DNA from: a virus | Length of the DNA: 64,000 bases | Direction: 5' to 3' (one strand) | IMG/VR virus record: IMGVR_UViG_3300046535_002009 | Coordinates: 1-64,000 of that record | Shown here: one piece after another, positions 1 to 64,000 of the stretch | Position numbering within the stretch: the stretch's first letter is position 1 | Layout of the letters: each line of letters begins with the position of its first letter | The notes under the pieces: model-generated | Databases searched by the model: none | Told to the model about the DNA's origin: nothing | Seen by the model: only the letters and a program-made list of their open reading frames with translations | Position numbers and translations under genes: made by a program

Positions 1-85
1 TCGTGATCCGGACCGGTTCGAACGACAGGTCGGTGTCGACGGGCCGGGGCCGGGTGGCGGTGCTGGTGCGCTTGCGCGGGGGCAT
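1..85 (-). CDS. Partial phage protein downstream of the tail tube gene (N-terminus only)
   Basis: An ATG at 83-85 on the minus strand follows an AGGAG ribosome site and opens a frame that runs off the left edge. The 28 visible residues begin MPPRKRTSTATRPRPVDTD, a basic N-terminus. In siphophages the gene after the tail tube is often a tail-assembly chaperone, so that is a positional guess only. Confidence 0.6.
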   Translation of the reverse strand, partial: MPPRKRTSTATRPRPVDTDLSFEPVRIT

Positions 86-119
86 GGCGGTCTCCTGGTG
101 CGGGGTGGAGGGTCGGGGA

Positions 120-147
120 GGGGCCCGGCGCCGGCGCGCCGGGCCCC
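120..147 (-). terminator. GC-rich hairpin after the tail tube gene
   Basis: An 11-bp perfect stem (GGGGCCCGGCG and its complement) with a 6-nt loop lies 3 bases past the stop of the tail tube gene. There is no U-run, as is common in actinobacteria. It may cause partial termination that raises tail tube mRNA over the downstream gene. Confidence 0.6.
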
Positions 148-150
148 TGG

Positions 151-717
151 TCAGGCCGTGGCCTCGATGAAGTGCACGGGCGCGATGGTGCTGCTCACGT
201 AGTGGCCGGAGAACTTGACCTTGTAGAGGGTCTGCTTGTCCTTCGTGTAGGCCATGGCCACGGCGTCGGTGGACAGGGTCTTGCGGAGGATGGCGCGGCG
301 CTTGAAGCTGTTCGCGCCCCAGCCGTCGAACAGGAGGGCCGTGTAGTTGGGCTGCGTCGCGGAGCTCGCGAAGAGGGGCTCCAGCGTCTTGTAGCCGGCG
401 CCGCTGGCCGTGGTGGAGCCGTTGAGGGTGACGGAGAGGTTCTCCAGCGTGGCCTCGGCGAGTCCGGTTTCGATCGTCAGCTCGCGCTTGGTGAGGCGGG
501 AGCCGGCCCGGTCGACGATCTGGTCGCACTCCAGCGCCGTGTAGGTCTGGTTGATGGACAGGGTGACGCCGTCCTGGGTGCCGCCCATGTCGGTCCAGGC
601 GGACGCGGCGGGGGTGGCGTTGATCGCGACGTTGGTGTCGGCCGGCTCGGTCGCGCCGAAGGCGCCCTGGTAGAGGGTGGCCGGGCCGAGGATGAGGTTG
701 GCGGTGGTCACGGACAT
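151..717 (-). CDS. Major tail (tail tube) protein
   Basis: A 188-residue protein, mostly beta-strand-like and Thr/Ala/Gly-rich, beginning MSVTTANLILGPATLYQGAF. Size, composition and position after the head-tail connector genes match the tail tube subunit of long-tailed phages. The ATG follows GGAGGACCGCCGC. A strong hairpin just downstream suits an abundantly expressed structural gene. The family assignment rests on pattern and synteny, not on a catalytic motif. Confidence 0.8.
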   Translation of the reverse strand: MSVTTANLILGPATLYQGAFGATEPADTNVAINATPAASAWTDMGGTQDGVTLSINQTYTALECDQIVDRAGSRLTKRELTIETGLAEATLENLSVTLNGSTTASGAGYKTLEPLFASSATQPNYTALLFDGWGANSFKRRAILRKTLSTDAVAMAYTKDKQTLYKVKFSGHYVSSTIAPVHFIEATA

Positions 718-806
718 GCGGCGGTCCTCCGGTGGGGTGCGGTGGTTGCGGCGCGGGCCGGGGCGGAGGGGTCCTCGGCGGGCGGGATCGTGGTGGCGGG
801 GGTCAT
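708..806 (-). CDS. Possible 32-aa coupled micro-ORF
   Basis: The ATG overlaps the stop of the preceding gene (ATGA at 806-803). The frame runs into the start of the tail tube gene, encoding a Pro/Ala/Thr-rich peptide with no recognisable motif. It bridges an otherwise empty 85-base gap and could be a coupling peptide, but composition alone is not persuasive. Confidence 0.25.
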   Translation of the reverse strand: MTPATTIPPAEDPSAPARAATTAPHRRTAACP

Positions 807-1030
807 CGGTAGTCCTCCCGCCGCAGGGGGAAGCGGTGGGCGGCGAACTGCGGGAGGTGCGGGAGGTCGATGGTGTCCTCGGGCGGGATCGACTTCGGGC
901 ACTCCACGACCTTGGCGTTGGCGATGAGGAACTCGAGCTCGCCGCGGTGGTTGTGGACGATGGTCCGGCCGCGCCAGGACAGGAGGGTGTGGCTGACCTC
1001 GCCGAGGAGGGCGTAGCGTCGGGCGGTCAT
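803..1030 (-). CDS. Small structural-module protein (75 aa)
   Basis: A 75-residue protein (MTARRYALLGEVSHTLLSWR...) whose ATG overlaps the stop of the upstream gene (ATGA). It sits between the tail-completion gene and the tail tube gene. The sequence does not look like a shadow: it has balanced hydrophobic and charged residues and a PxDTIDLP segment. Similar small proteins occupy this slot in Streptomyces siphophages. Function is unknown. Confidence 0.6.
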   Translation of the reverse strand: MTARRYALLGEVSHTLLSWRGRTIVHNHRGELEFLIANAKVVECPKSIPPEDTIDLPHLPQFAAHRFPLRREDYR

Positions 1031-1473
1031 TGGGCAACCTCCACCCAGTTGAGGGCGAGGCCGAGTTCGATGCGGGCGTAGGAGGCCTCGTCGTCGGGGA
1101 CTCGGCGCGGCTCGTAGGCGGTGTACGCGGACAGGACGCGGGCCGCCGGGTAGTTGGCCGGCAAGGTGAGCAGGCGCGGGGTGTCATGGCTGTCGTAGGT
1201 CGCGGCCTGGATGCGCTCGGCCAGCGCGGTGGCCTTGTTCCACGGGGGCTTGTTGGAGCTCGAGGCGACGGCCCAGCAGGTGACGGAGACGACCGGCGAG
1301 CGCAGCGGTACGTAGAGGCCGGCGGCGCCGCCGACGGTGGCGAGCGTGCAGAATCCGGATGCGGCCCAGGTGGCATTGCCGCGGGGCAGGGTCGTGGCGA
1401 CGATGTCGCCGACCACGCCGCGGAGCCAGGCCTGGGCGACGAGTTCGGTGGTGGCGCGCAGCAGGGTGGGCAT
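1027..1473 (-). CDS. Tail terminator/tail-completion-like protein
   Basis: A 148-residue protein lying between an HK97-gp10-like gene and the tail tube gene, the usual place of the tail terminator. I chose the ATG at 1473 because GGAG lies 5 nt upstream and the start overlaps the upstream stop (TGATG). A GTG one codon earlier is too close to the ribosome site. No motif is decisive. Confidence 0.6.
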   Translation of the reverse strand: MPTLLRATTELVAQAWLRGVVGDIVATTLPRGNATWAASGFCTLATVGGAAGLYVPLRSPVVSVTCWAVASSSNKPPWNKATALAERIQAATYDSHDTPRLLTLPANYPAARVLSAYTAYEPRRVPDDEASYARIELGLALNWVEVAQ

Positions 1474-1829
1474 CACAGCTCCCTCGTCTGGAGGAGAGCG
1501 GGCCGCAGGAAGGGCTGGGCGGGGGTGCCCGGGTGGCGCACGTAGGCGACGGGGTGGGCGGCGCCCTCCCAGAAGAGGGCCTTCGCGGTGCTGGGCCGGA
1601 TGATGTGGGGTCCGGTGCCGTATTCGACGTAGCGCCAGTAGGTGACGTCGGTGCCGATGCGGGCGGTGAGGCCGACGGTGTCGTGGAAGATGCTGGCCTT
1701 GAGGCGGCCGTTGCGGACGGGCGCGAGTGCGCGGGCGTCTTCGGCGATGGCGGCGGCGATCTTGTCGAGGGCGGCGTGGAGGGCGGCGTCGAGGTGCTGG
1801 TCCGCGCTCGGGTCGAGCCTGATCGTCAT
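1473..1829 (-). CDS. HK97 gp10-like neck/tail-completion protein
   Basis: A 118-residue protein with the features of the HK97 gp10 family: an N-terminal helix, then APVRNGRLKASI, WRYVEYGTGPH and a C-terminal AQPFLRPAL segment. The family joins the head connector to the tail. The ATG at 1829 is supported by this conserved arrangement; longer frames through this region are not coding. It is followed by coupled tail genes. Confidence 0.8.
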   Translation of the reverse strand: MTIRLDPSADQHLDAALHAALDKIAAAIAEDARALAPVRNGRLKASIFHDTVGLTARIGTDVTYWRYVEYGTGPHIIRPSTAKALFWEGAAHPVAYVRHPGTPAQPFLRPALLQTREL

Positions 1830-1903
1830 CGCCGCCGTCCTCTCCGGATCTCGTGGCGTGTGCTGGGTGGCCGCCCGGTCTCCCCGGGGCTGTGGCCGGT
1901 GCT

Positions 1904-2239
1904 TCAGTTGATGAGGGTGAGGTCCACGCGGAGCTCGGCTGTGAACCCGATCGCGGCGGGCTGGTTGACCTGGTCGACGCTGTAGATGCGGCCCGTGCTC
2001 TCGTCGCGGATTCGGTCGTCCTCGGTGACGTCGGTTCCGGCCGGGAGGCGGGCGATGGTGGTCCGGATGACGCGGGGTGTGCCGGATGCCGGGCCGCGGC
2101 TGGTGCGGGTCTGCTCGATCAGCGAGGCGGGGATGTTGGTCTGGGCGTCGGTGCCCGCCTCGGTGTCGCTGTCTTCGGCATCGCCGAACAGGGACACGCC
2201 ACCTCCACGCAGGACGGTGACGCGGGTGGTGGCGATCAC
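1904..2239 (-). CDS. Head closure (stopper) protein-like
   Basis: A 111-residue protein starting at a GTG that overlaps the stop of the connector gene (GTGA at 2239-2236). The sequence holds RIRDESTGRIYSVDQV and ends in an alternating hydrophobic strand (ELRVDLTLIN), typical of head-closure adaptors such as SPP1 gp16. Its place between the adaptor and the gp10-like gene agrees. Confidence 0.65.
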   Translation of the reverse strand: MIATTRVTVLRGGGVSLFGDAEDSDTEAGTDAQTNIPASLIEQTRTSRGPASGTPRVIRTTIARLPAGTDVTEDDRIRDESTGRIYSVDQVNQPAAIGFTAELRVDLTLIN

Positions 2240-2688
2240 GAGGTGTTCCCCATCTGCTGCCAGTTCTGGATCTCGTCGACGGACTCGCTGAGCGGGTTGA
2301 CGCCGAACCAGCCGACGCCGCCGTCGACGAACGGCGAGCGGATGTGGACGGTCCGGCTGCGCCGCCAGGAGCAGCGCTGGAGGGCGCGGCCGGCCATGGG
2401 GGCGAGGACGATCGCGTCGCCGGTGAAGTTGGCGCTGGTGCCGTCCTGCGTCTGGGCGGTGACGTCCATGCGCTGGGCGAGGCCGGGCTGTCCGGCGGCC
2501 CACGCGGCTTGGTAGGCGACGGCCTTGCCGAGCCAGTACAGGTCGCGGACGCGCAGCCGGTCGGTGTCGGTGAAGATGCGGCCGGAGATGACTTCGATGT
2601 CGGCCTGGGCCTGGGCGAGTTGCTGGTCGGTGACCTCGACACCGGTGGTGGTGAGGACGTCGGCGGCGCTCGCCCAGGCGTCGACCAT
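2236..2688 (-). CDS. Head-tail adaptor (connector) protein
   Basis: A 150-residue protein with an N-terminal helical region (SAADVLTTTGVEVTDQQLAQ, then an ALAQ/ISGR helix and YWLGKAVAYQAAW) typical of gp6/gp15-type adaptors that dock under the portal. The start overlaps the upstream stop (TGATG). Assignment is by fold pattern and by order after the capsid gene. Confidence 0.7.
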   Translation of the reverse strand: MVDAWASAADVLTTTGVEVTDQQLAQAQADIEVISGRIFTDTDRLRVRDLYWLGKAVAYQAAWAAGQPGLAQRMDVTAQTQDGTSANFTGDAIVLAPMAGRALQRCSWRRSRTVHIRSPFVDGGVGWFGVNPLSESVDEIQNWQQMGNTS

Positions 2689-3110
2689 CAGTCCTCGCCG
2701 CCCTCGGGCGGGTTGAGGGTGCTGCGCGGGGTGGTGGTGGAGGCGGTGTCGTGGTCGATGGAGGAGGCGACGACGGGGACCGTGTAGGTGAGGACGACGG
2801 AGCGGCCGTCGGGGAGGTCGGTGGCGCCTTCGAAGACGATGTCGCCGTGCGGGTGCAGGCCGCGCTGGATCGCCTCCTGGGCGGCGGCGGCCTTATTCGC
2901 GGTGTGGGCGGTGTCGGAGATGTCGTTGTCGGCGCGGCCGAGGAGGACGAACTCCTTGACGTGGGTGAGGCCTTCGGAACCGTCCGGGGAGCGCTTGTCG
3001 ACCTCGGCCTCGTGGTGGCCGGCCCGGGCGGGGAACTCGGCGGCGCGGGTGGCGGCCGGGGCCGCCGGGGCCTGAGCCCCGGCGGTCGCGTTGGCCTTGC
3101 TCGCGGCCAT
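2688..3110 (-). CDS. Small protein between capsid and adaptor genes
   Basis: A 140-residue protein with an Ala/Pro-rich N-terminal tail and a more regular C-terminal half (HVKEFVLLGRADNDISD, then DGRSVVLTYTVPV). Its ATG overlaps the capsid stop codon. Many HK97-type phages place a decoration protein or head accessory here. I do not recognise a specific family. Confidence 0.65.
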   Translation of the reverse strand: MAASKANATAGAQAPAAPAATRAAEFPARAGHHEAEVDKRSPDGSEGLTHVKEFVLLGRADNDISDTAHTANKAAAAQEAIQRGLHPHGDIVFEGATDLPDGRSVVLTYTVPVVASSIDHDTASTTTPRSTLNPPEGGED

Positions 3111-4027
3111 CAGGAGCCGGAGTTGTTCTCGACGATGCAGGCGCCGGCCGGGTGGCCGTAGGCGAAGCCGCGGCGGGAGCGCATCTTGAGCAGGGACTCG
3201 TCGGTGAGGGCGCTCGTGCCGTCCTTGCCGTCGATGAAGATGGACTCGGGGCCGGAGCGGACACCGAGGAGCATCAGCGACGGGTGGACGAAGAGGATCA
3301 GCGGGTTGCCGCCCGGGCGGGAGGACGCGGTCGCGGAGGTGCGGGCGCCCAGGGACCACTTGACCTGGTGGCCGAAGATGGTCGGCGGCGTGCCGGCCAG
3401 GCCCTCGACGAAGATGGGCTCGCCCTGCAGGTCCTTGACGTTGCGGAGCTTGGCCCGGAAGGACGGGTGCGCGACGGCGATGAGCTCGGACGGGTCGAAG
3501 TAGTCGCCGGACTCGACCTTGGACAGGCCGTTGGACAGCACGTCGTAGGTGATGCCGCCGGTGCCGCACTGGGTGATGTTGGAGCCGCCGGTGTAGCCGA
3601 GGCCGCTGTCGGTCTGGGAGAGCAGGTAGTACACCGACTTGAAGGGGACTCCGGTGCCCGGGGCGCCGGTGACGCCGAAGGAGGCGTTGTCGAGGATCTT
3701 GGCGTAGCTCGTCGACCAGTCGGTCATCTTGACCTTGATGATGTCGGCGAGGGAGTCGTCGATGTCCTCCTCGGCGATGCGGATCGCCTTGCCGAACTTC
3801 TTCGCGGTCAGGACCACGTCGTCGTTGGTGTTGGAGTCCTCGCCGTACGCGCCGCCCTTGTCGACGACGTCGACGTCCATGCCGGCGGACCGCGGCGTGG
3901 AGCGGGAGTTGCTGGCCATCGGGATGCGGGAGGCGACCGCCTCGACGACCGAGTTCTGCTGGATACGGGTGATGACCTCGGAGCCGAACTCCTCGGGGAT
4001 CCACGCCTCGAACGTTTCGCGTGCCAT
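3110..4027 (-). CDS. Major capsid protein (HK97 fold)
   Basis: A 305-residue protein with an N-terminal arm, a long helix region (TAKKFGKAIRIAEEDIDDS) and the VAHPSFRAKLRNVKDLQGEP segment common in phage major capsids of the HK97 fold. The strong AGGAGGG site before the ATG suits the most abundant head protein. It follows the scaffold gene, the normal order of capsid assembly genes. Confidence 0.88.
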   Translation of the reverse strand: MARETFEAWIPEEFGSEVITRIQQNSVVEAVASRIPMASNSRSTPRSAGMDVDVVDKGGAYGEDSNTNDDVVLTAKKFGKAIRIAEEDIDDSLADIIKVKMTDWSTSYAKILDNASFGVTGAPGTGVPFKSVYYLLSQTDSGLGYTGGSNITQCGTGGITYDVLSNGLSKVESGDYFDPSELIAVAHPSFRAKLRNVKDLQGEPIFVEGLAGTPPTIFGHQVKWSLGARTSATASSRPGGNPLILFVHPSLMLLGVRSGPESIFIDGKDGTSALTDESLLKMRSRRGFAYGHPAGACIVENNSGS

Positions 4028-4156
4028 GAGTGCCCTCCTGGGCGGGTGATGGGGTCGAGCGGAGAGGTGTTGGCTCGGGCCCCATCACGGGCGCCTCGGG
4101 CGTATCAGCGGTGCCCGGTCACCGGGCGGCTGAGGTGAAGGTACGGCGGGTGATCG

Positions 4157-5017
4157 TCAGCTCTTCAAAACTGCGGCGGCGTGACGCTCCCAGGTGCTCT
4201 TGGGCTTGTCCGGGGCGGGCTTCTTCGCGGCGGCGGTCGGCCGGGGCTTGAGCTTGGGCTGCTCGGTGACGGGCGCCTTGAAGAGTTCGGGGTAGTCGGC
4301 CTGCATTGCCTCGACCTGCTCGTCAAGGCCGAGGACCTCGCCGGTGTCGGAGTCGACGCTGACGTCGTTCATGTCGACGAGCTTGAGCAGGCGCCGGAGT
4401 TTGGCCTCGCCCTTCTCCTTGTCGCCCTCGGTCGAGGCGAGGGCGCCGGCCTGGATGAGCGCGGCCCGGGCGGCAGTGCGCACCAGCGGCTCCTTGAAGC
4501 GGCGCTCGCCGGCCTCGGCGGCCTCGCGGATCGCCTTCTCGGTCTCGGTCTCCGCGGCCGCGTTCTTGGCGCGCTCCTCGTTGAGCTGGCGCTGCAGGTC
4601 GAGCTTCTCGGTCTTGCGCGCTGCGAGGGTGCGCTTCATGCGCTCGTGGTCCTCGCGGCTGGGCGGCGTCCAGTCGCTGTCGGCCGCCGGCGCGGCTGGC
4701 GCAGGCTTGACCGCGGCCGTCTTCCGCGGGCCGGGCTTCGGCGTGACCTTGGCGGCCGGCTCTTCCTCGTCGTCGTCCTCGTCGGTGTCGGCGTCGCTCT
4801 CATCGGTCTCGTCGAGGTCGGTGTCCTCGCCGGCGTCGTCGACCTCGATGTCGTTGTCGTCGTCCTGCGCTCCGCCGGCGATGACGCGGATCGGGCGGCC
4901 GTCGGCGCGGTAGCCGATGACGGTCTGCGGGGGCAGGCTGATGCTGGGTCGTGCGGGTGCGGCTGCACCGATCACCGGGGCGTCCACGGCGGCCTCCATC
5001 ACGGGGGTTGCTGTCAT
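4157..5017 (-). CDS. Scaffolding-like protein, acidic with a coiled coil
   Basis: About 286 residues: a poly-acidic stretch around residues 55-90 (runs of D/E), a basic Ala/Pro linker, then a charged coiled coil (RTLAARKTEKLDLQRQL) and a short conserved C-terminus. This layout and the place just before the capsid gene are those of phage capsid scaffolds. The ATG at 5017 lacks a clear ribosome site, so the exact start is uncertain. A small inverted repeat (4113-4127) lies before the capsid gene. Confidence 0.75.
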   Translation of the reverse strand: MTATPVMEAAVDAPVIGAAAPARPSISLPPQTVIGYRADGRPIRVIAGGAQDDDNDIEVDDAGEDTDLDETDESDADTDEDDDEEEPAAKVTPKPGPRKTAAVKPAPAAPAADSDWTPPSREDHERMKRTLAARKTEKLDLQRQLNEERAKNAAAETETEKAIREAAEAGERRFKEPLVRTAARAALIQAGALASTEGDKEKGEAKLRRLLKLVDMNDVSVDSDTGEVLGLDEQVEAMQADYPELFKAPVTEQPKLKPRPTAAAKKPAPDKPKSTWERHAAAVLKS

Positions 5018-5055
5018 GGCGGGGACCGTAACCGCGGGCCTGGGCCGGGTTGTGA

Positions 5056-6093
5056 TCAGCCAGAGGTCTGCGCCCGGTAGGGGAAGCGGTGCTCGCGCAG
5101 GGCGCGGCGGGCGGCCTGCGCCACGGCGGAGGGGACGTCGCTGCCGTCGTCCAGGAGGCGGCGGGCGGCGCGCAGCCGGGCGGCCGGGGATTCCGACGGC
5201 AGGGACCAGCCGCGGCCGACGGCCTCCCTGGCCTGCCGGGTCAGGAGCGAGGGCAGGCCCTCGCCGCGCACGGGCCAGGCCTCGGACCACAGGGCGATCC
5301 GGCATCGGCAGTGCGGGTGCAGGGGCGGGGAGTGCAGCGGGTCCGCTTCCAGGTCGGCCTGCTGGGGGTCGAAGGACTGGCCGCCGGGGAAGTCCCCGGC
5401 GACGGTGGTGCTCTGGCCGGCGTAGGCCTGGCAGCGGACGCACGCGTTGAACTCGGCGGCCCAGACGCGGCGCAGGCGCAGCGCGGTGGCGACGTGGTTG
5501 ATGCCGGTGTTGAGGGCGTCGTTGACGGCCCAGGAGATAGCGGCGCGGGCGCGGGCGACGGCTCCGCGGGCGACGGCCATGCCGGCGGCGACGGCGGAGA
5601 ACCGGCGGCCGTCGATGACCTCGGTCGTGAGGAGGCGGGTGGCCTTGTCGAGTTGGTCGGCGACCATGGCGGGCAGGGCGTGGGCGGCGTCGGTGGTGCG
5701 TGCGAGGGCTCGGCCGGCGGCGCCGGTGGCCTTGCGGACGGCGCGGCCGGATCCGGCGGCGGCCAGTTCGCGGGCTTGCTGGGCGCCGAGGGCCAGGGCC
5801 TGCGGTAGGGCTTCGAGCAGGACCCGGCGGGCGCGGCGGCCGAGGCCGGCCAGGGCTGCGGTGACGCGTTCGCGGACGGCGGTGAGAAGCTCGTCCAGGG
5901 CGGTGCCGGTCCCGCGGTGGTCGAGGTCGCCGAAGGCCCGGACCCACAGGCCGGCGGCGTCCGCGATGGCGTCGGCCAGGCGCTGGTCGGCGCGGCCGAT
6001 TGCGTCCGCTGCCGTCTGGTCCTCCAGGGTGCGGGCGTCGTCGGTGTGCCGGCCGAGGGTGAGTTCGGCGAGCCGGGCCGCGGTGGTGCTCAC
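5056..6093 (-). CDS. MuF-like minor head protein
   Basis: A 345-residue helical protein with the Mu gpF/SPP1 gp7 signature near its C-terminus: CVRCQAYAG, then HSPPLHPHCRCRI about 40 residues later. The Cys/His cluster is the family hallmark. Such proteins enter the procapsid with the portal and may travel with the DNA. The GTG start overlaps the portal stop (GTGA), which indicates coupled translation with its usual partner. Confidence 0.88.
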   Translation of the reverse strand: MSTTAARLAELTLGRHTDDARTLEDQTAADAIGRADQRLADAIADAAGLWVRAFGDLDHRGTGTALDELLTAVRERVTAALAGLGRRARRVLLEALPQALALGAQQARELAAAGSGRAVRKATGAAGRALARTTDAAHALPAMVADQLDKATRLLTTEVIDGRRFSAVAAGMAVARGAVARARAAISWAVNDALNTGINHVATALRLRRVWAAEFNACVRCQAYAGQSTTVAGDFPGGQSFDPQQADLEADPLHSPPLHPHCRCRIALWSEAWPVRGEGLPSLLTRQAREAVGRGWSLPSESPAARLRAARRLLDDGSDVPSAVAQAARRALREHRFPYRAQTSG

Positions 6094-7664
6094 GCTGCGG
6101 CGGTCGTCTCAGGCGGCCCGAGGAGGGCGGTCATGATCGGGGTCAGGAGCTCCTGGACCTGACCCTCGTCGATCGCGCCGAGGGTGACCGCGGTGCCCAG
6201 GCGCTGTGCGATCTCGGAGAATGTGGCGATGTCGGCGAGGCGGCGGGTGAGTTCGGCCGGGTCGTCGATCTCGGACTCCAGCCAGGCCTTGACCTGGTCC
6301 TCGGTGTAGCCGCCCTCCAGGAGGAGCTGCCGGTCGGGCACGCCGCGCTCGGACTTGAGCTTGGCGGTGCTCCAGCCCTCGGCGTCCTCCAGGGCTGCGG
6401 CGGCCGCCCAGCGGACGTCGACGGGCGCGTCGATGCCGAGGACGTGGAGGCAGAAGCCGAAGAGGTCGCGCCACGTCGCGCCGTAGGACATCTGCCGGTT
6501 GCGGACCTTCTTCACGAACGGCGCCTCGTCCCTGCGCTGGCTCTCGCCGGACGGGGCGTGGCCGAGCAGCGCGGTCTCGAAGCGGCGCAGCGGGGTCTCG
6601 GTGAGGACTGCCATGGCCTTGATGTAGAAGGCGGCAGGGTCGAAGAAGACCTTGGGGTCGGCGGGCTGGAACTGTCCGACGGCCTTGTAGCCGCGCAGCA
6701 GCCACATCTCGCCGGGCCCCGATTTCAAGTTGCTGTCGTCGCCGGAGTCGACGGGGCCGAGGTCGCGGTCGGGCGGGAAGTCGGCCTCGTCGAAGTCGCC
6801 GGGGTCGAGGTCGCCGGTGTCGGTGGTCATGGCCTCGGTGAGGCCGTAGCGCTGAGGGAAGGCCTGGTAGTCGACGGTGTTGAGGTGGGTGACGATCAAC
6901 TTGTTGACGGCGTCCTGGCAGCCGTAGGCGGCCTCGTGCTCGGGCTGGCCGTACGGCATGTCGGTGCGGAAGTGGAAGACCGGGACCTCGCCCCAGGGGT
7001 GCGGGATCTCCCAGGAGTCCTCGTCGGCCGGCAGCGGCTCGGTGCCTTCCTCGTCGAAGGCGGCCGGGTCGGCGAGCCAGTGGTCCCAGTCCGTCTCCTG
7101 GTGGCCGGCGACGCCGGGCTTGGTGGTCCAGCGCTGGATCCGGTCGTCGTAGAGGAGCTCCGCGCGGACGACCTCGCCGAGGGCGGTGCGCTCGCACCAC
7201 CGCTTGATCGCGAAGTCCTTCACGCGCGGGTTCTCCTCGGAGTAGAGGATCCGCACGGTCAAGGGCGAGTTGTAGTGCAGCTCGACGCCGACAACGGCGC
7301 CGCGGTCGTCCTCGACCGGCCGGGCGATGACGTAGGCGTCGCCGTACTCCCCCGCGCGCCGGTGGACCTGCGGGGCCTCCAGGTCGAGCTGGTTGGCCTC
7401 CCACAGGGTCGCCAGGGCGGTAGCGGCGTCCGGGTCGGTGGAGGTGACGGCGGCGATCTCCAGGCGGTCGGTGATGGCGTTCACCGGGGTCTTGGCGTAG
7501 TTGAGGCGGTTGTGCATGCCGTTGCGCTGGAGCGCGCGCCGCACCCGCTGGCTGGAGAAGACCTCGTCGACACGGCCCACGTAGTAGGCGTGGGCCGTGT
7601 CGTAGTCGTGGCGGGTCAGGTTGAGCTCGGTGATGCCGGCCCACAGGTCGGTGCTCGCGGTCAC
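6090..7664 (-). CDS. Portal protein (SPP1 gp6-like)
   Basis: A 524-residue protein of normal portal length. It has the N-terminal NRLNYAKTPVNAITDRLEI region, a central domain and the late TPLRRFETALLGHAPSGESQRR segment typical of actinophage portals. Portals form the dodecameric ring through which DNA is packaged. GGAGGAGCA precedes the GTG start. It lies between the terminase and the MuF-like gene. Confidence 0.88.
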   Translation of the reverse strand: MTASTDLWAGITELNLTRHDYDTAHAYYVGRVDEVFSSQRVRRALQRNGMHNRLNYAKTPVNAITDRLEIAAVTSTDPDAATALATLWEANQLDLEAPQVHRRAGEYGDAYVIARPVEDDRGAVVGVELHYNSPLTVRILYSEENPRVKDFAIKRWCERTALGEVVRAELLYDDRIQRWTTKPGVAGHQETDWDHWLADPAAFDEEGTEPLPADEDSWEIPHPWGEVPVFHFRTDMPYGQPEHEAAYGCQDAVNKLIVTHLNTVDYQAFPQRYGLTEAMTTDTGDLDPGDFDEADFPPDRDLGPVDSGDDSNLKSGPGEMWLLRGYKAVGQFQPADPKVFFDPAAFYIKAMAVLTETPLRRFETALLGHAPSGESQRRDEAPFVKKVRNRQMSYGATWRDLFGFCLHVLGIDAPVDVRWAAAAALEDAEGWSTAKLKSERGVPDRQLLLEGGYTEDQVKAWLESEIDDPAELTRRLADIATFSEIAQRLGTAVTLGAIDEGQVQELLTPIMTALLGPPETTAAA

Positions 7665-7738
7665 TGCTCCTCCAGGTCACCGGGCTGCATGATCGGCGTC
7701 ACGGTACGGGCGGGCCCGGCTGGGGCTGCGACGCGCGA

Positions 7739-9379
7739 TCAGGTGTAGGAGCGGCTGCTGGCGGAGGCGGGCGGGTCCTTCTTCGGGGGCTTGAGGAAGC
7801 GCAGGACCGCGTTGCCGACGGCGTCCACGAGGTCATCGTGCGGCGCCCGGGGAAAGCCGATGAGTTGGTCCTCCAGGGCGGGGATCTTGCGGGCGTGGAC
7901 GACGCGGGGCGGCAGCAGCTGGTACAGGGTGTGGACGCGTCCGGCCCGGACCTCCTTGGGTTCCTCGTTGTGCACCGTCACGACCTTGACGGGCATGCCG
8001 TGCAGGGTCTCCAGCCACTGGTCGCCGCCCTGGTTCGTCTCGATGAGGATCGCGCCGACCCACGGGTACTCGTCGAGGATTGCCAGGACCTTCTCCCGCA
8101 GGGCTGCGCCGCGGAGCTTCACTGCGAGCGCGAACTCCACAAGGCAGCGCGCGGGCTGGACCACGCGGCCGCCGTCGCCGCGCACGGGCGGGGCCATGGA
8201 GACGACGGCGAGCCCGGTGTAGTCGGAGGTGGTCTTGGTGGTGACGGCCGGGTCGATGGACAGATAGGTCCGGGTGACGGGGAAGGTCTCGAAGGTGATG
8301 TCGTCCTCGGTCCAGTACTCCGAGGCGGCGGCGTACGGGTCGTTGAGGAAGTTCTTCCGGTAGGAGCGGGTGTGCCGGATCCGCAGCAGGAAGGAGATCG
8401 GCCACTTCGCCGGCCACATGGAGCGCTCGGTGCCGTCGGTGCGCTCGACGATCGGCAGGTGGTGGTGGACGGTGAAGTTCTCCGCACCGATCCACTGGGT
8501 GTCCCGGTCGTCCGGGTCGAGCTCGCCCTTGAGGTGCTTCACGAGCTGGTGCGTGATGGAGCCGGGCATGGTGACGGTGCCGGAGAGGACCACGCTGGCG
8601 CGGACGTTGAGGGGCAGCACGGCGTCGATCACCGTGGTGAGCCGCTTGCGCATCTGGTAGGCGGAGTACGAGGACTCGTCCGGCTCGATGTCGTCGAGGA
8701 GCAGCAGGTCGGGGCGCAGCGCGCCGACCTTCATGCCGAGGGAGGAGCTGTCGATGCCCTTCGCGGCGAAGGTGAACCCGGACCGCGAGGTGTACATCGA
8801 CTTGGTGTCGGTCTCCCCCGACGTGCGCTGCCGCTTCCCCCACACGCACAGGTCGGGAAAGTCGCGGCGCAGTGCGCCGTTGGTCTTCAGCTCCTTGCGG
8901 AAGGTCTCCAGGTGCATCTCCGCCTGCGGCGCGGAGTCGGCGAAAGCCGCGGCGAACTTCTTCCAGCCCTGGGCGGCCGCCCACATCGGGAGCAGGAGCA
9001 GCCACCAGGTGGACTTGCCGCAGCCGCGCGGGGCGAGGAAGGCGTGCCGCTGCTCCTGGGGGCGGGTGACGGGGCGGGCCCATTCCAGGGCCAGGCGCAC
9101 CCATTCCAGGTGGGCGTCGGCGACGGAGAAGTGGCCGTCGTCGTCGCGCAGGTGGTGAGGGAAATACAGCAGCGCGAAGAGCAGCGGGTCATAGCGGGTC
9201 AGCTCGATGCGGATCTCGCGCTGCGCGGCGGTGCGGCCGGCGGGGCTGCGCGGGTTGTGCTGGATCGCCTCCCAGGGGATGGAGTCGATCCAGGCGTCGA
9301 GGTCGAAGGTCTCGGCGGTCGCGGCGAGGTCGTAGGGGTCGGCCGTGGTGTCGGTCGCAGGCAGGGTGGCCGTGGTCAT
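7739..9379 (-). CDS. terL: Terminase large subunit
   Basis: A 546-residue packaging motor. The ATPase domain shows Walker A APRGCGKST (about residues 116-124) and Walker B LLLLDD (about 225-230). The C-terminal RNase H-like nuclease shows YLSIDPAVT, AILIETNQGG and the late acidic motif HDDLVDAVG. All key motifs are intact, so both translocation and cleavage are expected. It lies directly upstream of the portal gene. Confidence 0.92.
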   Translation of the reverse strand: MTTATLPATDTTADPYDLAATAETFDLDAWIDSIPWEAIQHNPRSPAGRTAAQREIRIELTRYDPLLFALLYFPHHLRDDDGHFSVADAHLEWVRLALEWARPVTRPQEQRHAFLAPRGCGKSTWWLLLLPMWAAAQGWKKFAAAFADSAPQAEMHLETFRKELKTNGALRRDFPDLCVWGKRQRTSGETDTKSMYTSRSGFTFAAKGIDSSSLGMKVGALRPDLLLLDDIEPDESSYSAYQMRKRLTTVIDAVLPLNVRASVVLSGTVTMPGSITHQLVKHLKGELDPDDRDTQWIGAENFTVHHHLPIVERTDGTERSMWPAKWPISFLLRIRHTRSYRKNFLNDPYAAASEYWTEDDITFETFPVTRTYLSIDPAVTTKTTSDYTGLAVVSMAPPVRGDGGRVVQPARCLVEFALAVKLRGAALREKVLAILDEYPWVGAILIETNQGGDQWLETLHGMPVKVVTVHNEEPKEVRAGRVHTLYQLLPPRVVHARKIPALEDQLIGFPRAPHDDLVDAVGNAVLRFLKPPKKDPPASASSRSYT

Positions 9380-9381
9380 GG

Positions 9382-9840
9382 TCAGCCTCCGGCGTCGCCC
9401 GGCTCGTACTGCTCGCGGCCGTCGAAGCTGTGGTGGGTGATCACCCAGCCGGTGCCGCTCGCGGTGGCCTCCGGCCGGGGCGTGGGCGCGCAGACGCAGT
9501 CCTCGGTGAACTCGTGGACGGCCTCGTCGTCGAGGGGGGCGACGTGGACCCGGCCGGGCGCGGACTCATAGACGACCCAGTGTCCGGCCGGCGGCTCGTC
9601 GGCCTCGTCGCCCATGTCGAGGTCGAACTCCTCCACGGCGACGGTCGCGCGCAACAGCGTCATACCGACCGGGGGCGGCACGTCGCTGGGGACGTCCGAG
9701 AAGGCGGGGCGGGTGACGGGCTGCCAGTCCTGCAGGGCCATCCGGTCCAGGATGTGCTGGCCGAGGGCGGCACGGTATCCGGGGTCGGCGGCGAGCCAGG
9801 ACGGGACGAGGGAGTCGAGGTAGTGGCGGGTGGCGCTCAC
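9382..9840 (-). CDS. Hypothetical protein next to terminase
   Basis: A 152-residue acidic protein (MSATRHYLDSLVPSWLAADP...). Its GTG start overlaps the stop of the upstream HTH gene (GTGA) and it ends 2 bases before the terminase start. It has no recognisable catalytic motif; a VCAPTPRPEATA linker precedes a short C-terminal strand region. Tight coupling to terL suggests a packaging accessory role, which is inference. Confidence 0.65.
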   Translation of the reverse strand: MSATRHYLDSLVPSWLAADPGYRAALGQHILDRMALQDWQPVTRPAFSDVPSDVPPPVGMTLLRATVAVEEFDLDMGDEADEPPAGHWVVYESAPGRVHVAPLDDEAVHEFTEDCVCAPTPRPEATASGTGWVITHHSFDGREQYEPGDAGG

Positions 9841-10310
9841 TCGGCAGTCCCCGGGCGCATCCGGTCGGCGCGCAGGGCGTTACGGGACCGGACCTCGTTG
9901 AGGAGTTCCTGCAGGGCGACGTCCTGCTGGGTGACCTCCAGGATCGTCGCGTCGACCTGCACTGGGGCGTCGATGCCGAGCAGCTTGCGCCGGTCGGCGA
10001 TGCACTTCAGCACGACGTCGGCGGCCTTGGTGTTGCCGTCCAGGGCCTCGTCCCAGTACGCGGACTGGAGGGTGTCCAGGCGCTGGCGCTCGGTCTCGCG
10101 CCAGGTGTCGGCGGCCTCCTGCTCCAGCGTGCTGGCTGCCCGGCAGGCCCGGGTGAAGTCCTTGCGGGCGTTGGCGATCCCGTCGGAGTCCTCGGTGGCG
10201 TAGCCGAGCTGCAGGGCGATCTCGTCGTACGAGACGCCTTTGAGGCGCATCTGGATCAGGCTGGCGCGGCGGGTGGCGACGTCGGCGCCGACGGCTTTGG
10301 AGACAGGCAT
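9837..10310 (-). CDS. HTH protein, small-terminase-like (copy 2)
   Basis: A 157-residue protein with an N-terminal helix-turn-helix (KGVSYDEIALQLGYA), a helical middle and a C-terminus holding EVTQQDVALQELLNEVR. It is a clear paralogue of the gene at 10373-10831. Place and architecture fit a small terminase subunit that recognises DNA for packaging. Its ribosome site lies in the arm of a hairpin (10317-10356), so translation may be controlled. Confidence 0.7.
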   Translation of the reverse strand: MPVSKAVGADVATRRASLIQMRLKGVSYDEIALQLGYATEDSDGIANARKDFTRACRAASTLEQEAADTWRETERQRLDTLQSAYWDEALDGNTKAADVVLKCIADRRKLLGIDAPVQVDATILEVTQQDVALQELLNEVRSRNALRADRMRPGTAE

Positions 10311-10316
10311 GGCGGG

Positions 10317-10356
10317 GTCCTCCTCGGGTCGATCGGGATGATCGCCCGGGGAGGAC
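10317..10356 (-). promoter_or_regulatory. Hairpin that can hide the ribosome site of the downstream HTH gene
   Basis: A 12-bp stem (one G-U pair) separates the two paralogous HTH genes. On the minus strand the 3' arm is CCCGAGGAGGAC, which contains the GAGGAGG ribosome site of the gene starting at 10310. The hairpin could act as a translational switch, an attenuator or a terminator for the upstream gene. Confidence 0.45.
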
Positions 10357-10372
10357 CGCGGCCTGCGAACAG

Positions 10373-10831
10373 CTACTCGGGCTGCTCGCCGAGCAGGCCG
10401 GCCACCCGAGCGGCGTTGCGGGCCCGCGCCTCGTTGAGGAGTTCCTGCAGCTCAACGTCCTGCTGGGTGACCTCGGTGAAGGTGGCGTCGACCTGGACGG
10501 CGGCGTTGAGGCCGAGGATGCGGCAGCGCCTGTCGATGAGCCGGGCGACGGTCTCGATCGCCTTGAGGTTGCCGCGGATGGCCTCCGCCCACGCCGCGGC
10601 CTGGAGCCGGTCCAGGCGCTGGAGCTCGATGTCGCGGAGCTCGTTCGCGGTCTCCTGCTCCAGGTCGAGGGTCTCGCGCATGGCCCGGGTGAAGTCCTTG
10701 CGGGCGGCGGCTGCGCTGGCGTAGTCGAGGCGGTCGGCGATGGTGGTGTAGTCGACGGCGGCCAGGCGCATCTGGAGGAGCTTGCTGCGCCGGTCGGCGA
10801 TGGCTGCCTGCTGGGCCCGGGAGATCGGCAC
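10373..10831 (-). CDS. HTH protein, small-terminase-like (copy 1)
   Basis: A 152-residue protein with an N-terminal HTH (AAVDYTTIADRLDYA) and the same C-terminal block as its neighbour (EVTQQDVELQELLNEAR). Both share a central region rich in Arg, Leu and Gln. The GTG start lies 5 bases after the ParB-MTase stop. Two tandem copies before terL suggest duplication with split roles, for example packaging and regulation. Which is the true small subunit cannot be read from sequence. Confidence 0.7.
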   Translation of the reverse strand: MPISRAQQAAIADRRSKLLQMRLAAVDYTTIADRLDYASAAAARKDFTRAMRETLDLEQETANELRDIELQRLDRLQAAAWAEAIRGNLKAIETVARLIDRRCRILGLNAAVQVDATFTEVTQQDVELQELLNEARARNAARVAGLLGEQPE

Positions 10832-10836
10832 GGGCG

Positions 10837-12090
10837 CTACCTCGCGGCCGTGAAGTCGTGGGCCTCACCAGTGCTGGCGAGGACGGGCACGGTGCCGGTG
10901 TGCTGCTGGTATCTGCGGCAGATGACGTCGACGTACCGTGCGTCGAGCTCCACCACCCGCGCGGTGCGGCCGATGGTGTGGGCGGCGATGAGCGTGGAGC
11001 CCGAGCCGCCGAACGGTTCGTAGACCAGGCCGCCGGGGCGGCAGGAGTTCCGCAGGCCGGCGGCGACCAGCTCGACCGGCTTCGACGTCGGATGGGTGTC
11101 GTTGCGGGCGGGCTTGTCGACCTCGAAGACGGTGGTCTGGGCGTTGTCGCCGTGCCAGCGGTTGCCACCGCGGCCGAGCCGGCCGGACCCGGCGGGGGCG
11201 TCCGTGAACCCGTACAGGATCGGCTCGTGCCGGTAGTGGTAGTCGGAGCGGCCGAGGACCATCGTGTTCTTGACCCAGATTAGGTTCTGCCGGAACAGCC
11301 ATCCGGCGGCGCGGAACGCGGCTTCGAAGGTCGCGCGGGCGGTGTCGGCGTGCGCGACGTACACCGGGGCGCCCGGGCGCAGCGCCGCGGTGGCGACGGC
11401 GAACGCGCCGGCGAGGAGGTCCTCCAGGCCGTCGGCTCCGTCGTTCTGGATGGTGAGGGCCTGCTTCGTCTTGCCGACGTAGTCGACGCCGTAGGGCGGG
11501 TCCGTCCACATGCAGTCCGCGCGGTCGCCGTCGAGCATGTTCTCAACCGCGGTGATGTCGGTGGAGTCGCCGCACAGGAGCCGGTGCGGGCCGAGGTGCC
11601 ACAGGTCGCCCGGCCGGGTGCGGGGGTCGGCGGGGATGTCGGGGATGTCGTCGGGGTCGGTGAGCGCGGTGGGCGGCTCGTCGAGGTGGAGGAGGGCGTC
11701 GATGTCGGCCTGGGTGTAGCCGGTGCCGTCGTAGTCGCCGTCGAGGTAGGAGAGGAGCTCGGCCAGGGCGTCGTTGTCGTAGCCGCCGAGTTCGGCGGTG
11801 CGGTTGTCGGCGAGGTTGATGCGGCGGGCCGTGGAGTCGTCGCAGGTGATGATCTCGCAGCGGGCGCTGGTGTGGCCTTCGGCGGCGAGCGCCTGGAGGG
11901 TGTGGTTGCCGGCGAGGACGATGAGCGGGCCGTCAGGGATCTCGCGGGCGACGAGGGAGCGGTACTGGCCGTTGCGGCGCAGTGAGGCGCGGATCGCTTC
12001 GACGTCCCCGCGCTTGGCGTTCCCGGGGAACGGCGAGAGTTCGTCGAGCGGGACGTCGCGGGTGTGGAGGTAGGTGGCGGTGTCGGACAT
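10837..12090 (-). CDS. ParB-like/DNA N6- or N4-methyltransferase fusion
   Basis: A 417-residue protein with two domains. Residues about 10-100 are a ParB/sulfiredoxin-type domain (GNHTLQALAAEGH), and the rest is a beta-class DNA methyltransferase with DPPYGVDYVG and FGGSGSTLIAA in the permuted order, plus the VKNTMVLGRSDYHYRHEPILYG region. Such fusions are common in phages, where they methylate the phage genome to evade restriction. The ATG follows GAGGGGAG. Confidence 0.88.
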   Translation of the reverse strand: MSDTATYLHTRDVPLDELSPFPGNAKRGDVEAIRASLRRNGQYRSLVAREIPDGPLIVLAGNHTLQALAAEGHTSARCEIITCDDSTARRINLADNRTAELGGYDNDALAELLSYLDGDYDGTGYTQADIDALLHLDEPPTALTDPDDIPDIPADPRTRPGDLWHLGPHRLLCGDSTDITAVENMLDGDRADCMWTDPPYGVDYVGKTKQALTIQNDGADGLEDLLAGAFAVATAALRPGAPVYVAHADTARATFEAAFRAAGWLFRQNLIWVKNTMVLGRSDYHYRHEPILYGFTDAPAGSGRLGRGGNRWHGDNAQTTVFEVDKPARNDTHPTSKPVELVAAGLRNSCRPGGLVYEPFGGSGSTLIAAHTIGRTARVVELDARYVDVICRRYQQHTGTVPVLASTGEAHDFTAAR

Positions 12091-12158
12091 GGGTGGGCTC
12101 CCCTCGGCGGATGAGGGGCGTCATGCTGCGCCGAGAGGGGAGTTCGATTGCGAACGGA

Positions 12159-12177
12159 CTTACCACGTGGTGGTAAG
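12159..12177. promoter_or_regulatory. 19-bp inverted repeat before the methyltransferase gene
   Basis: The arms CTTACCAC and GTGGTAAG are perfect complements around GTG. The repeat lies 69 bases upstream of the methyltransferase ATG, in a gap between genes, and looks like an operator or a short attenuator stem. No repressor can be assigned. Confidence 0.4.
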
Positions 12178-12197
12178 CCAGGCGCCCGCGTCAGGTG

Positions 12198-12368
12198 TCA
12201 GAACCGCCTGCGGCCGGCGCCGCGCCGCGGGGGAAGGATGCGGTAGTCAGTGGTCTTGCCCACCTGCCGCTTGCGGGATCGCGCCCATCGGTGGGCGAAG
12301 CGCTGCCTGGTGGCGAACATCCATCGCCACTGCGCCTGCGAGCGAACCTTTCCCTGCTTGCCTGCCAC
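12198..12368 (-). CDS. Small basic phage protein (56 aa)
   Basis: A GTG at 12366-12368 preceded by GGAGGAAC opens a 56-residue frame: MAGKQGKVRSQAQWRWMFAT, then RQRFAHRWARSRKRQVGK and an RRF end. About a third of residues are Arg or Lys, with paired Trp/Phe. Similar tiny basic proteins (SxAQWRxMFA) recur in actinophage structural regions. Function is unknown; nucleic-acid binding is plausible. Confidence 0.7.
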   Translation of the reverse strand: MAGKQGKVRSQAQWRWMFATRQRFAHRWARSRKRQVGKTTDYRILPPRRGAGRRRF

Positions 12369-12377
12369 GGTTCCTCC

Positions 12378-14999
12378 TCAGCTGATCTCGAACGGGGGCG
12401 TGTCGAGCACGGGGTGCTCGGGCGGGGCGTCGATGGCGACCCAGGCCCGGTAGCGGCCGGGGCCCGGCGCCACGGCTCCGCCGTCGGGGCCGACGAGGAG
12501 CTTGGCGACGGTCTGCCCGGCACTGTCGGTTCCCCAGGTGGCGGTGTGCCAGTCGGCGTCGTCGGGCTCGTGGCCGACCGGGACGACGGCCATCTGCACC
12601 GGGTAGGCGGTCGGGTCTCCGCTGGTGCAGGCGATAGGGACCTGCTGGAACTCGGTGCTGAGGGAGTGCATGTCTCCTCCGGGGGTGGCGGGCGTGGACC
12701 AGGCGGTGTGGGCGGTGCGGGCCGTCCAGGCGGTGCCGGCCTGCTGGGCGGTCCAGGGGGACTCGGGGCGGCCGGCGATGCGCAGGCCGTGGGCCTGGCC
12801 GCCGCCGGGGGTTGCGATGGGCTGTGCCGTGTCGGTCTCGGTCGCGGGCAGCAGCGGCCGGGCCTTCGCGGGGTGCAGCGGCTGGGCGGTGTGGGTCTCG
12901 GTGGCCGAGGCGAGCGGGAGGACGCGACCCTGCCCGGTCGGCTGGGCGCTGTCCACCGCGGTGGCGGGCGGGAGGGTTCGGGCCTTGCCGGCCGCGGGCG
13001 GCAGCGCGCTGTCCTGCTCGGTGGCGGCACCGAGCGGGCGTGCCTTCCCGGGGCGGAGCACGGTGGCGAGGTCTGCGGCCGTGGCCGGGGCGATCGGGGC
13101 GGTCTTGCGTGCGGCGATGGGCTGGGCGGCGCTGGACTCTGTGGCTGGCTGGAGCGGCTGGGTGACGTGGCCGGGTGTGGCGAGGGTGCCGGCGGTGTCG
13201 GTCTCGGTCCCGGTGCCGAGGGCGCGGGTCTTGGCGGCGGCCGCGGGGCGGGCGGTGTCAGTGGCGGTCGCGGGCGCCGCGGCACGCGTCTTCGCCGCGG
13301 CGGGGGCGAGTGCGGCGGCGTTCTCTGTGGCGGGTGCGGCCGTGCGGCGCTTCACTGCACCGACCGGTCGGGCGGTCTCCACGGAACTGCTGGTCGCGGC
13401 GGGAGCGACGTGCGCCGCAGTGATGGGGCGGGCCGTGTCGCCGGATGCGGCGGTGCCGACCGTACGGGCCTTCGCCGCGCCGACCGGGCGGGCGCTGTCG
13501 GTCTGGCCGGCCGGGCCGAGCGGGGCGCTCTTCGCCGCGCCGAGGGGCTGTGCCGCGTCGCTGCCTGCGGCGCGCAGCACCCCGAGGGACCGGGCAAGGC
13601 GCTGCGCCACTTCGAGTGCGGCGGCCAGGGAGAGCGCTCGTCCCTTGGCGCGGCCGGCCGGCTGCGCGGTGCCACTCTCCCCCGCCGTCCCGAGGGCCGC
13701 GCGCTTGGTCCGGGCGATGGGCTGCGCGGTGTCGGTAGCTGCGGCGAGGACGAGGGCAGACGTCTTGGCCCGGCCGAGGGTCTGCGCCGCGTCGGTCTCC
13801 CCGGCCCCGGTGACCGCTTGGGTCCGGCCGTTGGAGATGTTGAAGTTGTCGAGCTCGGCGAAGTCGTTGGTGCCGCTGGAGCGCTGGCACTCCGCATAGA
13901 AGATCAACGTCCCGAGGCGCATCCACTGGGCGTTGACCGTGACGGTGCGCTGCGTGGTCCAGGAGCTGTTGTCGGGCGACGTCTCCATGAGGATGGAGCC
14001 GCCCGACTCGCGGAAGCGCCACCACTGGTGGCTGGTCGAGTTATAGGCGATGGTGGTGGGGCTGGCGTCGGCACCACCGATGTTGCTTCGGAAAACGAGG
14101 TTGCCGGTGCCCGGCTGGTAGTTGATCTCCAGGTTGGTAGTGGAGACGGTCGGGCCCGCGGAGAGGTACGCGCTGAACGCCGCCCCGGAGCCGCCGCCGA
14201 CCCCCGGAAGGGTCGGCACCTGGAAGGCAACCTGCGCCCCCTGGATCTCGTAGGGCGTGGCCGTGTAGAGGGTGGCCAAGGTCGTGGTGCAGGGCATGCG
14301 CGCGCGGCCGCCGGTCGCGGTGACGCTGCCTGTGCTGGTCCACTTCGCGTCGATCGACGAGGTGAAGGTGTCAGTCAGGCCGGTGAAGGCTGCCGTGAAC
14401 AGCCCGTCCGCACCGCTGAATTCAATCCATCCGGGCTCCGTCGTCACCGCGGTGTCGGTGGCGGCCAAGTCCGTGCTGCCGACGTTCCCGTAGTTGATGG
14501 TGGCGGAGTAGGAGGCGGCCGTCGTCGTGGACGTCTCGTACCCGATCTCGACCACGAGCCGGTCGCCGACCTGCACGGACACGGGACTGACCGACACCGC
14601 GCCTTCGGTCGCTCCGGTCGCGGTCGTCGAGAACTCGCTGCTGCCGGTGTAGTTGGAGAGGAGGGTGCCGCGGGGCGTGTCGGAGTCGCCGGACGTCACG
14701 TAGACGTGCAGGTGCCAGACCGCGTCCAGCAGCGTGTTGCTCTCCTTGGCGCCGATGCACCAGGTGACGGTCCCGCTGATCGTGCCCGCCTTGATGGCGC
14801 CCGCGGAGATGCTCCGGTGCAGGAGCACTTTGCGCGTGCCGGACCCGGCCGCGAGCGCGATGGACGACGTGCCGGCGCTGCCCTGCGGCTTGCGCCCGAG
14901 CAGTTGCACATCCTCGCCGGACGCGGTCGTCCAGGAGCCGCGGCGGGTGGTGGGCGTGTAGGGCGCGGCCGCGTTGGTCAGCCAGTGCCTGGTGGCCAC
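12378..14999 (-). CDS. Large tail/fibre-type protein with long degenerate repeats
   Basis: An 873-residue protein. Residues 1-390 are beta-rich with lectin/jelly-roll-like patterning (TDTFTSSIDAKWTSTGSVTA, then QWWRFRESGGSILMETSPD). About residues 400-730 form a run of some 16-18 Ala-rich repeats of about 20 residues with core DTAQPI...K. The end is another compact domain (HSLSTEFQQVPIAC...). The layout suits a virion surface or receptor-binding protein: adsorption domain, stalk, cap. No enzyme motif is seen. Confidence 0.65.
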   Translation of the reverse strand: MATRHWLTNAAAPYTPTTRRGSWTTASGEDVQLLGRKPQGSAGTSSIALAAGSGTRKVLLHRSISAGAIKAGTISGTVTWCIGAKESNTLLDAVWHLHVYVTSGDSDTPRGTLLSNYTGSSEFSTTATGATEGAVSVSPVSVQVGDRLVVEIGYETSTTTAASYSATINYGNVGSTDLAATDTAVTTEPGWIEFSGADGLFTAAFTGLTDTFTSSIDAKWTSTGSVTATGGRARMPCTTTLATLYTATPYEIQGAQVAFQVPTLPGVGGGSGAAFSAYLSAGPTVSTTNLEINYQPGTGNLVFRSNIGGADASPTTIAYNSTSHQWWRFRESGGSILMETSPDNSSWTTQRTVTVNAQWMRLGTLIFYAECQRSSGTNDFAELDNFNISNGRTQAVTGAGETDAAQTLGRAKTSALVLAAATDTAQPIARTKRAALGTAGESGTAQPAGRAKGRALSLAAALEVAQRLARSLGVLRAAGSDAAQPLGAAKSAPLGPAGQTDSARPVGAAKARTVGTAASGDTARPITAAHVAPAATSSSVETARPVGAVKRRTAAPATENAAALAPAAAKTRAAAPATATDTARPAAAAKTRALGTGTETDTAGTLATPGHVTQPLQPATESSAAQPIAARKTAPIAPATAADLATVLRPGKARPLGAATEQDSALPPAAGKARTLPPATAVDSAQPTGQGRVLPLASATETHTAQPLHPAKARPLLPATETDTAQPIATPGGGQAHGLRIAGRPESPWTAQQAGTAWTARTAHTAWSTPATPGGDMHSLSTEFQQVPIACTSGDPTAYPVQMAVVPVGHEPDDADWHTATWGTDSAGQTVAKLLVGPDGGAVAPGPGRYRAWVAIDAPPEHPVLDTPPFEIS
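12815..13810 (-). repeat. About 1 kb of ~60-bp degenerate coding repeats
   Basis: Tandem imperfect repeats encode units like ATETDTAQPIxxxKxRxL, with positions DTA, P and K best kept. They form the stalk-like middle of the 12378-14999 protein. The DNA units have diverged, so they have probably been kept by selection rather than arisen recently. Confidence 0.7.
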
Positions 15000-15027
15000 C
15001 GGCCACCCCCTCCCTCAGCACGGTGGG

Positions 15028-15474
15028 TCAGGCGGCGGACGTGGCGCGGAAGAAGTCGGCGATGGTGGCGGTGACGTCGGACCCGTCCGGCGTGATCGCG
15101 AAGTCGTGCTTGGTCAGCGGGATGAGGTCGCTGTCGGTGCCGGTGGTGGTGTCCGGGTCGTAGCAGATGACGATCGCGGAGATGGCGTTGCCGGAGGCCG
15201 CGGTCCAGGTGATGTCCGCGCAGTCGACGGCCACGCGGTCGTTGGTGTCGTCGAAGGTGACCGTGACGCCGGACAGCGTCTTCCGGCCCATGGTGGTCTG
15301 CTCGTTGCTCGCGCCGGCGAGGAGCGTGCTCAGGTCGTGGTAGTCGCGCATGGCCGAGTCCGCGACGATGCCGCTGGTCTCGATCGGCACGGCGATCAAG
15401 GCGTCGTTGGTGAGCGGCAGCCCCGCGTAGTAGGCGACCTTGCCGAGAGCGATGTTGAAGACGATGTTGGCCAC
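15028..15474 (-). CDS. Minor structural protein (beta-rich, 148 aa)
   Basis: A GTG start follows GGAGGACCTTC. The 148-residue protein (MANIVFNIALGKVAYYAGLP...) is strand-rich with TMGRKTLSGVTVTFDDTNDR and an acidic C-terminal half. Similar proteins sit beside the fibre gene in Streptomyces phages and are presumed to be decoration or tail proteins. It is probably co-transcribed with the 12378-14999 gene. Confidence 0.65.
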   Translation of the reverse strand: MANIVFNIALGKVAYYAGLPLTNDALIAVPIETSGIVADSAMRDYHDLSTLLAGASNEQTTMGRKTLSGVTVTFDDTNDRVAVDCADITWTAASGNAISAIVICYDPDTTTGTDSDLIPLTKHDFAITPDGSDVTATIADFFRATSAA

Positions 15475-15586
15475 GAAGGTCCTCCGGTGGGCACGGCGGT
15501 GCTGTGCCGGGCGGAGGGGTCCCGGGCCCCGGTCGGGGCGCGCCTATCGGAGCACAGGCGTGCTGTCAGAGTGTGAACGCGAAACG

Positions 15587-15608
15587 GCCCCACCCGGATA
15601 GGTGGGGC
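15587..15608 (-). terminator. Hairpin between the Ro module and the structural operon
   Basis: An 8-bp stem (GCCCCACC and its complement) with a 6-nt loop, followed on the minus strand by GTTTC. It lies in a 237-base gap between the 93-aa gene and the 15028-15474 gene, which separates the Ro module from the tail genes. No other feature was seen in that gap. Confidence 0.6.
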
Positions 15609-15711
15609 GGCCGGAAGTCTGCCGCGTCCAGGTCCGTCGGCTTTCGCGATCGCGCCACCGAACGGGGTCCTGCCGGTCGGGCAACGCCTGGTGATCAGGT
15701 CCGGACACGCG

Positions 15712-15993
15712 TCAGTACTCTTCCGGGTGGTCGAAGGGGTGCAGCTCGGCGCGGAGCGACTCGTTGAGGCTGGGCTCGGGCATGGTGACGACGATCTCCG
15801 GTGCAAGACGCTTCACGACGCACTCACCGAGGCTGCGCAGGAGATCGGCCTTCTGGAAGTTCTGGTAGTCCTCGCCGCACGCGTTCCAGTGCTGGAGCGG
15901 GATGGCTTCGCGGACCTGATACCTGAGGCCGTCGACGACGACTTCGGCGCTGAGGACCACGCTGCCGAAGGCGGGGATGGAGGTTTGGCTCAT
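15712..15993 (-). CDS. Small protein downstream of Ro (93 aa)
   Basis: The ATG at 15993 follows AGGAGAG. The 93-residue protein begins MSQTSIPAFGSVVLSAEVVV and contains GEDYQNFQKADLLRSLGECV. It lies 77 bases after the Ro stop on the same strand and before a hairpin, so it may be in the Ro transcript. I do not recognise the family. A role with Ro is only suggested by position. Confidence 0.65.
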   Translation of the reverse strand: MSQTSIPAFGSVVLSAEVVVDGLRYQVREAIPLQHWNACGEDYQNFQKADLLRSLGECVVKRLAPEIVVTMPEPSLNESLRAELHPFDHPEEY

Positions 15994-16070
15994 GAGTCTC
16001 TCCTGCTGGAACGGCTCCGCCCGGCCGCCGGGGTGAGCCGGGGCCGGGCGGGTCGGGTCGGGGGGCGGGG

Positions 16071-17660
16071 TCAGTTCTGGTGCTCCCAGGGCCATCTGGC
16101 GGAGCGGCCAGCCTCCAGGAGGGGGATCAGGCTGAAGGCCTGGTCGGTGAGGCCGCCGAAGGTGTGGCGGTTCGCGGCGCCGGAGGGACCGTGGCCGGCC
16201 TGGTACCCGGCGAGGTTCCAGGTGTAGAGCTGGACGTTCGCCGGGATCTCCTTCGTCGGGTCGCCGCCCCAGTAGCTGCCGGTGGCCTGCTCGTCGGTGA
16301 CGATGACGACGCGGTCATGGCCGCGGTAGTGCTGGCGTACGGCCGCGGCGGTTGCGGTGCCACCGAGGCTCCCGAACCGGTCGACGAGGCGGAGCACGGA
16401 GTCGCCGCGCTGGAAGGGCACGGCGGCCGAGCCGGTGCCGAACTGGACGAGGTCGGCGCTGGCGGCGCGCAGCGCCAGGGCGACGCCGAACACCGCGGCG
16501 GAGTCCGCTCGGTTGAGCTTCGTCTGCTGGCTGATGCCGTCGAACATGGAGCCGGAGCGGTCGATGAGGACGAGGGTGCGGCCGGGCAGGGACGGGACGT
16601 TGGTCAGGGAGTGGCCGAGGGCGGTCTCCAGGGCGTGGCCCCAGCGCAGGGACGGGGCGTGCTTGTAGGCGGCGAGGTACCGGAAGGGGAACTGGCGCGA
16701 GCGCCGGACCTCGGCGGGGTCGGCGATGCGGGCGCAGACCTCGGCGGCGACCTTGTCGGAGACGCCGGCCTGGTCGAAGTTCCGCAGGTTCCGCACCAGT
16801 GCCATCGTGCCCATGGCGGGGATGATGGCCTCCCATGCGGCGGCGTCCATGGGGCCCTGGAGCCAGCCGGCGAGGCGCTCCCAGGTGAAGCCGGCGCCGG
16901 CGAGGCCGCCCTCGGAGGAGACGAGGGTGGGGTCGAGGACGTAGGCACGACGGTCGGCGACCGGCAGCGCAGCGAGGGTGCGCTGCGCCTGGAGAACCGG
17001 CAGGGAGTCCGGGATGAGATCGACGCGGTTGTGCCGGGCGTCGATCGCGTGCCGGAACAGGTCGCCCTGCCACGCCTTGTCCGGGTGCGGCGCGGGGTGG
17101 GTGAGCTCCAGGACATCGGCGAAGCGGTAGCTCTTGGAGTCGCCGTCGTACTTCAGCAGCGCGCGCTCCGAGTAGAGGCGGCGGGCCGCGTCGGCGACGC
17201 CGCGCTTCACGGGCTGCGGGAGATTGCGGCCGTACCGGGAGGTCCAGTAGGCGAGGAACTCGCCGGGCTCGTCCGGGCGCTGCAGGACGGAGTTGATGAC
17301 CTGCCGGGAGTAGCCCGGGGCCTGGTGGAGGATCCGCTCGGCGGTGAACTCGGCGGCGCCGACCAGGGCCGCGGTGCGCATGTTGGCGTCGGTGCGCAGC
17401 CAGGAGAGGAAGGCGGAGGTCCAGGCGGGGTCGGTGGTGGCGAGCGTGCGGACGAGGCGCTGGAAGCGGTCGTCGCGGTCGCCGGCCTTCTCGTAGAAGG
17501 CGTCGTGGCCGACGGTGTTGGAGATGCCGAGGAGGAAGAGCTCGGACTTGGTGTCGCGGGCGTAGCCGGTGGCGCCTTCGGCGGTGCGCAGCGTCGGCCC
17601 GGTGGTGGTCACGGGCGAGGTCACGGCCGGGCGGGTGGTGGGGGTGTTGAAGCGGGACAC
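16071..17660 (-). CDS. Ro60/Rsr-family RNA-binding protein (TROVE plus vWA)
   Basis: A 529-residue protein of normal bacterial Ro length. The N-terminal about 340 residues match the TROVE HEAT-like ring (TDPAWTSAFLSWLRTDANMR, then GRNLPQPVKRGVADAARRLY). The C-terminal vWA domain has an intact MIDAS: D367-x-S369-x-S371, T435, D456. Ro rings bind Y RNAs on the outside and misfolded or 3'-ended RNA in the pore, and can tether PNPase. The GTG start follows GAGGGG. It lies 36 bases after three Y-like RNAs on the same strand. Confidence 0.9.
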   Translation of the reverse strand: MSRFNTPTTRPAVTSPVTTTGPTLRTAEGATGYARDTKSELFLLGISNTVGHDAFYEKAGDRDDRFQRLVRTLATTDPAWTSAFLSWLRTDANMRTAALVGAAEFTAERILHQAPGYSRQVINSVLQRPDEPGEFLAYWTSRYGRNLPQPVKRGVADAARRLYSERALLKYDGDSKSYRFADVLELTHPAPHPDKAWQGDLFRHAIDARHNRVDLIPDSLPVLQAQRTLAALPVADRRAYVLDPTLVSSEGGLAGAGFTWERLAGWLQGPMDAAAWEAIIPAMGTMALVRNLRNFDQAGVSDKVAAEVCARIADPAEVRRSRQFPFRYLAAYKHAPSLRWGHALETALGHSLTNVPSLPGRTLVLIDRSGSMFDGISQQTKLNRADSAAVFGVALALRAASADLVQFGTGSAAVPFQRGDSVLRLVDRFGSLGGTATAAAVRQHYRGHDRVVIVTDEQATGSYWGGDPTKEIPANVQLYTWNLAGYQAGHGPSGAANRHTFGGLTDQAFSLIPLLEAGRSARWPWEHQN

Positions 17661-17695
17661 AGGGGACCCCTCGTTGGGGAGAGGGGAGGCAAGCT

Positions 17696-17847
17696 GGGGC
17701 GCCCGAGGTCGAGGTCGGTGACGGGCTTGCAAGACCGCTGCTCTGTCCGATTGAGCTACCTCGCCAGCGTGGCTGGCGTGGGCGGGATTCGAACCCGCAA
17801 CCCGCGGTTCCGGAAGAAGTATCCGTCGCCTGCGCACCGGGCGCCCC
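17696..17847 (-). ncRNA. Y-RNA-like ncRNA C (YrlA type) with tRNA-like module
   Basis: The ends pair in a 10-bp stem (GGGGCGCCCG with CGGGCGCCCC). Just inside are the shared blocks GTGCGCAGG (5') and CTCGACCT (3'). Then come TACTTCTT, a T-arm (GCGGG-TTCGAAT-CCCGC), a 7-bp acceptor-like stem closed by CAC (CGCCAGC/GCTGGCG) and a D-arm (GCTC-9 nt-GAGC). The tRNA parts are in permuted order. This is the architecture of bacterial Y RNAs that mimic tRNA. It ends 36 bases before the Ro start codon. Confidence 0.8.
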
Positions 17848-17857
17848 CGGTGCTTGT

Positions 17858-17933
17858 CCTCCCGAGATCAAGAGTGGGCGGTCCGGCGTAGTTTCACCAA
17901 AGAAGTAGCCGGGGTGCCCAGCGCACCGGGAGG
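17858..17933 (-). ncRNA. Y-RNA-like ncRNA B, short form without tRNA module
   Basis: A 76-nt unit whose ends pair in a 7-bp stem (CCTCCCG/CGGGAGG). It has the same inner blocks as its neighbours, GTGCGCTGG on the 5' side and CTTGATCT on the 3' side, plus TACTTCTT. An inner stem CCGGC/GCCGG closes a loop where the others carry the tRNA-like module. The terminal stem sequence differs from RNAs A and C but is fully complementary, which is covariation. Confidence 0.65.
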
Positions 17934-17950
17934 TGCAGCTGTGAAGTTGT

Positions 17951-18086
17951 GTCCAGAGTTCGAGGTCGGCTGAGGCAACGTAAGCGCTCTGGGCCGCTGA
18001 GCTACCGCCGGACGGACCGGCGGCCAGGATTCGAACCTGGGTCTCTCCTTTAGCAGAGGAAGTAACCCCGGCCTGCGCACCTGGAC
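17951..18086 (-). ncRNA. Y-RNA-like ncRNA A (YrlA type) with permuted tRNA-like module
   Basis: The ends pair as GTCCAG/CTGGAC. Inside are GTGCGCAGG (5'), CTCGAACT (3') and TACTTCCT. An anticodon-arm-like stem-loop follows (TTCCT-CTGCTAA-AGGAG, which would read GCU), then a T-arm (CCAGG-TTCGAAT-CCTGG), a 7-bp acceptor-like stem closed by TCCGT (CCGCCGG/CCGGCGG) and a D-arm (GCTC-AGCGGCCCA-GAGC). A TGTAGCGT box at 18101-18094 sits where an extended -10 would give a start near 18087. Confidence 0.8.
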
Positions 18087-18198
18087 GACGCTGACGCTAC
18101 ACCCACCACGGCGTCAACTTCGAGCGCATTTCCGCTGCTTACTACACTTGTCTCATCCGTCGGGAGTCCGCCTCCAGGATGGCTCGCCTCCGCATCGG

Positions 18199-18861
18199 TC
18201 AGTCCCCGGTGGCACCGTCGAGTCGGGCACCGTCGACGCCGAGCACCTCATAGCCGGCGGCCTCGGCCGCGTCCCACGCCGCGGCGGCCTGCTGCTGCGG
18301 GTTGGTCGGGCCGGCCTCACCACGGGGCCGGCGCCGGTACGTCGCGTGGGTGCTCGCCGGCTCGCGCTCGTCGCCGGCGGCCAGCTGCTCGGCGCCGTCC
18401 CGGCGGCCCCGCGGCGCCGCGGTGTCCTTGTCATCCATGCGGCGATTCTCCTGGTCGACACTGACAGCCGGGTCGGCGCGGGTGTAGGCCCGGCGGGCTG
18501 CGATGGCCTCGGCGGCGGTCCGGCCGGACCAGGTGTTGGCCCGACCGTCCAGGCCCTCGGGCTTGGGCCAGCGGCCCTTGGAGAGTGCGGCGCGAATGTT
18601 GGCGGCGGTGAAGCCGGTCTCGCGCTCGATCTCGGCAGCGGTGTACTGGCGGTCGGGCTGGAGGCCGGGCGCGGGGCGGGTGGTCTGGGCGTGGCGCCAG
18701 GCATCGACGGCGGCCGGGTCGTAGGTCTTCCAGCGTCCACGCTTGGCGACGGCGGGCGGCCAGTCGGGATGGCGGGTCCAGGTGTTGCGGACGGTCGTGA
18801 TGTCGACCCCGTAGCGGGTGGCGATCTCGGCGACGGTCTCTGGCTCTGCGGGAACTACCAT
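18199..18861 (-). CDS. Double-HTH DNA-binding protein
   Basis: A 220-residue protein with two MerR/excisionase-like helix-turn-helix units: ETVAEIATRYGVDITTVRN (about residues 7-25) and YTAAEIERETGFTAANIRA (about 80-98). Each is followed by a basic wing. The rest is charged and low-complexity. It may regulate phage genes or act as a recombination directionality-type factor. It lies upstream of the Y RNAs, separated from them by 112 bases. Confidence 0.75.
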   Translation of the reverse strand: MVVPAEPETVAEIATRYGVDITTVRNTWTRHPDWPPAVAKRGRWKTYDPAAVDAWRHAQTTRPAPGLQPDRQYTAAEIERETGFTAANIRAALSKGRWPKPEGLDGRANTWSGRTAAEAIAARRAYTRADPAVSVDQENRRMDDKDTAAPRGRRDGAEQLAAGDEREPASTHATYRRRPRGEAGPTNPQQQAAAAWDAAEAAGYEVLGVDGARLDGATGD

Positions 18862-18966
18862 GGTGGTCCGCCCTTCAGGGTGGGTTGTGACCGGCGGGGC
18901 TTCGCGACACCCCTGGGTGAGAGCTTCGGCTCGGCCCCGCCGGTCTTTCTGCTGTCTGGGGTGGGA

Positions 18967-18997
18967 CCGGGCCCCCGGCTGGCTGCCGGGGGCCCGG
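18967..18997 (-). terminator. Strong hairpin between two leftward genes
   Basis: A 12-bp perfect GC stem (CCGGGCCCCCGG and its complement) with a 7-nt loop, 5 bases after the TAA stop of the 19002-19367 gene. It likely ends or weakens the transcript from the 19.45-kb promoter. Confidence 0.65.
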
Positions 18998-19001
18998 GTG
19001 G

Positions 19002-19367
19002 TTACTCCTGCTGGTCGATCCACTGCATGAGCCGGATCACGGCGTCCTGCGCGGTGTCGAGGTTGAGGCGGGCCGCCATGTAGCGGTAGTCGCCGGGGGT
19101 GTCGGCCCCGAGCGCGGTGAGGTCCACCCCGGCGATCCAGGCGAGGGCCGCCATGCAGAGGAGGGCCTGCTGGTGGGTGGGCATCGGGATCTCGTCGGCG
19201 AGTTCCGCGACCCGGCAGGCCGCCTCGATGGCGTCGGTGAGGCTGTCGGTGTCGATCGGCAGGGCGATCGGGATCGGCAGGTAGCTGCAGACCCGGCCGA
19301 GCGCGCGCCAGATCACGGTGGCCGCCGCCATGTTGATCTCGGCGTTGTAGTCGTCCTCGTCGGACAT
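19002..19367 (-). CDS. Hypothetical helical protein (121 aa)
   Basis: The ATG at 19367 follows an AAGGGCGGACACC leader nearly identical to that of the 18199-18861 gene. The protein (MSDEDDYNAEINMAAATVIW...) is acidic and helical, with a hydrophobic middle (QQALLCMAALAWIAGV) and ends in TAA, an unusual stop here. It sits directly behind a recognisable promoter with an inverted repeat. No family is recognised. Confidence 0.65.
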   Translation of the reverse strand: MSDEDDYNAEINMAAATVIWRALGRVCSYLPIPIALPIDTDSLTDAIEAACRVAELADEIPMPTHQQALLCMAALAWIAGVDLTALGADTPGDYRYMAARLNLDTAQDAVIRLMQWIDQQE

Positions 19368-19433
19368 GGTGTCCGCCCTTCTGTCGGAGGTGGGTTGCGG
19401 GCTTGGGGTTCGCGGCCCCTCGCCCGTGTATCC

Positions 19434-19470
19434 AGTATGGCATTGAGTTAGTAGATTTGCAACACTCAAT
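19434..19470 (-). promoter_or_regulatory. Leftward promoter overlapped by an inverted repeat
   Basis: On the minus strand TTGCAA (19462-19457) and CATACT (19439-19434) are spaced by 17 bases, a good sigma-70-type match. The arms ATTGAGT and ACTCAAT (19442-19448, 19464-19470) flank the -35, so a dimeric repressor could shut it. The stretch is distinctly AT-rich for this genome. It would drive the 19002-19367 gene. Confidence 0.6.
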
Positions 19471-19518
19471 CCCAAGGAGAAGCCCGGACCACCACGGGCC
19501 CGGGCCTCGTCCGACAGG

Positions 19519-19878
19519 TCAGGCCAGGCGCCACCCGGCCAGCCGGTCACCGGCGCCGACGGTCGCCAGCAGCCGGCGCCCGGGCAGCTCAGCGGGAGCC
19601 AGGCCGACGGCGTTGGCGATCTCCTGCGCCGGGTAGCGCTCCGGGCTGGCCGGGTTCTCGACGTCGGCGACGATCTCCGCCTGGTCGCCGATGAGCAGCA
19701 GCACGCGGACACGCACGGGTCCGGTCTCCATGGTGGTTCCTCCGTCTCGCAGGGTGGGCCGCGGCGCGGCCTGGGTGTCGAGCCAGCGCTGCGCCTGGTG
19801 CGACTGGCTCGCGGGCGCGGTGGTCGTGCGCAGCTCGGACAGGCGGGCGTGGCGCAGGGTCGTGGCGGTCGTGCTCAT
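19519..19878 (-). CDS. Hypothetical protein (119 aa, possible internal start)
   Basis: The ATG at 19878 overlaps the stop of the upstream membrane-protein gene (ATGA) and follows GAGAGGAT. An internal ATG at 19731, after GGAGGAACCACC, would give a 70-residue form starting METGPVRVRVLLLIGDQAEI. The C-terminal 70 residues look like the folded part; the first 49 are basic and polar. Two products from one frame are possible. Confidence 0.6.
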   Translation of the reverse strand: MSTTATTLRHARLSELRTTTAPASQSHQAQRWLDTQAAPRPTLRDGGTTMETGPVRVRVLLLIGDQAEIVADVENPASPERYPAQEIANAVGLAPAELPGRRLLATVGAGDRLAGWRLA

Positions 19879-20474
19879 GAGGGGATCCTCTCGCGTTCGT
19901 GGGTGGTCTGGGCGTGGTGGACGGCGAAGCGGTTCGGGTTGCCGTCCGGGTCGGGGATGATCCAGGCGAGGGCGTTGCTGTTGCCGTTGCCGGTCTGACC
20001 TGGGGCAACACCGGCGTCGGAAGGAGCGGGGGAGGGGTTGGGGAGGGGAGGGAGGTCCTGGGCGCGGAGGCCGCGGCGGACGCGCGCGCCGACCCTGACC
20101 TTGCGGATGTCGATCCCCTCGGCCTTGCACCAAGCGGTGAGGTCCTCGACGGTGATGCCGAGCGCGGGGGCGAGGACGTCGAGGTGCTTGCCGAAGAGGC
20201 CGGCGAGGTGGGCGTGCAGTGCAGGGAGCCAGTCGACCGGGTCCTCTCCGCACTCGCAGGCTGTGCTCGGCTTCGCGTACCAGCAGGCGAGGAGCCAGCC
20301 GGCTGCGAACGGCCACCACAGTGCGGGAGCAGCGAGGAGCACTCCCCCGCCGGCCGCGACGGCCAGGAGGGTGCCGATGATCCGGCCCGCGGCGGAGGCC
20401 ACGCCGTCGGCGGACCACCAGGCAGTGATCCGGCGCAGGAGCACTCCCCCGCCGGCGAGCAGCCGGTCGGTCAT
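19875..20474 (-). CDS. Membrane protein with cytosolic C-terminal domain
   Basis: A 199-residue protein with an Arg/Trp-rich start, two adjacent membrane segments (about residues 32-66: GTLLAVAAGGGVLLAAPALW...) and a soluble tail with CECGED and a helical HLAGLFGKHLDVLAPALGIT region. Similar proteins occur in Streptomyces plasmids and integrative elements beside DUF2637 genes. It overlaps both neighbours by ATGA-type junctions. A transfer or membrane-anchoring role is inferred. Confidence 0.7.
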   Translation of the reverse strand: MTDRLLAGGGVLLRRITAWWSADGVASAAGRIIGTLLAVAAGGGVLLAAPALWWPFAAGWLLACWYAKPSTACECGEDPVDWLPALHAHLAGLFGKHLDVLAPALGITVEDLTAWCKAEGIDIRKVRVGARVRRGLRAQDLPPLPNPSPAPSDAGVAPGQTGNGNSNALAWIIPDPDGNPNRFAVHHAQTTHERERIPS

Positions 20475-20968
20475 CAGTGGCCCGCTGTGGTGAACGGGCT
20501 GCCGATGAAGTTGGCGGCGGAGGCGAGGGGAACGGCGGCGGGCCCGGCGATCACGCTGGTGAGGGCGAGGCAGATCCCCGCGATCATGCCGCCCGCCGTC
20601 TTCAGCCACGGAATCCGCTTCCGGGCGATGGTCAGGAGGCAGACCATCACGACGGTGAGCAGGGCGACGATGACGGAGCCGCCGGAGGTGAGCGCGACGG
20701 TAGTGCGAGCGGTGACGTCGCGGGTGGTGCCGCCGACGCCGAAGACCAGGCCCAGGTCTCCGAGGCCGCCACTCCCCCACAGCGCGGTGCCCGCGGCGTA
20801 CCAGAGGAGGCTGCCGGTGGTGAGGGTGGCGAGCATGCCGTAGGCCATGGCAAGCAGCCACGGGACGAGGGCGCCGACCTTGTGGCCCTCGCGGTACCAC
20901 CAGACGAAGGCGTAGACGATGAGGAGGCCGAGGCCGAAGACGACGGCGCCGAGGGTCACGGGGGGCAT
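20474..20968 (-). CDS. Four-helix membrane protein (164 aa)
   Basis: A 164-residue hydrophobic protein with four likely membrane helices, starting MPPVTLGAVVFGLGLLIVYA and including VIVALLTVVMVCLLTIARKR. It resembles small integral membrane proteins from Streptomyces mobile elements, some of them spread-type. The start follows AGGAGACACCAGCA. It couples to the next gene through TGATGA. Confidence 0.7.
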   Translation of the reverse strand: MPPVTLGAVVFGLGLLIVYAFVWWYREGHKVGALVPWLLAMAYGMLATLTTGSLLWYAAGTALWGSGGLGDLGLVFGVGGTTRDVTARTTVALTSGGSVIVALLTVVMVCLLTIARKRIPWLKTAGGMIAGICLALTSVIAGPAAVPLASAANFIGSPFTTAGH

Positions 20969-21016
20969 TGCTGGTGTCTCCTGGGAGGGTCGAGCCGGGG
21001 GCGGGGACTTGGCTGT

Positions 21017-21121
21017 CTACGAGTGGCGGCCGGAGTGGCGCCGCATGCGGTGCAGCGCGGCGGCCGCGCACAGGGCGGACAGGGGGAAGAGGATCTTGCA
21101 GGCGAGGTCGATGGCGGTCAC
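21017..21121 (-). CDS. Single-span membrane micro-protein (34 aa)
   Basis: The GTG overlaps the stop of the DUF2637 gene (GTGA at 21121-21118). The peptide MTAIDLACKILFPLSALCAA continues AAALHRMRRHSGRHS: one membrane helix and a very basic tail. The coupling and clean topology argue that it is real. Confidence 0.6.
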   Translation of the reverse strand: MTAIDLACKILFPLSALCAAAALHRMRRHSGRHS

Positions 21122-22251
21122 AGGTAGTTCCCGGTGCCGGGCAGGGGGTCCTCGATCGGGGCCGGCGGGGGTTCCGGCGACTGCTGCTGGGCGGCCCTCC
21201 GGTCGCGTGAGCGCACGGTCCGGACATACGAGGCGTTGACGACGAGATCCCGTGAGGCGAGGAACGGGCCGTGCTGCGCCGTGACCGCCTCGGCGATGTC
21301 GCGGGCTGTGGTGCCGGGGCCGAGCTGCGCCTCGGCCTGGCGGACGAGGTCGGCCAGGGCGGGCTCCTGGCCAGGCGCGGCGGGGTGCGGCGCGGGTGGG
21401 GCGGGCGGCGCAGCGGGCACCGGGGGGATCGGCACGGGGCCCAGCTGCTTCGGGGCCGGGGCTGCCGGCACGGCGGCCGGCCGGGCCGGGGCCGGGGTGG
21501 CGCGCCGCACGGTGATGCGCTCCGTGGCGCAGATCATCGCGATCTCCTGCGGCGTGATGTCGTGCCCGTAGCGTCGCGCCATGTCGGCCAGTCCCTGGTC
21601 GTCGAGGGCGGGGTGGGTGCGGCTGAGGATGTCGACGACCTCGATCGCGGTGAGGCGGGAGAACTTGTCGACGAGCAGCTCGTGCGCGGTGCGGCGCCGC
21701 ACAAGCGGAGCTACGGGTTCGGGCGCCTCGGGCTCGAGCGCGGCGGGACCGGTGACGCGCTCCACGGCGCGGCGCTTCACAGCAGCTCCTGCTTCGCCGC
21801 TGGCGAGGATCCAGGTGAGGAAGCCGTACGAGGGCAGTCGCATCGGGGCTTCGCCGCGTTCGACACGGGCGGCATCCCGGGCGCTCGACCAGGAGAAGTA
21901 GGTGATGGCCAGCATGCCGAAGGTCGGGGAGGCGAAGAAGAGAGAGGCCGGCGTCCCGCCGTGGATCAGCTGGGCGTGGAAGTGGTTGAGGTAGATCGAG
22001 ATGCTGGCCATGATGATGCCGGCGCCGAGGGGGACCGCGCCGGAGCGGCCGGCCCGGACGGACTCGCTCGCGTGGTGAAGGCAGACGACGGCGATGCCGT
22101 CGAAGACGAGCCCGGAGGTCACCGCCTGCCACGTCGGGAGGCCGAAGTACCGGGCGACGACGTACAGGGACCAGGCGGTGACGCCTGCGGCGGCGAGTCC
22201 GATGACGGTCTTCGCCAGCCACCAGGCGATCTTGCGGCGGATGTTGTGCAC
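21118..22251 (-). CDS. DUF2637-type membrane protein, plasmid-transfer-associated
   Basis: A 377-residue protein. The N-terminal about 140 residues hold four membrane helices (WLAKTVIGLAAAGVTAWSLY, then LVFDGIAVVCLHHAS) matching DUF2637, a family typical of Streptomyces conjugative plasmids, integrative elements and phages. The soluble C-terminal half has an HTH-like segment (MARRYGHDITPQEIAMIC) and a Pro/Ala linker. A role in intermycelial transfer or as a DNA-binding membrane anchor is inferred. Confidence 0.75.
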   Translation of the reverse strand: MHNIRRKIAWWLAKTVIGLAAAGVTAWSLYVVARYFGLPTWQAVTSGLVFDGIAVVCLHHASESVRAGRSGAVPLGAGIIMASISIYLNHFHAQLIHGGTPASLFFASPTFGMLAITYFSWSSARDAARVERGEAPMRLPSYGFLTWILASGEAGAAVKRRAVERVTGPAALEPEAPEPVAPLVRRRTAHELLVDKFSRLTAIEVVDILSRTHPALDDQGLADMARRYGHDITPQEIAMICATERITVRRATPAPARPAAVPAAPAPKQLGPVPIPPVPAAPPAPPAPHPAAPGQEPALADLVRQAEAQLGPGTTARDIAEAVTAQHGPFLASRDLVVNASYVRTVRSRDRRAAQQQSPEPPPAPIEDPLPGTGNYL

Positions 22252-22293
22252 GTGACGCTCCTTCCGAGGTGAGGGCGTGCGGGGGTTCCGCGG

Positions 22294-22386
22294 TCAGCGG
22301 ATGTGGAGGTAGCCCAGTTCGTGGAGCACGAAGAGCACGGCGATGAGCAGCTGGGCGAAGATCGAGATCAGTGCGAAGGTGCGCAT
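22294..22386 (-). CDS. Membrane micro-protein (30 aa)
   Basis: The ATG after CAGGAGACCC opens a 30-residue peptide (MRTFALISIFAQLLIAVLFV, then LHELGYLHIR) that is one membrane helix with a short tail. It sits between other small leftward genes. Ribosome site and composition support it; the role is unknown. Confidence 0.6.
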   Translation of the reverse strand: MRTFALISIFAQLLIAVLFVLHELGYLHIR

Positions 22387-22462
22387 GGGTCTCCTGGCGG
22401 GCATGCCGGGGTGGGCCCGGGGCGGTCGGCGGGCGGGCCGCCCCGGGCTGGGGATACGAGGG

Positions 22463-22651
22463 TCAGGCCGCCTGCGGGCGGCCCCAGATGGCGTAGAGGC
22501 GCAGCGAGAGCGCGGTGACCGCGTCGTCGCCGGCATCCAGGACCTGGTTGGCGGCGGCCTCGCGCTGCACGGGCGTCGCGTCCGGGTCGAGGTCGCCGAC
22601 GCTCACCAGGAGGGTGGCGATGCCGTCGCCGTGTTCCCGCATGGTGCTCAC
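22463..22651 (-). CDS. Hypothetical small protein (62 aa)
   Basis: A GTG at 22651 overlaps the upstream stop (GTGA); an ATG three codons later (22642) is an alternative. The product is acidic and helical (EHGDGIATLLVSVGDLDPDA..., AAANQVLDAGDDAVTALSLR). It belongs to the run of coupled genes read from 22985 leftward. No family is recognised. Confidence 0.55.
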   Translation of the reverse strand: MSTMREHGDGIATLLVSVGDLDPDATPVQREAAANQVLDAGDDAVTALSLRLYAIWGRPQAA

Positions 22652-22836
22652 TCGTCGTCTCCGTCCGTGGGGTTGGAGGTGATGGTGTCCGCACCGATGT
22701 CCGGGGCTCCGAACGGACGGGTCGGCCGGGACGGCTGGGGCTCTGCCGGGGCAGCCGGCTGCAGGGGCTCGCTCTGGCCGAAGGCCTGCCAGCACTGCGG
22801 GCGGGCGCCGAGGTCGGGGTCGGTCCAGTTGCTCAC
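22648..22836 (-). CDS. Hypothetical Pro-rich protein (62 aa)
   Basis: A 62-residue polar, proline-rich peptide (MSNWTDPDLGARPQCWQAFG...) that looks disordered. Its start overlaps the upstream stop and its stop overlaps the next start, the main reason to call it real. Confidence 0.5.
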   Translation of the reverse strand: MSNWTDPDLGARPQCWQAFGQSEPLQPAAPAEPQPSRPTRPFGAPDIGADTITSNPTDGDDE

Positions 22837-22985
22837 TGGGCGCCGCCGACGGGGGTGGGCTGGGGGCGCGCGCCGGGGCGGCGGTAGCGGGAGTCTCCGG
22901 GGTACGTCACGCCCGGCTCGCGCTGCGGGAGCGGCTGCTCCGAGCTGCTGCCGTGGGCGGCGTGCTGCTGGATAACATCAGGCAT
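22833..22985 (-). CDS. First gene of the leftward operon (50 aa)
   Basis: The ATG at 22985 follows GAGAGGACAGACC. The 50-residue product is polar and disordered-looking (MPDVIQQHAAHGSSSEQPLP...). It is the first gene left of the divergent control region carrying the 36-bp palindrome, so it should be an early, repressor-controlled transcript. Confidence 0.5.
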   Translation of the reverse strand: MPDVIQQHAAHGSSSEQPLPQREPGVTYPGDSRYRRPGARPQPTPVGGAQ

Positions 22986-23114
22986 GGTCTGTCCTCTCGT
23001 GCTTGGCGTGCGGAGGGTGGGCTGGCCCCGGTCGGTGTGTGAGAGCCCGACCGGGGCCGTTCTGTTGTGGAGCACACAGGGAGTGCGCCGCGTCCGCCGT
23101 ACAGCGGGCGCTAT

Positions 23115-23150
23115 ATGGACACCGTACAGCGTCCGCTGTACGGTGTCCAT
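23115..23150. promoter_or_regulatory. 36-bp palindromic operator in the divergent control region
   Basis: The arm ATGGACACCGTACAGCG is followed by TC and its exact reverse complement: 17 matched bases on each side. A further copy of the inner half-site CCGTACAGCG lies at 23097-23106, 25 bases from the next. The palindrome lies between divergent starts at 22985 and 23185. The size suits a dimeric or tetrameric repressor; the adjacent HTH gene is the obvious candidate. Confidence 0.75.
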
Positions 23151-23184
23151 TGGCGAGCACACTCCCCCTTCGAAGGGAGCAGCG

Positions 23185-23484
23185 GTGGCCGCCGAGAAGC
23201 ACGAGGACGAGGAGGTGAAGCGCGTGGTCGACACAGTCGACTCGCTCCATACGGTGGAAGACCCAACCGAGCGGGCGCGCAGGGCCGGGGCCCTACTCGC
23301 CGAGTGGCCGGTCCAGGCCGCGAGGCTGCGCGAGATCAGGCAGGCCGCAGTCCAGGACTTGCGGACGGACCAGGTGAGTTACCGCAACATCGCCAAGGCT
23401 CTGGGCCTCTCGGTCGCCAGAGTGCAGCAGATCGAAGCCGGCGCCCGGGGCAAGACCAAGACCTCCCCGGACAGCGGGGAGTAG
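23185..23484 (+). CDS. Small HTH regulator next to the palindrome
   Basis: The GTG follows GAAGGGAGCAGCG, so the product is 99 residues: an acidic helix, then LREIRQAAVQDLRTDQ and a sigma-region-4/LuxR-like HTH (SYRNIAKALGLSVARVQQIE). It lies 34 bases right of the 36-bp palindrome and is followed by a terminator, so it is a single-gene transcript. It shares its HTH pattern with the 39051-39302 protein. It is likely a repressor of the divergent promoters. Confidence 0.75.
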   Translation: MAAEKHEDEEVKRVVDTVDSLHTVEDPTERARRAGALLAEWPVQAARLREIRQAAVQDLRTDQVSYRNIAKALGLSVARVQQIEAGARGKTKTSPDSGE

Positions 23485-23501
23485 CCGCCAACAACGCAGC
23501 A

Positions 23502-23529
23502 AGGGCCCGGTGCGCTAACACCGAGCCCT
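23502..23529 (+). terminator. Terminator after the HTH regulator
   Basis: Two 5-bp helices (AGGGC/GCCCT and CGGTG/CACCG) separated by one C-A mismatch, with a 6-nt loop, 17 bases after the stop codon. It isolates the regulator from the replication genes. Confidence 0.6.
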
Positions 23530-23589
23530 CGAACACCGACCGCACCCACCAGGCCTGAGAAACCGCGGGTGCAGATCTGGAGCACCGCC

Positions 23590-23808
23590 ATGATGGCAGG
23601 TTCTGTCGCCATGCCCAAGACCACCCCCGCGGCGCTGATCGCCGCCCTCCCCCCGGACGCGCCGGTTCCGCTGCGCACCGCCTGGGTCGACGGCGCCCTG
23701 TTCGCCGCGTACAGCCCGGCCCAGCTCGACCGTCCCTCCGCCTGGGCCCTGCTCGGCGAGGCCGTCAACAGCATGCTGCGCGACATCACCCCGGCGGTGA
23801 CCGCGTGA
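23590..23808 (+). CDS. Hypothetical small protein (72 aa)
   Basis: The ATG at 23590 is placed 7 bases after GGAG; a Met at residue 8 is an alternative. The product (MMAGSVAMPKTTPAALIAAL...) is Ala/Pro-rich with a helical C-terminus. It couples to the next gene by GTGA. It precedes the replication gene, so a minor early role is likely. Confidence 0.55.
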   Translation: MMAGSVAMPKTTPAALIAALPPDAPVPLRTAWVDGALFAAYSPAQLDRPSAWALLGEAVNSMLRDITPAVTA

Positions 23809-23987
23809 CCGGCCTCATCGCCCGCCTGGGCGGCGCCTCCGGCCCGCACCACGCCGCGCTCACCGTCGCCAAGGCCGAGTCGGCCGGCTTCGAGGACGTC
23901 TCGATGACGTACCGGCCCGCGAGCGAGACCTTCGAGGTCCGCGGCACCCTGCCGGACGACGAGCTCAGCATCCCGACCGGCCGCTGA
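23805..23987 (+). CDS. Hypothetical small protein (60 aa)
   Basis: A GTG start overlaps the previous stop. The product, starting MTGLIARLGGASGPHHAAL, has an alpha-beta pattern ending FEVRGTLPDDELSIPTGR. No family is recognised. It is followed by a 107-base gap before the initiator gene. Confidence 0.55.
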   Translation: MTGLIARLGGASGPHHAALTVAKAESAGFEDVSMTYRPASETFEVRGTLPDDELSIPTGR

Positions 23988-24094
23988 GGCCGCCCTGCCG
24001 CCCGGGCCCGGGGCCCGGGCGGCGCCCACCCTGCTTCTCCCGTTTCCGCCGCGACCGCGGCGACGCACGTTGGAGTCCCACGCTGAACGCCACC

Positions 24095-25249
24095 ATGCCC
24101 GGATCGGCCATGCCCGATCCGGCCGAGCTCGACCAGCAGATCGAGATCCAGATCGGGCGCCGCGCGCCCTTCACGCAGATCGGTGACTGGGTCCTGGTCT
24201 CCGCTGTCTCCGACCGGGCGGTCGCCCTGTACTGCCGCCTGTCCATGCACATCAACGTGACCCGCGGGGACACCGAGGTCTGGCCTGCCCTTGAGGTCCT
24301 GGCCGAGTGGGCCGGATTCTCGAAGTCGGAGTCGATCACGCCGTACCTCGACGAGCTGGTGGTCATCGGCGCGGTGTCGGTCGAGCAGTCCCGGTACGCC
24401 AACGGCCTGCGGGCCCGGAACCGGTATGTCGTGCACCAGACGCCGGAGGCCGGCTACGTCGGGCCGCTCTCGGCCGCCGACTACTACGCGCTGCGCCGGG
24501 CCCGCCCGGACGACCTGGCCGCGTGGCGGGAGCAGCGGCGGGCGTGGATCGCCGATCAGGCCCGGGACATGGCGGCCCGGCGGAAGGAGGGGGCGAGGAA
24601 GAGGCGGCGCAGTGCGGCCGCGTCCGCACCCCCGCCGGGCGGGGTACGTACCCCGCTCCAGCGGGGTACGGCGCGAGCTGGGGCGACGCGGGACGAGGGC
24701 CTGTTTCCGGTACCCCGCTCCAGCGGGGTACGTACCCCGGTGCAGCGGGGTCCGGTACCCCGCCCCAGCGGGGTGGAACAAGACGTAGTTCAACCAGACG
24801 AAGTTCTTCTCTCTCCGTCGCCCGAGCCCGAGCCGGTCCCGGCCGCGCCGGAGAGAGAGACCACGGCTCCGCTGGACACCCACGACCAGGCGCAGCAGGT
24901 GGCCTCGGCCTGGGAGGCGGCGCGCGGCGGCCGACCGGTGCCGGCTGCGCGGCGGCAGGTGGCGGCGACGGCGGCCGAGCTGCTGGCGGCGGGCTGGTCG
25001 CTGGTGGACGTGACCGCGCTGGCGGAGGACATGGCGCGGGTGCAGCCCGCCTGGCGGGACCTGTCGAGCCACGCGGCGCACTGGCGGCCAGCACCGCCTG
25101 TGCGGGCGGCACTGGTGCTGCCGGAGTGGTGCGGGGAGTGCGAGGGTCCTGCGCTGGAGCAGCGGTGGGTGACCCGGCCGGACGGGGTTGGCCGGTGCGG
25201 CAGGTGCCACCCGCATGCGCAGAACCCGCAGGTCAGCTCGGCCGCGTGA
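24095..25249 (+). CDS. Replication initiator-like protein with internal origin
   Basis: A 384-residue protein. Residues about 15-120 form a winged-helix domain (ALYCRLSMHINVTRGDTEVW, then EWAGFSKSESITPYLDELVV), as in DnaD/phage O-type replication proteins. A basic linker encodes palindromic iterons at the DNA level. The C-terminal domain (residues about 260-384) ends with a CGEC...CGRC zinc-ribbon-like pair. This parallels lambda O, where the origin lies inside the initiator gene. The ATG lacks a near ribosome site, so a start a few codons away is possible. Confidence 0.7.
   Translation: MPGSAMPDPAELDQQIEIQIGRRAPFTQIGDWVLVSAVSDRAVALYCRLSMHINVTRGDTEVWPALEVLAEWAGFSKSESITPYLDELVVIGAVSVEQSRYANGLRARNRYVVHQTPEAGYVGPLSAADYYALRRARPDDLAAWREQRRAWIADQARDMAARRKEGARKRRRSAAASAPPPGGVRTPLQRGTARAGATRDEGLFPVPRSSGVRTPVQRGPVPRPSGVEQDVVQPDEVLLSPSPEPEPVPAAPERETTAPLDTHDQAQQVASAWEAARGGRPVPAARRQVAATAAELLAAGWSLVDVTALAEDMARVQPAWRDLSSHAAHWRPAPPVRAALVLPEWCGECEGPALEQRWVTRPDGVGRCGRCHPHAQNPQVSSAA
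24648..24776 (+). repeat. Palindromic iterons, candidate replication origin
   Basis: Four 22-bp units consist of GTACCCCGCT, then CC, then its complement AGCGGGGTAC. Copies at 24648 and 24710 are perfect; those at 24732 and 24755 are degenerate. A half-like copy precedes at 24629-24647. The last three are nearly contiguous. An AT-richer stretch (24775-24815) follows, a possible unwinding element. They lie inside the initiator gene. Confidence 0.7.
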
Positions 25250-25280
25250 GACCCAGCCTGCACATTTAGTGGGTACCCCC

Positions 25281-25331
25281 TTGACTGCGGATCCGCAGCA
25301 GTCCTAACGTGAATGCTGTCAGAGAGCAGCA
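25281..25331 (+). promoter_or_regulatory. Promoter/operator P1 of the first rightward operon
   Basis: TTGACT (25281-25286) and TAACGT (25305-25310) are spaced by 18. A 14-bp palindrome CTGCGGATCCGCAG overlaps the -35 and spacer. At the expected start site lies TGCTGTCAGAGAGCAGCA (25314-25331), an inverted TGCTG/CAGCA pair. P2 and P3 share the same arrangement, including an upstream GGGTACCC block. Confidence 0.75.
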
Positions 25332-25362
25332 GTTGTCGAAGCGGCAACCCCGGGAGAAGACG

Positions 25363-26040
25363 ATGACCACAACCCACCACGTCCGCACCGAGAACGGGAC
25401 CCCGACGCTCATCACCACCCGCGCCGCCCTCGACGAGATCAACGCCGGCATGATGGACAAGACCGTCAAGCGCACCATCCGGCAGATGTCCGCCGCTCGC
25501 GGTGAAGCCGACATCGAGTACCGCGACGGCCGGAAGGTCAGCATCCGGCGCGCCACCCCGGAGCAGATCGCCCAGCACACCGCACCGAAGCGGCCCGCTG
25601 ACGTGTCGGCCCGCGCACTCGCCGAGGAGATCGGCGTCTCATACGACGACGTCCACGACGCCGCGTCCGACCTCGCCTCCGAATGGTTCCCCGAGCACGG
25701 GCACCGCGCCGTCTTCCGCACCATCCCCGGTAACGACTTCGGCCTGTCCGCCGCCGCCGACGACGAGATCCGCAAGCGGGTCAAGCCGGAGACCGACGCG
25801 CACGGGCGCCGGATCATCTCCGTCAAGGGCAAGCGCTACATCGTCGCCAACCGCATCAGCCCCGCGAAGGTGACGGAGCACAGCAACGGCACGACGCACC
25901 GGTGGCCGGGCGGCGTGGACTACTGGAGCGAGCGCAACGGGGACACCTTCGGGCCCGTTTGTACCGCGCTCGGCAACAGCAAGCCGGGCACCGTCGGCGC
26001 CGCGATCTGGGCGACCGTCGCCGCCCTGCCGACCACCTGA
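25363..26040 (+). CDS. Hypothetical early protein (225 aa)
   Basis: The ATG at 25363 follows GGGAGAAGACG. The product (MTTTHHVRTENGTPTLITTR...) has a basic N-terminal half (KRTIRQMSAARGEADIEYRD), an HTH-like stretch (DVSARALAEEIGVSYDDVHD) and an RRIISVKGKRYIVANR segment. It is the first gene behind P1. DNA binding is plausible from the HTH pattern; I know no family. Confidence 0.65.
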   Translation: MTTTHHVRTENGTPTLITTRAALDEINAGMMDKTVKRTIRQMSAARGEADIEYRDGRKVSIRRATPEQIAQHTAPKRPADVSARALAEEIGVSYDDVHDAASDLASEWFPEHGHRAVFRTIPGNDFGLSAAADDEIRKRVKPETDAHGRRIISVKGKRYIVANRISPAKVTEHSNGTTHRWPGGVDYWSERNGDTFGPVCTALGNSKPGTVGAAIWATVAALPTT

Positions 26041-26126
26041 CACCCCACCAGCCGGGTCCGGCGGCCGAGGCACACACCGACCGCCGGACCAACCAACCCC
26101 TCACCACCCGACCGAAAGGCACCACC

Positions 26127-26753
26127 GTGACCGGCCTCGCCGACCGCCTCACCGACACCGCTGCCGGCTCCTGGGGCGAGGAGGCCTCGATCTGGCTCCT
26201 CGACATCCACGACCACTGGCTCCCCGAGCTGGAGCGCTGCGGCATGATCCGCACCGACGCCGACCTGCCGGACTACTCCGCCATCAACTGGTCGCTGGCC
26301 GCGTCCGCCGTCCTGACCCGCGGCGACAACCCGCTGATCGGGACCACCTCGGAGTGGCAGATCCTCGCGGTCGCCTGCTCCCTGACCGGGCGCCACGCAC
26401 TCGGGTGGGGCGACCTCTCCTTCGTCGACGGGCCGAACAAGCGCCTCGTCGTCCACGCCACCGCCTGGGCCTCGGGCGGCCGGGCCTTCGCTGACCAGTT
26501 GCACGTCCTCGCCACCCAGCTGTGGGTTGCCGACTACGACGGCGCCGAGATCACGGTCTGGTCGACCGCCGACAAGGCCCGCGAGTACTGCGACGACATC
26601 GCGAAGGTCGACCGGACGCCGGACACCCACTGGGACTGGGTTCCCGCGGAGGAGGGCGGCGAGCAGATGGTGTGGGTCCGGGAGCTCGACGACGCACCGC
26701 TCGCGGCCGGGCCCGGCCGCATCACGCCGATCACCATCGACCCGGCCAACTGA
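26127..26753 (+). CDS. Hypothetical early protein (208 aa)
   Basis: The GTG at 26127 follows GAAAGG. The 208-residue protein (MTGLADRLTDTAAGSWGEEA...) looks soluble and globular, with many Trp residues. No motif is recognised. It is the second gene of the P1 operon, separated from the first by 86 bases that hold nothing obvious. Confidence 0.65.
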   Translation: MTGLADRLTDTAAGSWGEEASIWLLDIHDHWLPELERCGMIRTDADLPDYSAINWSLAASAVLTRGDNPLIGTTSEWQILAVACSLTGRHALGWGDLSFVDGPNKRLVVHATAWASGGRAFADQLHVLATQLWVADYDGAEITVWSTADKAREYCDDIAKVDRTPDTHWDWVPAEEGGEQMVWVRELDDAPLAAGPGRITPITIDPAN

Positions 26754-26818
26754 CCGACGAATGTCCACCGTGGCGGCCGGACTCGCCGGCCGCCGCCTCG
26801 ATACCGAACGGATCCAGC

Positions 26819-27541
26819 ATGTCTGACACCTCTGTCACCCCGGCACCCACGCCCGAGCCGATCACCAACCAGGAGATCCCGGAGCTGGCGGACCGGGTCG
26901 CCCGCGAGCTGGTCCACTTCCTCCTCACCGAGTCCCGGAACTTCCTGGGCAACGGCGAGATCGACGAGGCCATCGGCAACGACAAGGACGCCGTCCGGCT
27001 CGATGCCCACACGCGCGGCCTGGTGTACGGCCAGGTCTGGGACGCGCTCGGCCGAGCCGCCGTCGAGTACCAGCCGCGCAACCACGTGCTCGCCGAGGCG
27101 GAGGAGATCGCCAGCTCGGTCATCGGGTGGGAGTGGCACCTCGACACCCTGAACGCGATCTGCGAGCGCCTGCGCGCCGCGCACGACAGCACCCCCAGAG
27201 TGTCGGCCTCCGACCGCGTCGCGGCCATCGCCACACGCGTCGCCGCGCTGCCCGTCTCCCCCGGCGGCGGCCGGATCACGGCCAGCCGCGACGAGATCCT
27301 ACGCGCGATCAACGGGAGCGCCCAGCCCGACACGGTCCGCATCAGCTCCCCGATCATCTGCTGCGGGTTCTGCGGCGACTTCCCCGTCGAGGAGGAGCAC
27401 CGCGACCACGGCGACCTGCGCTTCGTCGGCGACCCGGAGACAGCCGAGGCCGCCTGCATCGACTATCTGACCACCTACCGGGGCTGGAAGTTCACCGGGA
27501 CCGCGACCGAGACACGCTGCGGCGGCTGCATCAACGGCTGA
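26819..27541 (+). CDS. Hypothetical protein with C-terminal Cys pairs
   Basis: A 240-residue acidic, helical protein with CCGFCGDF near residue 180 and a final CGGC, consistent with a treble-clef or ribbon zinc site. Its start lies inside a possible 21-residue leader ORF (26761-26826) that would stop just after this ATG, so coupling is possible. No family is recognised. P1 operon. Confidence 0.65.
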   Translation: MSDTSVTPAPTPEPITNQEIPELADRVARELVHFLLTESRNFLGNGEIDEAIGNDKDAVRLDAHTRGLVYGQVWDALGRAAVEYQPRNHVLAEAEEIASSVIGWEWHLDTLNAICERLRAAHDSTPRVSASDRVAAIATRVAALPVSPGGGRITASRDEILRAINGSAQPDTVRISSPIICCGFCGDFPVEEEHRDHGDLRFVGDPETAEAACIDYLTTYRGWKFTGTATETRCGGCING

Positions 27542-27620
27542 CCCGTCACCGCAGGGCCGGCCAGGAACAGTCGGCCCGTGCAACACCCCGCCAACCCAAC
27601 TCCACGGAAGGAGCCCCTCG

Positions 27621-27887
27621 ATGCCCACCACTCCGACTCGCGCACCCGGCTCGGCGCAGCGCCGGACCGTCCGGGCCACCGAGTGCCCGGTCCGGATCTG
27701 GGTCGAGGACCACACCCTGGGCGGCCGGACGTTCTCCGTGAACTCCCGCTCCCCCCGGCGGCCGCACGGCCGGGTCGTCACCATCGACCGGATCGAGGTC
27801 CGCGACCACCTCCGGTACGGCACCACGACCGACGGGGACCAGGTCCGGCTCGGCGGCACCTCGGCAGACCTGTGGGTCGAAGCCTGA
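27621..27887 (+). CDS. Small basic beta-rich protein (88 aa)
   Basis: The ATG follows a strong GGAAGGAG site. The product (MPTTPTRAPGSAQRRTVRAT...) has a basic, Pro-rich start, then strand-like segments (RVVTIDRIEVRDHLRYGTTT). It is the last gene of the P1 operon. Function is unknown. Confidence 0.65.
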   Translation: MPTTPTRAPGSAQRRTVRATECPVRIWVEDHTLGGRTFSVNSRSPRRPHGRVVTIDRIEVRDHLRYGTTTDGDQVRLGGTSADLWVEA

Positions 27888-27931
27888 CCCTGCCTCGACT
27901 ACGGGCCGACCAGGCGGATCCCTGTCCTGGG

Positions 27932-27982
27932 TGCTGCAAATCGCAGCATTCTGTTGTCAGTGCGCAGCAACCTCGGTAGTGT
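27932..27982 (+). promoter_or_regulatory. Promoter/operator P4 of the RNA-repair operon
   Basis: Two inverted elements lie side by side: TGCTGC-AAATC-GCAGCA (27932-27948) and TGTTG-TCAGTGCG-CAGCA (27952-27969), variants of the operator seen at P1-P3. TTGTCA within the second and TAGTGT (27977-27982) form a possible promoter with a 16-base spacer. It lies in the 290-base gap before the RNA-repair operon, which otherwise holds only an untranslated leader. Confidence 0.6.
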
Positions 27983-28177
27983 CGTTCCACGCCACCGGGC
28001 CGCCGTCCCGCACCGGCGGCCCGGTGGCCACGGAGGCACGCGCGCACCGACCTGCGCCGCTGAGCCCCGACAGTGCGGGCCCGGCCCGACCCCCCTCAGG
28101 GCCGGCCCGCACGCCCCTACCGCAGCTCCCACCCCGACCCGTCGCAGCGTCGGCGGCACACCCCCACGGAGCCCCGC

Positions 28178-28453
28178 ATGGTCTTCATAGCCACCCACCA
28201 GGACGCCTACCTCGCGGCCACCAAGGTCCACCCGGGCGCAGCCAAGTTCCACGTGCACGACCTCGACTCCCGGCTCGTCGGCTTCACCTTCGCGCTCCGC
28301 GGCGGCCGTACCTACGCGTGGATCACCAGCGCTGGCCAGATCGGCACCACTGCCTGCGACAGCCGGAGCGCCGCCCTGCTGGACCTCCTGGCGGCCGTCA
28401 TCCAGCCGGAACACCGGCGCGCCACCCAGGCGTCCTACGCCCTCCACTCCTGA
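28178..28453 (+). CDS. Hypothetical protein, first gene of the RNA-repair operon
   Basis: A 91-residue alpha-beta protein (MVFIATHQDAYLAATKVHPG...) with FHVHDLDSRLVGFTFALRGG. It lies 15 bases before the RNA ligase start, in the same transcript. No family is recognised. The site before the ATG (CGGAGCCCCGC) gives a GGAG 7 bases upstream. Confidence 0.65.
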   Translation: MVFIATHQDAYLAATKVHPGAAKFHVHDLDSRLVGFTFALRGGRTYAWITSAGQIGTTACDSRSAALLDLLAAVIQPEHRRATQASYALHS

Positions 28454-28467
28454 AGGACACCCACCCG

Positions 28468-29628
28468 ATGAGCACCTTCATCTGCGCCCCGACCGGGCAC
28501 CTGACCCTCGACGACCTGTTCGCTCCCCAGGACCTGACGGCTGCGATCGACGCCAGCCACGTAACCCGGAAGTCGCACCCCGAGCTGCCGCTCTCCATCT
28601 ACACCTACACCGCGGTCTGCCAGTACGCGCAGATCTGGACCCCCATCACCACCCAGTGCCGGGGCCTGATCGCCGACGACCGCACTGGTGAGATCGTCGC
28701 CCTGCCGTTCCCGAAGATCTTCGTCACCGGTCTCCACACCGGCCTCCACGCGTACGCCCCCGCGCTGCCGACCGATGAGCGGTTCGAGATCTTCGAGAAG
28801 GCCGACGGGTCCCTGATCATCGTGTTCCACTACGCCGGGCGCTGGCATGCAGCGTCCAAGGGGTCGTTCATCTCCGAGCAGGCCCAGTGGGCGCAGGCCC
28901 TCCTCGACCGGTCCGACATCTCCCGCCTCGACCCCGGCCTGACCTACCTCGCCGAGGCGATCTACCCGGGCAACCGGATCGTCGTCGACTACGGCGGCCG
29001 GGAGGAGCTGATGCTTCTCGCCGCGTTCCGGCCCGCCGACGGCACCGAGGAGCTCCTGTCCGCCGTCACCCCAGACTGGGCACCGATCGGCCCGGTGGTG
29101 CGCTCCTGGGGCCTGTCCTCGGACATCACCGCCTTGGAGAAGCTCGCCACCCAGGACAGCAGCGTCGATGGCCGGGCCGTCGGGGGCACCGAGGAGGAGG
29201 GCTGGATCGTCCGCTTCGAGTCCGGGCTCCGCGCGAAGATCAAGCTGTCCGCTTACCTGACGCTCCACCGGCTCTACACCGGCACCAACCAACGCACCGT
29301 CTGGGCAGCCCTCGCCAACGGTGAGGATCTGGCCGGCCTGTTCGACCGCGTGCCCGACGAGTTCCGCGAGTGGGTCGATGAGATCGCAGTGCGACTGCGC
29401 GCCGAGCACAAGAAGCTCATCGAGCAGGCCGGCTGGGACTACGCCGCGATCGTCGTCGTCATGGCCCCCGGCGCAAGCCGCAAGGAGTTCGCCGCAGCCG
29501 CGGCCCAGTACAGCAACAGGTCCGCGCTGTTCCTCCTCCACGACCAGCGGTACGCGGCACTCACCGCCTGGGCGTGGAAGCAGGTCCGGCCGGCCGCCGA
29601 GGCTCCGTTCAAGGCAGGCGACGAGTGA
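28468..29628 (+). CDS. T4 Rnl1-like RNA ligase
   Basis: A 386-residue ATP-dependent ligase. Motif I is EKADGS with Lys111 as the likely AMP-accepting residue. Upstream is CRGLIAD, downstream EEGWIVRF (motif IV) and RAKIKLS (motif V), in the Rnl1 order. T4 Rnl1 seals tRNA cut by the host PrrC anticodon nuclease. Here it sits in one transcript with a kinase/phosphatase and an RlaP nucleotidyltransferase, the partners known from RNA-repair cassettes. Confidence 0.88.
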   Translation: MSTFICAPTGHLTLDDLFAPQDLTAAIDASHVTRKSHPELPLSIYTYTAVCQYAQIWTPITTQCRGLIADDRTGEIVALPFPKIFVTGLHTGLHAYAPALPTDERFEIFEKADGSLIIVFHYAGRWHAASKGSFISEQAQWAQALLDRSDISRLDPGLTYLAEAIYPGNRIVVDYGGREELMLLAAFRPADGTEELLSAVTPDWAPIGPVVRSWGLSSDITALEKLATQDSSVDGRAVGGTEEEGWIVRFESGLRAKIKLSAYLTLHRLYTGTNQRTVWAALANGEDLAGLFDRVPDEFREWVDEIAVRLRAEHKKLIEQAGWDYAAIVVVMAPGASRKEFAAAAAQYSNRSALFLLHDQRYAALTAWAWKQVRPAAEAPFKAGDE

Positions 29629-30035
29629 GCGACTTCGTCCTCATCGAGGAGAACTGGCTCCAGAAGGTCTTCGTGCGGGCCTGGGAGCCCGGGGACGGCC
29701 TGACCTGCTCGCACGCCAAGGCCGCTCCCCGTGACCTCCCCTGCACCGAACCCGTCGCAGTCACGGTGACGGAGGACAAGCGCGAGACCTCCCGCACGGG
29801 TCGGTGGAGCCGGACGGACACACGGCGGCTGCTGTGCCGCAACCACGCGCCCGGCCTGGCGCGGCCCAGCCAGATCCACGCCGACGCCAGGAAGGCCGCC
29901 CTGGAGCGCCTCGCCGTGGAGAACTGGGCGACCTACCAGCGCTACGTGGACGAGGAGATCCAGTCCCGGAGGGACCAGGCCCTTGTGCAGGCGCCGCCCG
30001 AGATTCGCCGCATCGTCCTCGGCGAGGACGCGTGA
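29625..30035 (+). CDS. Hypothetical protein coupled to the RNA ligase (136 aa)
   Basis: The GTG overlaps the ligase stop (GTGA). The protein has LTCSHAKAAPRDLPCTE and LLCRNHAPG, Cys/His spacings that could form a zinc site, followed by a charged helix ending in EEIQSRRDQALVQ. It could be an RNA-binding or adaptor subunit, but only context suggests this. Confidence 0.65.
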   Translation: MSDFVLIEENWLQKVFVRAWEPGDGLTCSHAKAAPRDLPCTEPVAVTVTEDKRETSRTGRWSRTDTRRLLCRNHAPGLARPSQIHADARKAALERLAVENWATYQRYVDEEIQSRRDQALVQAPPEIRRIVLGEDA

Positions 30036-30076
30036 ACACGCGGCCATCCGCAGCTACCAGAATGTCGAGGCCACCG

Positions 30077-30646
30077 ATGACCGATCTGTTTGCACGTGCA
30101 GCAAAGATCTTCAAGACCGGCCCCGACGGCATCGTCTGGCCCTACGGCCTCAGCGTCCCGGACCGCCGCCGCACCGGGCTCAGCAAGGCGAAGTGGCAGT
30201 GGATGGCCGATCACGCCCGCGCGGCGCAGCTGTCCATCGTGGAATGGGCAGAACACCACGAGGTCAAGGCAAGCCCGATCGGCTGCTGCCCACTCTGGTT
30301 GGCGCGCCCGAGCAGCAGACGCTGCAAGTTCGGTACTTGCCGTAACTACGGCGGCTTGGACTACCTGTGGCTGGACCACCCGATGGGGTGGCTGAAGGAT
30401 GGCAGGCCAGCAGTGCTGACCAGCGCGCCCTACAGGCTGTACGACGAGGACCGCGGCCACATCAACGAATGGCTGCAGAAGGACGACCGGCTGCGCGCCG
30501 ACTTCGGTGGCGGCTGGTACGGCTACAGCACAACGCAGATCGTGATGTGGCGAACGGACCGCATCACAGGTGTCGCGCCCGCCCCGGATCCGCACGGCGA
30601 GGTGAGCCTTGCCGCCCGAACCACGTCACTCGAAGGCGGCATCTGA
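30077..30646 (+). CDS. Hypothetical protein with Cys cluster (189 aa)
   Basis: I chose the ATG at 30077 because GAGG lies just upstream; a GTG at 30032 overlapping the previous stop is the alternative. Residues include ASPIGCCPLWLARPSSRRCK and FGTCRNYGGLDYLWLDHPMG, a possible zinc knuckle. Trp and Tyr are frequent. No family is recognised. It is the third unknown gene within the RNA-repair operon. Confidence 0.6.
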   Translation: MTDLFARAAKIFKTGPDGIVWPYGLSVPDRRRTGLSKAKWQWMADHARAAQLSIVEWAEHHEVKASPIGCCPLWLARPSSRRCKFGTCRNYGGLDYLWLDHPMGWLKDGRPAVLTSAPYRLYDEDRGHINEWLQKDDRLRADFGGGWYGYSTTQIVMWRTDRITGVAPAPDPHGEVSLAARTTSLEGGI

Positions 30647-31026
30647 TGGGTGCTCTGCACCTCGCAGTAGTCCACCAGACGCCGTTCCCGCCCCGCCGTC
30701 GGCGCGGTGGCGGCCGCCGCGGTGGCGGCGGCCGGCGGTTCCTCATCCCGTCTGGGTCGTGCGAGCCCTGCCGCGACCACTGGCACCACCGCTGCCGCGG
30801 CGTCGACGTCCTCGACGAGCACCGCCCGGACTGCCGCTGCCCTTGTGGCGACCCGCGCGACCCCACCGGGCTGCGGCTCAGCGCCGCCGCCTGGACCGAC
30901 CTCGCCCAGCACGTCCCTCAGCAGGTCTGGGTCGCCGTCCAGTTGCAGAGCCTCCGCGAAGGCGGCGGCGTCTTCGTCTGCGCGTGGCGGTCGGACGACA
31001 ACGGCCTGCGGTCGGCACTGCGGTGA
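30646..31026 (+). CDS. Basic zinc-finger-like protein (126 aa)
   Basis: The ATG overlaps the upstream stop (TGATG). A Gly/Arg-rich stretch (about residues 17-32) precedes CEPCRDHWHHRC and CRCPCGDP, a dense Cys/His cluster. Arg/Gly repeats with zinc fingers often bind RNA, so a nucleic-acid-binding role is reasonable, as inference. It couples to the next gene by GTGA. Confidence 0.6.
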   Translation: MGALHLAVVHQTPFPPRRRRGGGRRGGGGRRFLIPSGSCEPCRDHWHHRCRGVDVLDEHRPDCRCPCGDPRDPTGLRLSAAAWTDLAQHVPQQVWVAVQLQSLREGGGVFVCAWRSDDNGLRSALR

Positions 31027-31418
31027 GCGAGGTCGACGACCTCCGGGCGGAGAACGAGCAGCTCCGCCTCGCGCTCGCCGCGGCGCAGCGCCCCATCCCC
31101 GCGCTGCCGACCGAGCACGACGGAGAGCCGATCACCTGGCGCCCGTGGGAGCCCTCCCCGGTGATCCTCTGCTTCAAGGCCGGGGACCTCAACATCTGCC
31201 CGCAGTGCGACCACCCGGGCCCCTCTCTCCTCGCCCTCGGCCTGGCCGGCCCAGGCCGCCCCGTCATCCGCTTCAACGCCCGGCGCTGCCCCGGCTGTCA
31301 GGAGATGGCCGTCTACGAGCGCCGCCACCACCAGTACCGAATCGGCGCCGAGCTGGTCGAGATCGCCTACCACCCGCCGCACACCGGCCCGTTCCCTACA
31401 CCGAGAGAAGCGTCATGA
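31023..31418 (+). CDS. Zinc-ribbon-like protein (131 aa)
   Basis: A GTG start overlaps the previous stop. An N-terminal short coiled coil (VDDLRAENEQLRLALAAAQ) is followed by CPQCDHPG and, 30 residues on, CPGCQ: a four-Cys ribbon. Its ATGA overlap with the RlaP gene puts it firmly in the RNA-repair transcript. Function is unknown. Confidence 0.65.
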   Translation: MSEVDDLRAENEQLRLALAAAQRPIPALPTEHDGEPITWRPWEPSPVILCFKAGDLNICPQCDHPGPSLLALGLAGPGRPVIRFNARRCPGCQEMAVYERRHHQYRIGAELVEIAYHPPHTGPFPTPREAS

Positions 31419-32107
31419 CCCCTCCACTCAACCCCCTCCTGTCCGGAGTCGTCGGCTCCACCGCATACGGCCTCGCGCACGCCGGCTCCGACGTCGACCG
31501 GCTCGGCGTGTTCGCCGCACCGACGCACGCCCTCCACGGGCTTGGCCGGCCGCCCGAGTCGGCCGTCACCACGAACCCGGACTCGACCTGGCACGAGGCC
31601 GCGAAGTGGTGTCGGCTCGCCCTCGGATGCAACCCGACCGCCATGGAGCTGGTCTGGCTCGACAGCTACGAGGTCGAGACCGAACTCGGCCAGGACCTGA
31701 TCGGCCTCCGGCAGTCGTTCCTCAGCGCTGGCCGCGTGCGAGATGCCTACCTCGGCTACGCCACCCAGCAGTTCCGCAAGCTCCAGGCCCGCGGCGACGG
31801 CACGTTCAGCAGCGATGTCCGCGGCCGGACCGCCAAGCACGCACGGCACCTCGTCCGGCTCCTGCAGCAAGGCGTCGGGCTGCACCGGACCGGGCACCTG
31901 ACCATCCGGATCGCCGACCCGAACCATGTGCAGTACCTGGCCGGCCGCCTCGTCGCGGCCCCGGTCTACGGCGAGGAACTCCTTCAGGACGCCAGCCAGG
32001 CCTTCGACTCTCCCGGCGTCCTGCCCGGCCGGCCCGACGAGAGCTCCGTCGAGAAGTGGCTCCACGCGGTTCGCGCCACCTACTACCGGCCGGAGGCCGA
32101 CCGATGA
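31415..32107 (+). CDS. RlaP-type nucleotidyltransferase (DNA pol beta superfamily)
   Basis: A 230-residue protein with the minimal NTase signature GSTAYGLAHAGSDVDRLG: GS at 14-15, catalytic Asp26 and Asp28. The rest matches the YcgL/RlaP family, named for its link to RNA-repair loci. It may add nucleotides to RNA ends before sealing, which is inferred from the superfamily. It overlaps its neighbours on both sides, between the zinc-ribbon gene and the kinase/phosphatase. Confidence 0.85.
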   Translation: MTPPLNPLLSGVVGSTAYGLAHAGSDVDRLGVFAAPTHALHGLGRPPESAVTTNPDSTWHEAAKWCRLALGCNPTAMELVWLDSYEVETELGQDLIGLRQSFLSAGRVRDAYLGYATQQFRKLQARGDGTFSSDVRGRTAKHARHLVRLLQQGVGLHRTGHLTIRIADPNHVQYLAGRLVAAPVYGEELLQDASQAFDSPGVLPGRPDESSVEKWLHAVRATYYRPEADR

Positions 32108-33018
32108 TCACCGTTCACCTCACCACCGGACTCCCCGCCTCCGGGAAGAGCACGCACGCACGGCACCTGGTCGCCGAGTCCGGCGGTCGCATGCGGCGCG
32201 TCAACATGGACGACATCCGGGCCATGCTCGATGACCACGGCAGCGGCCGGGTCTGGAGCAGGGAGCACGAGAAGACCGCGCTCGCCGTCCAGGACGCGGC
32301 GGTACTCGCCGCGGTGGCCGACGGCTTCGACGTCGTGGTCGACAACACCCACCTCACCACGCACATGCCCAGCCGCATCCGAGCGGCGCTCACCGGCCAG
32401 GACGTCACCTTCGTCATCCACGACTTCACCCACGTCCCGCTCGAGGAGTGCCTGGCCCGGGACGCCGCCCGCCCGGCGCCGGTCGGCGAGGACGCGATCC
32501 GCCGCCTGCACCAGCGCCTCCAGTCCGCCCGCAAGAGCGGCTGGAAGCTCACCGCGGAGTGGATGTCCGGCCGGCTCCCCGTCGAGCCGTACACGCCGCT
32601 TCCCGGCCTCCCGCCGGCGGTCCTCTGCGACATCGACGGCACTCTGGCCCTGCACGTCTCCCGCGGCCCGTACGACTTCGAGCGGTGCGGCGAGGACGCG
32701 CTGAACACCGCGGTCAGCGACACCGTGGACCTGTTTCGCGACGCCGGCCACCGCATCGTCCTCATGTCCGGGCGCAGCGAGGAGTTCCGGCCCCAGACCG
32801 AGGCCTGGCTCGCCAAGCAGGACGTCGCCTACGACGAGCTGTGGATGCGCGCCACCGGCGATGTCCGCCGCGACGACGTGGTGAAGCTGCAGCTGTTCAA
32901 CACCCACGTCCGCGACCGGTACCAGGTCGTCCTCAGCCTCGACGACCGCGACCGCGTCGTCGCCCTCTGGCGGACGCTCGGCATCCCGACCTTCCAGGTC
33001 AACTACGGCAACTTCTAG
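32104..33018 (+). CDS. Polynucleotide 5'-kinase/3'-phosphatase (T4 Pnkp-like)
   Basis: A 304-residue protein, close to T4 Pnkp (301). The N-terminal kinase has P-loop GLPASGKST (residues 9-17) and NMDD with Asp36/37 as likely general base. The C-terminal HAD phosphatase has DIDGT (176-180) with the nucleophile Asp176 and late LSLDDRDRVV. It would turn 5'-OH and 2',3'-cyclic or 3'-phosphate ends into ligatable ends for the Rnl1-like ligase. The start overlaps the RlaP stop. Confidence 0.9.
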   Translation: MITVHLTTGLPASGKSTHARHLVAESGGRMRRVNMDDIRAMLDDHGSGRVWSREHEKTALAVQDAAVLAAVADGFDVVVDNTHLTTHMPSRIRAALTGQDVTFVIHDFTHVPLEECLARDAARPAPVGEDAIRRLHQRLQSARKSGWKLTAEWMSGRLPVEPYTPLPGLPPAVLCDIDGTLALHVSRGPYDFERCGEDALNTAVSDTVDLFRDAGHRIVLMSGRSEEFRPQTEAWLAKQDVAYDELWMRATGDVRRDDVVKLQLFNTHVRDRYQVVLSLDDRDRVVALWRTLGIPTFQVNYGNF

Positions 33019-33025
33019 GAGCAGC

Positions 33026-33934
33026 GTGTCCCGCGTCTACTTCCGCTCCCCGTCGGGCTGCGCTGAGCTCCACGGCAGCGAGCGTGCCCGGCTCGGCGGC
33101 ATCGCCAACGACATCGCCATCGGAGCGCTCCACCTCGACGACCACCACATCATCGAGCGCCTGCAGCAGCTCATCCCCGACGGGCACTTCATGACCCGCC
33201 AGCACCCCAGAGGGCCGGATTGGGCCCTCACCTGGGCCGACAGCTTCCGAACGGCCCTGCTGGTCAACTTCGGCCAGACCCCGCTCATCGCCTACCGCGG
33301 CCAGGAGGTCGACGCCTTCGACCTCGTGCTGAACAGCGCCCTGGCGCTCGGCAACGACGCGGTCAGGCTCGGGGTCCGGATTCACGGCCAGTGCGAGATC
33401 CACGGGTGGGTCGACGGCTCGAACCGGGCTTGGCTCGCCGACATCATGCAGGCCGGACTCGATGCGGGTATCTACCGGCACGGCTTCTGGCGCGAGCCGC
33501 TGCCGGGCAGTACCGCCCCGCGGCAGTGGCTGAGCCAGGGCTGGGACGAGGTGATCGAGTTCCTGCGAGCCCAGGACGACGAGCCGGTCGTCATGTCGTA
33601 CTCGGTGACTGACGGCTTCCCCAACGAGATGGTCGGCGACTGGATGCCTCCTTGGCCTGCTGACGTCCCGAAGAAGCTCGGCTGGGACGGACTGAGCGAG
33701 GAGCAGCAGACGGAGCGACAGACCCGGGCGGACGCCTGGTGGGAGCTCGACGACGCCGAGCAGTGGCGGATCTCCATGGCCGGGCTGCGGCAGCACGGCG
33801 GCGGCCGGGAGCTGCGCCCCGGCAACTGGCAGGAGTTCCGGTTCGGCCACCGCCTGTCGGTGCTGGACCTGGTGGCCCAGGACTGGGAGGACCGCCTCGC
33901 ACGGGCCCTGGGTCTTGTGGCTACCGCAAGTTGA
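33026..33934 (+). CDS. Unknown conserved-looking protein ending the RNA-repair operon
   Basis: A 302-residue protein after GGAGCAGC-GTG, only 7 bases past the kinase/phosphatase. It begins MSRVYFRSPSGCAELHGSER and contains GQCEIHGWVDGSNRAWLADI and GWDEVIEFLR, with many Trp. It reads as a well-folded alpha-beta protein. I do not recognise a family, and no catalytic motif is certain. By position it is a candidate new member of the repair pathway. Confidence 0.7.
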   Translation: MSRVYFRSPSGCAELHGSERARLGGIANDIAIGALHLDDHHIIERLQQLIPDGHFMTRQHPRGPDWALTWADSFRTALLVNFGQTPLIAYRGQEVDAFDLVLNSALALGNDAVRLGVRIHGQCEIHGWVDGSNRAWLADIMQAGLDAGIYRHGFWREPLPGSTAPRQWLSQGWDEVIEFLRAQDDEPVVMSYSVTDGFPNEMVGDWMPPWPADVPKKLGWDGLSEEQQTERQTRADAWWELDDAEQWRISMAGLRQHGGGRELRPGNWQEFRFGHRLSVLDLVAQDWEDRLARALGLVATAS

Positions 33935-34032
33935 TCGGTCTCGCCTGCTGGCCAGTCGTATCCCCGAACCCGCGGCCGGCGACTCCTCGCCGGTCTACGC
34001 TGACCCCGGGTGTGCCTGGGAGGAGAGAAGTG

Positions 34033-34566
34033 ATGTACCAGATGCGTGAGGCGACGGCCTCCGACGCCAGGCCGATCGCCGAGATGGTGCGGGCCCGCTC
34101 CGCATGGCTGTCCGCGCGTGGGCTGGGCGAGTGCGCGGACATGGCCGACGAGTACGGCTCGCAGGCGGGGAACCCGGCGTTCCCCGTGTGGGTGCTGGAG
34201 CACGAGACGGACGGAGTCGTCGGCTGCACGTCCACCTTCGGCAACGAGGCGCTGCCCCCGTTCGCGTTCAGCGAGGAGGAGCGCGCCGAGCCGACGCTGT
34301 TCCTCGCCACGACGTTCACCGTGCCCAACCCGCACCGCCTCGGCCGGCTGATCGCCTGGTGGGCGCTGAACCGGGCCGCCGAACAGGGCCTCGCATGGGT
34401 TCGCCGCGGGACCGGCCAGGAGCAGCTCGCCCGCTACTACCAGGAGGCGCAGGGCTGGGAGCTGCTGCGCGTCGTGGATCGGCGCGGGGCGAAGGTCTTC
34501 TTTCTGCAGCGCGAGGCCGCTGCGGTGCCGGAGCTGGCCGACCTGATGGCCGGCCGCGGCCTGTAG
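34033..34566 (+). CDS. GNAT-family acetyltransferase
   Basis: A 177-residue protein starting after AGGAGAGAAG. MREATASDARPIAEMVRARS is the usual GNAT N-terminus. The middle carries FLATTFTVPNPHRLGRLIAW, followed by a helix (ARYYQEAQGWELL) like the GNAT C-terminal helix. It ends at a 22-bp terminator facing the asparagine-synthetase-like gene. Acetyltransferases accompany some acetylated lasso-peptide clusters, but self-acetylation of drugs or peptides is equally possible. Confidence 0.8.
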   Translation: MYQMREATASDARPIAEMVRARSAWLSARGLGECADMADEYGSQAGNPAFPVWVLEHETDGVVGCTSTFGNEALPPFAFSEEERAEPTLFLATTFTVPNPHRLGRLIAWWALNRAAEQGLAWVRRGTGQEQLARYYQEAQGWELLRVVDRRGAKVFFLQREAAAVPELADLMAGRGL

Positions 34567-34568
34567 CG

Positions 34569-34617
34569 ACACGCCGAGGGCCCGCAGCAGAGCGACTGCT
34601 GCGGGCCCTCGGCGTGT
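34569..34617. terminator. 22-bp perfect stem, bidirectional terminator
   Basis: A 22-base arm from 34569 pairs perfectly with 34596-34617 around AGCGA. It sits exactly between the convergent stops of the GNAT gene and the asparagine-synthetase-like gene and should stop transcription from both sides. Confidence 0.85.
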
Positions 34618-36198
34618 TCAGCGGCGGGTGAGTGCGGAGTCCGCCAGTAGTGCGAAGACGACTTCGTGGTCGCCTGCGGCCGGGGTGCCGTCCTCCAGCC
34701 GGTCGGCGACCTGGCCGAGGCCGTCGGGGTTCAGCAGCCGGGCGTCGATCAGCGGGGAGCCGTCGGCCAGGATTCGGCGGATGCGGGGCACACCGTGGCG
34801 GCGCATGGCCTCGGTGATGATCTGCTGAAAGTTCTCCACGATCGGCGGCCGGGCGACCTGAGGCGGCATGCCCGTGCGGGCGATGATCACCCGGAGCACC
34901 TGCTTGTCCCGCCGCCATTCCAGGGGAAGCCACTCGCAGAACCGGACAAGCGCCGGATCGGTGAGCGGGTGGGCCGGCCACAGACCGTGGCGCAGGAACG
35001 CCGGGCCGCAGACCGCCTTCGCCATCAGCGCGGTCTCGGGGACGACCGCGGCCGGGGTGATCGCCGTGTCAATGTCCGGCAGGAGGGCCTGGGCGGCGGT
35101 GCCCAGCCACGGCGGAGTGCTGGTCGGCTCGAACCCTCCCCAGCCGCCGGTGTCCTCGGCCGCGGTGGTGGCCATCAGCTCGTCTCCGCCGATGCCCGTG
35201 AACACGGCCCTGATTCCCGCCTGGGAGAACCGGCCCGAGAGGGTGTCGAGGGCATCCGCGTAGATGTCCGTGGTCGGGGAGACCCATACCGGCCGACTGA
35301 ACCGGGAGACCGGCCCGTACGGCAGGTGGTCGGCGGCCTGCACGGCCAGGCTCGACCAGCCGGACGCGATGTGGTCCAGGAGCAGCTGTCGCCGATCGGA
35401 CTGCTGGGCGCCGCGTTCGGCGTCGAGGATGACCGTCCCGGCGGTCACGCCGGCCCCCTGCGGGGCGGTACGCATGGCCAGGGCGACCGTCGTGGAGTCC
35501 ATCCCGCCGGACAGCTGCACCGCGGTCTTGGAGCCGGTCCACGGCAGGCGCGTGACGGCCCGCTCCAGCAGGTCGGCGAACAGCGGGATCGGGTCCATGC
35601 CCTGCTGGAGCGACCGTGCCCGGCTGTGCTCCGCGGGAGCAGGGAACTGGATGGCGAGCGCCCCGTCCACTCCGAAGTGGGCTGTTGCCCGCTCGGTGAG
35701 GAGCCGGACGTCCTGCCAGAAGGTCGCCGCCGAGTACCGGGCGCGCAGGGCGAGGTGGCGGGTGATGGCGAGATGGTCGAGCCGGTCCGGGCGCTGCTGG
35801 TCGCGGAGGTTCATCAGGTCCCACGAGCCGTACAGGACACTGCCGTCGGCGGCCAGGTACTGCGGGGCGGTGCACGCGGTGCCGGTCGTGACCTGGACGG
35901 CCCGGCCGGGTTCGACATGGACGGCAGTCCAGTCGTCGTGGAGCTCGTGCAGCTCGCGGACGGCCTTGTCGTAGGCGCCAGCCGAGACGGTGGCCACCTC
36001 GGGCCGGCCCGGGCGCTCGCCGCTGCGCCTGGCGGACGAGGTGAACAGAGTGCGGGTGCCGTCGGTGAGGGCGGTCTGCTCGGTCAGGACGTGGCGGTAC
36101 GGCTCGATCCAGGACGTCCCGCACTGCCAGCGGCTGGCGCACCAGGCCCAGGTCCGGCCGGGGAGGTTGTCGTCGTGGGTGATGCGGAGGTCGAACAT
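34618..36198 (-). CDS. Asparagine-synthetase-like peptide cyclase
   Basis: A 526-residue protein with the ATP-pyrophosphatase motif SGGMDS (230-235) and the later TGIGGDELM loop. The N-terminal half is the degenerate glutaminase-like domain lacking the catalytic Cys2 (starts MFDLRITHDD), so it should activate a carboxylate without ammonia channelling. This is the pattern of lasso-peptide macrolactam synthetases and beta-lactam synthetase-like enzymes. A 52-aa peptide gene lies just upstream. No RRE/leader peptidase gene is visible nearby. Confidence 0.8.
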   Translation of the reverse strand: MFDLRITHDDNLPGRTWAWCASRWQCGTSWIEPYRHVLTEQTALTDGTRTLFTSSARRSGERPGRPEVATVSAGAYDKAVRELHELHDDWTAVHVEPGRAVQVTTGTACTAPQYLAADGSVLYGSWDLMNLRDQQRPDRLDHLAITRHLALRARYSAATFWQDVRLLTERATAHFGVDGALAIQFPAPAEHSRARSLQQGMDPIPLFADLLERAVTRLPWTGSKTAVQLSGGMDSTTVALAMRTAPQGAGVTAGTVILDAERGAQQSDRRQLLLDHIASGWSSLAVQAADHLPYGPVSRFSRPVWVSPTTDIYADALDTLSGRFSQAGIRAVFTGIGGDELMATTAAEDTGGWGGFEPTSTPPWLGTAAQALLPDIDTAITPAAVVPETALMAKAVCGPAFLRHGLWPAHPLTDPALVRFCEWLPLEWRRDKQVLRVIIARTGMPPQVARPPIVENFQQIITEAMRRHGVPRIRRILADGSPLIDARLLNPDGLGQVADRLEDGTPAAGDHEVVFALLADSALTRR

Positions 36199-36281
36199 CA
36201 GCTGTCGGCCCTTCGTGCGCCGGTGAGGGTGGACGCGGCCCGGCCGCAGCGGACGTGCCGCTGCGGCCGGACGAGGGACTG

Positions 36282-36440
36282 TCAGACAGCCGTGGTGTCG
36301 TACGTCTGGACCGAGTCGCTGGACCCGGCGATCTTCTTGTACGAGTACCGGTCGGTGGTGTCCATGACCTCGTACGCCGGCTCGTCGCCGAAGATCCGGC
36401 CGGCGGCCTCCAGCAGCATGCGCTCGTCGGTGATGATCAC
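36282..36440 (-). CDS. Candidate precursor peptide (52 aa)
   Basis: A GTG at 36440 follows GGTGAAGGGAACAGGCCC. The peptide has an acidic helical leader-like start (MIITDERMLLEAAGRIFGDE) and a Ser/Thr/Asp-rich end (KKIAGSSDSVQTYDTTAV). It lies 83 bases before the cyclase on the same strand. Lasso rings need an acidic residue at core position 7-9; no clean Gly-start core fits, so the product type is open. Confidence 0.55.
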   Translation of the reverse strand: MIITDERMLLEAAGRIFGDEPAYEVMDTTDRYSYKKIAGSSDSVQTYDTTAV

Positions 36441-36706
36441 GGGCCTGTTCCCTTCACCTGGGCTTGGACGGCCCCCTCGCCAGGTCGGTAAGGGGGCCCG
36501 GCACCAGCCGGTTGCCGGTGTCGGCGCCGGCCCGGGGTGTGCCTCTGGCTGGCCGGCGCACCATCAGGTAACCGCTCGGGTCGCGCGTGCGGCAGGGCTC
36601 CGAGGCCAATCTGCAAACGGCATGCAGAACACGCACACGCTGTGCGCGGCCCGTCGCTCCGGGTGTACCGTCAGGACTGTTGCCACACTCCCGAGTTGGA
36701 GGACAG

Positions 36707-38059
36707 ATGGCGGTGCCCACGGCCGGGGGCCGGGAGATCGGAGCAGTGATCCGGGGCGCCCGGGCAGAAGCCCGGATGACGCAGCAAGACCTCGGAGAGA
36801 AGTGCGGATACTCCGCGTCCACGATGAGTCGCGTCGAGGCCGGCACGCTCCGGCCGACCCCGGAGACCCTGCTGCGCATCGCCGAGGCCCTGGACCTGCC
36901 ACCGCAGCGCCTGGGCATCGTCCCGGTACCGGCGCAGCGGCGCGCCTCCCCGAGCTGCTCCCCCGCGGCCGGTCCGGCGGCTAGGGTGGCCAACGGTGTG
37001 ATGCAGGCTCAGCAGGAGGTCCCAGTGCGACGTAGAGAACTGCTGGCTGGCATGGCGGGCACCGCGGCCGCCGCCATCATCCCCACCCCCGCAGCGGCAG
37101 CAACCGCCTCGACATCGGACGACGACCTGGCCGCCGCACTGGAGCGCGCCCTGTACGCCCCGGACGCCATCGGACCGGCGCCGGCGGCCGTCGTGGAGCA
37201 GCACCTGGCCGCCGCCCGGGGCGACTTCACCGCGGCCCGCTACGGCCGCCTCGGTCAGGCCCTGCCCGGACTCATCGGCGCCGCCGAGGCCGGCCGCGAC
37301 GCATCGGCTGGCGCCGCCCGCGAGCGCGCGCACTCCACCGTCGCCCGCGCGTACGTCCTCGCGACCGAGCTCGCCGTGAAGCAGCACTCCGACATCGCCT
37401 GGGTCGCCGCCGACCGAGCGCTGGCCTCGGCCCGCGCCGGCGGCAGCCCGGTCGTGATCGGCGAGGCGGCCCGGGTGCTGGCCATCACCATGCGCCGCTC
37501 CGGACGGCCCGCCGCAGCCGTCGACCTGCTGCGCCGCACCGCCGCAGACCTTGCCGACCAGCGTGGCGCCGCACCGCAGGCTGTCGCAGCGACCCTGATG
37601 TTCACCGCGGCGTACACCGCCGCGTGCGACCGGCGCCGCAGCGACGCCCTCGACCTCATGGCCGGTGCCGACGAGGCGATCCGTCGGCTCCCGGCCGACA
37701 CGCCTGCAGCGCCGCTGTTCACCGTTGACGCGACTGCGGCGCAGCGCGACCTCTACTGGATCGGCGTGCACAACGCCCTCGGTACACCGGACGAGGGCGT
37801 GCCCTACGCCGCGCGCCTCACTGCCGTGGCGCTGCCGACCGCCGAGCGCCGCGCCCGCCTCGGCACCGACACCGCCCGCATGTGGCACCAGCTCGGCGAC
37901 CAGCGCCGCACCTTCACTGCGCTGCGCCTCGTCGAGCAGGCCGCCCCGGAAGAGGCGCGGCGGCCGGCGCTGCGCGCGCTGACCGCCGACCTTCTCTACT
38001 CACCCGCCCCGCTGCCGGGGGTGAGGGAGTTCGCCCGCAGGACCGGCGCGGCCTCCTGA
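36707..38059 (+). CDS. XRE-family regulator with helical sensor domain
   Basis: A 450-residue protein after GGAGGACAG-ATG. The N-terminal HTH is RMTQQDLGEKCGYSASTMSR with VEAGTLRPTPETLL. A Pro/Ala linker follows, then VRRRELLAGMAGTAAAA and a long TPR-like helical domain. Streptomyces carry many such host regulators beside specialised-metabolite or peptide loci. It is divergent from the peptide gene. A palindrome-like CTGCA...TGCAG lies between, so it may control the cyclase unit. Confidence 0.8.
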   Translation: MAVPTAGGREIGAVIRGARAEARMTQQDLGEKCGYSASTMSRVEAGTLRPTPETLLRIAEALDLPPQRLGIVPVPAQRRASPSCSPAAGPAARVANGVMQAQQEVPVRRRELLAGMAGTAAAAIIPTPAAAATASTSDDDLAAALERALYAPDAIGPAPAAVVEQHLAAARGDFTAARYGRLGQALPGLIGAAEAGRDASAGAARERAHSTVARAYVLATELAVKQHSDIAWVAADRALASARAGGSPVVIGEAARVLAITMRRSGRPAAAVDLLRRTAADLADQRGAAPQAVAATLMFTAAYTAACDRRRSDALDLMAGADEAIRRLPADTPAAPLFTVDATAAQRDLYWIGVHNALGTPDEGVPYAARLTAVALPTAERRARLGTDTARMWHQLGDQRRTFTALRLVEQAAPEEARRPALRALTADLLYSPAPLPGVREFARRTGAAS

Positions 38060-38952
38060 GCGCGCGGGGCCGGCACTGCCCCGAGCTCCCGATCGTCCCG
38101 TTTCGACTCGAAGTAGCGCAGCTGGGTGCTCTCGACATGGACTCGGGTGGGCGGCCAGGACTCGTGGTGCTGGTTCCGCATCGCATGCCGGAACCGCCAG
38201 CCGCCGTCCTCGTCCGGGATCGGCTCAAGGCCGTTGCATGCGACGAGGACCCGGACCGATCCGAAGACCCCCTCGTCGTGACCATCGTCCCAGCGGACGG
38301 CCGCCTCCAGGTCTACAGTTCCGGGACCGCCAGCCTCGCGTTCCTCGTGCTGGCGAATCCAGTCGGACAGCGGCCGGTATGCCTCGAACTCCAGGGTCTC
38401 GCTCTGGCCGGTCTCCAGGGTCAGTGTCAGAGGTTCCCTGGTGAAGGTGGCATGAGGGCCGTCAGGAGCGAACTGGCCAGTGACGTTCACCGTGGCGTCC
38501 GGCCCAAGGTTTTTGATCGTGAAGGAGTAGCGCAGGCCGGCAAGCACGTTGCGGTCGCGCGGCGTCCGGTAGACATGGTCCCTTTCGAGCGGCATGCCAG
38601 GCGCATTCGCGGCGATGCCGATCCGCAACGGCCTGAAATCCAGGCTCGACTGCGTGACTTGGATGTGCGGGGCACGGGCGGCGAGCCGGGCCTTGGCCGC
38701 ATCCACCGCCCCGCGCTCGGCCACGGCCAGTGCATCCTGCGCGATGCGATTCGCCTGCTCGCTCAGCTCATTGGCTTGCCTGGCGAGCTCGTTCGCGCCG
38801 TCGCTACGAGCGTTCGCCTGCTCGGCGGTGACGTTGGCGCGTTCGCTGTTCCGGTTGGCCCTCCGGGCGGTGTGGTGCTGGGCGATCGCCCAGATCCAAC
38901 TGCCCGCTGCTGCTGTCGCGGAGGCGAGGGCGATCTTGTCCGAGGTGTTCAT
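37996..38952 (-). CDS. Membrane-anchored coiled-coil protein, host type
   Basis: A 318-residue protein with one N-terminal membrane segment (IALASATAAAGSWIWAIAQ), a coiled coil of repeated ERAN/EQAN/ELAN heptads (residues about 35-80) and a beta-rich domain (SFTIKNLGPDATVNVTGQF). Its 3' end overlaps the regulator gene by 64 bases in convergent orientation. Similar proteins are common in Streptomyces chromosomes; the function is unknown. Confidence 0.7.
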   Translation of the reverse strand: MNTSDKIALASATAAAGSWIWAIAQHHTARRANRNSERANVTAEQANARSDGANELARQANELSEQANRIAQDALAVAERGAVDAAKARLAARAPHIQVTQSSLDFRPLRIGIAANAPGMPLERDHVYRTPRDRNVLAGLRYSFTIKNLGPDATVNVTGQFAPDGPHATFTREPLTLTLETGQSETLEFEAYRPLSDWIRQHEEREAGGPGTVDLEAAVRWDDGHDEGVFGSVRVLVACNGLEPIPDEDGGWRFRHAMRNQHHESWPPTRVHVESTQLRYFESKRDDRELGAVPAPRAQEAAPVLRANSLTPGSGAGE

Positions 38953-39050
38953 GGCGGCACCGTAGTGGTCGGCGCTGACGCGCGATAGGCGTCACCTTCC
39001 GTCTGGTATACAGCGGCACTCTGGGTCGCTGGCAGGGCCCGGCAGGGCAC

Positions 39051-39302
39051 TCAGGTCTGCCCACGGGCGATGGCACTGGCCCGTTCCGGCTTGACGCCGA
39101 TGTGCGGGGCGATGGCGGTGTAGGACAGGCCGGCCGCGTGGAGGGCCTGGAGGTCCTGCTGTCGCATGGTGCGTAGCCAGCGCTGGAGTTCGGGGACGGC
39201 CTTGAGTGCGGCGGTGAGGCGCTGGGCTCGGTCGATGGTGCCGGCGTCGTCGGCGAGCTGCGCGAGAGCAGCGAACGGCTCGGGGAGCTGCGGAGTAGTC
39301 AT
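39051..39302 (-). CDS. Small HTH regulator, paralogue of the 23.2-kb protein
   Basis: An 83-residue protein with a C-terminal HTH (LSYTAIAPHIGVKPERASAI) preceded by LQRWLRTMRQQDLQALHAAG. The pattern of RQ, SY..IA and R...I..G matches the 23185-23484 regulator. The start at 39302 is 25 bases left of the P2 promoter and divergent from it. It is a good candidate for the protein that binds P1-P4. Confidence 0.7.
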   Translation of the reverse strand: MTTPQLPEPFAALAQLADDAGTIDRAQRLTAALKAVPELQRWLRTMRQQDLQALHAAGLSYTAIAPHIGVKPERASAIARGQT

Positions 39303-39327
39303 ACAGCGACTTTAGCGGGTACCCGCT

Positions 39328-39378
39328 TGACTGCCTAGGCGCAGCAGTCGTACCGTGAATGCTGTCAGAGCGCAGCAA
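39328..39378 (+). promoter_or_regulatory. Promoter/operator P2
   Basis: TTGACT (39328-39333) and TACCGT (39352-39357) are spaced by 18, as in P1. The start region carries TGCTGTCAGAGCGCAGCA (39361-39378). Upstream is a 14-bp palindrome AGCGGGTACCCGCT (39315-39328), and CTGCCTAGGCGCAG spans the -35 edge. It drives the 39.4-44.6 kb operon. Confidence 0.75.
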
Positions 39379-39401
39379 ATCCTAGCCCGGGAGCCCTCGC
39401 C

Positions 39402-39869
39402 GTGACCACCATCGCCCTCGCCGCTGTCGCGGCCGGCACCCTCCTCACGCTCAGCCCCCTCGACCCGCAGGCCGTACGCGACGCCCACTGCCTCATCAAC
39501 CCCGACGCCCTGCACGAGCAGGACGCCGACGTCACCGCCGACCTCGCGCTGATCGACCGGATCACGGCTTGGCTGCCCCGCTGCACGGAGCGCACGCCCG
39601 CGCTGGAGATCAACCTGCGGGAGCGTCACCACGCCGAGGACCGGCTCCTCGCCGCGTACGGCCACGTCGTCCCGACCGAGGCGCAGCGGCAGGCCGCACG
39701 GCGGGCCTCCGCCCGGGCGACCGCGGCCGTCCACTCGATCGCCGACCGCGCTCACCCGCCCGCGGACTGCCCGGCCTGCCGTGCCTGGGAGGACTGCCCG
39801 GCCGCGGACCGTGCCCACCGGGACGCGCTGCACATCGACTGGGTCACCCGCTGGCACACCGCCGCCTGA
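39402..39869 (+). CDS. Hypothetical protein with Cys pairs (155 aa)
   Basis: The GTG at 39402 follows GGGAG, the first gene behind P2. The N-terminus is mildly hydrophobic (MTTIALAAVAAGTLLTLSPL), then a charged helix and DCPACRAWEDCPAADRAH, a possible zinc site shared in style with other small early proteins here. Function is unknown. Confidence 0.65.
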   Translation: MTTIALAAVAAGTLLTLSPLDPQAVRDAHCLINPDALHEQDADVTADLALIDRITAWLPRCTERTPALEINLRERHHAEDRLLAAYGHVVPTEAQRQAARRASARATAAVHSIADRAHPPADCPACRAWEDCPAADRAHRDALHIDWVTRWHTAA

Positions 39870-39968
39870 TCCTCCCCCGGCCGAGGGCCAGCCCCTGACG
39901 GGCCGCACGACCTCTTCCCGGCCGTCACGGCGCGGCCGACCTCTCCTCCATCGCGAAGGGCACATCCG

Positions 39969-40181
39969 ATGAGCTCCCTCCTCGACCGTCTCGCCCCGAT
40001 CGACCGCGTCCTCCTCGACGACGACCTGGAGCTGACCTTCACCCACGAGACCTTCGCGGCGCAGCCCCTGCCGGAACCGTGGGAGACCGAACCCTGCGAG
40101 CTGTGCGGCGCGTCCCCGGGCGAGCGCTGCGCCACGGACTGCCCGAACCACGCCCCTGTCGAGGAAGGCACCCCCCGATGA
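39969..40181 (+). CDS. Small zinc-knuckle protein (70 aa)
   Basis: Good ribosome site (GAAGGG). Residues about 43-60 read CELCGASPGERCATDCPNH, a compact zinc knuckle widespread in actinophage early proteins. The start of the next gene overlaps its stop. Probably a protein- or nucleic-acid-binding accessory factor. Confidence 0.65.
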   Translation: MSSLLDRLAPIDRVLLDDDLELTFTHETFAAQPLPEPWETEPCELCGASPGERCATDCPNHAPVEEGTPR

Positions 40182-41083
40182 CCGACCACACGCCCGAGCA
40201 GCAGGCCGCTGAACGCTTCCGCCTAGAGACGTCCGGCCACCGCCTCACCGTCCTCCAGGACAACGGCCTCTACCGGCACCTGCGCTTCGAGAATCCCCGC
40301 CACGGCAGCCTCTACCGGGCCGACCTGATCACCTGGCCCCACGGCCTGGCGGTCCGCGGTGACGGCCCGAACTTCACCTTCTCGCTCCACCCGACGCGCG
40401 ACCTGTTCGAGATGTTCCGCGGCTCCAGCCAGTTCGGCATCAACCCGGGCTACTGGAAGGAGAAGGTCCAGGCCGGCGAGGTCCTGGCGTGGTCGGAGGT
40501 CAAATTCCGCGACTGGCTGATCAAGGCCGCCCGGGGCGCAGAAGCCCTCCATCGCGGCATCGGTGCCGCCGTCCGCGAGAAGATCCTCGACAGCGACGAG
40601 TACGACCTCGCCCACGAGGAGATGGCCCGGGCCGCAGTCGCCGACTTCGACCACAACGGCCACCACCTGCGGTACCCGGCAAGGTGGGAGTGGAGCTTCG
40701 AGGACTGGTCGTGGGAGTACCTGTGGGGCTGCCACGCGATCGTCCGGATCATCGCCGAGTACGACCAGTTCACGGCGGGTGCATCCGTGCGTGCCACCCG
40801 GTACACGGTCAACGCCGTGCCCGACGGTGCCCTGTCGGACCCCTACCTCTGGGACATCCACGTCGAACGCCTGCGGGACGGCAAGCGCTGGTTCATCACC
40901 AACGGCTACGCGTACCTCGACGCCCGAGGCGTCTGGCACCACACGCTCCATGAGGCCGGCACCCACGGCTTCGAGGAGGCCATGACGCTCGCCCGCGCTG
41001 AGGCCCCGAGGCTGCAAGTCATGGGGCGCACCGCCGCCGAGGCCGTCACCTGGGCCGCACAGCGGTCGGCTCTGGAGGCCTGA
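40178..41083 (+). CDS. Hypothetical protein (301 aa)
   Basis: The ATG overlaps the previous stop (ATGA) after GAGGAAGG. The 301-residue protein (MTDHTPEQQAAERFRLETSG...) contains the Trp-rich stretch SFEDWSWEYLWGCHAIVRII and FGINPGYWKEKV. It appears soluble and folded. Related-looking proteins occur in Streptomyces phages, but I cannot name a function. Confidence 0.7.
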   Translation: MTDHTPEQQAAERFRLETSGHRLTVLQDNGLYRHLRFENPRHGSLYRADLITWPHGLAVRGDGPNFTFSLHPTRDLFEMFRGSSQFGINPGYWKEKVQAGEVLAWSEVKFRDWLIKAARGAEALHRGIGAAVREKILDSDEYDLAHEEMARAAVADFDHNGHHLRYPARWEWSFEDWSWEYLWGCHAIVRIIAEYDQFTAGASVRATRYTVNAVPDGALSDPYLWDIHVERLRDGKRWFITNGYAYLDARGVWHHTLHEAGTHGFEEAMTLARAEAPRLQVMGRTAAEAVTWAAQRSALEA

Positions 41084-41085
41084 CC

Positions 41086-41682
41086 ATGCCGCCGTCCCGC
41101 GCCGAACTCGCCGCAAAGCACGAGCGGGTCCGCCGGCTCGCCGCCGAGGGCTGGGCCACCGCCCGGATTGCCAAGGAACTCGGCATGGACCGCCGGGACG
41201 TCCGTGCGGTCCGCAACGCTGCGGGCCTTCCGGTCGGCCCCTTCGTCCAGCAGCCCCTCACCCTGGAACAGAAGTGGGCCGAGCGCACCCAGCCGGTTGA
41301 TGGCGGCCATCTCGAATGGTCCGGATCACGCGCCGTGTCTGGCACACCCATCATGATCTACCGCGGCCGGATGTACACCGCGGCCGCCATCGCGTTCCGC
41401 ATCCACAACGGCACGGACCCTATCGGCTACGCCAAGGCCAGCTGTGGCACAGCACATTGCGTCGCCCCCGAGCACGTTGATGACGCGGCCCGCCGCGCTC
41501 GCGACCGAGCCGCGCTGCGCATCGTGCTCGGCACCGGCGAACGCCCAGCGTTCTGCCGCCGTGCAGGCCACGACCAGACCGTCCACGGCCGCCTCTCCCC
41601 GGACGGCGTCCAGTACTGCCACGCGTGCAACCTCACCACCAAGGCCACTGCACGCACTCAGCGCCAGCAGGAGACAGCATGA
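41086..41682 (+). CDS. HTH plus HNH-like nuclease domain protein
   Basis: A 198-residue protein with an N-terminal HTH (EGWATARIAKELGMDRRDVR) and a central HNH-like block: RMYTAAAIAFRIHNG, then CGTAHCVAPEHVDD, the CxxxxCxxPxH pattern of phage and homing HNH enzymes. The first His of the motif is not obvious, so activity is uncertain. A Cys-rich end (YCHACNLTT) may bind zinc. Confidence 0.7.
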   Translation: MPPSRAELAAKHERVRRLAAEGWATARIAKELGMDRRDVRAVRNAAGLPVGPFVQQPLTLEQKWAERTQPVDGGHLEWSGSRAVSGTPIMIYRGRMYTAAAIAFRIHNGTDPIGYAKASCGTAHCVAPEHVDDAARRARDRAALRIVLGTGERPAFCRRAGHDQTVHGRLSPDGVQYCHACNLTTKATARTQRQQETA

Positions 41683-42140
41683 CCGCCTACCAGCCCCTCA
41701 CCACAGGCCAGATCGACAAAGCCCGCGAGCTGATCGGAGACGTCCGGCGCGCTGAGCCCAGCCTCGTCGTCGAGCTCGCGCAGAGCGTCAACGACCGCCG
41801 TACCCATGACCACCCCACGATCAATGAGGACTGGTTCTGCAACAACCTGTCCGGATGGGCCGGCGACAAGGCGGCCGTCGTCCTGCAGCGACTCCTCGAC
41901 GCCGAGACCGCGCTCGCGGCCGTCACCGCCGAACGCGACGCCGCTCTAGCCGAGGTGGCGACCGCGAAGGCGGCCGGTTACCGCAGCGCCGCAGCCAACG
42001 TCGCCGAGATGATGGACCTGCACGGTGCCGACTTCGACCCGCCCATGATCCGGGTGTTCCTGGACCGCGGCGCCGAGGCCCGCGAGAAGTTCGCGGCCCA
42101 CCTCGCTGCCGGCCAGCTCATCGCCGAGCCGGGGGCCTGA
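41679..42140 (+). CDS. Hypothetical coiled-coil protein (153 aa)
   Basis: Coupled by ATGA to the HNH-like gene. A helical N-terminal part (TGQIDKARELIGDVRRAEPS) is followed by a coiled coil (LDAETALAAVTAERDAALAE) and an acidic tail. No family is recognised. Confidence 0.6.
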   Translation: MTAYQPLTTGQIDKARELIGDVRRAEPSLVVELAQSVNDRRTHDHPTINEDWFCNNLSGWAGDKAAVVLQRLLDAETALAAVTAERDAALAEVATAKAAGYRSAAANVAEMMDLHGADFDPPMIRVFLDRGAEAREKFAAHLAAGQLIAEPGA

Positions 42141-42141
42141 C

Positions 42142-42420
42142 ATGGCCCAGTCGATGACCGCCAACCAGTGGAACCACCACTACCCCGTCGGCACGCCCGT
42201 GACCGCCTACCCCGGCGTCCACCCCGAATACGCCGCCGAGATCGGCCTGACCGACGTCCCCACGCTGGAGACCCACACCCGAAGCCACGCCTGGAACCTC
42301 GGCCACGGCGAGCCGGTCGTGATGGTCGACGGCTACGCCGGCGGCATCAGCCTGGGCCACGTCTTCGTCCGGGTGCAGGTCGAGGCCACCTCAACCGCCA
42401 CCGTCAGGCCTGAGCCATGA
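42142..42420 (+). CDS. Hypothetical beta-rich protein (92 aa)
   Basis: A 92-residue protein (MAQSMTANQWNHHYPVGTPV...) with a strand-rich pattern (GTPVTAYPG, EPVVMVDGYAGGISLGHVFV) resembling a small barrel or PUA-like fold, which is a guess. It lies 1 base after the previous stop. Its stop overlaps the next start. Confidence 0.6.
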   Translation: MAQSMTANQWNHHYPVGTPVTAYPGVHPEYAAEIGLTDVPTLETHTRSHAWNLGHGEPVVMVDGYAGGISLGHVFVRVQVEATSTATVRPEP

Positions 42421-42749
42421 CCGACCTTCCGGACTCCCTCGTGCGCCTCGCAGCCAAGCAGGACCTCCGCGTCAGGGAAGCTCTTGGGCGGATCGCTGAC
42501 GGGGCGGAGGCACTCCACCACGCCTTGGCCGCCGTCGGCGCTGAAACGCCGGGCTTCAAGGACCTGCTGGCGCTCACTGGGCCCGACTTGGCCACGCGCG
42601 CAGCCCTGTACGGGCTCGCCCGGCCCACCGCCGACCAGCCCCAGCCCGCGCCCGCCGCTGATGGCTGCAAGTGCCAGACGGCCACCCACCTCGGCCACTG
42701 GCCGGGCTGCCCCAGCCGCACGGCACAGGCCGGCCACACCAACACGTGA
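42417..42749 (+). CDS. Hypothetical protein with C-terminal Cys/His motif (110 aa)
   Basis: The ATG overlaps the upstream stop (ATGA). The helical N-terminal 75 residues are followed by a linker and GCKCQTATHLGHWPGCPS, a possible zinc site. Similar CxCxxxxH...C endings recur in phage small proteins. Function is unknown. Confidence 0.6.
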   Translation: MTDLPDSLVRLAAKQDLRVREALGRIADGAEALHHALAAVGAETPGFKDLLALTGPDLATRAALYGLARPTADQPQPAPAADGCKCQTATHLGHWPGCPSRTAQAGHTNT

Positions 42750-42759
42750 GGAGCGGGCC

Positions 42760-42951
42760 GTGATCATCAAGGTCCCCGCCTACCTGATCACCTGCGACGG
42801 CTGCCGCAAGGTTCTGTACGAGGACCGCAACGGCTGGCACTGCACCGTACTCGCTGAAGAACCGCGCGCAGCCCGGCACATCGCCACCAACGCCGGTTGG
42901 ACCGTCCACCCCGACGGCCACCTCTACTGCCCCGACGAACGCCACGCCTGA
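42760..42951 (+). CDS. Small zinc-ribbon-like protein (63 aa)
   Basis: A GTG after GAGGAGCGGGCC. The product (MIIKVPAYLITCDGCRKVLY...) has CDGC, a central CTV and YCPDERHA, a typical small ribbon. It overlaps nothing and fits tightly between neighbours. Probably a DNA- or protein-binding accessory. Confidence 0.65.
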   Translation: MIIKVPAYLITCDGCRKVLYEDRNGWHCTVLAEEPRAARHIATNAGWTVHPDGHLYCPDERHA

Positions 42952-43007
42952 CCCCGCTGCCCAGCCGGCGATTCCGGTCGGGCTCACCACCACCCAGGAG
43001 GAACACC

Positions 43008-43418
43008 ATGCCCGACGTGGGATCCGTCACCCACCCCGCCGCCATCTACGCCCCGGGCGTCTTCAGCCCCGGCAACGGCCCCGACGACTGGCCCATCGAG
43101 CGCGACCGCCAGATCTTCGAGCTCGTCGTCACCACCTCCACGGGGCCGTTCCACGCGCCGAATGGCGACATGGATGGCAGGCCTTGCTCCGGCTGCGCCG
43201 AACTCCCAGCCGAAGGAGACGAGATCACCCGCCTCGGGGATCTCTGGTGGCACCTCAACTGCGCCAGGAAGCACCTGCGGGAACGAGGCGCGGACGAGGC
43301 GTGGCTGCTCCTCGGCGCCGACTTGGCAGCGCGGCCCTCGAGGTACGGCGTGGCGGAGACCCGGGCGATCACCCGGAACCTGCTGCGGCTGACCGCCCGT
43401 CCCGGCAAGGAGGGCTGA
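43008..43418 (+). CDS. Zinc-finger-like protein (136 aa)
   Basis: The ATG follows AGGAGGAACACC, one of the best sites in the operon. Residues about 55-85 hold CSGCAELPAEGDEI and WWHLNCARKHL, a LIM/treble-clef-like C-x2-C...H-x2-C arrangement. The C-terminus is helical. Function is unknown. Confidence 0.65.
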   Translation: MPDVGSVTHPAAIYAPGVFSPGNGPDDWPIERDRQIFELVVTTSTGPFHAPNGDMDGRPCSGCAELPAEGDEITRLGDLWWHLNCARKHLRERGADEAWLLLGADLAARPSRYGVAETRAITRNLLRLTARPGKEG

Positions 43419-43422
43419 ACCC

Positions 43423-43587
43423 GTGGCCACTTCCTCCGACCGGCAGGGATGGGACCTCGCCGAGTTCCACTGCGGCCGCTGCGGGACCGTGATCACCGCC
43501 ACCACCGAGCGCGAGTACGTGAGCCTCGTCAGAGGCCACAAGGCCACCTGCCCCGGCGACGGCGACCGGGCGCAGCGGGCGGGGTAG
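43423..43587 (+). CDS. Small C2HC zinc-finger protein (54 aa)
   Basis: A GTG at 43423 lies after AAGGAGGGCTGAACCC. The peptide contains FHCGRCGTVITATTEREY, then GHKATCPG: C-x2-C...H-x4-C. Short but with a clear finger. It couples closely to the HNH gene that follows. Confidence 0.65.
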   Translation: MATSSDRQGWDLAEFHCGRCGTVITATTEREYVSLVRGHKATCPGDGDRAQRAG

Positions 43588-43589
43588 CG

Positions 43590-43955
43590 GTGCCTATCCG
43601 GCCGGAGAACCGGCGTCTGTACCCGCTGGACTGGCCGGAGATCAGCGCACGGATCCGCTTCGGCCGGGCCAGCGGCCGGTGCGAGTGCGTCGGCGAGTGC
43701 GGCCGCGGCACCCACGACGGCCGGTGCCCGAACCGGCACGGCGAGCCGGCGTACGGCACCGGCTCGGAGGTGGTGCTGACGACCGCGCACCTTGATCACA
43801 CGCCGCAGAACTGCACCCCGGCCAACTTGCGCGCCATGTGCCAGGGGTGCCATCTGCACTACGACCGGGAGCACCACCGGCAGACCGCGGCGGCGACCCG
43901 GCGGGCCGCGAGCGCGGCGGCCGGCCAGCTCTCCTTCGACCTGCCGACGGACTAA
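43590..43955 (+). CDS. HNH endonuclease
   Basis: A 121-residue protein with a complete HNH motif: TTAHLDHTPQNCTPANLRA, then MCQGCHLHYDREH. The first His is in AHLDH, the Asn in the TPANL segment and the last His in CHLHYD. Cys pairs (CECVGECG...) give the structural zinc. Phage HNH proteins may assist packaging or act as homing nucleases; this one sits in an early operon far from terL. GTG start 3 bases after the previous stop. Confidence 0.8.
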   Translation: MPIRPENRRLYPLDWPEISARIRFGRASGRCECVGECGRGTHDGRCPNRHGEPAYGTGSEVVLTTAHLDHTPQNCTPANLRAMCQGCHLHYDREHHRQTAAATRRAASAAAGQLSFDLPTD

Positions 43956-44011
43956 GAGTGCCGCGTTTCCGCAGGTCGCACCCGAACCCGACAGTAACTT
44001 AGGAGTACAGC

Positions 44012-44593
44012 GTGCCCGACACCACCATCCTGCCCGGCAACCTCGTCGACCCCGCCACTGGCCTACGCGCATGGAACGGCCGACTGATCCTGCCCGGCCA
44101 CATCGACAAGGGCCACGCCCGCGCGATCGTCCTCGCCCGTTACCCGGAGGCCGACACCTCCACCGAGCTCAGCCCCGCCTTCCACGAGCACATCCAGTTC
44201 AACGAGCCGTACGGCTGCTGGGTGTTCGGCAGCGATGTCCCCGTCACCGTGCTCCTGATCCAGCCCCGCGACGAGGAGGACCGGGACGACGAGCCCGAAC
44301 CGCAGACCGGCGACGAGCAGGACCCCGAGCTGGCGACGCCCGCCCAGGTCGACGCCTACCTGCGGCAGCTCCTCTCCCCGGAGACCTACCTGCGCTACCA
44401 GCAGGCGCTGTGCGGCCGGGCGGTTAGCCAGGCTGCCGCGGAGCAGCGGCTGCAGGCCGCGCACCGGTCGGTGACCGGCGCCCCGCTGCCCGAGTACGTG
44501 GTGCGCGGATGGCAGGACGCGGCGAACCACGTCGACCCACTGAAGGCCGGTGGTCGCCGCTGGCCGGCCGAGCTGATCGAGCTCGGCCGCTGA
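44012..44593 (+). CDS. Hypothetical protein, last gene of the P2 operon (193 aa)
   Basis: The GTG follows TTAGGAGTACAGC. The product (MPDTTILPGNLVDPATGLRA...) has an N-terminal mixed domain (GCWVFGSDVPVTVLLIQPRD), an acidic linker and a helical C-terminus (PAQVDAYLRQLLSPETYLRY). No family is recognised. It is followed by about 300 bases that hold P3 and an untranslated leader. Confidence 0.65.
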   Translation: MPDTTILPGNLVDPATGLRAWNGRLILPGHIDKGHARAIVLARYPEADTSTELSPAFHEHIQFNEPYGCWVFGSDVPVTVLLIQPRDEEDRDDEPEPQTGDEQDPELATPAQVDAYLRQLLSPETYLRYQQALCGRAVSQAAAEQRLQAAHRSVTGAPLPEYVVRGWQDAANHVDPLKAGGRRWPAELIELGR

Positions 44594-44723
44594 CACTGTC
44601 CGGTCGGGCGACGGGCCCTCCAGCACGTCGCCATTCGCTGCGATGGCGCAGCGATCGGCAGGGCGCCCAAGCCGCGAGCTTGTGCAGCTCGCAGGGACTT
44701 TAAGCTCGGCTGGCTCGGGCTGC

Positions 44724-44773
44724 TTGACCTAGGTAGCGCGCACCCATACCGTTATTGCTGTCAGCGCGCAGCA
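44724..44773 (+). promoter_or_regulatory. Promoter/operator P3 of the Thg1 operon
   Basis: TTGACC (44724-44729) and TACCGT (44747-44752) are spaced by 17. The start region is TGCTGTCAGCGCGCAGCA (44756-44773), differing from P2 by one base. ACCTAGGT overlaps the -35 edge. It drives the 44.9-49.3 kb operon. Confidence 0.75.
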
Positions 44774-44891
44774 ATGACCGGAGCCCCGATGCACCGTCTT
44801 GCCCTGTCCGCCGCCGCCATCCCACGCGCCCTCCCAGGCCACTGGCAGCGCCGCACGCCTCCCCGCCACGTTCAAGCCCGAAGGAGCGCCC

Positions 44892-44948
44892 GTGGCCCCC
44901 TCCAGCTACGCCTTCCGCAAGTCCTGCGAGAAGGAGATCCACGGATGA
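44892..44948 (+). CDS. 18-aa leader peptide, coupled to the next gene
   Basis: GAAGGAGCGCCC-GTG opens an 18-residue frame (MAPSSYAFRKSCEKEIHG) whose stop overlaps the next ATG (ATGA). The good ribosome site and exact coupling suggest a translated leader that sets translation of the operon. Confidence 0.4.
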   Translation: MAPSSYAFRKSCEKEIHG

Positions 44949-45403
44949 GTCCCCTCGTCGACGACAGCCAGCGGATCATCGACGCCATCGCCTGCGGCGC
45001 CTCCGGGGACCGGCCGGGCGCCCTGGCCCACCTGAAGCCGATCATCGACCGCGGCCCCGGCGCCATCTTCGCCATGCTCCACGCCCTGGCCAACGTCGCA
45101 GTGGTCGAGCAGAAGCCGGAGACCGGAACGTTCCTCGGCATCGCCGTCGAGACCACGGACGGGCACGCTGCGAGCATCGACCAACTCCCGGCCGGGCACC
45201 GGTTCGCCGCGCAGTTCACCACCGCGGTCGCGAACGACGACCTGGACCAGGCCGACGCCCTCTACCGCGCGCTGCTCGTCGGTGACGACTTCCACGCCGC
45301 CACCGGCTTGGCCGAAGGGATCGGCGCCGTCTACGACATGGCCGTCGCCACGACCGTCGCCATGGTCGAGCTGGCCCGGCAGCGGAAGCGGGGCCAGCAG
45401 TGA
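44945..45403 (+). CDS. Hypothetical helical protein before Thg1 (152 aa)
   Basis: The ATG follows GAGAAGGAGATCC. The acidic, helical protein (MSPLVDDSQRIIDAIACGAS...) resembles an alpha-solenoid or repeat-like fold (ALAHLKPIIDRGPGAIFAML). It couples by GTGA to the Thg1-like gene, so it may act with it. No family is recognised. Confidence 0.65.
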   Translation: MSPLVDDSQRIIDAIACGASGDRPGALAHLKPIIDRGPGAIFAMLHALANVAVVEQKPETGTFLGIAVETTDGHAASIDQLPAGHRFAAQFTTAVANDDLDQADALYRALLVGDDFHAATGLAEGIGAVYDMAVATTVAMVELARQRKRGQQ

Positions 45404-46212
45404 GCAGCGACACCACGGCGCTCGGCGACCGCATGAAGCGCTACGAGGCGCCGTACCGGGCCCTGTTGCCGCGCCGCACGTACACCGTGCTGCGGGTCGA
45501 CGGCCGCGCGTTCCACACGTACCTCAGGGGCGCCGTGCGGCCCTTCGACGAGGCTTTCGCCGCGGACATGGATGCCGTTGCCGCGGCGATGTGCAAGGAG
45601 ATCACGGGCGCATTCCTGGCCTACGTCCAGTCCGACGAGATCAGCATCGTCGCCGCGGACTTCCGCTCGACCAGCACCGAGCCGTGGTTCGGCGGGGTCG
45701 TCGCGAAGTGGACGAGCATCGGCGCAGCAATCGCCACGGCCGAGTTGAACGCCCGCCGGCCGGGCCGCCGTGCCCTGTTCGATGCCCGGGTCTTCACGCT
45801 GTCCGACCCGGTGGAGGTCGCCAACTACCTGGTGTGGCGGCAGCGGGACGCAACCCGGAACAGCATCGTCATGGCCGGGCAGGCGCACTTCCCGCACCGA
45901 TCCCTCCACGGGCAGGACACCGGGCAGATCCAGGAACGGCTGTGGGCTGAGCGGGGCGTGAACTGGAACCGCTACCCGGACGGCTTCAAGCGTGGCCGGG
46001 TCGCCACCCGCGTCGTCGGCTTCCGCGACAGCGAGCACCCCGAACGGGGGCGCGCGCCGCGGTCATGGTGGGCAGCGGAACCGGCACCGGTCTTCATCGC
46101 CGAGCCGGGCAGCTGGCTCGCCCGGACGATCCCCACCCTGCCCACGCTCGCACCGGCGCCGCCCTGCGGCGTCGGCCACTCGCTGGCACCGCACCAGTCC
46201 GCCCCGGCCTGA
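45400..46212 (+). CDS. Thg1-like 3'-5' RNA polymerase (tRNA-His guanylyltransferase family)
   Basis: A 270-residue protein with the Thg1 core: LRVDGRAFHTYLRG (metal ligand Asp34), then YVQSDEISIV (Asp79, Glu80), all three catalytic carboxylates intact. Bacterial and phage Thg1-like proteins add nucleotides to the 5' end of tRNA in the 3'-5' direction and repair 5'-truncated tRNA. The extra C-terminal about 40 residues are Pro-rich. The GTG start overlaps the upstream stop. Confidence 0.9.
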   Translation: MSSDTTALGDRMKRYEAPYRALLPRRTYTVLRVDGRAFHTYLRGAVRPFDEAFAADMDAVAAAMCKEITGAFLAYVQSDEISIVAADFRSTSTEPWFGGVVAKWTSIGAAIATAELNARRPGRRALFDARVFTLSDPVEVANYLVWRQRDATRNSIVMAGQAHFPHRSLHGQDTGQIQERLWAERGVNWNRYPDGFKRGRVATRVVGFRDSEHPERGRAPRSWWAAEPAPVFIAEPGSWLARTIPTLPTLAPAPPCGVGHSLAPHQSAPA

Positions 46213-46224
46213 GAAGGACCAGTC

Positions 46225-46488
46225 ATGCCCACCACACCCGGGCCTGCGCAGGCCTCCCCCCGCTGCGACTACTCCGACCTCCCCGTCGACAGCTGCGCCC
46301 ACTGCCGCGGCAACCGGCTATTCCCCGAGGTCCGGCGCGTCCGCACCGGCGTCGTCGGCCGACCCATCACTGCCCGCTTCCCGGGCCGCTGCGCCTGCGG
46401 CGAGGCCTACCCGCCCGGCACCACCATCCGATCGCTCGACGGCTCCTGGGTCGCCGACTGCTGCGCGACCGAGGCGGACGAGACGTGA
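46225..46488 (+). CDS. Cys-rich small protein (87 aa)
   Basis: The ATG follows GAGAAGGACC. Two clusters, CDYSDLPVDSCAHCRGN and FPGRCACGEAY, plus a final DCCATE, suggest two zinc sites. The first resembles the CxxC-HCxG pattern of actinophage early zinc proteins. It lies 12 bases after Thg1, probably the same transcript. Confidence 0.65.
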   Translation: MPTTPGPAQASPRCDYSDLPVDSCAHCRGNRLFPEVRRVRTGVVGRPITARFPGRCACGEAYPPGTTIRSLDGSWVADCCATEADET

Positions 46489-46829
46489 CCGCTTCCCACA
46501 ACTACGGCCCTGGCTTCCGCGGTTGGGGACACGACTATGCCATCACCGAGGTGATCGACGGCGGCCGCCAGCTGCGGGCCTGCGGCTGGGGCCCGCTCGG
46601 CGGCTCCCGGATCGCGGAGGGCGACTTCATTCTGCTGCAGGCCGGTACGACGGACACCCGGTACCAGGTCGTCAGCGTCGAGTACGTCACCGACCCGGCG
46701 GACATGTGGTTCGCCGTCCTGAAGTTCGCACCCCGCTCCGGCCCGGCCGAGCCCTCGACCGCCAGCTCGGCACTCGCCACCTCAGCCGTTCACCCCAGCC
46801 CAACATCGCAGCCAAGGAGTACCCCATGA
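46485..46829 (+). CDS. Hypothetical beta-barrel-like protein (114 aa)
   Basis: A GTG overlaps the upstream stop. The first 85 residues (GWGHDYAITEVIDGGRQLRA, GDFILLQAGTTDTRYQVVSV) have the strand pattern of small barrel domains such as PUA/ASCH, which bind RNA or nucleotides. That fold guess is unproven. The C-terminal tail is Ser/Pro-rich. Confidence 0.6.
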   Translation: MTASHNYGPGFRGWGHDYAITEVIDGGRQLRACGWGPLGGSRIAEGDFILLQAGTTDTRYQVVSVEYVTDPADMWFAVLKFAPRSGPAEPSTASSALATSAVHPSPTSQPRSTP

Positions 46830-47119
46830 GCGCCGCAACCACCGTCCTTCCCCAGCACGATGAGCTCCTCAGCCGTCTCACCGCGGTCGACAGCGAACCG
46901 CACATGGTGGAGCGGTTCTACCCGCACATCCTCACGTCTGCCGGACAGGAGAAGACCGGCCTCGGCGTCGCGCTGGCGCTCACCCTTGCCGCCTCCGACT
47001 ACACCGACGGCATGCCGCCGGTCCTGGCCCGTGTCGTCCTGCTCCGGCTGCCAAGTTTCGTGCGCGCCATCGTTGACGACCCCCAGGTCCAGGCCGAGGC
47101 CCTCGCTGGCCTTCGGTAG
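46826..47119 (+). CDS. Hypothetical helical protein (97 aa)
   Basis: The ATG overlaps the previous stop after CAAGGAG. The product (MSAATTVLPQHDELLSRLTA...) is helical with LGVALALTLAASDYTDGMPP. No family is recognised. Confidence 0.6.
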   Translation: MSAATTVLPQHDELLSRLTAVDSEPHMVERFYPHILTSAGQEKTGLGVALALTLAASDYTDGMPPVLARVVLLRLPSFVRAIVDDPQVQAEALAGLR

Positions 47120-47180
47120 GTGCGACCTTCAGAAACACGACAGCCCAACCCGCGAGTAACAACCAGTGGAGGAATTGATC

Positions 47181-47780
47181 ATGCACGACATTGCCGACCC
47201 CAACCGCCACCCCCACGCCGCACTGCTGCTCCTTGCCGAAGCCATGGGACCCGCCAGCCCGAGCGGCGCAATCGAGGCCCAGGAGAGGCGCGGCCAGCAG
47301 GACCTGGTCCGGTCCGAGCTCCTGCCCTCCGACCTGCGCGGGACAGAAGCCGCGTTCGAGGAGCTCGGCTTCATCCTCGGCGACGTCCAGGCCGACGACC
47401 CGCTGTTCCGCCAGGTGACCCTTCCGGCCGGCTGGGCCCGGGAAGCATCGGACCACGCTATGTGGTCGTACATCATCGACCCGCTCGGTCGGCGCCGGGT
47501 CTCGATCTTCTACAAGGCCGTGTACTACGACCGGAGCGCGCACGCCGCGGTCGTCACGCTGCACAGCTACCTGACCAGCTGTGCGTGGGACAACCGCCTG
47601 CCGGTCCTGGACGACGCCTGGGCCACGCCCGCCGAGGTGCTCCAGATCGCCGAGGCTGGGCAGGAGGAGCAGGCTGCGGAAGCCGCACGCTGGTCAAAGC
47701 AGGGTGCGAAGGACCTCGCGCAGGAGGCCGCGGCGCGCTCCGCCACATACTCGCGGATCGCCGACACGGCACGCCAGTGA
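47181..47780 (+). CDS. Hypothetical protein (199 aa)
   Basis: I chose the ATG at 47181 because GGAGG lies 8 bases upstream; the in-frame GTG at 47166 lies inside that site. The protein (MHDIADPNRHPHAALLLLAE...) ends in an Ala/Glu/Gln-rich helix. No motif is recognised. It couples by GTGA to the next gene. Confidence 0.6.
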   Translation: MHDIADPNRHPHAALLLLAEAMGPASPSGAIEAQERRGQQDLVRSELLPSDLRGTEAAFEELGFILGDVQADDPLFRQVTLPAGWAREASDHAMWSYIIDPLGRRRVSIFYKAVYYDRSAHAAVVTLHSYLTSCAWDNRLPVLDDAWATPAEVLQIAEAGQEEQAAEAARWSKQGAKDLAQEAAARSATYSRIADTARQ

Positions 47781-48484
47781 GCACGGACGACGCCGCGCAG
47801 GAACTCGCCACGCTGCGCCGTCGCTTGGAGGTGATGGCCGCAGCCTGGGAGGAGCAGCTCCCTGAGACCGTCCAGACGGCGACGGTGGTCGAGGCGCTGC
47901 GCCTCACCGTCGCTCGCCCGGCCAGCCGCTCCGGTCTGGTTGCCGAGCAGCGAGTGCGCGCGTACCTCGCCGAGTTCCCGGACACCGCCAACCTCGGCCC
48001 CGAGATCGCATACGGCCCAGCCTGGAACACACCGGGCTGGCCCCACGACTTCTACCCACTGACCCGGGCAGACGTCGATGCCGTCCTGGCCGAGCTGGCC
48101 TCCACCCGCGCGGAGGCGGAGGTGCTGTACGAGGCCCGCTTGAACGAGCCCGTCCTTCGGCACTGCGTCTACCCGGGATGCCTCGCCGAGTTCGACATGG
48201 CCGCGGCCCTGGCTGGCCGGCCGACACGGCCCTCGTGGTCCGGGGATGGCTGGCTGACCGTCGGGCACCTCTTCGCGCACGTCTGCCCTGAGCACGCGCC
48301 GCTGCTCCGTACCGGCGACGGCCCAGGACCGCACCTGCCTCAGTGGGAGCGGGGCGAGGAGACCCGGCTCGTGTGCGCCTGCGCCTGGCGGTCCGGGCCC
48401 GTCCGGTGGCGTGGGTTCGGCATCGAGGCGTGGAAGGACCATCTCCTGGCGGTCGAACAGGGAGCAGCGCCGTGGCCGAGCTGA
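47777..48484 (+). CDS. Coiled-coil protein with zinc-finger-like C-terminus (235 aa)
   Basis: Coupled by GTGA. A leading coiled coil (ELATLRRRLEVMAAAWEEQL) and a second helix are followed by LRHCVYPGCLAEF, then HVCPEHAP, a C-x4-C...C-x2-H site. Function is unknown. Its end overlaps the next small gene. Confidence 0.65.
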   Translation: MSTDDAAQELATLRRRLEVMAAAWEEQLPETVQTATVVEALRLTVARPASRSGLVAEQRVRAYLAEFPDTANLGPEIAYGPAWNTPGWPHDFYPLTRADVDAVLAELASTRAEAEVLYEARLNEPVLRHCVYPGCLAEFDMAAALAGRPTRPSWSGDGWLTVGHLFAHVCPEHAPLLRTGDGPGPHLPQWERGEETRLVCACAWRSGPVRWRGFGIEAWKDHLLAVEQGAAPWPS

Positions 48485-48678
48485 TCACCTGGTGCCGGAT
48501 CATGCGCACCGGTCCGGCGTGCGCGGTCCCGTGCGACGACTGCCGGGCCACCAGCCGCCGCCTGGCCCTCGCCCAGCAGGCCGGCACCGTGAAGCCCTGG
48601 ACTCTCGCGGACGCGATCGCCGAGCTCGACGGCACCGACCCTCGCCCCACCACCGACACCACCGAAGGTGCGCCGTGA
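48472..48678 (+). CDS. Small Cys-containing protein (68 aa)
   Basis: A GTG after CAGGGAGCAGCGCC, overlapping the 3' end of the previous gene in another frame. CRIMRTGPACAVPCDDC gives four Cys in a short stretch. It couples to the PadR-like gene by GTGA. Function is unknown. Confidence 0.6.
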   Translation: MAELITWCRIMRTGPACAVPCDDCRATSRRLALAQQAGTVKPWTLADAIAELDGTDPRPTTDTTEGAP

Positions 48679-48938
48679 CCATCCGCATGACCAAGCTGAC
48701 CTGGCGAGTCCTGGCCGCGATCCACGCCCGGCCGGAGCCGACCTACGGCGGCGAGCTACGGGAGGAGACAGGCATCCAGTCCGGCACCCTGTACCCGCTC
48801 CTGGTCCGGCTGGAGGGAGCCGGCCTGCTGACCTCCCGGTGGGAGGAGCCCGCGGAGTACGAGGCCTTCAGCCGGCCCCGCCGCCGCTACTACGCCCTCA
48901 CCGAGGCTGGCCGGGCGGCCGCCGGGACGAAGGCCTGA
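48675..48938 (+). CDS. PadR-like winged-helix regulator (87 aa)
   Basis: An 87-residue protein with the PadR-type fold: LTWRVLAAIHARPEPTYGGE, then GTLYPLLVRLEGAGLLTSRW and RYYALTEAGRAA, including the characteristic GTLYPLL. It lacks the C-terminal helical dimer domain of longer PadR proteins. A late gene of the P3 operon, possibly feeding back on it. Confidence 0.8.
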   Translation: MTIRMTKLTWRVLAAIHARPEPTYGGELREETGIQSGTLYPLLVRLEGAGLLTSRWEEPAEYEAFSRPRRRYYALTEAGRAAAGTKA

Positions 48939-49348
48939 TGTCGACGGGCCCGGTCGTGGCCTCTGGTGACGAACAGCTGCCCCTTGCGGACCCTCCCCGG
49001 CCGGCCGGGGCGGCGCGGCGAGTGGAGTGCCGCCGCTGCCACCGGGCACTGACCGACCCGGACTCCCGGCTGCGCCGCATCGGCCCGGACTGCGAGCACC
49101 TGATCGCGGCCGCGCGTCGGCACGACATCGACCAGGACCCGCTACCCGGGCTGGAGTGGCGCGATAGCCGGGACGCTTCATGCCCCCTGAGCTCTCTTGC
49201 CGCCCCTGAGGACCAGCTGTACAACGCCATGCTGGCCTGGGACGGGTCAGCGGCATTCACAGAGACCTCCACCCGGGCCTCCCCGCCCTCCCGGAAGAGA
49301 GCGGGGCTCGCACTCAACGACTGGTCACTCGAAAGACTCGCTGGCTGA
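48938..49348 (+). CDS. DUF6011-like zinc protein (136 aa)
   Basis: Coupled to the PadR-like gene by TGATG. Contains CRRCHRALTDPDSRLRRIGP, then DCE, the pattern of actinophage DUF6011 proteins (CxxC...LxDPxSxxxxIGPxC). The C-terminus is variable. It overlaps the convergent 49314-49715 gene by 35 bases. Confidence 0.7.
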   Translation: MSTGPVVASGDEQLPLADPPRPAGAARRVECRRCHRALTDPDSRLRRIGPDCEHLIAAARRHDIDQDPLPGLEWRDSRDASCPLSSLAAPEDQLYNAMLAWDGSAAFTETSTRASPPSRKRAGLALNDWSLERLAG

Positions 49349-49715
49349 TGTTTGCCTCGACGAGAGTCGTCTCCCCCACCTGCGTCCAGTTCCGCCAATA
49401 TGCCGCGCCGCCATGGTTCTCGCCCATGCACTGGCAGTCGCAGTCGTCGCCTTCCGCGTCGCGGCAACGGATATCGCATCTGCTGTTCGTCCGAAAGTCG
49501 ATCGCCACCTCGACCACCCCGAAGCGATCTGCCAGGGCCTCGACTGTCGCGCGCATGTGCTGGCGCGAGATCTCCCAGCATTTCTCCGCCCCGTTCCAGT
49601 CCGGCCGCACCAGGCTGCCGAGGGTGCGGTGGATGAAGGCTCGGTTACCCACGGCGTACGGCATGCGGACCCGGATCCGCCCGGTGCCGACCGGCCGGTA
49701 AACCGTGGCAATCAC
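49314..49715 (-). CDS. Hypothetical protein of the helicase block (133 aa)
   Basis: A 133-residue protein (MIATVYRPVGTGRIRVRMPY...) with RPDWNGAEKCWEISRQHMRA and a Cys-rich segment CDIRCRDAEGDDCDCQCMGE, likely a zinc or metal site. It is the last gene of a three-gene leftward unit with an HNH-helicase protein. No family is recognised. Confidence 0.65.
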   Translation of the reverse strand: MIATVYRPVGTGRIRVRMPYAVGNRAFIHRTLGSLVRPDWNGAEKCWEISRQHMRATVEALADRFGVVEVAIDFRTNSRCDIRCRDAEGDDCDCQCMGENHGGAAYWRNWTQVGETTLVEANISQRVFRVTSR

Positions 49716-50299
49716 TAGGCCTCCTCGCTGAGAATGCGTACGAGGTCGACAATGGCCGCGCTAGACAGGTGCTTCCGCAGGACGCGCGCCGTGGCGTCAG
49801 TGTCCTCCACCGGCACGCTGACTGCTCGCCTCCGGAAGCCCGCCTGCACCATGGCGGCGTGCGCGGACAGGTGCCCCGCGAGGACCTCGGCATGCAGCTC
49901 GGGGGCGTCCTTGCGGAGGCGGCGAAGGGCCGAGGTCTGAGAGTTCCCGTCCGGCTGGGCAAGGTTGACATTGTCACCCTTGCTTCGGTCGCCCCCGTGC
50001 GGAGCCTGAAGGGCCTGGTCGAGCAGGTCGAGCGCCACCGGATCGTCCGCGACCACCCGCTGGACGAGCGCCACCGACGCCCCGAGCCCCTTCAGCGGCG
50101 GCGTGGTCACAAAGTCGGCGAAGCTCGCGTGCTCCACCAACTCGCCCCGCACGGTGACGAAGGACCGCCAGGACCCATCAGCGAGCAGCCGGCGCAGGAG
50201 CTCCGGAGCGTTCTCCAGCCCGCTCCCGCCCCGCTCCAGCGCAGAGGACAGCGCCTCAACGAGGGTTCCCCGTGCGCGCCCCTCCTCCCGCGCGGTCAC
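49715..50299 (-). CDS. Hypothetical protein of the helicase block (194 aa)
   Basis: A 194-residue helical protein. Its C-terminal half holds LRRLRKDAPELHAEVLAGHL and AAMVQAGFRRRAVSVPVED, a motif seen in many unannotated phage and mobile-element proteins. Its stop overlaps the next start by one base and its start overlaps the helicase stop (GTGA). A DNA-binding partner of the helicase is plausible. Confidence 0.65.
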   Translation of the reverse strand: MTAREEGRARGTLVEALSSALERGGSGLENAPELLRRLLADGSWRSFVTVRGELVEHASFADFVTTPPLKGLGASVALVQRVVADDPVALDLLDQALQAPHGGDRSKGDNVNLAQPDGNSQTSALRRLRKDAPELHAEVLAGHLSAHAAMVQAGFRRRAVSVPVEDTDATARVLRKHLSSAAIVDLVRILSEEA

Positions 50300-52221
50300 T
50301 GAGCCTCCCGAAGCATCTGCTCCACGAATTCCAGTCCGCGCTGCAGCTGCTGGACGCTCGCGTCAGCGCGCTTCCGCACGCCCATGACCTGGTTCACCCG
50401 CCACTGCAGCTCCGGGTGCTCCAGCCCAAGCTTGAACACCGCGTGGCGCGAGCGCTTCGTCAGCTGGTCGGCCAAGGCCTTCCGCCTCTTGTGCAGGGGC
50501 TCGTCCGCGGCCCCGATCGCCACCCTGCTGCCCTGCGGCGGGATGGGCATCGGCACCGTGCCGACCTTGGTCAGCTCGCCGAGCTCCTCGCGGACGAGCT
50601 TGCGCATCGAGGCGAGCACGCTCGGCGGGAAGTCGTGCTTCTTAAGCAGTTCCTCCGCGCGCTCGTTCTCCTCCACGGTCCACTCGGTGCCGGCATGGAT
50701 CGCGCCGTGGAACGTGGGCTGGGACGCGGCGAGGGGGATCCGGGCGAACAGGTCCAGCATCTGTTGGCCGTTGCCGTCGCTCAGCTCGCGCTCGATCTCC
50801 TCCTCCTGGAGGTCGAGCTCGTGCCGGATCTCCTGCTCGATCTGCGCCGCCATGATCCGGAGGCCCGAGAGCGCTGGCGCGAACACCGTGGCGATCTGCT
50901 CGTCAGCCTTGCCTTGGCGCCGGACGAACCGGCCGACCGCCTGGCGGAAGAACATCTCCGTCTTCGTCTTCGTGGCGTACACCCCGAGGGCCAGGCGCGG
51001 GACGTCGACGCCTTCCGACACCATCCGGACAGCGACCAGCCAGCGCTGGCTGCCCTCGGAGAACCGGTCGATGCCGAGCTTCGCCTCGGGGCCGTCCTCG
51101 GAGAGCACCACGACGGGGTCCTCGCCGGTGATGTCCTTCAGTATCTTGGCGTAGGCCTTCGCCTGCGGGGCCCGGTAGGCGATGACCAGGCCGCCAGCCC
51201 GCGGCGCCTCCTCCCGCATCGCCGTGAGCGTGCTGTCCGCCTTCAGTAGCAGGCCCTTCATCCAGCCCGTGGCCGGGTCCAGCGCGGTCTCCAGGACGGC
51301 GGACACGTCGCCGCGCTGCAGTTCGGCCGACAGGTTGGCGCTGGAGGTCACCGACCCGGAGTCCATCCACTTCATCTCGCCGTCGTAGAAGTGGAAGTCG
51401 ACCTGGCGGCAGACGTCGTCCCGGATGGCCTGGCCATAGCTGTATGTGTAGTCAGCGATAGAGCGCGGCACTCCGTCGCTGTCCTTCTCATACCGCACGA
51501 AGGGGATCGGGTTGTTGTCCGACCGGAACGGCGTGCCGGACAGGGCCAGGCGGCGCGACGCCTCGGAGAAGGCGTGCTTGACCGCGGCACCCCACGCCTT
51601 CTCATCGCCGGCATGGTGGACCTCGTCGAGGATCACCAGGGTCTTCTGCTGGCAGCCGAGGCGGTGGAGGTCAGGCTGCGAGGCGACCTGGGCATAGGTG
51701 ACGGCCGCGCCGCGGTAGTCCGCCGGGTTCTCCAGGCCGTCGCTGTTCTTCGTCGTGGGGTCGATCTCGAAGCCGCACTCGTGTGCGGCCGTCGCCCATT
51801 GCATCTTGAGGTGCTCGCTCGGCACGACGATGACGATGCGCCTGACCACCCCGCTGTCCATCAAGTCGCTGGCTAGCCGGAGCGCGAACTTGGTCTTCCC
51901 GGCGCCCGGGGTGGCGACCACGAGGAAGTCCCTGGCATTGCGCGTGACATAGGTGGTCAGGGCAGCGCGCTGCCATTCGCGGGGGTCGGGGCCAGTCCAT
52001 GCCATGTGCGTCGAGCCCTTCTTCAGGTTGCAGTCCGGGCAGAGCGCTTGCCCGTTGATCACGTCAGTAGGGCCGCCGGCAGACCATGGGGTGATGTGGT
52101 CGCCGTGCCAGCCCGGGAGGAGCCGGGTCCCGCACTTCGTGCAGGTGCCACCCGAGGCGAGGTACATCGCCACGCGCTCGGAAGAGTTGAACCGGCGGCG
52201 GGTGGGGTCCGGAGTCACCAC
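50296..52221 (-). CDS. HNH nuclease-SF2 helicase fusion
   Basis: A 641-residue protein. Residues about 20-70 form an HNH domain (CTKC, then GDHITPWSAGG and CPDCNLKKGS). A DEAD/DEAH SF2 helicase follows: Walker A ATPGAGKT (103-110), DEVH (199-202), ALSGTP and late QAVGRFVRRQG. Nuclease-helicase fusions occur in restriction-like and defence systems and in phage replication modules. The operon with two unknown genes on the strand opposite the P3 operon suggests a self-contained cassette. Confidence 0.85.
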   Translation of the reverse strand: MVTPDPTRRRFNSSERVAMYLASGGTCTKCGTRLLPGWHGDHITPWSAGGPTDVINGQALCPDCNLKKGSTHMAWTGPDPREWQRAALTTYVTRNARDFLVVATPGAGKTKFALRLASDLMDSGVVRRIVIVVPSEHLKMQWATAAHECGFEIDPTTKNSDGLENPADYRGAAVTYAQVASQPDLHRLGCQQKTLVILDEVHHAGDEKAWGAAVKHAFSEASRRLALSGTPFRSDNNPIPFVRYEKDSDGVPRSIADYTYSYGQAIRDDVCRQVDFHFYDGEMKWMDSGSVTSSANLSAELQRGDVSAVLETALDPATGWMKGLLLKADSTLTAMREEAPRAGGLVIAYRAPQAKAYAKILKDITGEDPVVVLSEDGPEAKLGIDRFSEGSQRWLVAVRMVSEGVDVPRLALGVYATKTKTEMFFRQAVGRFVRRQGKADEQIATVFAPALSGLRIMAAQIEQEIRHELDLQEEEIERELSDGNGQQMLDLFARIPLAASQPTFHGAIHAGTEWTVEENERAEELLKKHDFPPSVLASMRKLVREELGELTKVGTVPMPIPPQGSRVAIGAADEPLHKRRKALADQLTKRSRHAVFKLGLEHPELQWRVNQVMGVRKRADASVQQLQRGLEFVEQMLREAQ

Positions 52222-52496
52222 GCGGTGGCGGTCGGCTGGCGGAGGGCGTTAGGTTGGGCCTGAGCCATGGGAGATCGCACTCCTCTGGTCGGCGCCCTCG
52301 GCGGGGATCGCGAGTTCCCGCCCGAGGGCATCACTGTGCCTGCACTGGTTCGCAGATGAACCAGACAGAGAAACATTACTCCGAGTGGACGACAATCTGA
52401 CTAGTTGTCACTCTGTGCCACATGCGCACTTGAGCGACTGAAGTGGTCGGCACTGAGTGTCGTATCGGGAAGTGATGCGGCGACACCCCGTATCCA
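52222..52496. other. Intergenic region upstream of the helicase block
   Basis: This 275-base region is noticeably AT-richer than its neighbours from about 52365 to 52460. It contains the inverted pair GACAA/TTGTC (52391-52409) and a TAATGT box on the minus strand. It probably holds the helicase promoter and an operator; I see no gene or clear -35. Confidence 0.4.
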
Positions 52497-53039
52497 TCAG
52501 GCGATGGCCTTCTCGTAGACCTTCGCCTGGTCTGGCGTCAGCAGATGGGAGACGCGGACGACGACCGCGCCATGCTGGTAGATGTAGTCCGGCCTGATGA
52601 GCCCGCCGAGGGCCTGCTGCGCCCCGTCGACGTACTTGACCCAGACGGTGGCGTCGTCCGCGTTGGGGAAGACCTCGACGGTACCGCCGTAGGAGATGCT
52701 GTCACGCCGGTCCTTGGTGGCGTCCTCCTTGGCCTGGGGGCTGTCGGCGACGCGGGTGTCGTCGAACGCGGTCTTGCTCAGGTACTGGTGCGGGCGGCCG
52801 AGCCGGCCATTGGGGTCGCTGGTCGCGTCATAGGTGATGGTGAGCTTGACCGGCAGGCCCTTGGTGGTGAGCTGCCGGGTGATGCCGGCGGCGTCGGTGG
52901 CCTTGGCCGGCGGGGCCGGCGCGGGTGCTGCGCTGCTCTTGGCGGCGGCCGGCGTGCCGGTGCCCGCGGACATGGTGGTGCAGGCGGTGGAGGCTGCGAG
53001 GACGGCGGCGGCGAGGGTGAGGGTGGTGCGGACGCGCAT
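52497..53039 (-). CDS. Secreted lipoprotein (180 aa)
   Basis: A typical lipoprotein signal peptide (MRVRTTLTLAAAVLAASTAC, lipobox ASTAC) is followed by a Ser/Ala/Pro linker and a domain with EVFPNADDATVWVKYVDGAQ. It should be anchored on the outside of the cell membrane. A host-type cargo gene; such lipoproteins can cause superinfection exclusion, but nothing here proves that. Confidence 0.75.
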   Translation of the reverse strand: MRVRTTLTLAAAVLAASTACTTMSAGTGTPAAAKSSAAPAPAPPAKATDAAGITRQLTTKGLPVKLTITYDATSDPNGRLGRPHQYLSKTAFDDTRVADSPQAKEDATKDRRDSISYGGTVEVFPNADDATVWVKYVDGAQQALGGLIRPDYIYQHGAVVVRVSHLLTPDQAKVYEKAIA

Positions 53040-53134
53040 GGTCTCCCCTGAGTGGTTGTGAGGCGCCGACCGTATCGGTGTCGTCACACAGCGCGCACAG
53101 GCGTTGCCGAGTCGTGACCGCTGATGGTGGGCGT

Positions 53135-53842
53135 TCAGTACGCTGCGGCCCGCACGCCGTCCGGGATGCCGGCGGCGAGGATCCCGCCGTCGACCGCGGT
53201 GACGGTGCCGCGCTCGTCCGGGAGGAGAACCTCCAGCGTTCGGCCGGCACCCGGTGCTCCGCGGCCGGACGCCCGGATGTGGACCCGGCGGGACATGAGC
53301 TGGCCGTGGCCGTCGCCGAGCCCGGTGCACTCGCGGGCGGCCACGTCGAGCTGCAGGTGCGCGCCGGGCCAGGGGCCGGGGGTGAGGAGCACGGTGCCGT
53401 GCTGGCGCAGCCGGGCGCCGAGGCGGCTGGCCGTGGCCGGCGAGGGGCCGACCGGGCCCAGGAGGAGGATCTCGACCGCGGGGAGCAGCCCGGCGCAGAC
53501 GTCGGGCCACTGGTCGCCAGGGGTGTCGGCGAGCAGGAGCCGGTCGAGGTCGATGCCGTAGCCGGCGGCCGCGGCCAGGCCGAGGTCGGGGAGGGCGACA
53601 GCGGCGGTCCAGACGTCGGGCCGGTGGACGGCGGGTCCGGCCGCGAGGGCGAGGAGCAGGCCGGGGTCGCGGACGACGGCGACAGTGCCGCGCTGGAGGC
53701 CGCCGTGCGGGAGGAGGGTCGCGAGTTCCGGCTGGACGGGCAGGGTCTGTGCGGCCTCGGCCCGGGCGCGGGCGGCCGGGGAGGTGGCTTCGAGGAGGTC
53801 GGTGAGGGCGGGGCGCTCGCGCGGCTCGGCGGGGGCGGTCAT
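53135..53842 (-). CDS. imuA': ImuA'-like RecA-fold protein
   Basis: A 235-residue RecA-like protein without a Walker A lysine loop, starting MTAPAEPRERPALTDLLEAT and with TLLPHGGLQRGTVAVVRDPG and AAGYGIDLDRLLLADTPGDQ, the ImuA' pattern of actinobacteria. ImuA' normally works with ImuB and DnaE2 in SOS mutagenesis. No imuB is in this window downstream. It is coupled to the 53839-54189 gene, and a LexA-like box lies upstream. Confidence 0.75.
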   Translation of the reverse strand: MTAPAEPRERPALTDLLEATSPAARARAEAAQTLPVQPELATLLPHGGLQRGTVAVVRDPGLLLALAAGPAVHRPDVWTAAVALPDLGLAAAAGYGIDLDRLLLADTPGDQWPDVCAGLLPAVEILLLGPVGPSPATASRLGARLRQHGTVLLTPGPWPGAHLQLDVAARECTGLGDGHGQLMSRRVHIRASGRGAPGAGRTLEVLLPDERGTVTAVDGGILAAGIPDGVRAAAY

Positions 53843-54189
53843 CGCTCGGCCCGGGCGTGGACGGCGCCGGGGTCGGAGACCTGTGGCTGGACGGGCTGGA
53901 GGGCGACGCCCTTGTGGTGGACCCAGACCGGGTCGTCGTCGGGGCCGGTCTGGAGGCGGGCGGCCCAGTAGCCGGGCCCGAGCTGGCGCCAGCCGGTGAG
54001 GACGGTGGGGTGCCAGGTGCCGCCGCGGCGGACCCAAACGGCGAGGAGGTCATCGACGATGTCGGAGTCGGCGGTGGCGAGTTCGGCTTCGGTGAGGGGC
54101 ACGATGTCGCGCCAGTCCCGCGCCACGGCGTTGGTGGCGAACGGGCTGGGTGGGCGTGCGGGTCTCACGTGCTCAGGATGCAGCACCAT
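53839..54189 (-). CDS. Small protein coupled to ImuA' (DUF6504-like)
   Basis: The ATG at 54189 sits 11 bases after a LexA-like box; an alternative TTG at 54204 lies within it. The 116-residue protein has WVRRGGTWHPTVLTGWRQLG and WVHHKGVALQPVQPQ, strand-rich, like the small proteins found with DNA polymerase Y genes in Streptomyces. Its stop overlaps the ImuA' start (ATGA). Confidence 0.65.
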   Translation of the reverse strand: MVLHPEHVRPARPPSPFATNAVARDWRDIVPLTEAELATADSDIVDDLLAVWVRRGGTWHPTVLTGWRQLGPGYWAARLQTGPDDDPVWVHHKGVALQPVQPQVSDPGAVHARAER

Positions 54190-54199
54190 CGTTCGAATT

Positions 54200-54213
54200 C
54201 GCAAACACGTTCG
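54200..54213 (-). promoter_or_regulatory. LexA-like (SOS) box
   Basis: On the minus strand CGAACGTGTTTGCG matches the CGAAC-N4-GTTYG type box at 12 of 14 positions. It lies directly upstream of the gene pair ending in ImuA'. ImuA' operons are usually LexA-controlled, which supports the call. Confidence 0.5.
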
Positions 54214-54218
54214 AATGA

Positions 54219-54425
54219 CTATTCGGGGGTGTCGCCGACCCGGCGCCCCGGCGCCAGCTGCATGAAGAAGGCGAGCGCGTCGGGCGCGGCGGCGTGCATC
54301 GCCTGCTCCTCGGCCTCGGACTCACGCGGCCGGTCGTAGCACGGCCATGAGCACGACCCGTACGGAGTCCAGGGCACGGTCTGCCCGCATCCGTCGCAGG
54401 TCATCAGCGGAATCTCAAGGGCCAT
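54219..54425 (-). CDS. Small zinc-finger-like protein (68 aa)
   Basis: The ATG at 54425 follows GAGGGGATG. Contains MTCDGCGQTVPWTPYGSCSW, then PC, two Cys pairs suggesting a zinc site, then an acidic helix. It ends just before the SOS box. Function is unknown. Confidence 0.6.
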   Translation of the reverse strand: MALEIPLMTCDGCGQTVPWTPYGSCSWPCYDRPRESEAEEQAMHAAAPDALAFFMQLAPGRRVGDTPE

Positions 54426-54603
54426 GTCGACCATCCCCTCGCACGGGTCGCCCTGCCACCGTACGCCCGCAACCCGCGGCGCAGCCCGGGCCGCCGCCAA
54501 CCCCTCGTGTGACAAATCGTCATCGGATCTCCGGTTCCGCGCAGGGTGACAGTGCCGACGCGTACGGTGCCGGGCAGCAGACCCACGTCCCCGGGGGGAC
54601 CGC

Positions 54604-56079
54604 ATGACGACCACCGAACAGAAGCCCGCGTCCACGGCCGTGCCGGCACCTGCCCGGCCGAGCTGGGCCAGGCTCGCCCCGCCGCCCGCGGCCCGCCGGT
54701 GGTGGCGGCCGGCGACCGCCCCCCACATCGCCCTCGCCTCGGCCTTCATGGCCGCCTACACGCTGGTCTCGGCGCTGCGATACGCCCGCTTCGACTTCAG
54801 GTCGTGGGACCTGGCGATCTTCACCGAGGAGGTCAAGGCCTACGCCCACCTGCGGGTGCCGATCGTCCCGGTGAAGGGCGACGGCTTCAACGTCCTCGGC
54901 GACCACTTCAGCCCCATCACCGCCGCCATCGCCCCCCTCTTCCGGATCTGGCCCAGCGCCTTCCTGCTGCTCCTCGTCCAGGCCGCCCTGTTCGCCTGGT
55001 CCACCGGCGTCGTCTCCGACACGGCAGCCCGCCTCCTGGGCCGCTCCCGCGGCCTGTGCATCGGCATCGGCTACGGCCTCTCCTTCGGCCTGCAGCGCGC
55101 CATCGACGTCGACTTCCACGAGGTCGCCTTCGCCGTGCCCCTGGTCGCGGTCGTCTGCCGGCAGCTGCTCGCGCGCCGCTGGCACCGCGCCGTGTGGTGG
55201 TCGCTCCCGCTGCTCCTGGTGAAGGAGGACCTCGGGATGACGGTCGCCGCCGTCGGCCTGCTCCTGCTCATCCAGGGCCGGCGCCGGGTGGCCGGCCCCG
55301 TCCTCATCGTGCTCGGGGCCACGGCCACGGTCGCGCTCGTGTGGTGGGTCGTCCCGCACTTCAACCCGACCAGCCAGTACGCCTACTGGGACCGCTACGG
55401 CGGCCGGCACCCCCACGTCTGGACCCTGCTCTGGGCCGCGGTGAAGCGCCTGCAGACGTGGACGACACTCGGCTGGACCCTCGGCATCACCGGCCTCCTC
55501 GCCGCCCGCTCCCCACTCCTGGCCCTCGCTGCGCCCACCCTGCTGTGGCGCCTCACCTCGACGTACGACGCCTTCCGCGGCACGGGCTGGCAGTACTCGG
55601 CGGTCCTGATGCCGATCGCGTTCCTCGCCGCGGCCGACGCCGCGCTGCGCATCCGGTCCTCCCGCCGCGTGTGGTTGTGCCAGTTCTCCGACCGGACGGT
55701 GACCTCGCTGCCGGCCGTCGCCCTGGCCTGTATGGCCGGCATGACGTACGGCCTCGGCGGGCTCGCCCAGGCCAGCGCATGGTCGGGCGGGCACGTGGCC
55801 GAGGCCCGGCGGGCCGCTCTCGACCGGATCCCCGACGGCGCGACCGTGGAGGCGACGACGGACGTCCTGGCCGGCCTGGCCGGGCGGTCGGACGTCTACT
55901 GGTACGGCGGGTCGAAGATCCGGCCTCCGCAGTACATCGTCTTCGACAAGAACGACTGGGACTCCGCGCCGCTCGGCGACCAGGCCGCGCACGTCGCGCA
56001 GGATCTGCACCCGGGCTCGACCTACCGGGTGGTGTTCAGCCGCGACAAGGTCACGGTCGTCCGGCTCCTGGCCGGCTGA
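54604..56079 (+). CDS. DUF2079 multi-spanning membrane protein, host type
   Basis: A 491-residue integral membrane protein with about 8 helices and a soluble C-terminus. RFDFRSWDLAIFTEEVKAYA and GDHFSPITAAIAPLFRIWPS are hallmark segments of DUF2079, a glycosyltransferase-related family common in Streptomyces chromosomes. It is probably an accessory gene acquired from a host. It converges with the AlbA_2 gene. Confidence 0.8.
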   Translation: MTTTEQKPASTAVPAPARPSWARLAPPPAARRWWRPATAPHIALASAFMAAYTLVSALRYARFDFRSWDLAIFTEEVKAYAHLRVPIVPVKGDGFNVLGDHFSPITAAIAPLFRIWPSAFLLLLVQAALFAWSTGVVSDTAARLLGRSRGLCIGIGYGLSFGLQRAIDVDFHEVAFAVPLVAVVCRQLLARRWHRAVWWSLPLLLVKEDLGMTVAAVGLLLLIQGRRRVAGPVLIVLGATATVALVWWVVPHFNPTSQYAYWDRYGGRHPHVWTLLWAAVKRLQTWTTLGWTLGITGLLAARSPLLALAAPTLLWRLTSTYDAFRGTGWQYSAVLMPIAFLAAADAALRIRSSRRVWLCQFSDRTVTSLPAVALACMAGMTYGLGGLAQASAWSGGHVAEARRAALDRIPDGATVEATTDVLAGLAGRSDVYWYGGSKIRPPQYIVFDKNDWDSAPLGDQAAHVAQDLHPGSTYRVVFSRDKVTVVRLLAG

Positions 56080-56088
56080 CCGCGGTGG

Positions 56089-57435
56089 TCAGCCTGCCCG
56101 CTCCTCGCTGAGGATCTCGGAGTACCGGCCGTGGACGCCGAAGCCTCGCAGGAGCGGACCCACCATGCGGTTGACGACGCCGCCCGGCGCGGTGGCGAGT
56201 TCGGCCCGGGTGGCCGCGGTGGCCTGGTGGTAATCGTCGCGGTCGTATCGAGACGGGTAGCTCGTTCCCCAGGACTGCATCATCGAGTAGGGCACGCGTC
56301 CCTTGAGCCGGGACGCGCCGACGGCGAAGGACCAGGCTCCCTGGTGTCCGGTGATGTCGGCGACCTCCTCGACGACGGCAACGAGCCGTCGAGCGAGAGA
56401 GGGCGCAGCAGCGTCGAGGACGACCTGCTGCCCGCCTGCTCGGTCCATGTGGTCCGAGAACCGGCTGAAGTACAGCCGGAGACCGCCGTCCTCGAACACC
56501 TGCAGCTCGACGACGTCCTCGTCCTCCGCCCGCTCGGGCTGCCAGATTCGGCCTTGCCCGAGGTTCGGCGTGGCCCTGGCGACGCCGCCGGAGCGCCGGA
56601 AGCTGTTGCTTGCGTGGAGCAGCTCCGGGTGCACTTCGTTGCCCTGGAGCACCTGGTTCACCTCGGGGGTGTAGGACTTCTGGACCAGGTGCGCGAGCTT
56701 GAGGTTCCAGTCGGGTGCGCTGGTGAAGTCGAGCAGCATGTCTCGCCTCCCGGCGATGGGCTGCGCAACGAGGAACAGGTGTGACTGCTCGCCGATGTCG
56801 CCGAGGGGATCGCGCTTCATCTCGTCGCTGAGGATGGCCAGGACGTCCTCGTCCGTTGAGCGGCGTCGGGCGTGGAGGCGTGCGACGTCCGGGTCCCTGA
56901 GGATGTGCTTGGTCGTGTCGCCGCGCCCGTGGTACTTGCCGTCCACCATGTGCGGTGCCTGGGGGCTCATCGGCACGTGGACCACGAGGTACCCGTGGGA
57001 GGTGTCTGCGTTGCTGGGGATCGGCTTGATGACGACGCTGATCGGGGGGTCGGGTATCGATCGGGCAACCTGGTCGACTCGCTCGGCGAGGCCCCCGAGG
57101 GGCTGCGGTGCGAGGCTGAAGGTGCGGGCGGACTTGTCCTCGTCGATGCCGATGAGCAGGGTGCCGCCCTCGTTGGCGAAGGAGGCGAGATCGCGTGCCA
57201 GCTCCCGGTTGTCGCTCTTGCTGGCCAGCTCCCGCTTCGCGTCGAGGTAGCTCGACTCCTCGATGAGCCCGCCGTCGATGGCGGCCTGCAGGTCGGCTTC
57301 GGTCTGGGGAGTCCAGCGGGGGTTGTCCGGGGAGAGGTAGATCGTGGTCAAGTGCACCTCGCGCTTCATGTCGCCGCTGCTGCGTCCTTGCAGCAGTGCG
57401 AGTATGCGCCGGAGGTCCGACAGATCGCGCTCCAA
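56089..57435 (-). CDS. AlbA_2/Schlafen-type domain protein
   Basis: A 448-residue frame from a TTG; an ATG at 57369 is an alternative start. The N-terminal domain shows the AlbA_2 signature: EESSYLDAKREL, LARDLASFANEGGTLLIGID and VVHVPMSPQAPHMVDGKYHG. Eukaryotic Schlafen relatives cut tRNA; bacterial AlbA_2 proteins are often regulators or defence parts. The C-terminal half is unknown. Confidence 0.7.
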   Translation of the reverse strand: MERDLSDLRRILALLQGRSSGDMKREVHLTTIYLSPDNPRWTPQTEADLQAAIDGGLIEESSYLDAKRELASKSDNRELARDLASFANEGGTLLIGIDEDKSARTFSLAPQPLGGLAERVDQVARSIPDPPISVVIKPIPSNADTSHGYLVVHVPMSPQAPHMVDGKYHGRGDTTKHILRDPDVARLHARRRSTDEDVLAILSDEMKRDPLGDIGEQSHLFLVAQPIAGRRDMLLDFTSAPDWNLKLAHLVQKSYTPEVNQVLQGNEVHPELLHASNSFRRSGGVARATPNLGQGRIWQPERAEDEDVVELQVFEDGGLRLYFSRFSDHMDRAGGQQVVLDAAAPSLARRLVAVVEEVADITGHQGAWSFAVGASRLKGRVPYSMMQSWGTSYPSRYDRDDYHQATAATRAELATAPGGVVNRMVGPLLRGFGVHGRYSEILSEERAG

Positions 57436-57500
57436 TATCCGTACGGAACGCGTCCGAGGTCAGCCAGCCTCGGCGGCCGCGCGGCTTAATGCCCGCGGCG

Positions 57501-57746
57501 TCACGGCGCAGCATCAATCGGCGCCTGCTGCTCTTCTGGTGGCGTGCTCTCCTGCTTGGCGGCGGCCAGCAGCGCGGCCTCCAGCTGCTCAACGCGCTGC
57601 TGCAACTCGGCGCTGCGGCGGCGGGCTTGGCCGAGTTCGTTCTCGAGGGTGGTGCGGTCCTGTTCCGCGCGGTGGCAGCGGTCGGCGAGCTGCCGCTCGT
57701 ACGCGCCCGGGCCGCCCGGCTGCGGCAGGTACATCGCGTTCGTCAT
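57501..57746 (-). CDS. Coiled-coil small protein (81 aa)
   Basis: The ATG at 57746 follows GAGGAGTGCC. The product (MTNAMYLPQPGGPGAYERQL...) continues as a coiled coil (RTTLENELGQARRRSAELQQ). It is the last gene of the leftward coupled array. Function is unknown. Confidence 0.65.
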   Translation of the reverse strand: MTNAMYLPQPGGPGAYERQLADRCHRAEQDRTTLENELGQARRRSAELQQRVEQLEAALLAAAKQESTPPEEQQAPIDAAP

Positions 57747-57940
57747 CTGTGGGCACTCCTCGAGGAGCGGGACTTCTTGGCGCGGGGCTGGACCCGCCCC
57801 CGGGGCGGATCGGCGGCCGGTGTGGGCGGGGCCGGGCGGCACTGGTTCTCGTCGAGGCAGCAGCAGTCGCCCCGGTCCCGGAAGCAGCAGACAGGCAGCG
57901 CGGGGTCGCAGGCACCCGGGTGGTCGTGGCGATGGCTCAT
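57743..57940 (-). CDS. Cys/His-rich small protein (65 aa)
   Basis: The ATG overlaps the upstream stop. The first half, MSHRHDHPGACDPALPVCCF, then DCCCLDENQC, is dense in Cys/His and likely binds metal. The second half is basic and Pro-rich. Its stop overlaps the next start. Confidence 0.6.
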   Translation of the reverse strand: MSHRHDHPGACDPALPVCCFRDRGDCCCLDENQCRPAPPTPAADPPRGRVQPRAKKSRSSRSAHR

Positions 57941-58197
57941 CCGGTCTGCGCCGCGTTGCAGTTCCCGCCGTCCGCGTAGCCCCAGGAGTGTCCGAGCGGG
58001 AGCTCCTCGTGGGGGCGGCCGCACCCGGGGCACAGCCAGGTGCCGGCCGCGTGCTGCGCCTCGGCCTGTCGGAACGCAGCCGTCTGCCGGAGCACGCTGT
58101 CCGACAGCGGGTCGCGCGGCTGTACATGCTCGTGATCCATCCCGGCCAGGAGGCAGCTGAGGATCGGGCAGCGTGCCCTCTGCGGGTACCCGCTCAA
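57937..58197 (-). CDS. Zinc-ribbon small protein (86 aa)
   Basis: A TTG start at 58197 is supported by GGAGG 8 bases upstream and by overlap with the previous stop. Contains WLCPGCGRPHEE and a late NCNAAQTG. The N-terminal codons include GCGGGTACCCGC, the palindrome core seen at P2. An ATG at residue 20 is the alternative start. Confidence 0.6.
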   Translation of the reverse strand: MSGYPQRARCPILSCLLAGMDHEHVQPRDPLSDSVLRQTAAFRQAEAQHAAGTWLCPGCGRPHEELPLGHSWGYADGGNCNAAQTG

Positions 58198-58388
58198 GGC
58201 TGAGCCTCCTTCTTCTCGGCCGCGGCGGCGCGTCGGGACCGTGTGGCCGCAGCACCGCGCTGGCGGCGCAGCCGGCCAATGCCGGACCGTAGCGTCGCCG
58301 CTTCCTCGGGGGTGAGCTGGTAGAGCTCGGCCCGGTCGACGAGTCGGTCCACCGCGTCGTCGTCGGGCACGGGCTGGCGGCGGGTCAC
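58194..58388 (-). CDS. Small basic helical protein (64 aa)
   Basis: A GTG overlaps the upstream stop (GTGA). The product has DRAELYQLTPEEAATLRSGI and an Arg/Ala-rich end. DNA binding is possible from charge only. Confidence 0.55.
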   Translation of the reverse strand: MTRRQPVPDDDAVDRLVDRAELYQLTPEEAATLRSGIGRLRRQRGAAATRSRRAAAAEKKEAQP

Positions 58389-58546
58389 GGCGCGGCCGGG
58401 GCGGGCCTGGACGGCATCTCGTACAGGGCCTCGGTCGATTCCGGGTGCTGGATCTCGTCGATGAGGTGGTCCTGCTCCGGGTTGCCGGTGTGCGGGAGCT
58501 CGGTGACAGCGCGGCTGTGGGCGTCGTCGTACTGCTGCTGGGTCAC
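58385..58546 (-). CDS. Hypothetical small protein (53 aa)
   Basis: A GTG after GAGAGGACCC, overlapping the previous stop. Acidic and helical: MTQQQYDDAHSRAVTELPHT, then PEQDHLIDEIQHPESTEALY. No family is recognised; coupling supports it. Confidence 0.55.
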   Translation of the reverse strand: MTQQQYDDAHSRAVTELPHTGNPEQDHLIDEIQHPESTEALYEMPSRPAPAAP

Positions 58547-58785
58547 GGAAGGGTCCTCTCGGTGGTCTGGGTGAAGGTCTGGGTCTGGCCGAGCGGGCCA
58601 AGCCAGGCGAGGAGGCTGACAAGGGTGTCGGCGTTGACGCCGACCAGGTCCTGACGAAGCTCGGCGAACAGGCTGGAGGCGACTCCGGTCTCCCGGGCGA
58701 CGGCCCGCCAGGAGATCCCTCGCTGCTCCCGGCGGGTGTCGAGGGCCTGCCACAGGGCACGCCGGTCCAGGCGGTGGCTCGTCAT
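58543..58785 (-). CDS. XRE-like HTH protein (80 aa)
   Basis: An 80-residue protein made almost only of an HTH: WQALDTRREQRGISWRAVAR, then ETGVASSLFAELRQDLVGVN. Similar small XRE proteins are used as phage regulators. It overlaps its neighbours on both sides, so it is regulated with the array. Confidence 0.7.
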   Translation of the reverse strand: MTSHRLDRRALWQALDTRREQRGISWRAVARETGVASSLFAELRQDLVGVNADTLVSLLAWLGPLGQTQTFTQTTERTLP

Positions 58786-59159
58786 ACCGGACGTCCGCTG
58801 GGGTGGGCGGCGCGGCGTCGGATGCGGCAGGCGCCTTCCCGTGAGCAGACCATGGTGGGCTCGGCATGGTGGCCGGGGTCGAGGCGCCGGAACTGGCTGA
58901 TGCCGACGCGGCCGCAGCGGGCGCAGGTCCGCTCGTTGGCCTTCTCCGGGAGGTACTCGATCGCGTAGGCGGGGTGGGTGGTGAGGATCCGGCGTTCGCC
59001 GTCGAGTTGGATCCGCAGGTGGCTTTCGTGGAAGCCGACGATCGTGCCGAGCTGACGGCCGGCGCGAGGGTTGCCGCTGTAGGCGACGCGCCGGTACCGC
59101 TCGACCAGCGGCAGGTTGTAGGTGGCCCTGATCCACGCGGCGGAGCTGGCGGCGCTCAC
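58782..59159 (-). CDS. Hypothetical protein with zinc ribbon (125 aa)
   Basis: A GTG overlaps the upstream stop. The N-terminal part is strand-rich (RAGRQLGTIVGFHESHLRIQ), then CARCGRVGISQF and VCSREGACR give a four-Cys site. Nucleic-acid binding is plausible. Confidence 0.65.
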   Translation of the reverse strand: MSAASSAAWIRATYNLPLVERYRRVAYSGNPRAGRQLGTIVGFHESHLRIQLDGERRILTTHPAYAIEYLPEKANERTCARCGRVGISQFRRLDPGHHAEPTMVCSREGACRIRRRAAHPSGRPV

Positions 59160-59350
59160 CGGCGGACCCTCTCGCCCCGGCGGCTGGCGGCGTTGCGGAC
59201 GGAGCGTTCGGCATCGCGCAGGACCGTGGTGCGCCACCACCAGGACCAGGCGGCAGCCATCGCGCGCTCGGTGTGCCGGTCCGCGAGGTACAGCAGGCCG
59301 AGGAGCGCCCAGACCGCAACCGTCAGCAGGAGCAGCTCGGTGAGGGTCAC
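59156..59350 (-). CDS. Single-span membrane protein (64 aa)
   Basis: A GTG overlaps the upstream stop. MTLTELLLLTVAVWALLGLL is a membrane helix, followed by a Trp/Arg-rich amphipathic tail (AAAWSWWWRTTVLRDAERSV). The role is unknown. Confidence 0.6.
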   Translation of the reverse strand: MTLTELLLLTVAVWALLGLLYLADRHTERAMAAAWSWWWRTTVLRDAERSVRNAASRRGERVRR

Positions 59351-59454
59351 CGCTCGTCCTCGCGGGTTCCGACGCGGGCCGCGCCAAGGAGAACGGCCAG
59401 GGCGATGACGGCGAGCACGATAACGACGGCGACGCACAGGACGGCCTTGATCAT
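59347..59454 (-). CDS. Single-span membrane micro-protein (35 aa)
   Basis: The ATG overlaps the stop of the 59451-60308 gene (ATGA) and the stop overlaps the next GTG. MIKAVLCVAVVIVLAVIALA, then VLLGAARVGTREDER: one helix and a charged tail. Double coupling supports it. Confidence 0.6.
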   Translation of the reverse strand: MIKAVLCVAVVIVLAVIALAVLLGAARVGTREDER

Positions 59455-60308
59455 GACGGGTTCACCTCGTAGGAGAGGACCAGGTCGGCGCCGTCCTGGG
59501 CCATGGTGACGACGGCCGGGTTGACGCCGTGGGCCGCCGCAGCCCGGGACGCGGTCCGGGTCAGCGCGGGGAAGTCCCGGACCGGGACGGGCAACGGCAC
59601 GCGCAGCTGCACGGTGACCGTGTGCGGCGGGGCGTCCGGCTCGGCGTCGTCGCCGAGGTCCGGCGGCAGGTAGGTCCGGCCGCGGTTGTAGTGCGGGATC
59701 GGGTCCGGCATGGGGATCACCACGCGGGAGTCGCGGTCGAGTTCGTTGCCGTCCGCGTCGTAGAAGGTCGCCCGGTCCTGCTCGTGGCGCTCACGCCACG
59801 CGATCAGGTCGACCTCGGCCAGGCCGGCCGGCGCGGTCTCGCCGCCGTACCAGTCCTCGGTGATGCCCGCGGCGCGGAGCTCCGTCCCGTCCATCTCGCC
59901 GACGAGGACCTCCCGGCCGGCGATCACGTCGTAGGCCTCGGGCTGCGGCAGGTGCCGGTAGGCGGCCACCAGCTGCTCCAGGCACTCGACGAACTGGAGC
60001 TGCCAGTCGATCGGCATGGACTGGGCGAGAGTGCGGGGCACGACGAAGTGCGTGCTGTAGGAGAGGCCGGCGTGCGCGTGGACGGGCCCGTCCGTGTGGT
60101 TGCGCGGTGGCATGGTGGGTCCTCGGAGGGGCTGGGGTGGGCGGGAGCCGCTGGCGGTCTCGGGGAGCGCAGGCCGGCCAACGATCTGGCGCCGTGCCCG
60201 TTCAGCGGCTGCACGCAGCGCGTCGTTGGCCGTTCCGGGCGTGACCGAGTCCGCGAGCAGGTGGTCGAAGTGCTCCGGGCTGACCGTGGTCACCTCTGGG
60301 TCGGTCAC
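59451..60308 (-). CDS. Hypothetical protein (285 aa, possible two starts)
   Basis: A GTG at 60308 overlaps the upstream stop. A second in-frame ATG at 60113 after GAGGACCCACC would give 220 residues starting MPPRNHTDGPVHAHAGLSYS. The C-terminal part (HTVTVQLRVPLPVPVRDFPA, DGADLVLSYEVNP) is strand-rich. No family is recognised. Confidence 0.6.
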   Translation of the reverse strand: MTDPEVTTVSPEHFDHLLADSVTPGTANDALRAAAERARRQIVGRPALPETASGSRPPQPLRGPTMPPRNHTDGPVHAHAGLSYSTHFVVPRTLAQSMPIDWQLQFVECLEQLVAAYRHLPQPEAYDVIAGREVLVGEMDGTELRAAGITEDWYGGETAPAGLAEVDLIAWRERHEQDRATFYDADGNELDRDSRVVIPMPDPIPHYNRGRTYLPPDLGDDAEPDAPPHTVTVQLRVPLPVPVRDFPALTRTASRAAAAHGVNPAVVTMAQDGADLVLSYEVNPS

Positions 60309-60700
60309 GGCTGGGGTTCCTCGGGGAACAGCTCGGCCGCCCGGGCGTGCGGGCAGGTCGCCTCGGTGTAGAACCAGAAGTGCGCCTGGCAGTAGCCGTG
60401 ATGGTCGTGCCGGCAGGGATCCGGGTCGCGCAGCTCATCGATAAGTTCGCGGAGTTGGTCGCCGTCCCAGACGACTCGGGTCCGGCCGTCGTGGCCGTGC
60501 ACACGGATGGCGTCCTCGATCGAATTCCACAGCACGGTGGACGCCGTGCTGGTGCTCCAGCGCAGAGCGACGGTGCCGTCGGGAAACTGGATGCCGTGGG
60601 CGACGGGCCCGGTGCCGGAGACGCCAGTGACGTCCTCGTCGCGCTGGAGGGTGAACAGGCGGCCGGTGGGCCGGGGTTCAGTGGTGGGCTGGTCGGGCAT
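60305..60700 (-). CDS. Hypothetical protein with Cys/His end (131 aa)
   Basis: The ATG follows GGGAGAACC. Central residues (GIQFPDGTVALRWSTSTAST) are typical of small phage proteins in Streptomyces. The C-terminus has CRHDHHGYCQAHFW and TCPHA, a possible zinc site. It couples to the next gene by GTGA. Confidence 0.65.
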   Translation of the reverse strand: MPDQPTTEPRPTGRLFTLQRDEDVTGVSGTGPVAHGIQFPDGTVALRWSTSTASTVLWNSIEDAIRVHGHDGRTRVVWDGDQLRELIDELRDPDPCRHDHHGYCQAHFWFYTEATCPHARAAELFPEEPQP

Positions 60701-60717
60701 GGGTGGTTCTCCCGGGG

Positions 60718-60951
60718 TCAAGCCGCAGCGGCGTTCAGGCCGCAGGCGGCGAGGAGTTCGTCGACCTCGTCGTCGCTGAGGTCGGGGCGGGTGATGTCGT
60801 CGAGGCCGTCGCCGATGCCGTTGGCGATCTGGCGCCATCGGTCGGCCTTGTCCGGGTCGCGTCGCTCGCAGCGGTCCGCGGCGGTCAAGAGGATGTCGAC
60901 GAGGTCGGCGGCGTCGGCCGTGGTGTCGAGGTGAAGTTCGAGGCGGAGCAT
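60718..60951 (-). CDS. Hypothetical acidic helical protein (77 aa)
   Basis: The ATG follows CCGGAGGCCGCC. The protein begins MLRLELHLDTTADAADLVDI and is acidic throughout. It follows a terminator-like hairpin, so it may have its own promoter. No family is recognised. Confidence 0.6.
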   Translation of the reverse strand: MLRLELHLDTTADAADLVDILLTAADRCERRDPDKADRWRQIANGIGDGLDDITRPDLSDDEVDELLAACGLNAAAA

Positions 60952-61077
60952 GGCGGCCTCCGGTGAGCGGGTGGGACGGCGCGGGCGGGCGGCCGGGGCC
61001 GGTGCGGAGGGCGCTCGAATCATCGTGCGCCTGATCCGCCGGAAGGCCCAGGGACGGATGCGCGTAGTAGCACCTAC

Positions 61078-61114
61078 GGGTGGCCAGCCGGGAAAGGTAT
61101 CCGGCTGGCCACCC
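61078..61114 (-). terminator. Hairpin after the 335-aa gene
   Basis: A 14-bp perfect stem with a 9-nt loop, 32 bases past the stop of the 61146-62153 gene. No U-run. It divides the leftward array into two transcripts. Confidence 0.65.
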
Positions 61115-61145
61115 GGGTGTTCCGAAATTCGGACACCTGGGCCGG

Positions 61146-62153
61146 TCATGAACCGCCGTAGGCGCCGAGGACAGTGACGGGGACGACGCGGAACCCGGTG
61201 CTGCTCTCGCCGTTGTCGGCCTTGACCCACATGACCCAACGGTCGGGGTCCTCCTGGTCCTCGTACCAGGTGTAGTCGGTGCCGTCGCCGTGCTCGGCCC
61301 GGTGGTCGTCGCGGCAGTGCGCCTGGGCGTCCTCTCGGGCGGTGTAGGTGTCGAGCGGGATCCCGCCGCGCTCGGCGCGCCATACGGTGACCGCGAGCCC
61401 GTCGACGTCGAGTCTCAGGGCGGCGGCGATGGTGGCCGCGAGCTTCGTCGCTTCGTCCTCGTCCATCGCGAGGACGATGGTCCGGCCGTCGAGGAGGCGC
61501 AGCGGCGCGTGCAGGGACGCTCCGAGCTCGGTCTCGGGCCACTGCAGCTCACCGGTCCAGCGAGCGGTCACCGGGGCGCTGACCGTGTCCGGGGCGGCCT
61601 GGCGCTGCGCCTGGTGGGCGAGCTGCCGGTGGAGGATGTCGACCTCGTTGAGGAGGTCGGCGATCGCGGCCTCGGCCAGGGAGTTGGCCACGTACTCCGG
61701 GACCTGCCCCGAGTAGAGGCGATCCAGGCGGGCGCGGGCGTTCGCCTCGGCCCGCTCGATGAGTTCGGCCCGGGTGCGCCGCTCCCCCGTGTCGAGGCGG
61801 GCGCGCTCCTCGCGTAGCTTGTCGACGATCTCGCGCTCCATGGCGACGCTGAGTCGGGCCGTGTGCCGGCCGTGCGAGAGGTAGCCGACGAGGGTGTCCT
61901 TCTTCTGGTGGAAGTAGAAGCGCTTGCCCTCGTGGTCGGCGATGCGGTCCCAGGCGTTGCGCTGCTCGTCGGGAACGTCGCCGTGCCAGAACAGGTCGCG
62001 GTGGTGGTGCTCGCGGCGGGCGACGGCGCCGAGCGCCTCGCAGGCGGCCATCCAGTGCGCGGTGTCGACTGGGTGGCCGTCGGCCTGGAGCTGGGCGGCA
62101 CGGGCGGCGAGGCCGGCCGGGGTGGGCAGGTACTCGGGGGCTTCGGTGTCCAT
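61146..62153 (-). CDS. Hypothetical coiled-coil protein (335 aa)
   Basis: A 335-residue protein: a His/Trp-rich N-terminal part (ARREHHHRDLFWHGDVPDEQ), a long charged helix region (IVDKLREERARLDTGERRTR) and a C-terminal mixed domain with DDHRAEHGDGTDYTWYEDQE. It looks like a well-folded multi-domain protein. I do not recognise it. It is followed by a hairpin terminator. Confidence 0.7.
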   Translation of the reverse strand: MDTEAPEYLPTPAGLAARAAQLQADGHPVDTAHWMAACEALGAVARREHHHRDLFWHGDVPDEQRNAWDRIADHEGKRFYFHQKKDTLVGYLSHGRHTARLSVAMEREIVDKLREERARLDTGERRTRAELIERAEANARARLDRLYSGQVPEYVANSLAEAAIADLLNEVDILHRQLAHQAQRQAAPDTVSAPVTARWTGELQWPETELGASLHAPLRLLDGRTIVLAMDEDEATKLAATIAAALRLDVDGLAVTVWRAERGGIPLDTYTAREDAQAHCRDDHRAEHGDGTDYTWYEDQEDPDRWVMWVKADNGESSTGFRVVPVTVLGAYGGS

Positions 62154-62226
62154 GGGTGGTGCCTTCCTGATGGGCCCGCCCCGGCGGGGTGCCGGGGCGG
62201 GCGGTGGCGGTGGTTCGCGTGGGTGG

Positions 62227-62472
62227 TCAGCCGGCGTGGGCCGTGCGGCCGGCTGCCTGGTTCCACTCGGCGAAGGCCTTCCTCTGCATGCCGGCCGAGT
62301 CGTACGCGGCCATGGCGGTTGCTGCTGCCGCAGCGAGGGTGGCGTGCACCTGTGCGGCGGCGATGAGCCGGTCCGCCTCCGGGTTGGTCCCCTCGTAGGT
62401 GGTCGCCTTGCTCGCGAATGCGAGCTGGACGAGCTGCTCAGCTTCGGAGTAGTGCTCGGGCCCGGTGGCCAT
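62227..62472 (-). CDS. Hypothetical helical protein (81 aa)
   Basis: The ATG overlaps the upstream stop (TGATGG). The Ala-rich helical product (MATGPEHYSEAEQLVQLAFA...) has no recognised motif. Part of the coupled array. Confidence 0.6.
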   Translation of the reverse strand: MATGPEHYSEAEQLVQLAFASKATTYEGTNPEADRLIAAAQVHATLAAAAATAMAAYDSAGMQRKAFAEWNQAAGRTAHAG

Positions 62473-62717
62473 CAGGTGTTGTCCTTCGGGGTGGTGAAGC
62501 GGGGCGGGGTGCCGGCGGCCGCCCGGAGGGCGTCGACTCGGGCGGCGAGCCGCAGGATGTGGAGGGCATTGCGGGTGAGTGCCTGAGCCGGGGCCTCGAC
62601 GGGTTCGCGGCGGACGATCCCGGCGGCGAACTTCTGGGTCTGGCTGGCGACGGCCATCGCGGCGCGGGCGAGGTCGTTCTCGGCGCGCTCGACAGCCGCG
62701 GTCAGGTCGGTGCTCAC
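62472..62717 (-). CDS. Hypothetical helical protein (81 aa)
   Basis: A GTG overlaps the upstream stop. Helical: MSTDLTAAVERAENDLARAA, then a basic patch and TPPRFTTPKDNT. No family is recognised. Confidence 0.6.
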   Translation of the reverse strand: MSTDLTAAVERAENDLARAAMAVASQTQKFAAGIVRREPVEAPAQALTRNALHILRLAARVDALRAAAGTPPRFTTPKDNT

Positions 62718-63229
62718 TCGGGCCGCCCGGTGTCCGGCGCCTCGGTGGTGGGGCGCAGCTGCGCCCAGGCGGCGAGGATGGCGGGCAGCGCCGGGCACCA
62801 GGCGCCGGTGTCCCACATGCCGGCGCGGTAGCTGCTGCTGGCGCAGTCCTTCGGCCAGAGACCACACGCGCACTGGTCGTCGTGGTGATAGGCGTTGAGG
62901 GCCTGGTCTGCCACGTCGCCGAGGAACTCCAGCTCGGCGCGGGTGAGGACGACCGGGTCGGGCGGGGTGGGCTGGTAGCCGTCGATGTCGGTGCCGTCGG
63001 GGTGCTGGGCGTCGACGCCGCGAGGCGACCAGCGGAGCCGGTACTCGCCGAACGGGAAGTCCGCGGTGAGTTGCTGAAGGCCTGCCGGGCCGGTGATGCC
63101 GAGGAGCCGGCCGAGGCGGCAGCGGGGGTGGCACTCGTCGGGGTGGGTGAGGGTACGGCTGACGCCGTGGTCGCTGCTGATGGCGAACCGGTGCCAGGGC
63201 CCGGCCGTGAGGTGGTCGATGTCGATCAC
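62714..63229 (-). CDS. Hypothetical Cys/His-containing protein (171 aa)
   Basis: A GTG at 63229 overlaps the upstream stop. The protein (MIDIDHLTAGPWHRFAISSD...) has DECHPRCRLG and DDQCACGLWPKDCASS, two Cys clusters. Strand-rich with a helical end. Similar genes appear in Streptomyces phage early regions; function is unknown. Confidence 0.65.
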   Translation of the reverse strand: MIDIDHLTAGPWHRFAISSDHGVSRTLTHPDECHPRCRLGRLLGITGPAGLQQLTADFPFGEYRLRWSPRGVDAQHPDGTDIDGYQPTPPDPVVLTRAELEFLGDVADQALNAYHHDDQCACGLWPKDCASSSYRAGMWDTGAWCPALPAILAAWAQLRPTTEAPDTGRPE

Positions 63230-63546
63230 AGGTCCCAGTCCTCCGGGAGGTTGGCCGCCACCAGGTCGGTGACCCAGGCGGGATAGGTGTCGGGGTTCCA
63301 CAGCTCGCGGGTGACGGCCGAGGCGGGAAGGCCGAGTTGGCCGGAGACGAGGCGACGGCGGCCGGAGACCTTCACCCGGGCCTGGCCCGGCCGGTAGGCA
63401 GGGGGCCGGTCCTCGGGACGCAGCCACCGGTAGGTGATCTCGACGGTCTCCGGCACGACCGTGGGCGAGTACGGGACCGGCAGGTCGGGCACGTCGGTCA
63501 CCCGGAAGGTCAGCGTGCGGGTCTCCTCTGCCCGGGTGGCGCTCAC
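63226..63546 (-). CDS. Beta-rich small protein, paralogue pair member 1 (106 aa)
   Basis: I chose the GTG at 63546, which overlaps the upstream stop. The protein has a strand-rich body (VPETVEITYRWLRPE) and ends YPAWVTDLVAANLPEDWDL. The next gene shares the end pattern PAW-DLV-NLP-W, so the two are tandem paralogues. Confidence 0.65.
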   Translation of the reverse strand: MSATRAEETRTLTFRVTDVPDLPVPYSPTVVPETVEITYRWLRPEDRPPAYRPGQARVKVSGRRRLVSGQLGLPASAVTRELWNPDTYPAWVTDLVAANLPEDWDL

Positions 63547-63866
63547 GCGGTCCACCACGCCGGGAGGTTGTCCTTGACAAGGTCGCCGATCCAGGCTGGC
63601 CGCTCGTCCCGGGGGACGGTGGACCAGACCTCGACGCTGTCGCCGAGAGGGCTGACAGTGCCGTCCGGGTCGCGGTAGTTGCCGCGGACGTGCACCTCGA
63701 TCAGCCGCGTGACGGCGTAGGCCTCGTGCTGCGAGTACCGGATGGTGATCCGGTTCGGGACGATGCGGTCGCGGCCGGAGGTGACGTCGGGGGCGCCGTT
63801 CGGCAGGTCGAGGAGGAGGCGCTGCTCCTCGCTGCGGGGGACGGTGGCGACGGTTGCGGTGGTCAT
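63543..63866 (-). CDS. Beta-rich small protein, paralogue pair member 2 (107 aa)
   Basis: An ATG start (MTTATVATVPRSEEQRLLLD...). Strand-rich body (VPNRITIRYSQHEAYAVTRL) and end RPAWIGDLVKDNLPAWWTA, matching its neighbour. Such small proteins with an aromatic end recur in actinophage arrays. Confidence 0.65.
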   Translation of the reverse strand: MTTATVATVPRSEEQRLLLDLPNGAPDVTSGRDRIVPNRITIRYSQHEAYAVTRLIEVHVRGNYRDPDGTVSPLGDSVEVWSTVPRDERPAWIGDLVKDNLPAWWTA

Positions 63867-63885
63867 CGTGTGTCTCTCGGGTCGG

Positions 63886-63915
63886 GCCGGGCCGCCCATT
63901 GCGGGGCGGCCCGGC
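63886..63915 (-). terminator. GC-rich hairpin in the right-end gap
   Basis: A 12-bp stem with a 6-nt loop between the genes at 63866 and 63921, 5 bases past the stop of the partial right-edge gene. Likely a leftward terminator. Confidence 0.6.
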
Positions 63916-63920
63916 GGCGG

Positions 63921-64000
63921 TCAGAGCGCGTTGTAGGCCTGGATGCGGGCGATGTCCCGGCCGGGCAGGGCGGTGGCGGGGTCGTGCGGGTCCATGCGGG
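63921..64000 (-). CDS. Partial protein at the right edge (C-terminus only)
   Basis: A frame ending at 63921 runs off the right edge; the last residues are MDPHDPATALPGRDIARIQA, then YNAL. An ATG lies at 63995, but the frame is open beyond it, so the true start may be outside the window. Confidence 0.4.
   Translation of the reverse strand, partial: RMDPHDPATALPGRDIARIQAYNAL

Follow-up and report, generated by a model that had tools for sequence, protein, structure and literature searches.

The minus strand of a 64,000-nt stretch of viral DNA (the window), part of a 110,060-base virus record, carries an RNA, RNA A, whose sequence and relatives identify it as shaped like a full tRNA permuted between positions 26 and 27, with an anticodon arm of its own and a closed acceptor end. 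As judged from sequence comparison, RNA A represents a second architectural type among bacterial Y RNAs, and the matches place this type widely in phages and actinobacterial chromosomes. The anticodon-like loop keeps C32, U33 and matched letters at positions 36, 37 and 38 (U36-A37-A38 or G36-G37), and not positions 34-35.

Architecture of RNA A

The preliminary description had proposed the order anticodon-like arm, T arm, acceptor 3' strand, TCCGT, acceptor 5' strand, D arm. The letters on the minus strand match this order, and the covariation in relatives recovers the arms. The elements are as follows:

17953..18088, minus strand: RNA A, class-1 Y RNA, permuted four-arm tRNA mimic (model R1, Rfam YrlA)
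18081..18086, minus strand: basal Y stem, 5' strand GTCCAG, partner 17951-17956 (sequence, MFE)
18045..18061, minus strand: anticodon-like arm TTCCT-CTGCTAA-AGGAG, made of TTCCT (18061-18057), the loop CTGCTAA (18056-18050) and AGGAG (18049-18045) (sequence, covariation in relatives)
18024..18040, minus strand: T arm CCAGG-TTCGAAT-CCTGG (sequence; helix paired in 100% of cells in relatives)
18005..18023, minus strand: closed acceptor CCGCCGG-TCCGT-CCGGCGG without a CCA end, made of the 3' strand (18023-18017), the closing loop TCCGT and the 5' strand (18011-18005) (sequence, covariation)
17986..18002, minus strand: D arm GCTC-AGCGGCCCA-GAGC (sequence, helix in the relatives' alignment)
17951..17956, minus strand: basal Y stem, 3' strand CTGGAC (sequence, MFE)

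The loop letters of RNA A are C32, U33, G34, C35, U36, A37 and A38. The variable region, AGAC, lies between the anticodon arm and the T arm, and a TA spacer separates the acceptor 5' strand from the D arm. All four tRNA arms are present, since a separate anticodon arm precedes the T arm. The T arm, the closed acceptor hairpin and the D arm follow one another on the basal stem, as is characteristic of bacterial Y RNAs. We also looked in RNA A for the helix closing these three arms (the YrlA core stem) and found none of canonical geometry.

RNA A scored 130.2 bits (E 5.3e-34) against model R1, a match by construction because RNA A is among the model's own 39 sequences. Its score against Rfam YrlA was 25.2 bits (E 0.0036), which does not reach the gathering score of 69, and the YrlA alignment places an 11-nt insertion exactly at the anticodon hairpin. 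At default Rfam thresholds, the window returned no entry.

Genomic context and RNA B

The source phage infects Streptomyces-like bacteria. On the minus strand, RNA A is followed by a second Y RNA (RNA B) and then by the Ro60 gene:

17702..17845, minus strand: RNA B, canonical class-2 YrlA-type Y RNA (Rfam YrlA, model R1)
17804..17808, minus strand: RNA B anticodon-stem 3' strand ACCGC (39-43), pairs with 17734-17738
17734..17738, minus strand: RNA B anticodon-stem 5' strand GCGGT (27-31), pairs with 17804-17808
16071..17660, minus strand: Ro60/Rsr ortholog (TROVE domain), downstream of RNA A and RNA B

The Ro60 assignment comes from a PF05731 match of 52.8 bits (cut-off 23; scored on the longer Ro60 frame 16071-17837) and from similarity to the phrog_850 RNA-binding protein (E 2.7e-53). 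A neighboring Ro60 (TROVE) gene is a further mark of bacterial Y RNAs that RNA A carries; together with the second Y RNA alongside and the kinship to YrlA, it bears out the earlier identification of RNA A as a Y RNA. Over the whole 110,060-base record, model R1 found RNA A and RNA B, and no third match.

A search for a link to RNA repair found no RtcB in the 110-kb virus record; a scan of the neighbors of one Streptomyces locus (L078) yielded, apart from TROVE, a PLP enzyme alone. No sigma-70-type promoter was found near RNA A or RNA B, and the single terminator-like site (17922-17908) scored near chance. Elsewhere in the window, the minus-strand protein at 10837-12090 has an N-terminal part resembling ParB joined to a DNA methyltransferase.

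RNA B scored 42.3 bits against Rfam YrlA (E 4.1e-8, under the gathering score of 69) and 81.3 bits against model R1. Its anticodon stem has canonical tRNA geometry: GCGGT starts one base past the D arm, and a 5-nt variable region lies between ACCGC and the T arm. The mouth of the Y stem stands in place of the anticodon loop, and RNA B has the helix closing the three arms that defines the YrlA core stem. The variable region was exactly 5 nt long in 82 of 96 class-2 modules.

Comparative evidence for the four-arm fold

Taken alone, RNA A leaves its fold unproven because the MFE z-score is only -1.22, with 20 of 200 shuffles folding equally well or better. In the MFE structure the anticodon hairpin is imperfect, and it is missing from the centroid. 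We therefore rely on relatives, which were collected around Ro60 from 37 viral loci and named phages, from 80 loci of actinobacterial genomes (mostly Streptomyces and Kitasatospora), and from 80 viral loci obtained via an alignment query that overlap the 37-locus set. The module search asked for the TTC[AG]A T-loop, an acceptor hairpin, GG in the D arm and, upstream, a motif resembling TACTTC; modules of other shapes escape it. This first set held 276 modules, of which 274 passed the motif filter and 253 were unique. The TACTTC-like motif is conserved at the module start, as the script requires; its TTC makes up the outer anticodon stem in class 1.

For alignment A2, 39 sequences were taken from 50 listed candidates. 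With no structure supplied, RNAalifold recovered the anticodon, T, acceptor and D arms and the Y stem from 39 class-1 RNAs, with kept double changes at 22 of 31 pairs. Standard pairs filled 96.9% of the cells in these relatives vs 76.6% after shuffling (none of 500 shuffles reached 96.9%), the covariation score was 0.547 vs 0.168 for shuffled alignments, and slid controls were 33-53% paired. In the acceptor helix, both sides changed at 6 of 7 pairs. The arm order of RNA A and the relatives' alignment thus uphold the earlier proposal of a permutation between the D arm and the anticodon arm with the acceptor closed.

The anticodon stem was also examined in two ways that keep loop and pairing apart. 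Selection by loop letters, ignoring pairing (TTCNN-CTNNNAA-NNNNN), picked 83 of the 253 modules; pairs 30:40 and 31:39 were standard in 165 of 166 cells, vs a mean of 103 and a maximum of 122 in 1000 shuffles. Selection by pairing alone gave a 7-nt loop in 97 of 152 hairpin modules, and any other length was found in at most 12. Class-1 modules with other hairpins exist, with loops of 3-10 nt, such as AACAACAACA in viral locus L040. The loose class-1 rule (135 unique modules) lets in some class-2 RNAs that carry TTC/GAA mini-hairpins; neither the fixed-register test nor the loop-letter test depends on it. We regard the comparative evidence for the predicted four-arm fold as decisive.

Distribution in phages and chromosomes

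Of the 135 unique loose class-1 modules, 63 came from the 80 actinobacterial genome loci. Model R1 matched 83 of 199 genomes from the genus of a Streptomyces genome at E values up to 1e-18, a level (about 83 bits) that lies above the RNA B score and may still admit some class-2 RNAs. At 1e-10, 23 of 396 genomes of the phylum matched, tandem tRNA genes among them; weak R1 matches (about 50-73 bits) include such genes and were left out of the Y RNA counts.

A second set, reached via the Ro60 of proteobacterial phages, comprised 80 further viral loci and five phage loci, and 51 of these 85 loci yielded 72 modules (66 unique). The pattern TTCNN-HTNNNRA fitted 33 of the 66 unique modules; at their two inner stem positions, standard pairs filled 65 of 66 cells, vs at most 49 after shuffling. 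Xanthomonas phage Olaya (L224) and Caulobacter phage CcrPW (L225) each carry two class-1 RNAs, with R1 scores of 98.7 and 88.3 bits and of 88.1 and 76.4 bits, respectively; their four loops are CUGUUAA, AUCUCAA, CUGUUAA and AUUAGGA. In the Vibrio, crAss001, Halogranum and Thermus phage loci (L226, L228, L231, L232), the script detected no module of any class and R1 gave no match at E 0.01.

Several annotated phage genes overlap such modules. The tRNA-Arg(tct) of VanLee (L003, 4627-4698) and the tRNA-Ser(gct) of Alone3 (L004, 4710-4783) coincide with class-1-type Y RNA modules and are probably no tRNAs, as is the tRNA-Arg(cct) of GiJojo (L007, 5735-5809), a class-1-type module with an 8-nt loop. 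The tRNA-Pro(tgg) of Streptomyces phage Frankenweenie (L230, 1745-1835) overlaps a class-2-like module, and in Gordonia phage Trax two minus-strand R1 matches (L005, 4250-4395 and 4491-4618) overlap the small ORFs 93 and 91. Some deposited phage "tRNA" genes would then be Y RNAs, and tallies of the tRNA repertoires of phages are affected accordingly. Viral locus L040 has five Y RNA modules in a row upstream of Ro60 (1491-2341), bearing different hairpins, with a sixth candidate at 2182.

Conservation of the anticodon-like loop

Among 95 seven-nt modules, C32 was kept in 86, U33 in 89, U36 in 77, A37 in 81 and A38 in 89. U33 and A38 are thus the most conserved loop letters, and the U33 and A37-A38 pattern noticed earlier in RNA A holds in its relatives. 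Position 34 varied (G44/C33/U13/A5), and so did position 35 (U39/A27/C19/G10). Consequently, the earlier statement that the loop reads GCU does not extend beyond RNA A: the relatives read GUU, GCU, CAU, GAU, CUU, UGU and others, and 34-35 change as fast as unconstrained columns. On the Ro60 tree (83 loci), parsimony counted 6, 3, 26, 27, 12, 10 and 3 changes at positions 32 to 38; the 44 bacterial loci gave 1, 0, 13, 11, 2, 5 and 0. The 13 and 11 changes at 34 and 35 in the 44 Streptomyces-type RNAs compare with 11-14 at other free columns. Diversifying selection on the anticodon was rejected on this ground, and there is no sign of an arms race at these positions.

The letter at 36 predicts that at 37. 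With the register fixed and U33 and A or G at 37 required, a design that tests this link alone, 114 modules gave U36-A37 in 92 of 92, C36-A37 in 8 of 8, A36-A37 in 1 of 1 and G36-G37 in 12 of 13. G36-G37 held in 7 of 7 cases in the actinobacterial type (90 modules) and in 5 of 6 in the proteobacterial-phage type of the second viral set (24 modules). Counted by distinct loops, G37 followed G36 in 9 of 10 and other letters in 0 of 20, the modules being related and not independent. Other tRNA calls in the same loci were looser, with 13 G37 and 10 A37 among 24 distinct G36 loops. Part of the U36 excess among the modules comes from shared descent: when each distinct loop was counted once, U36 occurred in 12 of 30 Y loops vs 24 of 88 from other tRNA calls.

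These preferences resemble the requirements of two position-37 enzymes. Besides A37, t6A needs only U36 and A38 (excerpt of PMC3814370), and in E. coli t6A37 is found on all 13 ANN-reading tRNAs (excerpt of PMC4132733). The CUGCUAA loop of RNA A presents U36, A37 and A38 within seven nucleotides, as expected of a t6A37 substrate. TrmD needs G36 with G37, and its minimal substrate is a continuous D-stem/anticodon-stem duplex (excerpt of PMC5372744); the 26/27 opening of the class-1 module interrupts this continuity. Formation of t6A37 requires U36, A37 and A38, and that of m1G37 requires G36 and G37; these are the letters that the loops keep, so t6A would be expected at A37 of RNA A. The C37 found in 4 of 44 bacterial loops on the tree argues against the t6A reading, because C37 could not take t6A.

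Proposed role

RNA A looks like a bait or docking site for enzymes that handle tRNA and not like a working tRNA, because tRNA-like positions are kept and the codon-reading letters drift. The interpretation we favor, with confidence about evenly divided, is that RNA A is a Ro60 Y RNA in the form of a complete permuted tRNA, a module shown to position-37 enzymes, and that its A37 is probably modified. By analogy with known Y RNAs, Ro60 would hold the basal Y stem, and the permuted module would be offered to tRNA-handling proteins, above all to position-37 enzymes. The t6A synthase would act on the CUGCUAA loop of RNA A, and TrmD on the G36-G37 relatives. RNA A may in this way bind anticodon-arm enzymes or titrate them while decoding nothing; bait, tether and sensor are all possible roles. 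DusA and TruB are known to modify YrlA, and it is through Y RNAs that Ro60/Rsr is tethered to effectors, PNPase among them (excerpt of PMC8394870).

The preliminary description had suggested a decoy for anticodon nucleases or tRNA-modifying enzymes. Competition for modifying enzymes gains support, as the kept letters are those of position-37 enzymes, and a decoy for an anticodon-specific nuclease is weakened by the freedom of 34-35. In its nuclease form, which we think unlikely, a free loop would draw off host nucleases that cut tRNA anticodon loops. YrlA has been suggested as a possible competitive inhibitor of a Salmonella anticodon nuclease, and the fMet tRNA (CAU, A37-A38) is cut there between two adenines (excerpt of PMC7790460). 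Moreover, 17 distinct Y loops, which account for 71 of 97 seven-nt modules, recur letter for letter in other tRNA calls of the same loci, and some viral loci hold several Y RNAs with different loops, as L040 does with its five. Against this stand the free but not accelerated 34-35, which indicate neither a fixed decoy specificity nor an excess of change; YrlA, which lacks an anticodon arm in the Rfam model, is described as uncut in Salmonella (same excerpt); and the architecture occurs in chromosomal Streptomyces loci, not in phages alone. A phage-only defense device as the sole role was rejected because chromosomal Ro60 loci carry class-1 modules. A broad nuclease decoy, or one for an enzyme blind to 34-35, may be envisaged. 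It is also doubtful, if a little easier to credit, that the hairpin is purely architectural, completing an L-shape for docking of Ro60, PNPase or another effector, with the loop as a generic U-turn. The prominence of U33 and A38 is what a U-turn needs, and the tethering of Rsr to PNPase is a precedent; nevertheless, a generic U-turn leaves unexplained that 36 predicts 37 and that 36 is kept beside free 34-35.

ARAGORN calls a tRNA-Ser(GCT) at 18014-18083, and permuted tRNA genes of algae and archaea are processed into tRNAs (excerpt of PMC3978253). That RNA A is, or matures into, a functional tRNA is nonetheless highly improbable. The Rfam tRNA model gave no match at 18014-18083 up to E 1. The acceptor is shut by a loop of 3-8 nt (TCCGT in RNA A, hence no open end capable of carrying CCA), and just 8 of 95 class-1 acceptor loops start with N-CCA. 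Bacterial Ser identity requires a large variable region (excerpt of PMC9976931), whereas 92 of 97 modules have one of 4-6 nt. Of 328 ARAGORN calls in the loci, 59 fall on Y RNA modules and span many amino acids. We ruled out a functional tRNA-Ser(GCU) on the closed acceptor, the missing CCA, the lack of an Rfam tRNA match and the short variable region. Tandem tRNA genes can stand as an origin story, and such an origin has been proposed for permuted tRNA genes (excerpt of PMC3978253). They match R1 at 57-73 bits in Streptomyces genomes, and the tandem tRNA-Asn genes in L200, L201, L204 and L221 (near 1547) look permuted to the covariance model; such genes may have given rise to the module, and they produce false R1 matches. 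As a complete explanation, however, tandem genes are scarcely credible: the stem covariation and the slow 32, 33 and 36-38 vs the fast 34-35 show selection on the arm.

More broadly, and as a tentative view that we hold to be less probable than the role proposed for RNA A, these RNAs could form a second widespread Y RNA class of permuted tRNAs, with loops kept for position-37 enzymes and freed from decoding; as a sponge, sensor or tether, they would bring Ro60 particles into contact with the machinery of tRNA modification. If true, a phage or a host could use Ro60 particles to adjust t6A/m1G modification or to protect anticodon loops under stress. In the anticodon arm, the letters for "modification identity" (32, 33, 36-38) would be distinct from those for "codon reading" (34-35). 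A sharp prediction follows: the Ro60-bound, non-decoding RNA should carry t6A37 or m1G37.

Comparison with known systems

Published work describes bacterial Y RNA as a circular permutation that can be superposed on tRNA (excerpt of PMC11472068), and the extra anticodon arm is what the present analysis sets beside this relationship. Our literature search on Y RNA, Ro60 and YrlA, which did not reach the core YrlA structure papers, found no Y RNA with an anticodon arm. An earlier description of an anticodon-arm subclass in those papers is possible. The 2018 YrlA structure paper reportedly analysed further bacterial Y RNAs too.

With YrlA (RF02553; structure 6CU1), RNA A has in common the Ro60 neighbor, the T arm, the closed acceptor, the D arm and the basal Y stem. 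In YrlA, however, a helix encloses the three arms, whereas RNA A is without it and carries the 11-nt insertion as a separate anticodon hairpin. The usual YrlA module corresponds to a tRNA opened inside the anticodon loop, and RNA A to a complete tRNA permuted at 26/27. Like RNA A, the permuted tRNA genes of algae and archaea place the 3' half before the 5' half and probably arose from tandem copies. Those of C. merolae are joined at 20/21, 37/38, 50/51 or 59/60 and mature to tRNA (excerpt of PMC3978253); RNA A differs in its break at 26/27, the lack of CCA and the Y stem. The tRNA-like domain of tmRNA shares tRNA mimicry and tRNA-type modification with RNAs of this kind (excerpt of PMC8394870), but tmRNA accepts alanine and includes an mRNA portion, whereas the acceptor of RNA A is closed.

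Follow-up and report, generated by a model that had tools for sequence, protein, structure and literature searches.

This locus raises the question of whether a run of closely packed phage genes, built around an RNA ligase, a nucleotidyltransferase and a kinase/phosphatase, encodes one RNA-repair machine, and whether the unannotated genes among them are parts of it. The window, which is the whole stretch of 64,000 nucleotides analyzed, belongs to a 110-kb viral record carrying phage head and packaging genes; major head, portal and terminase genes were found, and the phage is of the Streptomyces type. The 110-kb record is possibly incomplete. On the plus strand, positions 28178-33934 hold an Rnl1-type RNA ligase, an RlaP nucleotidyltransferase and a two-domain Pnkp, tightly packed with unannotated open reading frames (Table 1). 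It is probable (about 0.75) that the locus forms the central part of an RNA-repair kit of the phage, which would heal, refill and reseal cleaved tRNA, and that most of the unannotated genes are passengers. The kit is of a known kind; the gene arrangement is new.

Table 1 Genes and RNAs of the putative repair set, with positions in the window.
Feature	Position	Strand	Length	Characteristics
Ro/TROVE + VWA RNA-binding protein	16071..17660	-		PF05731 (3.8e-14); PDB 9l5y/9kop, TROVE protein (6.5e-31)
YrlA-like Y RNA	17712..17826	-		Full-length model match; RF02553, 42.3 bits, E 4.1e-7, below gathering value
Second, weaker YrlA-like RNA	17954..18083	-		RF02553, 25.2 bits, E 0.036, below gathering value
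Small ORF	28178..28453	+	91 aa	Directly upstream of ligase; GC3 0.92
T4 Rnl1-type ATP-dependent RNA ligase	28468..29628	+	386 aa	PF09511, phrog_562; KADG/EEGW/KIKL
u29625	29625..30035	+	136 aa	Orphan; 4-nt overlap with the ligase stop
u30077	30077..30646	+	189 aa	Streptomyces plasmid/chromosome family; 4 Cys
u30646	30646..31026	+	126 aa	N terminus rich in Arg/Gly; 7 Cys; gene call the least certain, coding score 15
u31023	31023..31418	+	131 aa	Four invariant cysteines; predicted N-terminal helix + beta-rich domain
RlaP-family Pol-beta nucleotidyltransferase	31415..32107	+	230 aa	PF10127, phrog_388
Pnkp, 5' kinase + HAD 3' phosphatase	32104..33018	+	304 aa	PF13671, PF25109, phrog_505
u33026	33026..33934	+	302 aa	Conserved in actinophages and on Streptomyces plasmids; found in 7 plasmids, 3 phage records and 4 viral loci
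Thg1-like 3'-5' RNA polymerase	45400..46212	+	270 aa	12 kb away, same genome

The ligase was recognized by PF09511 (E 3.8e-11, 43.7 bits against a cut-off of 28.3) and phrog_562 (E 2.8e-48), and T4 Rnl1 in the PDB (2c5u) gave a weak match (E 0.0023). KADG is found at residue 111, EEGW at 243 and KIKL at 257, and the catalytic K111, E244, K257 and K259 are invariant in 10 relatives (10-sequence alignment). In the genome contigs, a single-sequence scan with the ligase gave no match and an alignment query did. The PF09511 domain, the KxDG nucleotidyl-lysine motif and motifs IV and V together class the protein, by its sequence, as a T4 Rnl1-type ligase.

RlaP matched PF10127 (E 4.8e-15, 56.4 bits, cut-off 23) and phrog_388 (E 2.6e-26), showed 52% to Streptomyces phage nucleotidyltransferases, and had no sequence match in the PDB. 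Its family and its GS...DVD motif, of the GS...DxD type, assign it to the PF10127 nucleotidyltransferases. Pnkp was matched above cut-off by PF25109 (E 1.2e-49) and PF13671 (E 6.9e-18), by phrog_505 (E 3.9e-84), and over its full length by the PDB chains 4xrp (Pnkp1, 3.4e-43) and 1ltq (T4 Pnkp, 5.3e-33). The predicted architecture is the T4 type, with an N-terminal P-loop kinase fused to a C-terminal HAD_PNKP phosphatase, and both GLPASGKST and DIDGT are intact. The claim of the earlier note that the ligase, nucleotidyltransferase and kinase/phosphatase motifs are intact is thus confirmed.

The repair set of this genome is wider than first stated, as it also includes a Thg1-like polymerase and a Ro/TROVE gene with YrlA-like RNAs. 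The Thg1-like protein matched PF04446 (4.3e-19, 69.2 bits, cut-off 29.2), phrog_4717 (4.9e-69) and the PDB Thg1-like protein 4kgk (1e-46), and the PF04446 assignment is accompanied by the putative catalytic carboxylate motifs RVDGRAFH and QSDE. Both YrlA-like RNAs score under the RF02553 gathering value of 69 bits, and their folding z-scores are unremarkable (-1.43 and -0.15). Their position adjoining the Ro gene, as in phage VanLee, suggests a divergent YrlA relative and only that. ARAGORN placed a tRNA-Ser(gct) at 18014-18083, inside the second YrlA-like RNA.

In the proposed pathway, which would counter a host defence, the host cuts a tRNA, in the anticodon loop for instance. Pnkp would then strip the 3' end of its phosphate or cyclic phosphate and phosphorylate the 5' end, RlaP would replace a nucleotide missing from the cut site, and the tRNA ends would be rejoined by the Rnl1-type ligase. 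The Thg1-like polymerase, encoded elsewhere in the genome, could restore 5' ends, and the Ro protein, together with the YrlA-like RNAs, may deal with RNA that is misfolded or damaged. Phages that bring enzymes for healing ends, restoring nucleotides and ligating can undo the cutting of tRNA by the host. In T4, Rnl1 and Pnkp carry out tRNA repair countering PrrC. As in T4, the present phage has an Rnl1-type ligase and a two-domain kinase/phosphatase with intact motifs; unlike T4, it adds RlaP, Thg1-like and Ro genes, relatives of the locus have ligase and Pnkp genes adjacent or joined, and the tRNA substrate is one that we infer.

The same toolset (Rnl1, kinase-HAD, RlaP, Thg1, TROVE) has been described in jumbo phages, where RlaP is predicted to replace missing nucleotides ahead of ligation (PMC7824862). 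Those sets, with Rnl1/Rnl2, likewise combine these enzyme families within a single viral genome; here, in contrast, the record is of 110 kb and Streptomyces-type, and RlaP and four unannotated genes lie between ligase and Pnkp. RloC, which excises the wobble nucleotide, causes such a loss (PMC2610378). With the bacterial Pnkp1-Rnl-Hen1 repair complex (PMC4411300) the locus shares a Pnkp whose best match is the Pnkp1 chain 4xrp. The ligase of this locus, however, is Rnl1-type and not the Rnl of that complex, and no gene of the locus was recognized as a Hen1 methyltransferase, for which no dedicated search was made. The rsr-yrlBA-rtcBA operon (PMC7790460) shares with this genome a Ro protein and Y-RNA-like RNAs beside RNA repair genes, whereas here the Ro locus is on the opposite strand, 10 kb from the ligase, and the ligase is Rnl1. 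The ligase, Pnkp, RlaP, the Thg1-like polymerase and the Ro locus with YrlA-like RNAs are gathered in about 30 kb, which makes the genome a compact test case for the open prediction that RlaP fills gaps after nucleotide-removing nucleases.

Gene neighborhoods support the repair reading. Pnkp lies directly after the ligase in 6 of 9 viral loci and in 77 of 80 bacterial loci, the latter nearly all from Streptomyces and so not 77 independent events. Both are in one open reading frame in 7 of these 77 (Pfam check of one). This indicates that the earlier comparison with T4-like repair by Pnkp and Rnl1 was well placed. The pair is widespread in Streptomyces, and a limited literature search found no study of it. 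No other conserved neighbor was found in the 80 bacterial loci, the next commonest family occurring in 21. The proposed link between RlaP and RNA ligases also gained support: in this phage RlaP shares its run with the ligase, and a distant viral record (L032), which carries ligase-Pnkp-RlaP plus Thg1, has RlaP close to the pair, with other genes between Pnkp and RlaP. RlaP is absent from the other eight viral ligase records, which may be fragments. The occurrence of RlaP in 20 of 20 ligase-bearing genomes had no background rate beside it and was set aside as evidence. In the present phage u29625, u30077, u30646, u31023 and RlaP separate the ligase from Pnkp; the four genes and RlaP probably came between the pair by insertion in this lineage.

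The starts and stops had been described as mostly overlapping, and the successive junction spacings over 28178-33934 bear this out (14, -4, 41, -1, -4, -4, -4 and 7 nt). Across the window, however, 33 of 87 same-strand junctions overlap by 1-12 nt; the packing is therefore normal for this genome and says little on shared function, and overlaps were dropped as a sign of functional coupling. As a point against the passenger reading, the tight overlaps could reflect selection for co-expression of the unannotated genes. Neither a sigma-70-like promoter nor an intrinsic-terminator-like site was found in 27500-34700, which is compatible with, and not proof of, a single transcript that most of these genes would share as mobile-element passengers. 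GC3 of all ORFs in the run is 0.84-0.96. The 91-aa ORF had no significant Pfam or PHROG match and no relative in the fetched loci.

Other explanations were weighed against this evidence. The ligase might serve tail-fiber attachment, as T4 Rnl1 does in its second activity, since its best PHROG is labelled 'RNA ligase and tail fiber protein attachment catalyst'; its conserved pairing or joining with Pnkp in bacterial genomes and the co-occurrence of RlaP and Thg1 with it in viral genomes make this highly improbable. It is also unlikely that the unannotated genes are dedicated subunits or regulators that bind RNA or zinc in one complex with the ligase, RlaP and Pnkp, as the earlier note had suggested for five of them. 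Such a complex would fit the overlapping junctions, were these not common throughout the window, and the recurrence of u31023 and, at times, u33026 near repair-type genes. Against it, u29625, u30077 and u30646 had relatives near ligase-Pnkp in 0 of 89 other loci (9 viral and 80 bacterial, within up to 10 kb), and none of the three adjoins a ligase, Pnkp or RlaP gene in the other loci found. This is the outcome that the earlier note itself had named as refuting, and it leaves the suggestion unsupported for these three. The unannotated families occur away from repair genes and from one another, and in the loci found beyond this genome those of u30077 and u31023 belong to separate elements and never co-occur. 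No match to u29625 was found in viral contigs, PLSDB plasmids or 392 Streptomyces genomes, the last being a weak result because no genome is known to match. Relatives of u30077 were found in 11 plasmid records and 5 of 199 Streptomyces genomes, with no repair gene nearby in the plasmid and chromosome loci examined; its viral-contig scan gave no match. For u30646 there was no convincing relative, only one weak match with 3 stops. The u33026 family has occasional repair neighbors, with ligase, RlaP or HAD_PNKP genes near it in four loci (L003, L011, L020 and L028); in six plasmids no repair gene was near, and the whole plasmid records held no such ligase. From these distributions, most of the unannotated genes look like mobile-element passengers and not repair subunits; with u33026 near repair genes and u31023 near phosphatase genes, the term is unproven for these two.

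Alone of the five, u31023 recurs near PNKP-type phosphatase genes, and it may be an accessory zinc protein, the exception among the passengers. Three zinc-type cysteine clusters had been proposed; the claim finds support for u31023, whose CxxC...CxxC cysteines are invariant in an alignment of 8 relatives and which is probably zinc-binding; u30646, with 7 cysteines, lacks relatives to show conservation, and u30077 has 4. On a narrower reading, u31023 by itself would truly assist PNKP-type phosphatases, perhaps as an RNA adaptor that binds zinc, with the others as passengers; this is doubtful, yet it has several findings on its side. In 8 of 12 loci of Gilgamesh-type phages and related elements, genes for a u31023-like protein, a Cys protein of 87 aa and a HAD_PNKP phosphatase stand in close succession, although the Gilgamesh-type loci, being syntenic, amount to about one event. 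The gene also lies downstream of Pnkp in two ligase-Pnkp phages (2.1 kb in L024, 6.7 kb in L028); a single-sequence viral-contig scan gave no match. However, its closest relative (51% identical), on a Thermobispora plasmid, has no repair gene nearby, one phosphatase of the neighbor group (L142) has lost the DxDGT motif, and u31023 occurs in 0 of 80 bacterial ligase loci. Rather unlikely is the wider proposal that u31023 founds a zinc-binding family working with PNKP-type phosphatases in actinophage RNA repair, here joined with the ligase, RlaP, the Thg1-like polymerase and a Ro-Y RNA particle in one integrated tRNA-repair system. The repair kit with mostly passenger genes remains the preferred reading.

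Structure models were compared with the PDB for u31023 (pLDDT 73.8) and, by AlphaFold2, for u33026 (pLDDT 79.8). No PDB match with E <= 0.001 was obtained for either model, which does not show a new fold; the best Z was 4.3 for u31023 (rmsd 4.0, 86 aligned) and, in VIA-align, 3.0 for u33026 (rmsd 3.8, 69 aligned). The sole confident viral match of the u33026 model was its own homologue in phage VanLee.

The three repair enzymes encoded in the run at 28178-33934 (+ strand), the Rnl1-type ligase, RlaP, and Pnkp, likely make up a counter-defence tRNA repair kit; the kind is already known, and the arrangement is new. The run lies in G000, an IMG/VR virus record of 110,060 bp with a GC content of 72%, of which the window covers bases 1-64000. 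G000 is a phage genome, since its major head (E 1.5e-27), portal (E 5.3e-56), and large terminase (E 1.5e-63) proteins match PHROGs. The relatives of the genes of the run are chiefly in Streptomyces plasmids, phages, and genomes, and the host of the phage is known by inference only. All three enzymes reported in the earlier note were found with intact motifs, and the tight gene packing that it claimed was also verified, with junction spacings of 14, -4, 41, -1, -4, -4, -4, and 7 nt. Overlaps of 1-12 nt occur at 33 of the 87 same-strand junctions in the whole window; therefore, such packing is not peculiar to the run.

Rnl1, kinase-HAD, RlaP, Thg1, and TROVE have been described as phage repair tools in a survey of jumbo phages, where RlaP is predicted to put back nucleotides lost prior to ligation (PMC7824862). 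RloC excises the wobble nucleotide, which could defeat mending by ligase and Pnkp alone (PMC2610378). RlaP was present somewhere in the genome in 20 of 20 bacterial genomes examined, and this is not evidence of linkage because the count takes in ligase-bearing genomes only.

The ligase and Pnkp were then compared with their relatives, whose loci are given L-numbers. Ligase relatives with 46-75% identity were found in nine viral loci, and Pnkp directly follows the ligase in six of them (L024-L028 and L032). In Arthrobacter phage Seahorse, the ligase is likewise followed by a polynucleotide kinase. When bacterial genomes were scanned with a profile, 80 ligase loci came up, nearly all of them in Streptomyces. 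Pnkp comes next after the ligase in 77 of the 80 and is absent from that place in three (L036, L057, and L075). Both enzymes share one open frame in seven of the 77 loci with the pair, as listed in the table. No third conserved family was found around the pair in the 80 bacterial loci, the next commonest being present in 21. Because the pair is adjacent in most of the relatives, the window, with u29625, u30077, u30646, u31023, and RlaP between the ligase and Pnkp, deviates from the usual gene order. As judged from gene order, an insertion between the ligase and Pnkp would be the simplest history.

Five genes of the run, named here by their start positions, had been proposed in the earlier note as candidate new repair or RNA-binding subunits. 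The neighbourhood search favors a passenger reading for three of them, leans the same way for u33026, and leaves some promise for u31023. Relatives of u30077 were found in 11 Streptomyces plasmids and in 5 of 199 Streptomyces genomes, and no repair genes lie near them in the loci examined. No relatives of u29625 were found in the plasmids, viral contigs, and 392 genomes searched, and the sole match of u30646 is weak and interrupted by stops. These three genes are best read as passengers. Relatives of u33026, which follows Pnkp in the window, occur in plasmids, phages, and viral contigs. Speaking for a repair role, ligase, RlaP, or HAD_PNKP genes lie within about 6 kb of u33026 in L003, L011, L020, and L028. 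On the other side, six plasmid loci (L013-L018) have a common set of other neighbours around u33026, and a ligase of the window type is absent from their entire records. The genome of Gordonia phage VanLee carries u33026 together with RlaP, a short gene annotated as polynucleotide kinase, and a Ro-like protein. The passenger reading is the one toward which u33026 tends.

The u31023 family has four cysteines that are invariant in the alignment. Its relatives lie downstream of ligase-Pnkp by 2.1 kb in L024 and 6.7 kb in L028. Phage Gilgamesh, contigs L141-L145, and loci related to them encode an 87-aa Cys protein after the u31023 relative. A HAD_PNKP phosphatase gene comes next in 8 of 12 such loci, which appear syntenic; this gene is split in L134 and was not found in L133, L135, L144, and L148. 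The predicted structure of u31023 has a helix at its N terminus and a domain rich in beta strands, and the search returned no match to any solved structure. In the Gilgamesh-type element of L142, the HAD_PNKP-type protein is probably catalytically inactive, because DxDGT is replaced by DLEGG.

Coordinates of the repair-related and other features (window positions unless a locus is named)
Feature	Position	Strand	Remarks
Thg1-like 3'-5' polymerase	45400-46212	+	same phage genome as the run
Ro/TROVE-VWA protein gene	16071-17660	-	strand opposite to the run
Ro/TROVE-VWA gene with two YrlA-like RNAs	16071-18083	-	RNAs in tandem, immediately upstream of the gene
tRNA-Ser(gct), ARAGORN	18014-18083		overlaps second YrlA-like RNA
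Joined Rnl1-type ligase-Pnkp ORF	L041:9986-12274		763 aa; Pfam ligase, kinase, and phosphatase domains in single frame
Rnl1-type ligase-Pnkp in one ORF, other Streptomyces loci	L050, L055, L056, L063, L082, L104
HAD_PNKP-type protein	L142:10524-10985		Gilgamesh-type element
177-aa protein	34033-34566	+	PHROG 38266, E 3.3e-44; GNAT-like Pfam match weak
Asparagine-synthase-like protein with 52-aa ORF	34618-36440	-	PF00733, E 1.4e-13, for the asparagine-synthase-like protein
52-aa ORF	36282-36440		just upstream of asparagine-synthase-like gene
623-aa ORF	50296-52167	-	HNH nuclease domain and DEAD/ResIII-type helicase domain

The records that contain L024 and L032 have Thg1 too, that of L032 alongside RlaP. 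Both YrlA-like RNAs beside the Ro/TROVE-VWA gene score under the curated threshold. A matching layout of Ro and YrlA-like RNAs is found in VanLee, where one RNA is annotated as tRNA-Arg, and the ARAGORN tRNA-Ser may be a similar miscall. RtcB operons in some bacteria are accompanied by Ro and Y RNAs (PMC7790460).

Further genes of the window include the 177-aa protein and the 623-aa nuclease-helicase ORF. The asparagine-synthase-like gene and the 52-aa ORF resemble a lasso-peptide cyclase and precursor, with the family search covering the cyclase.
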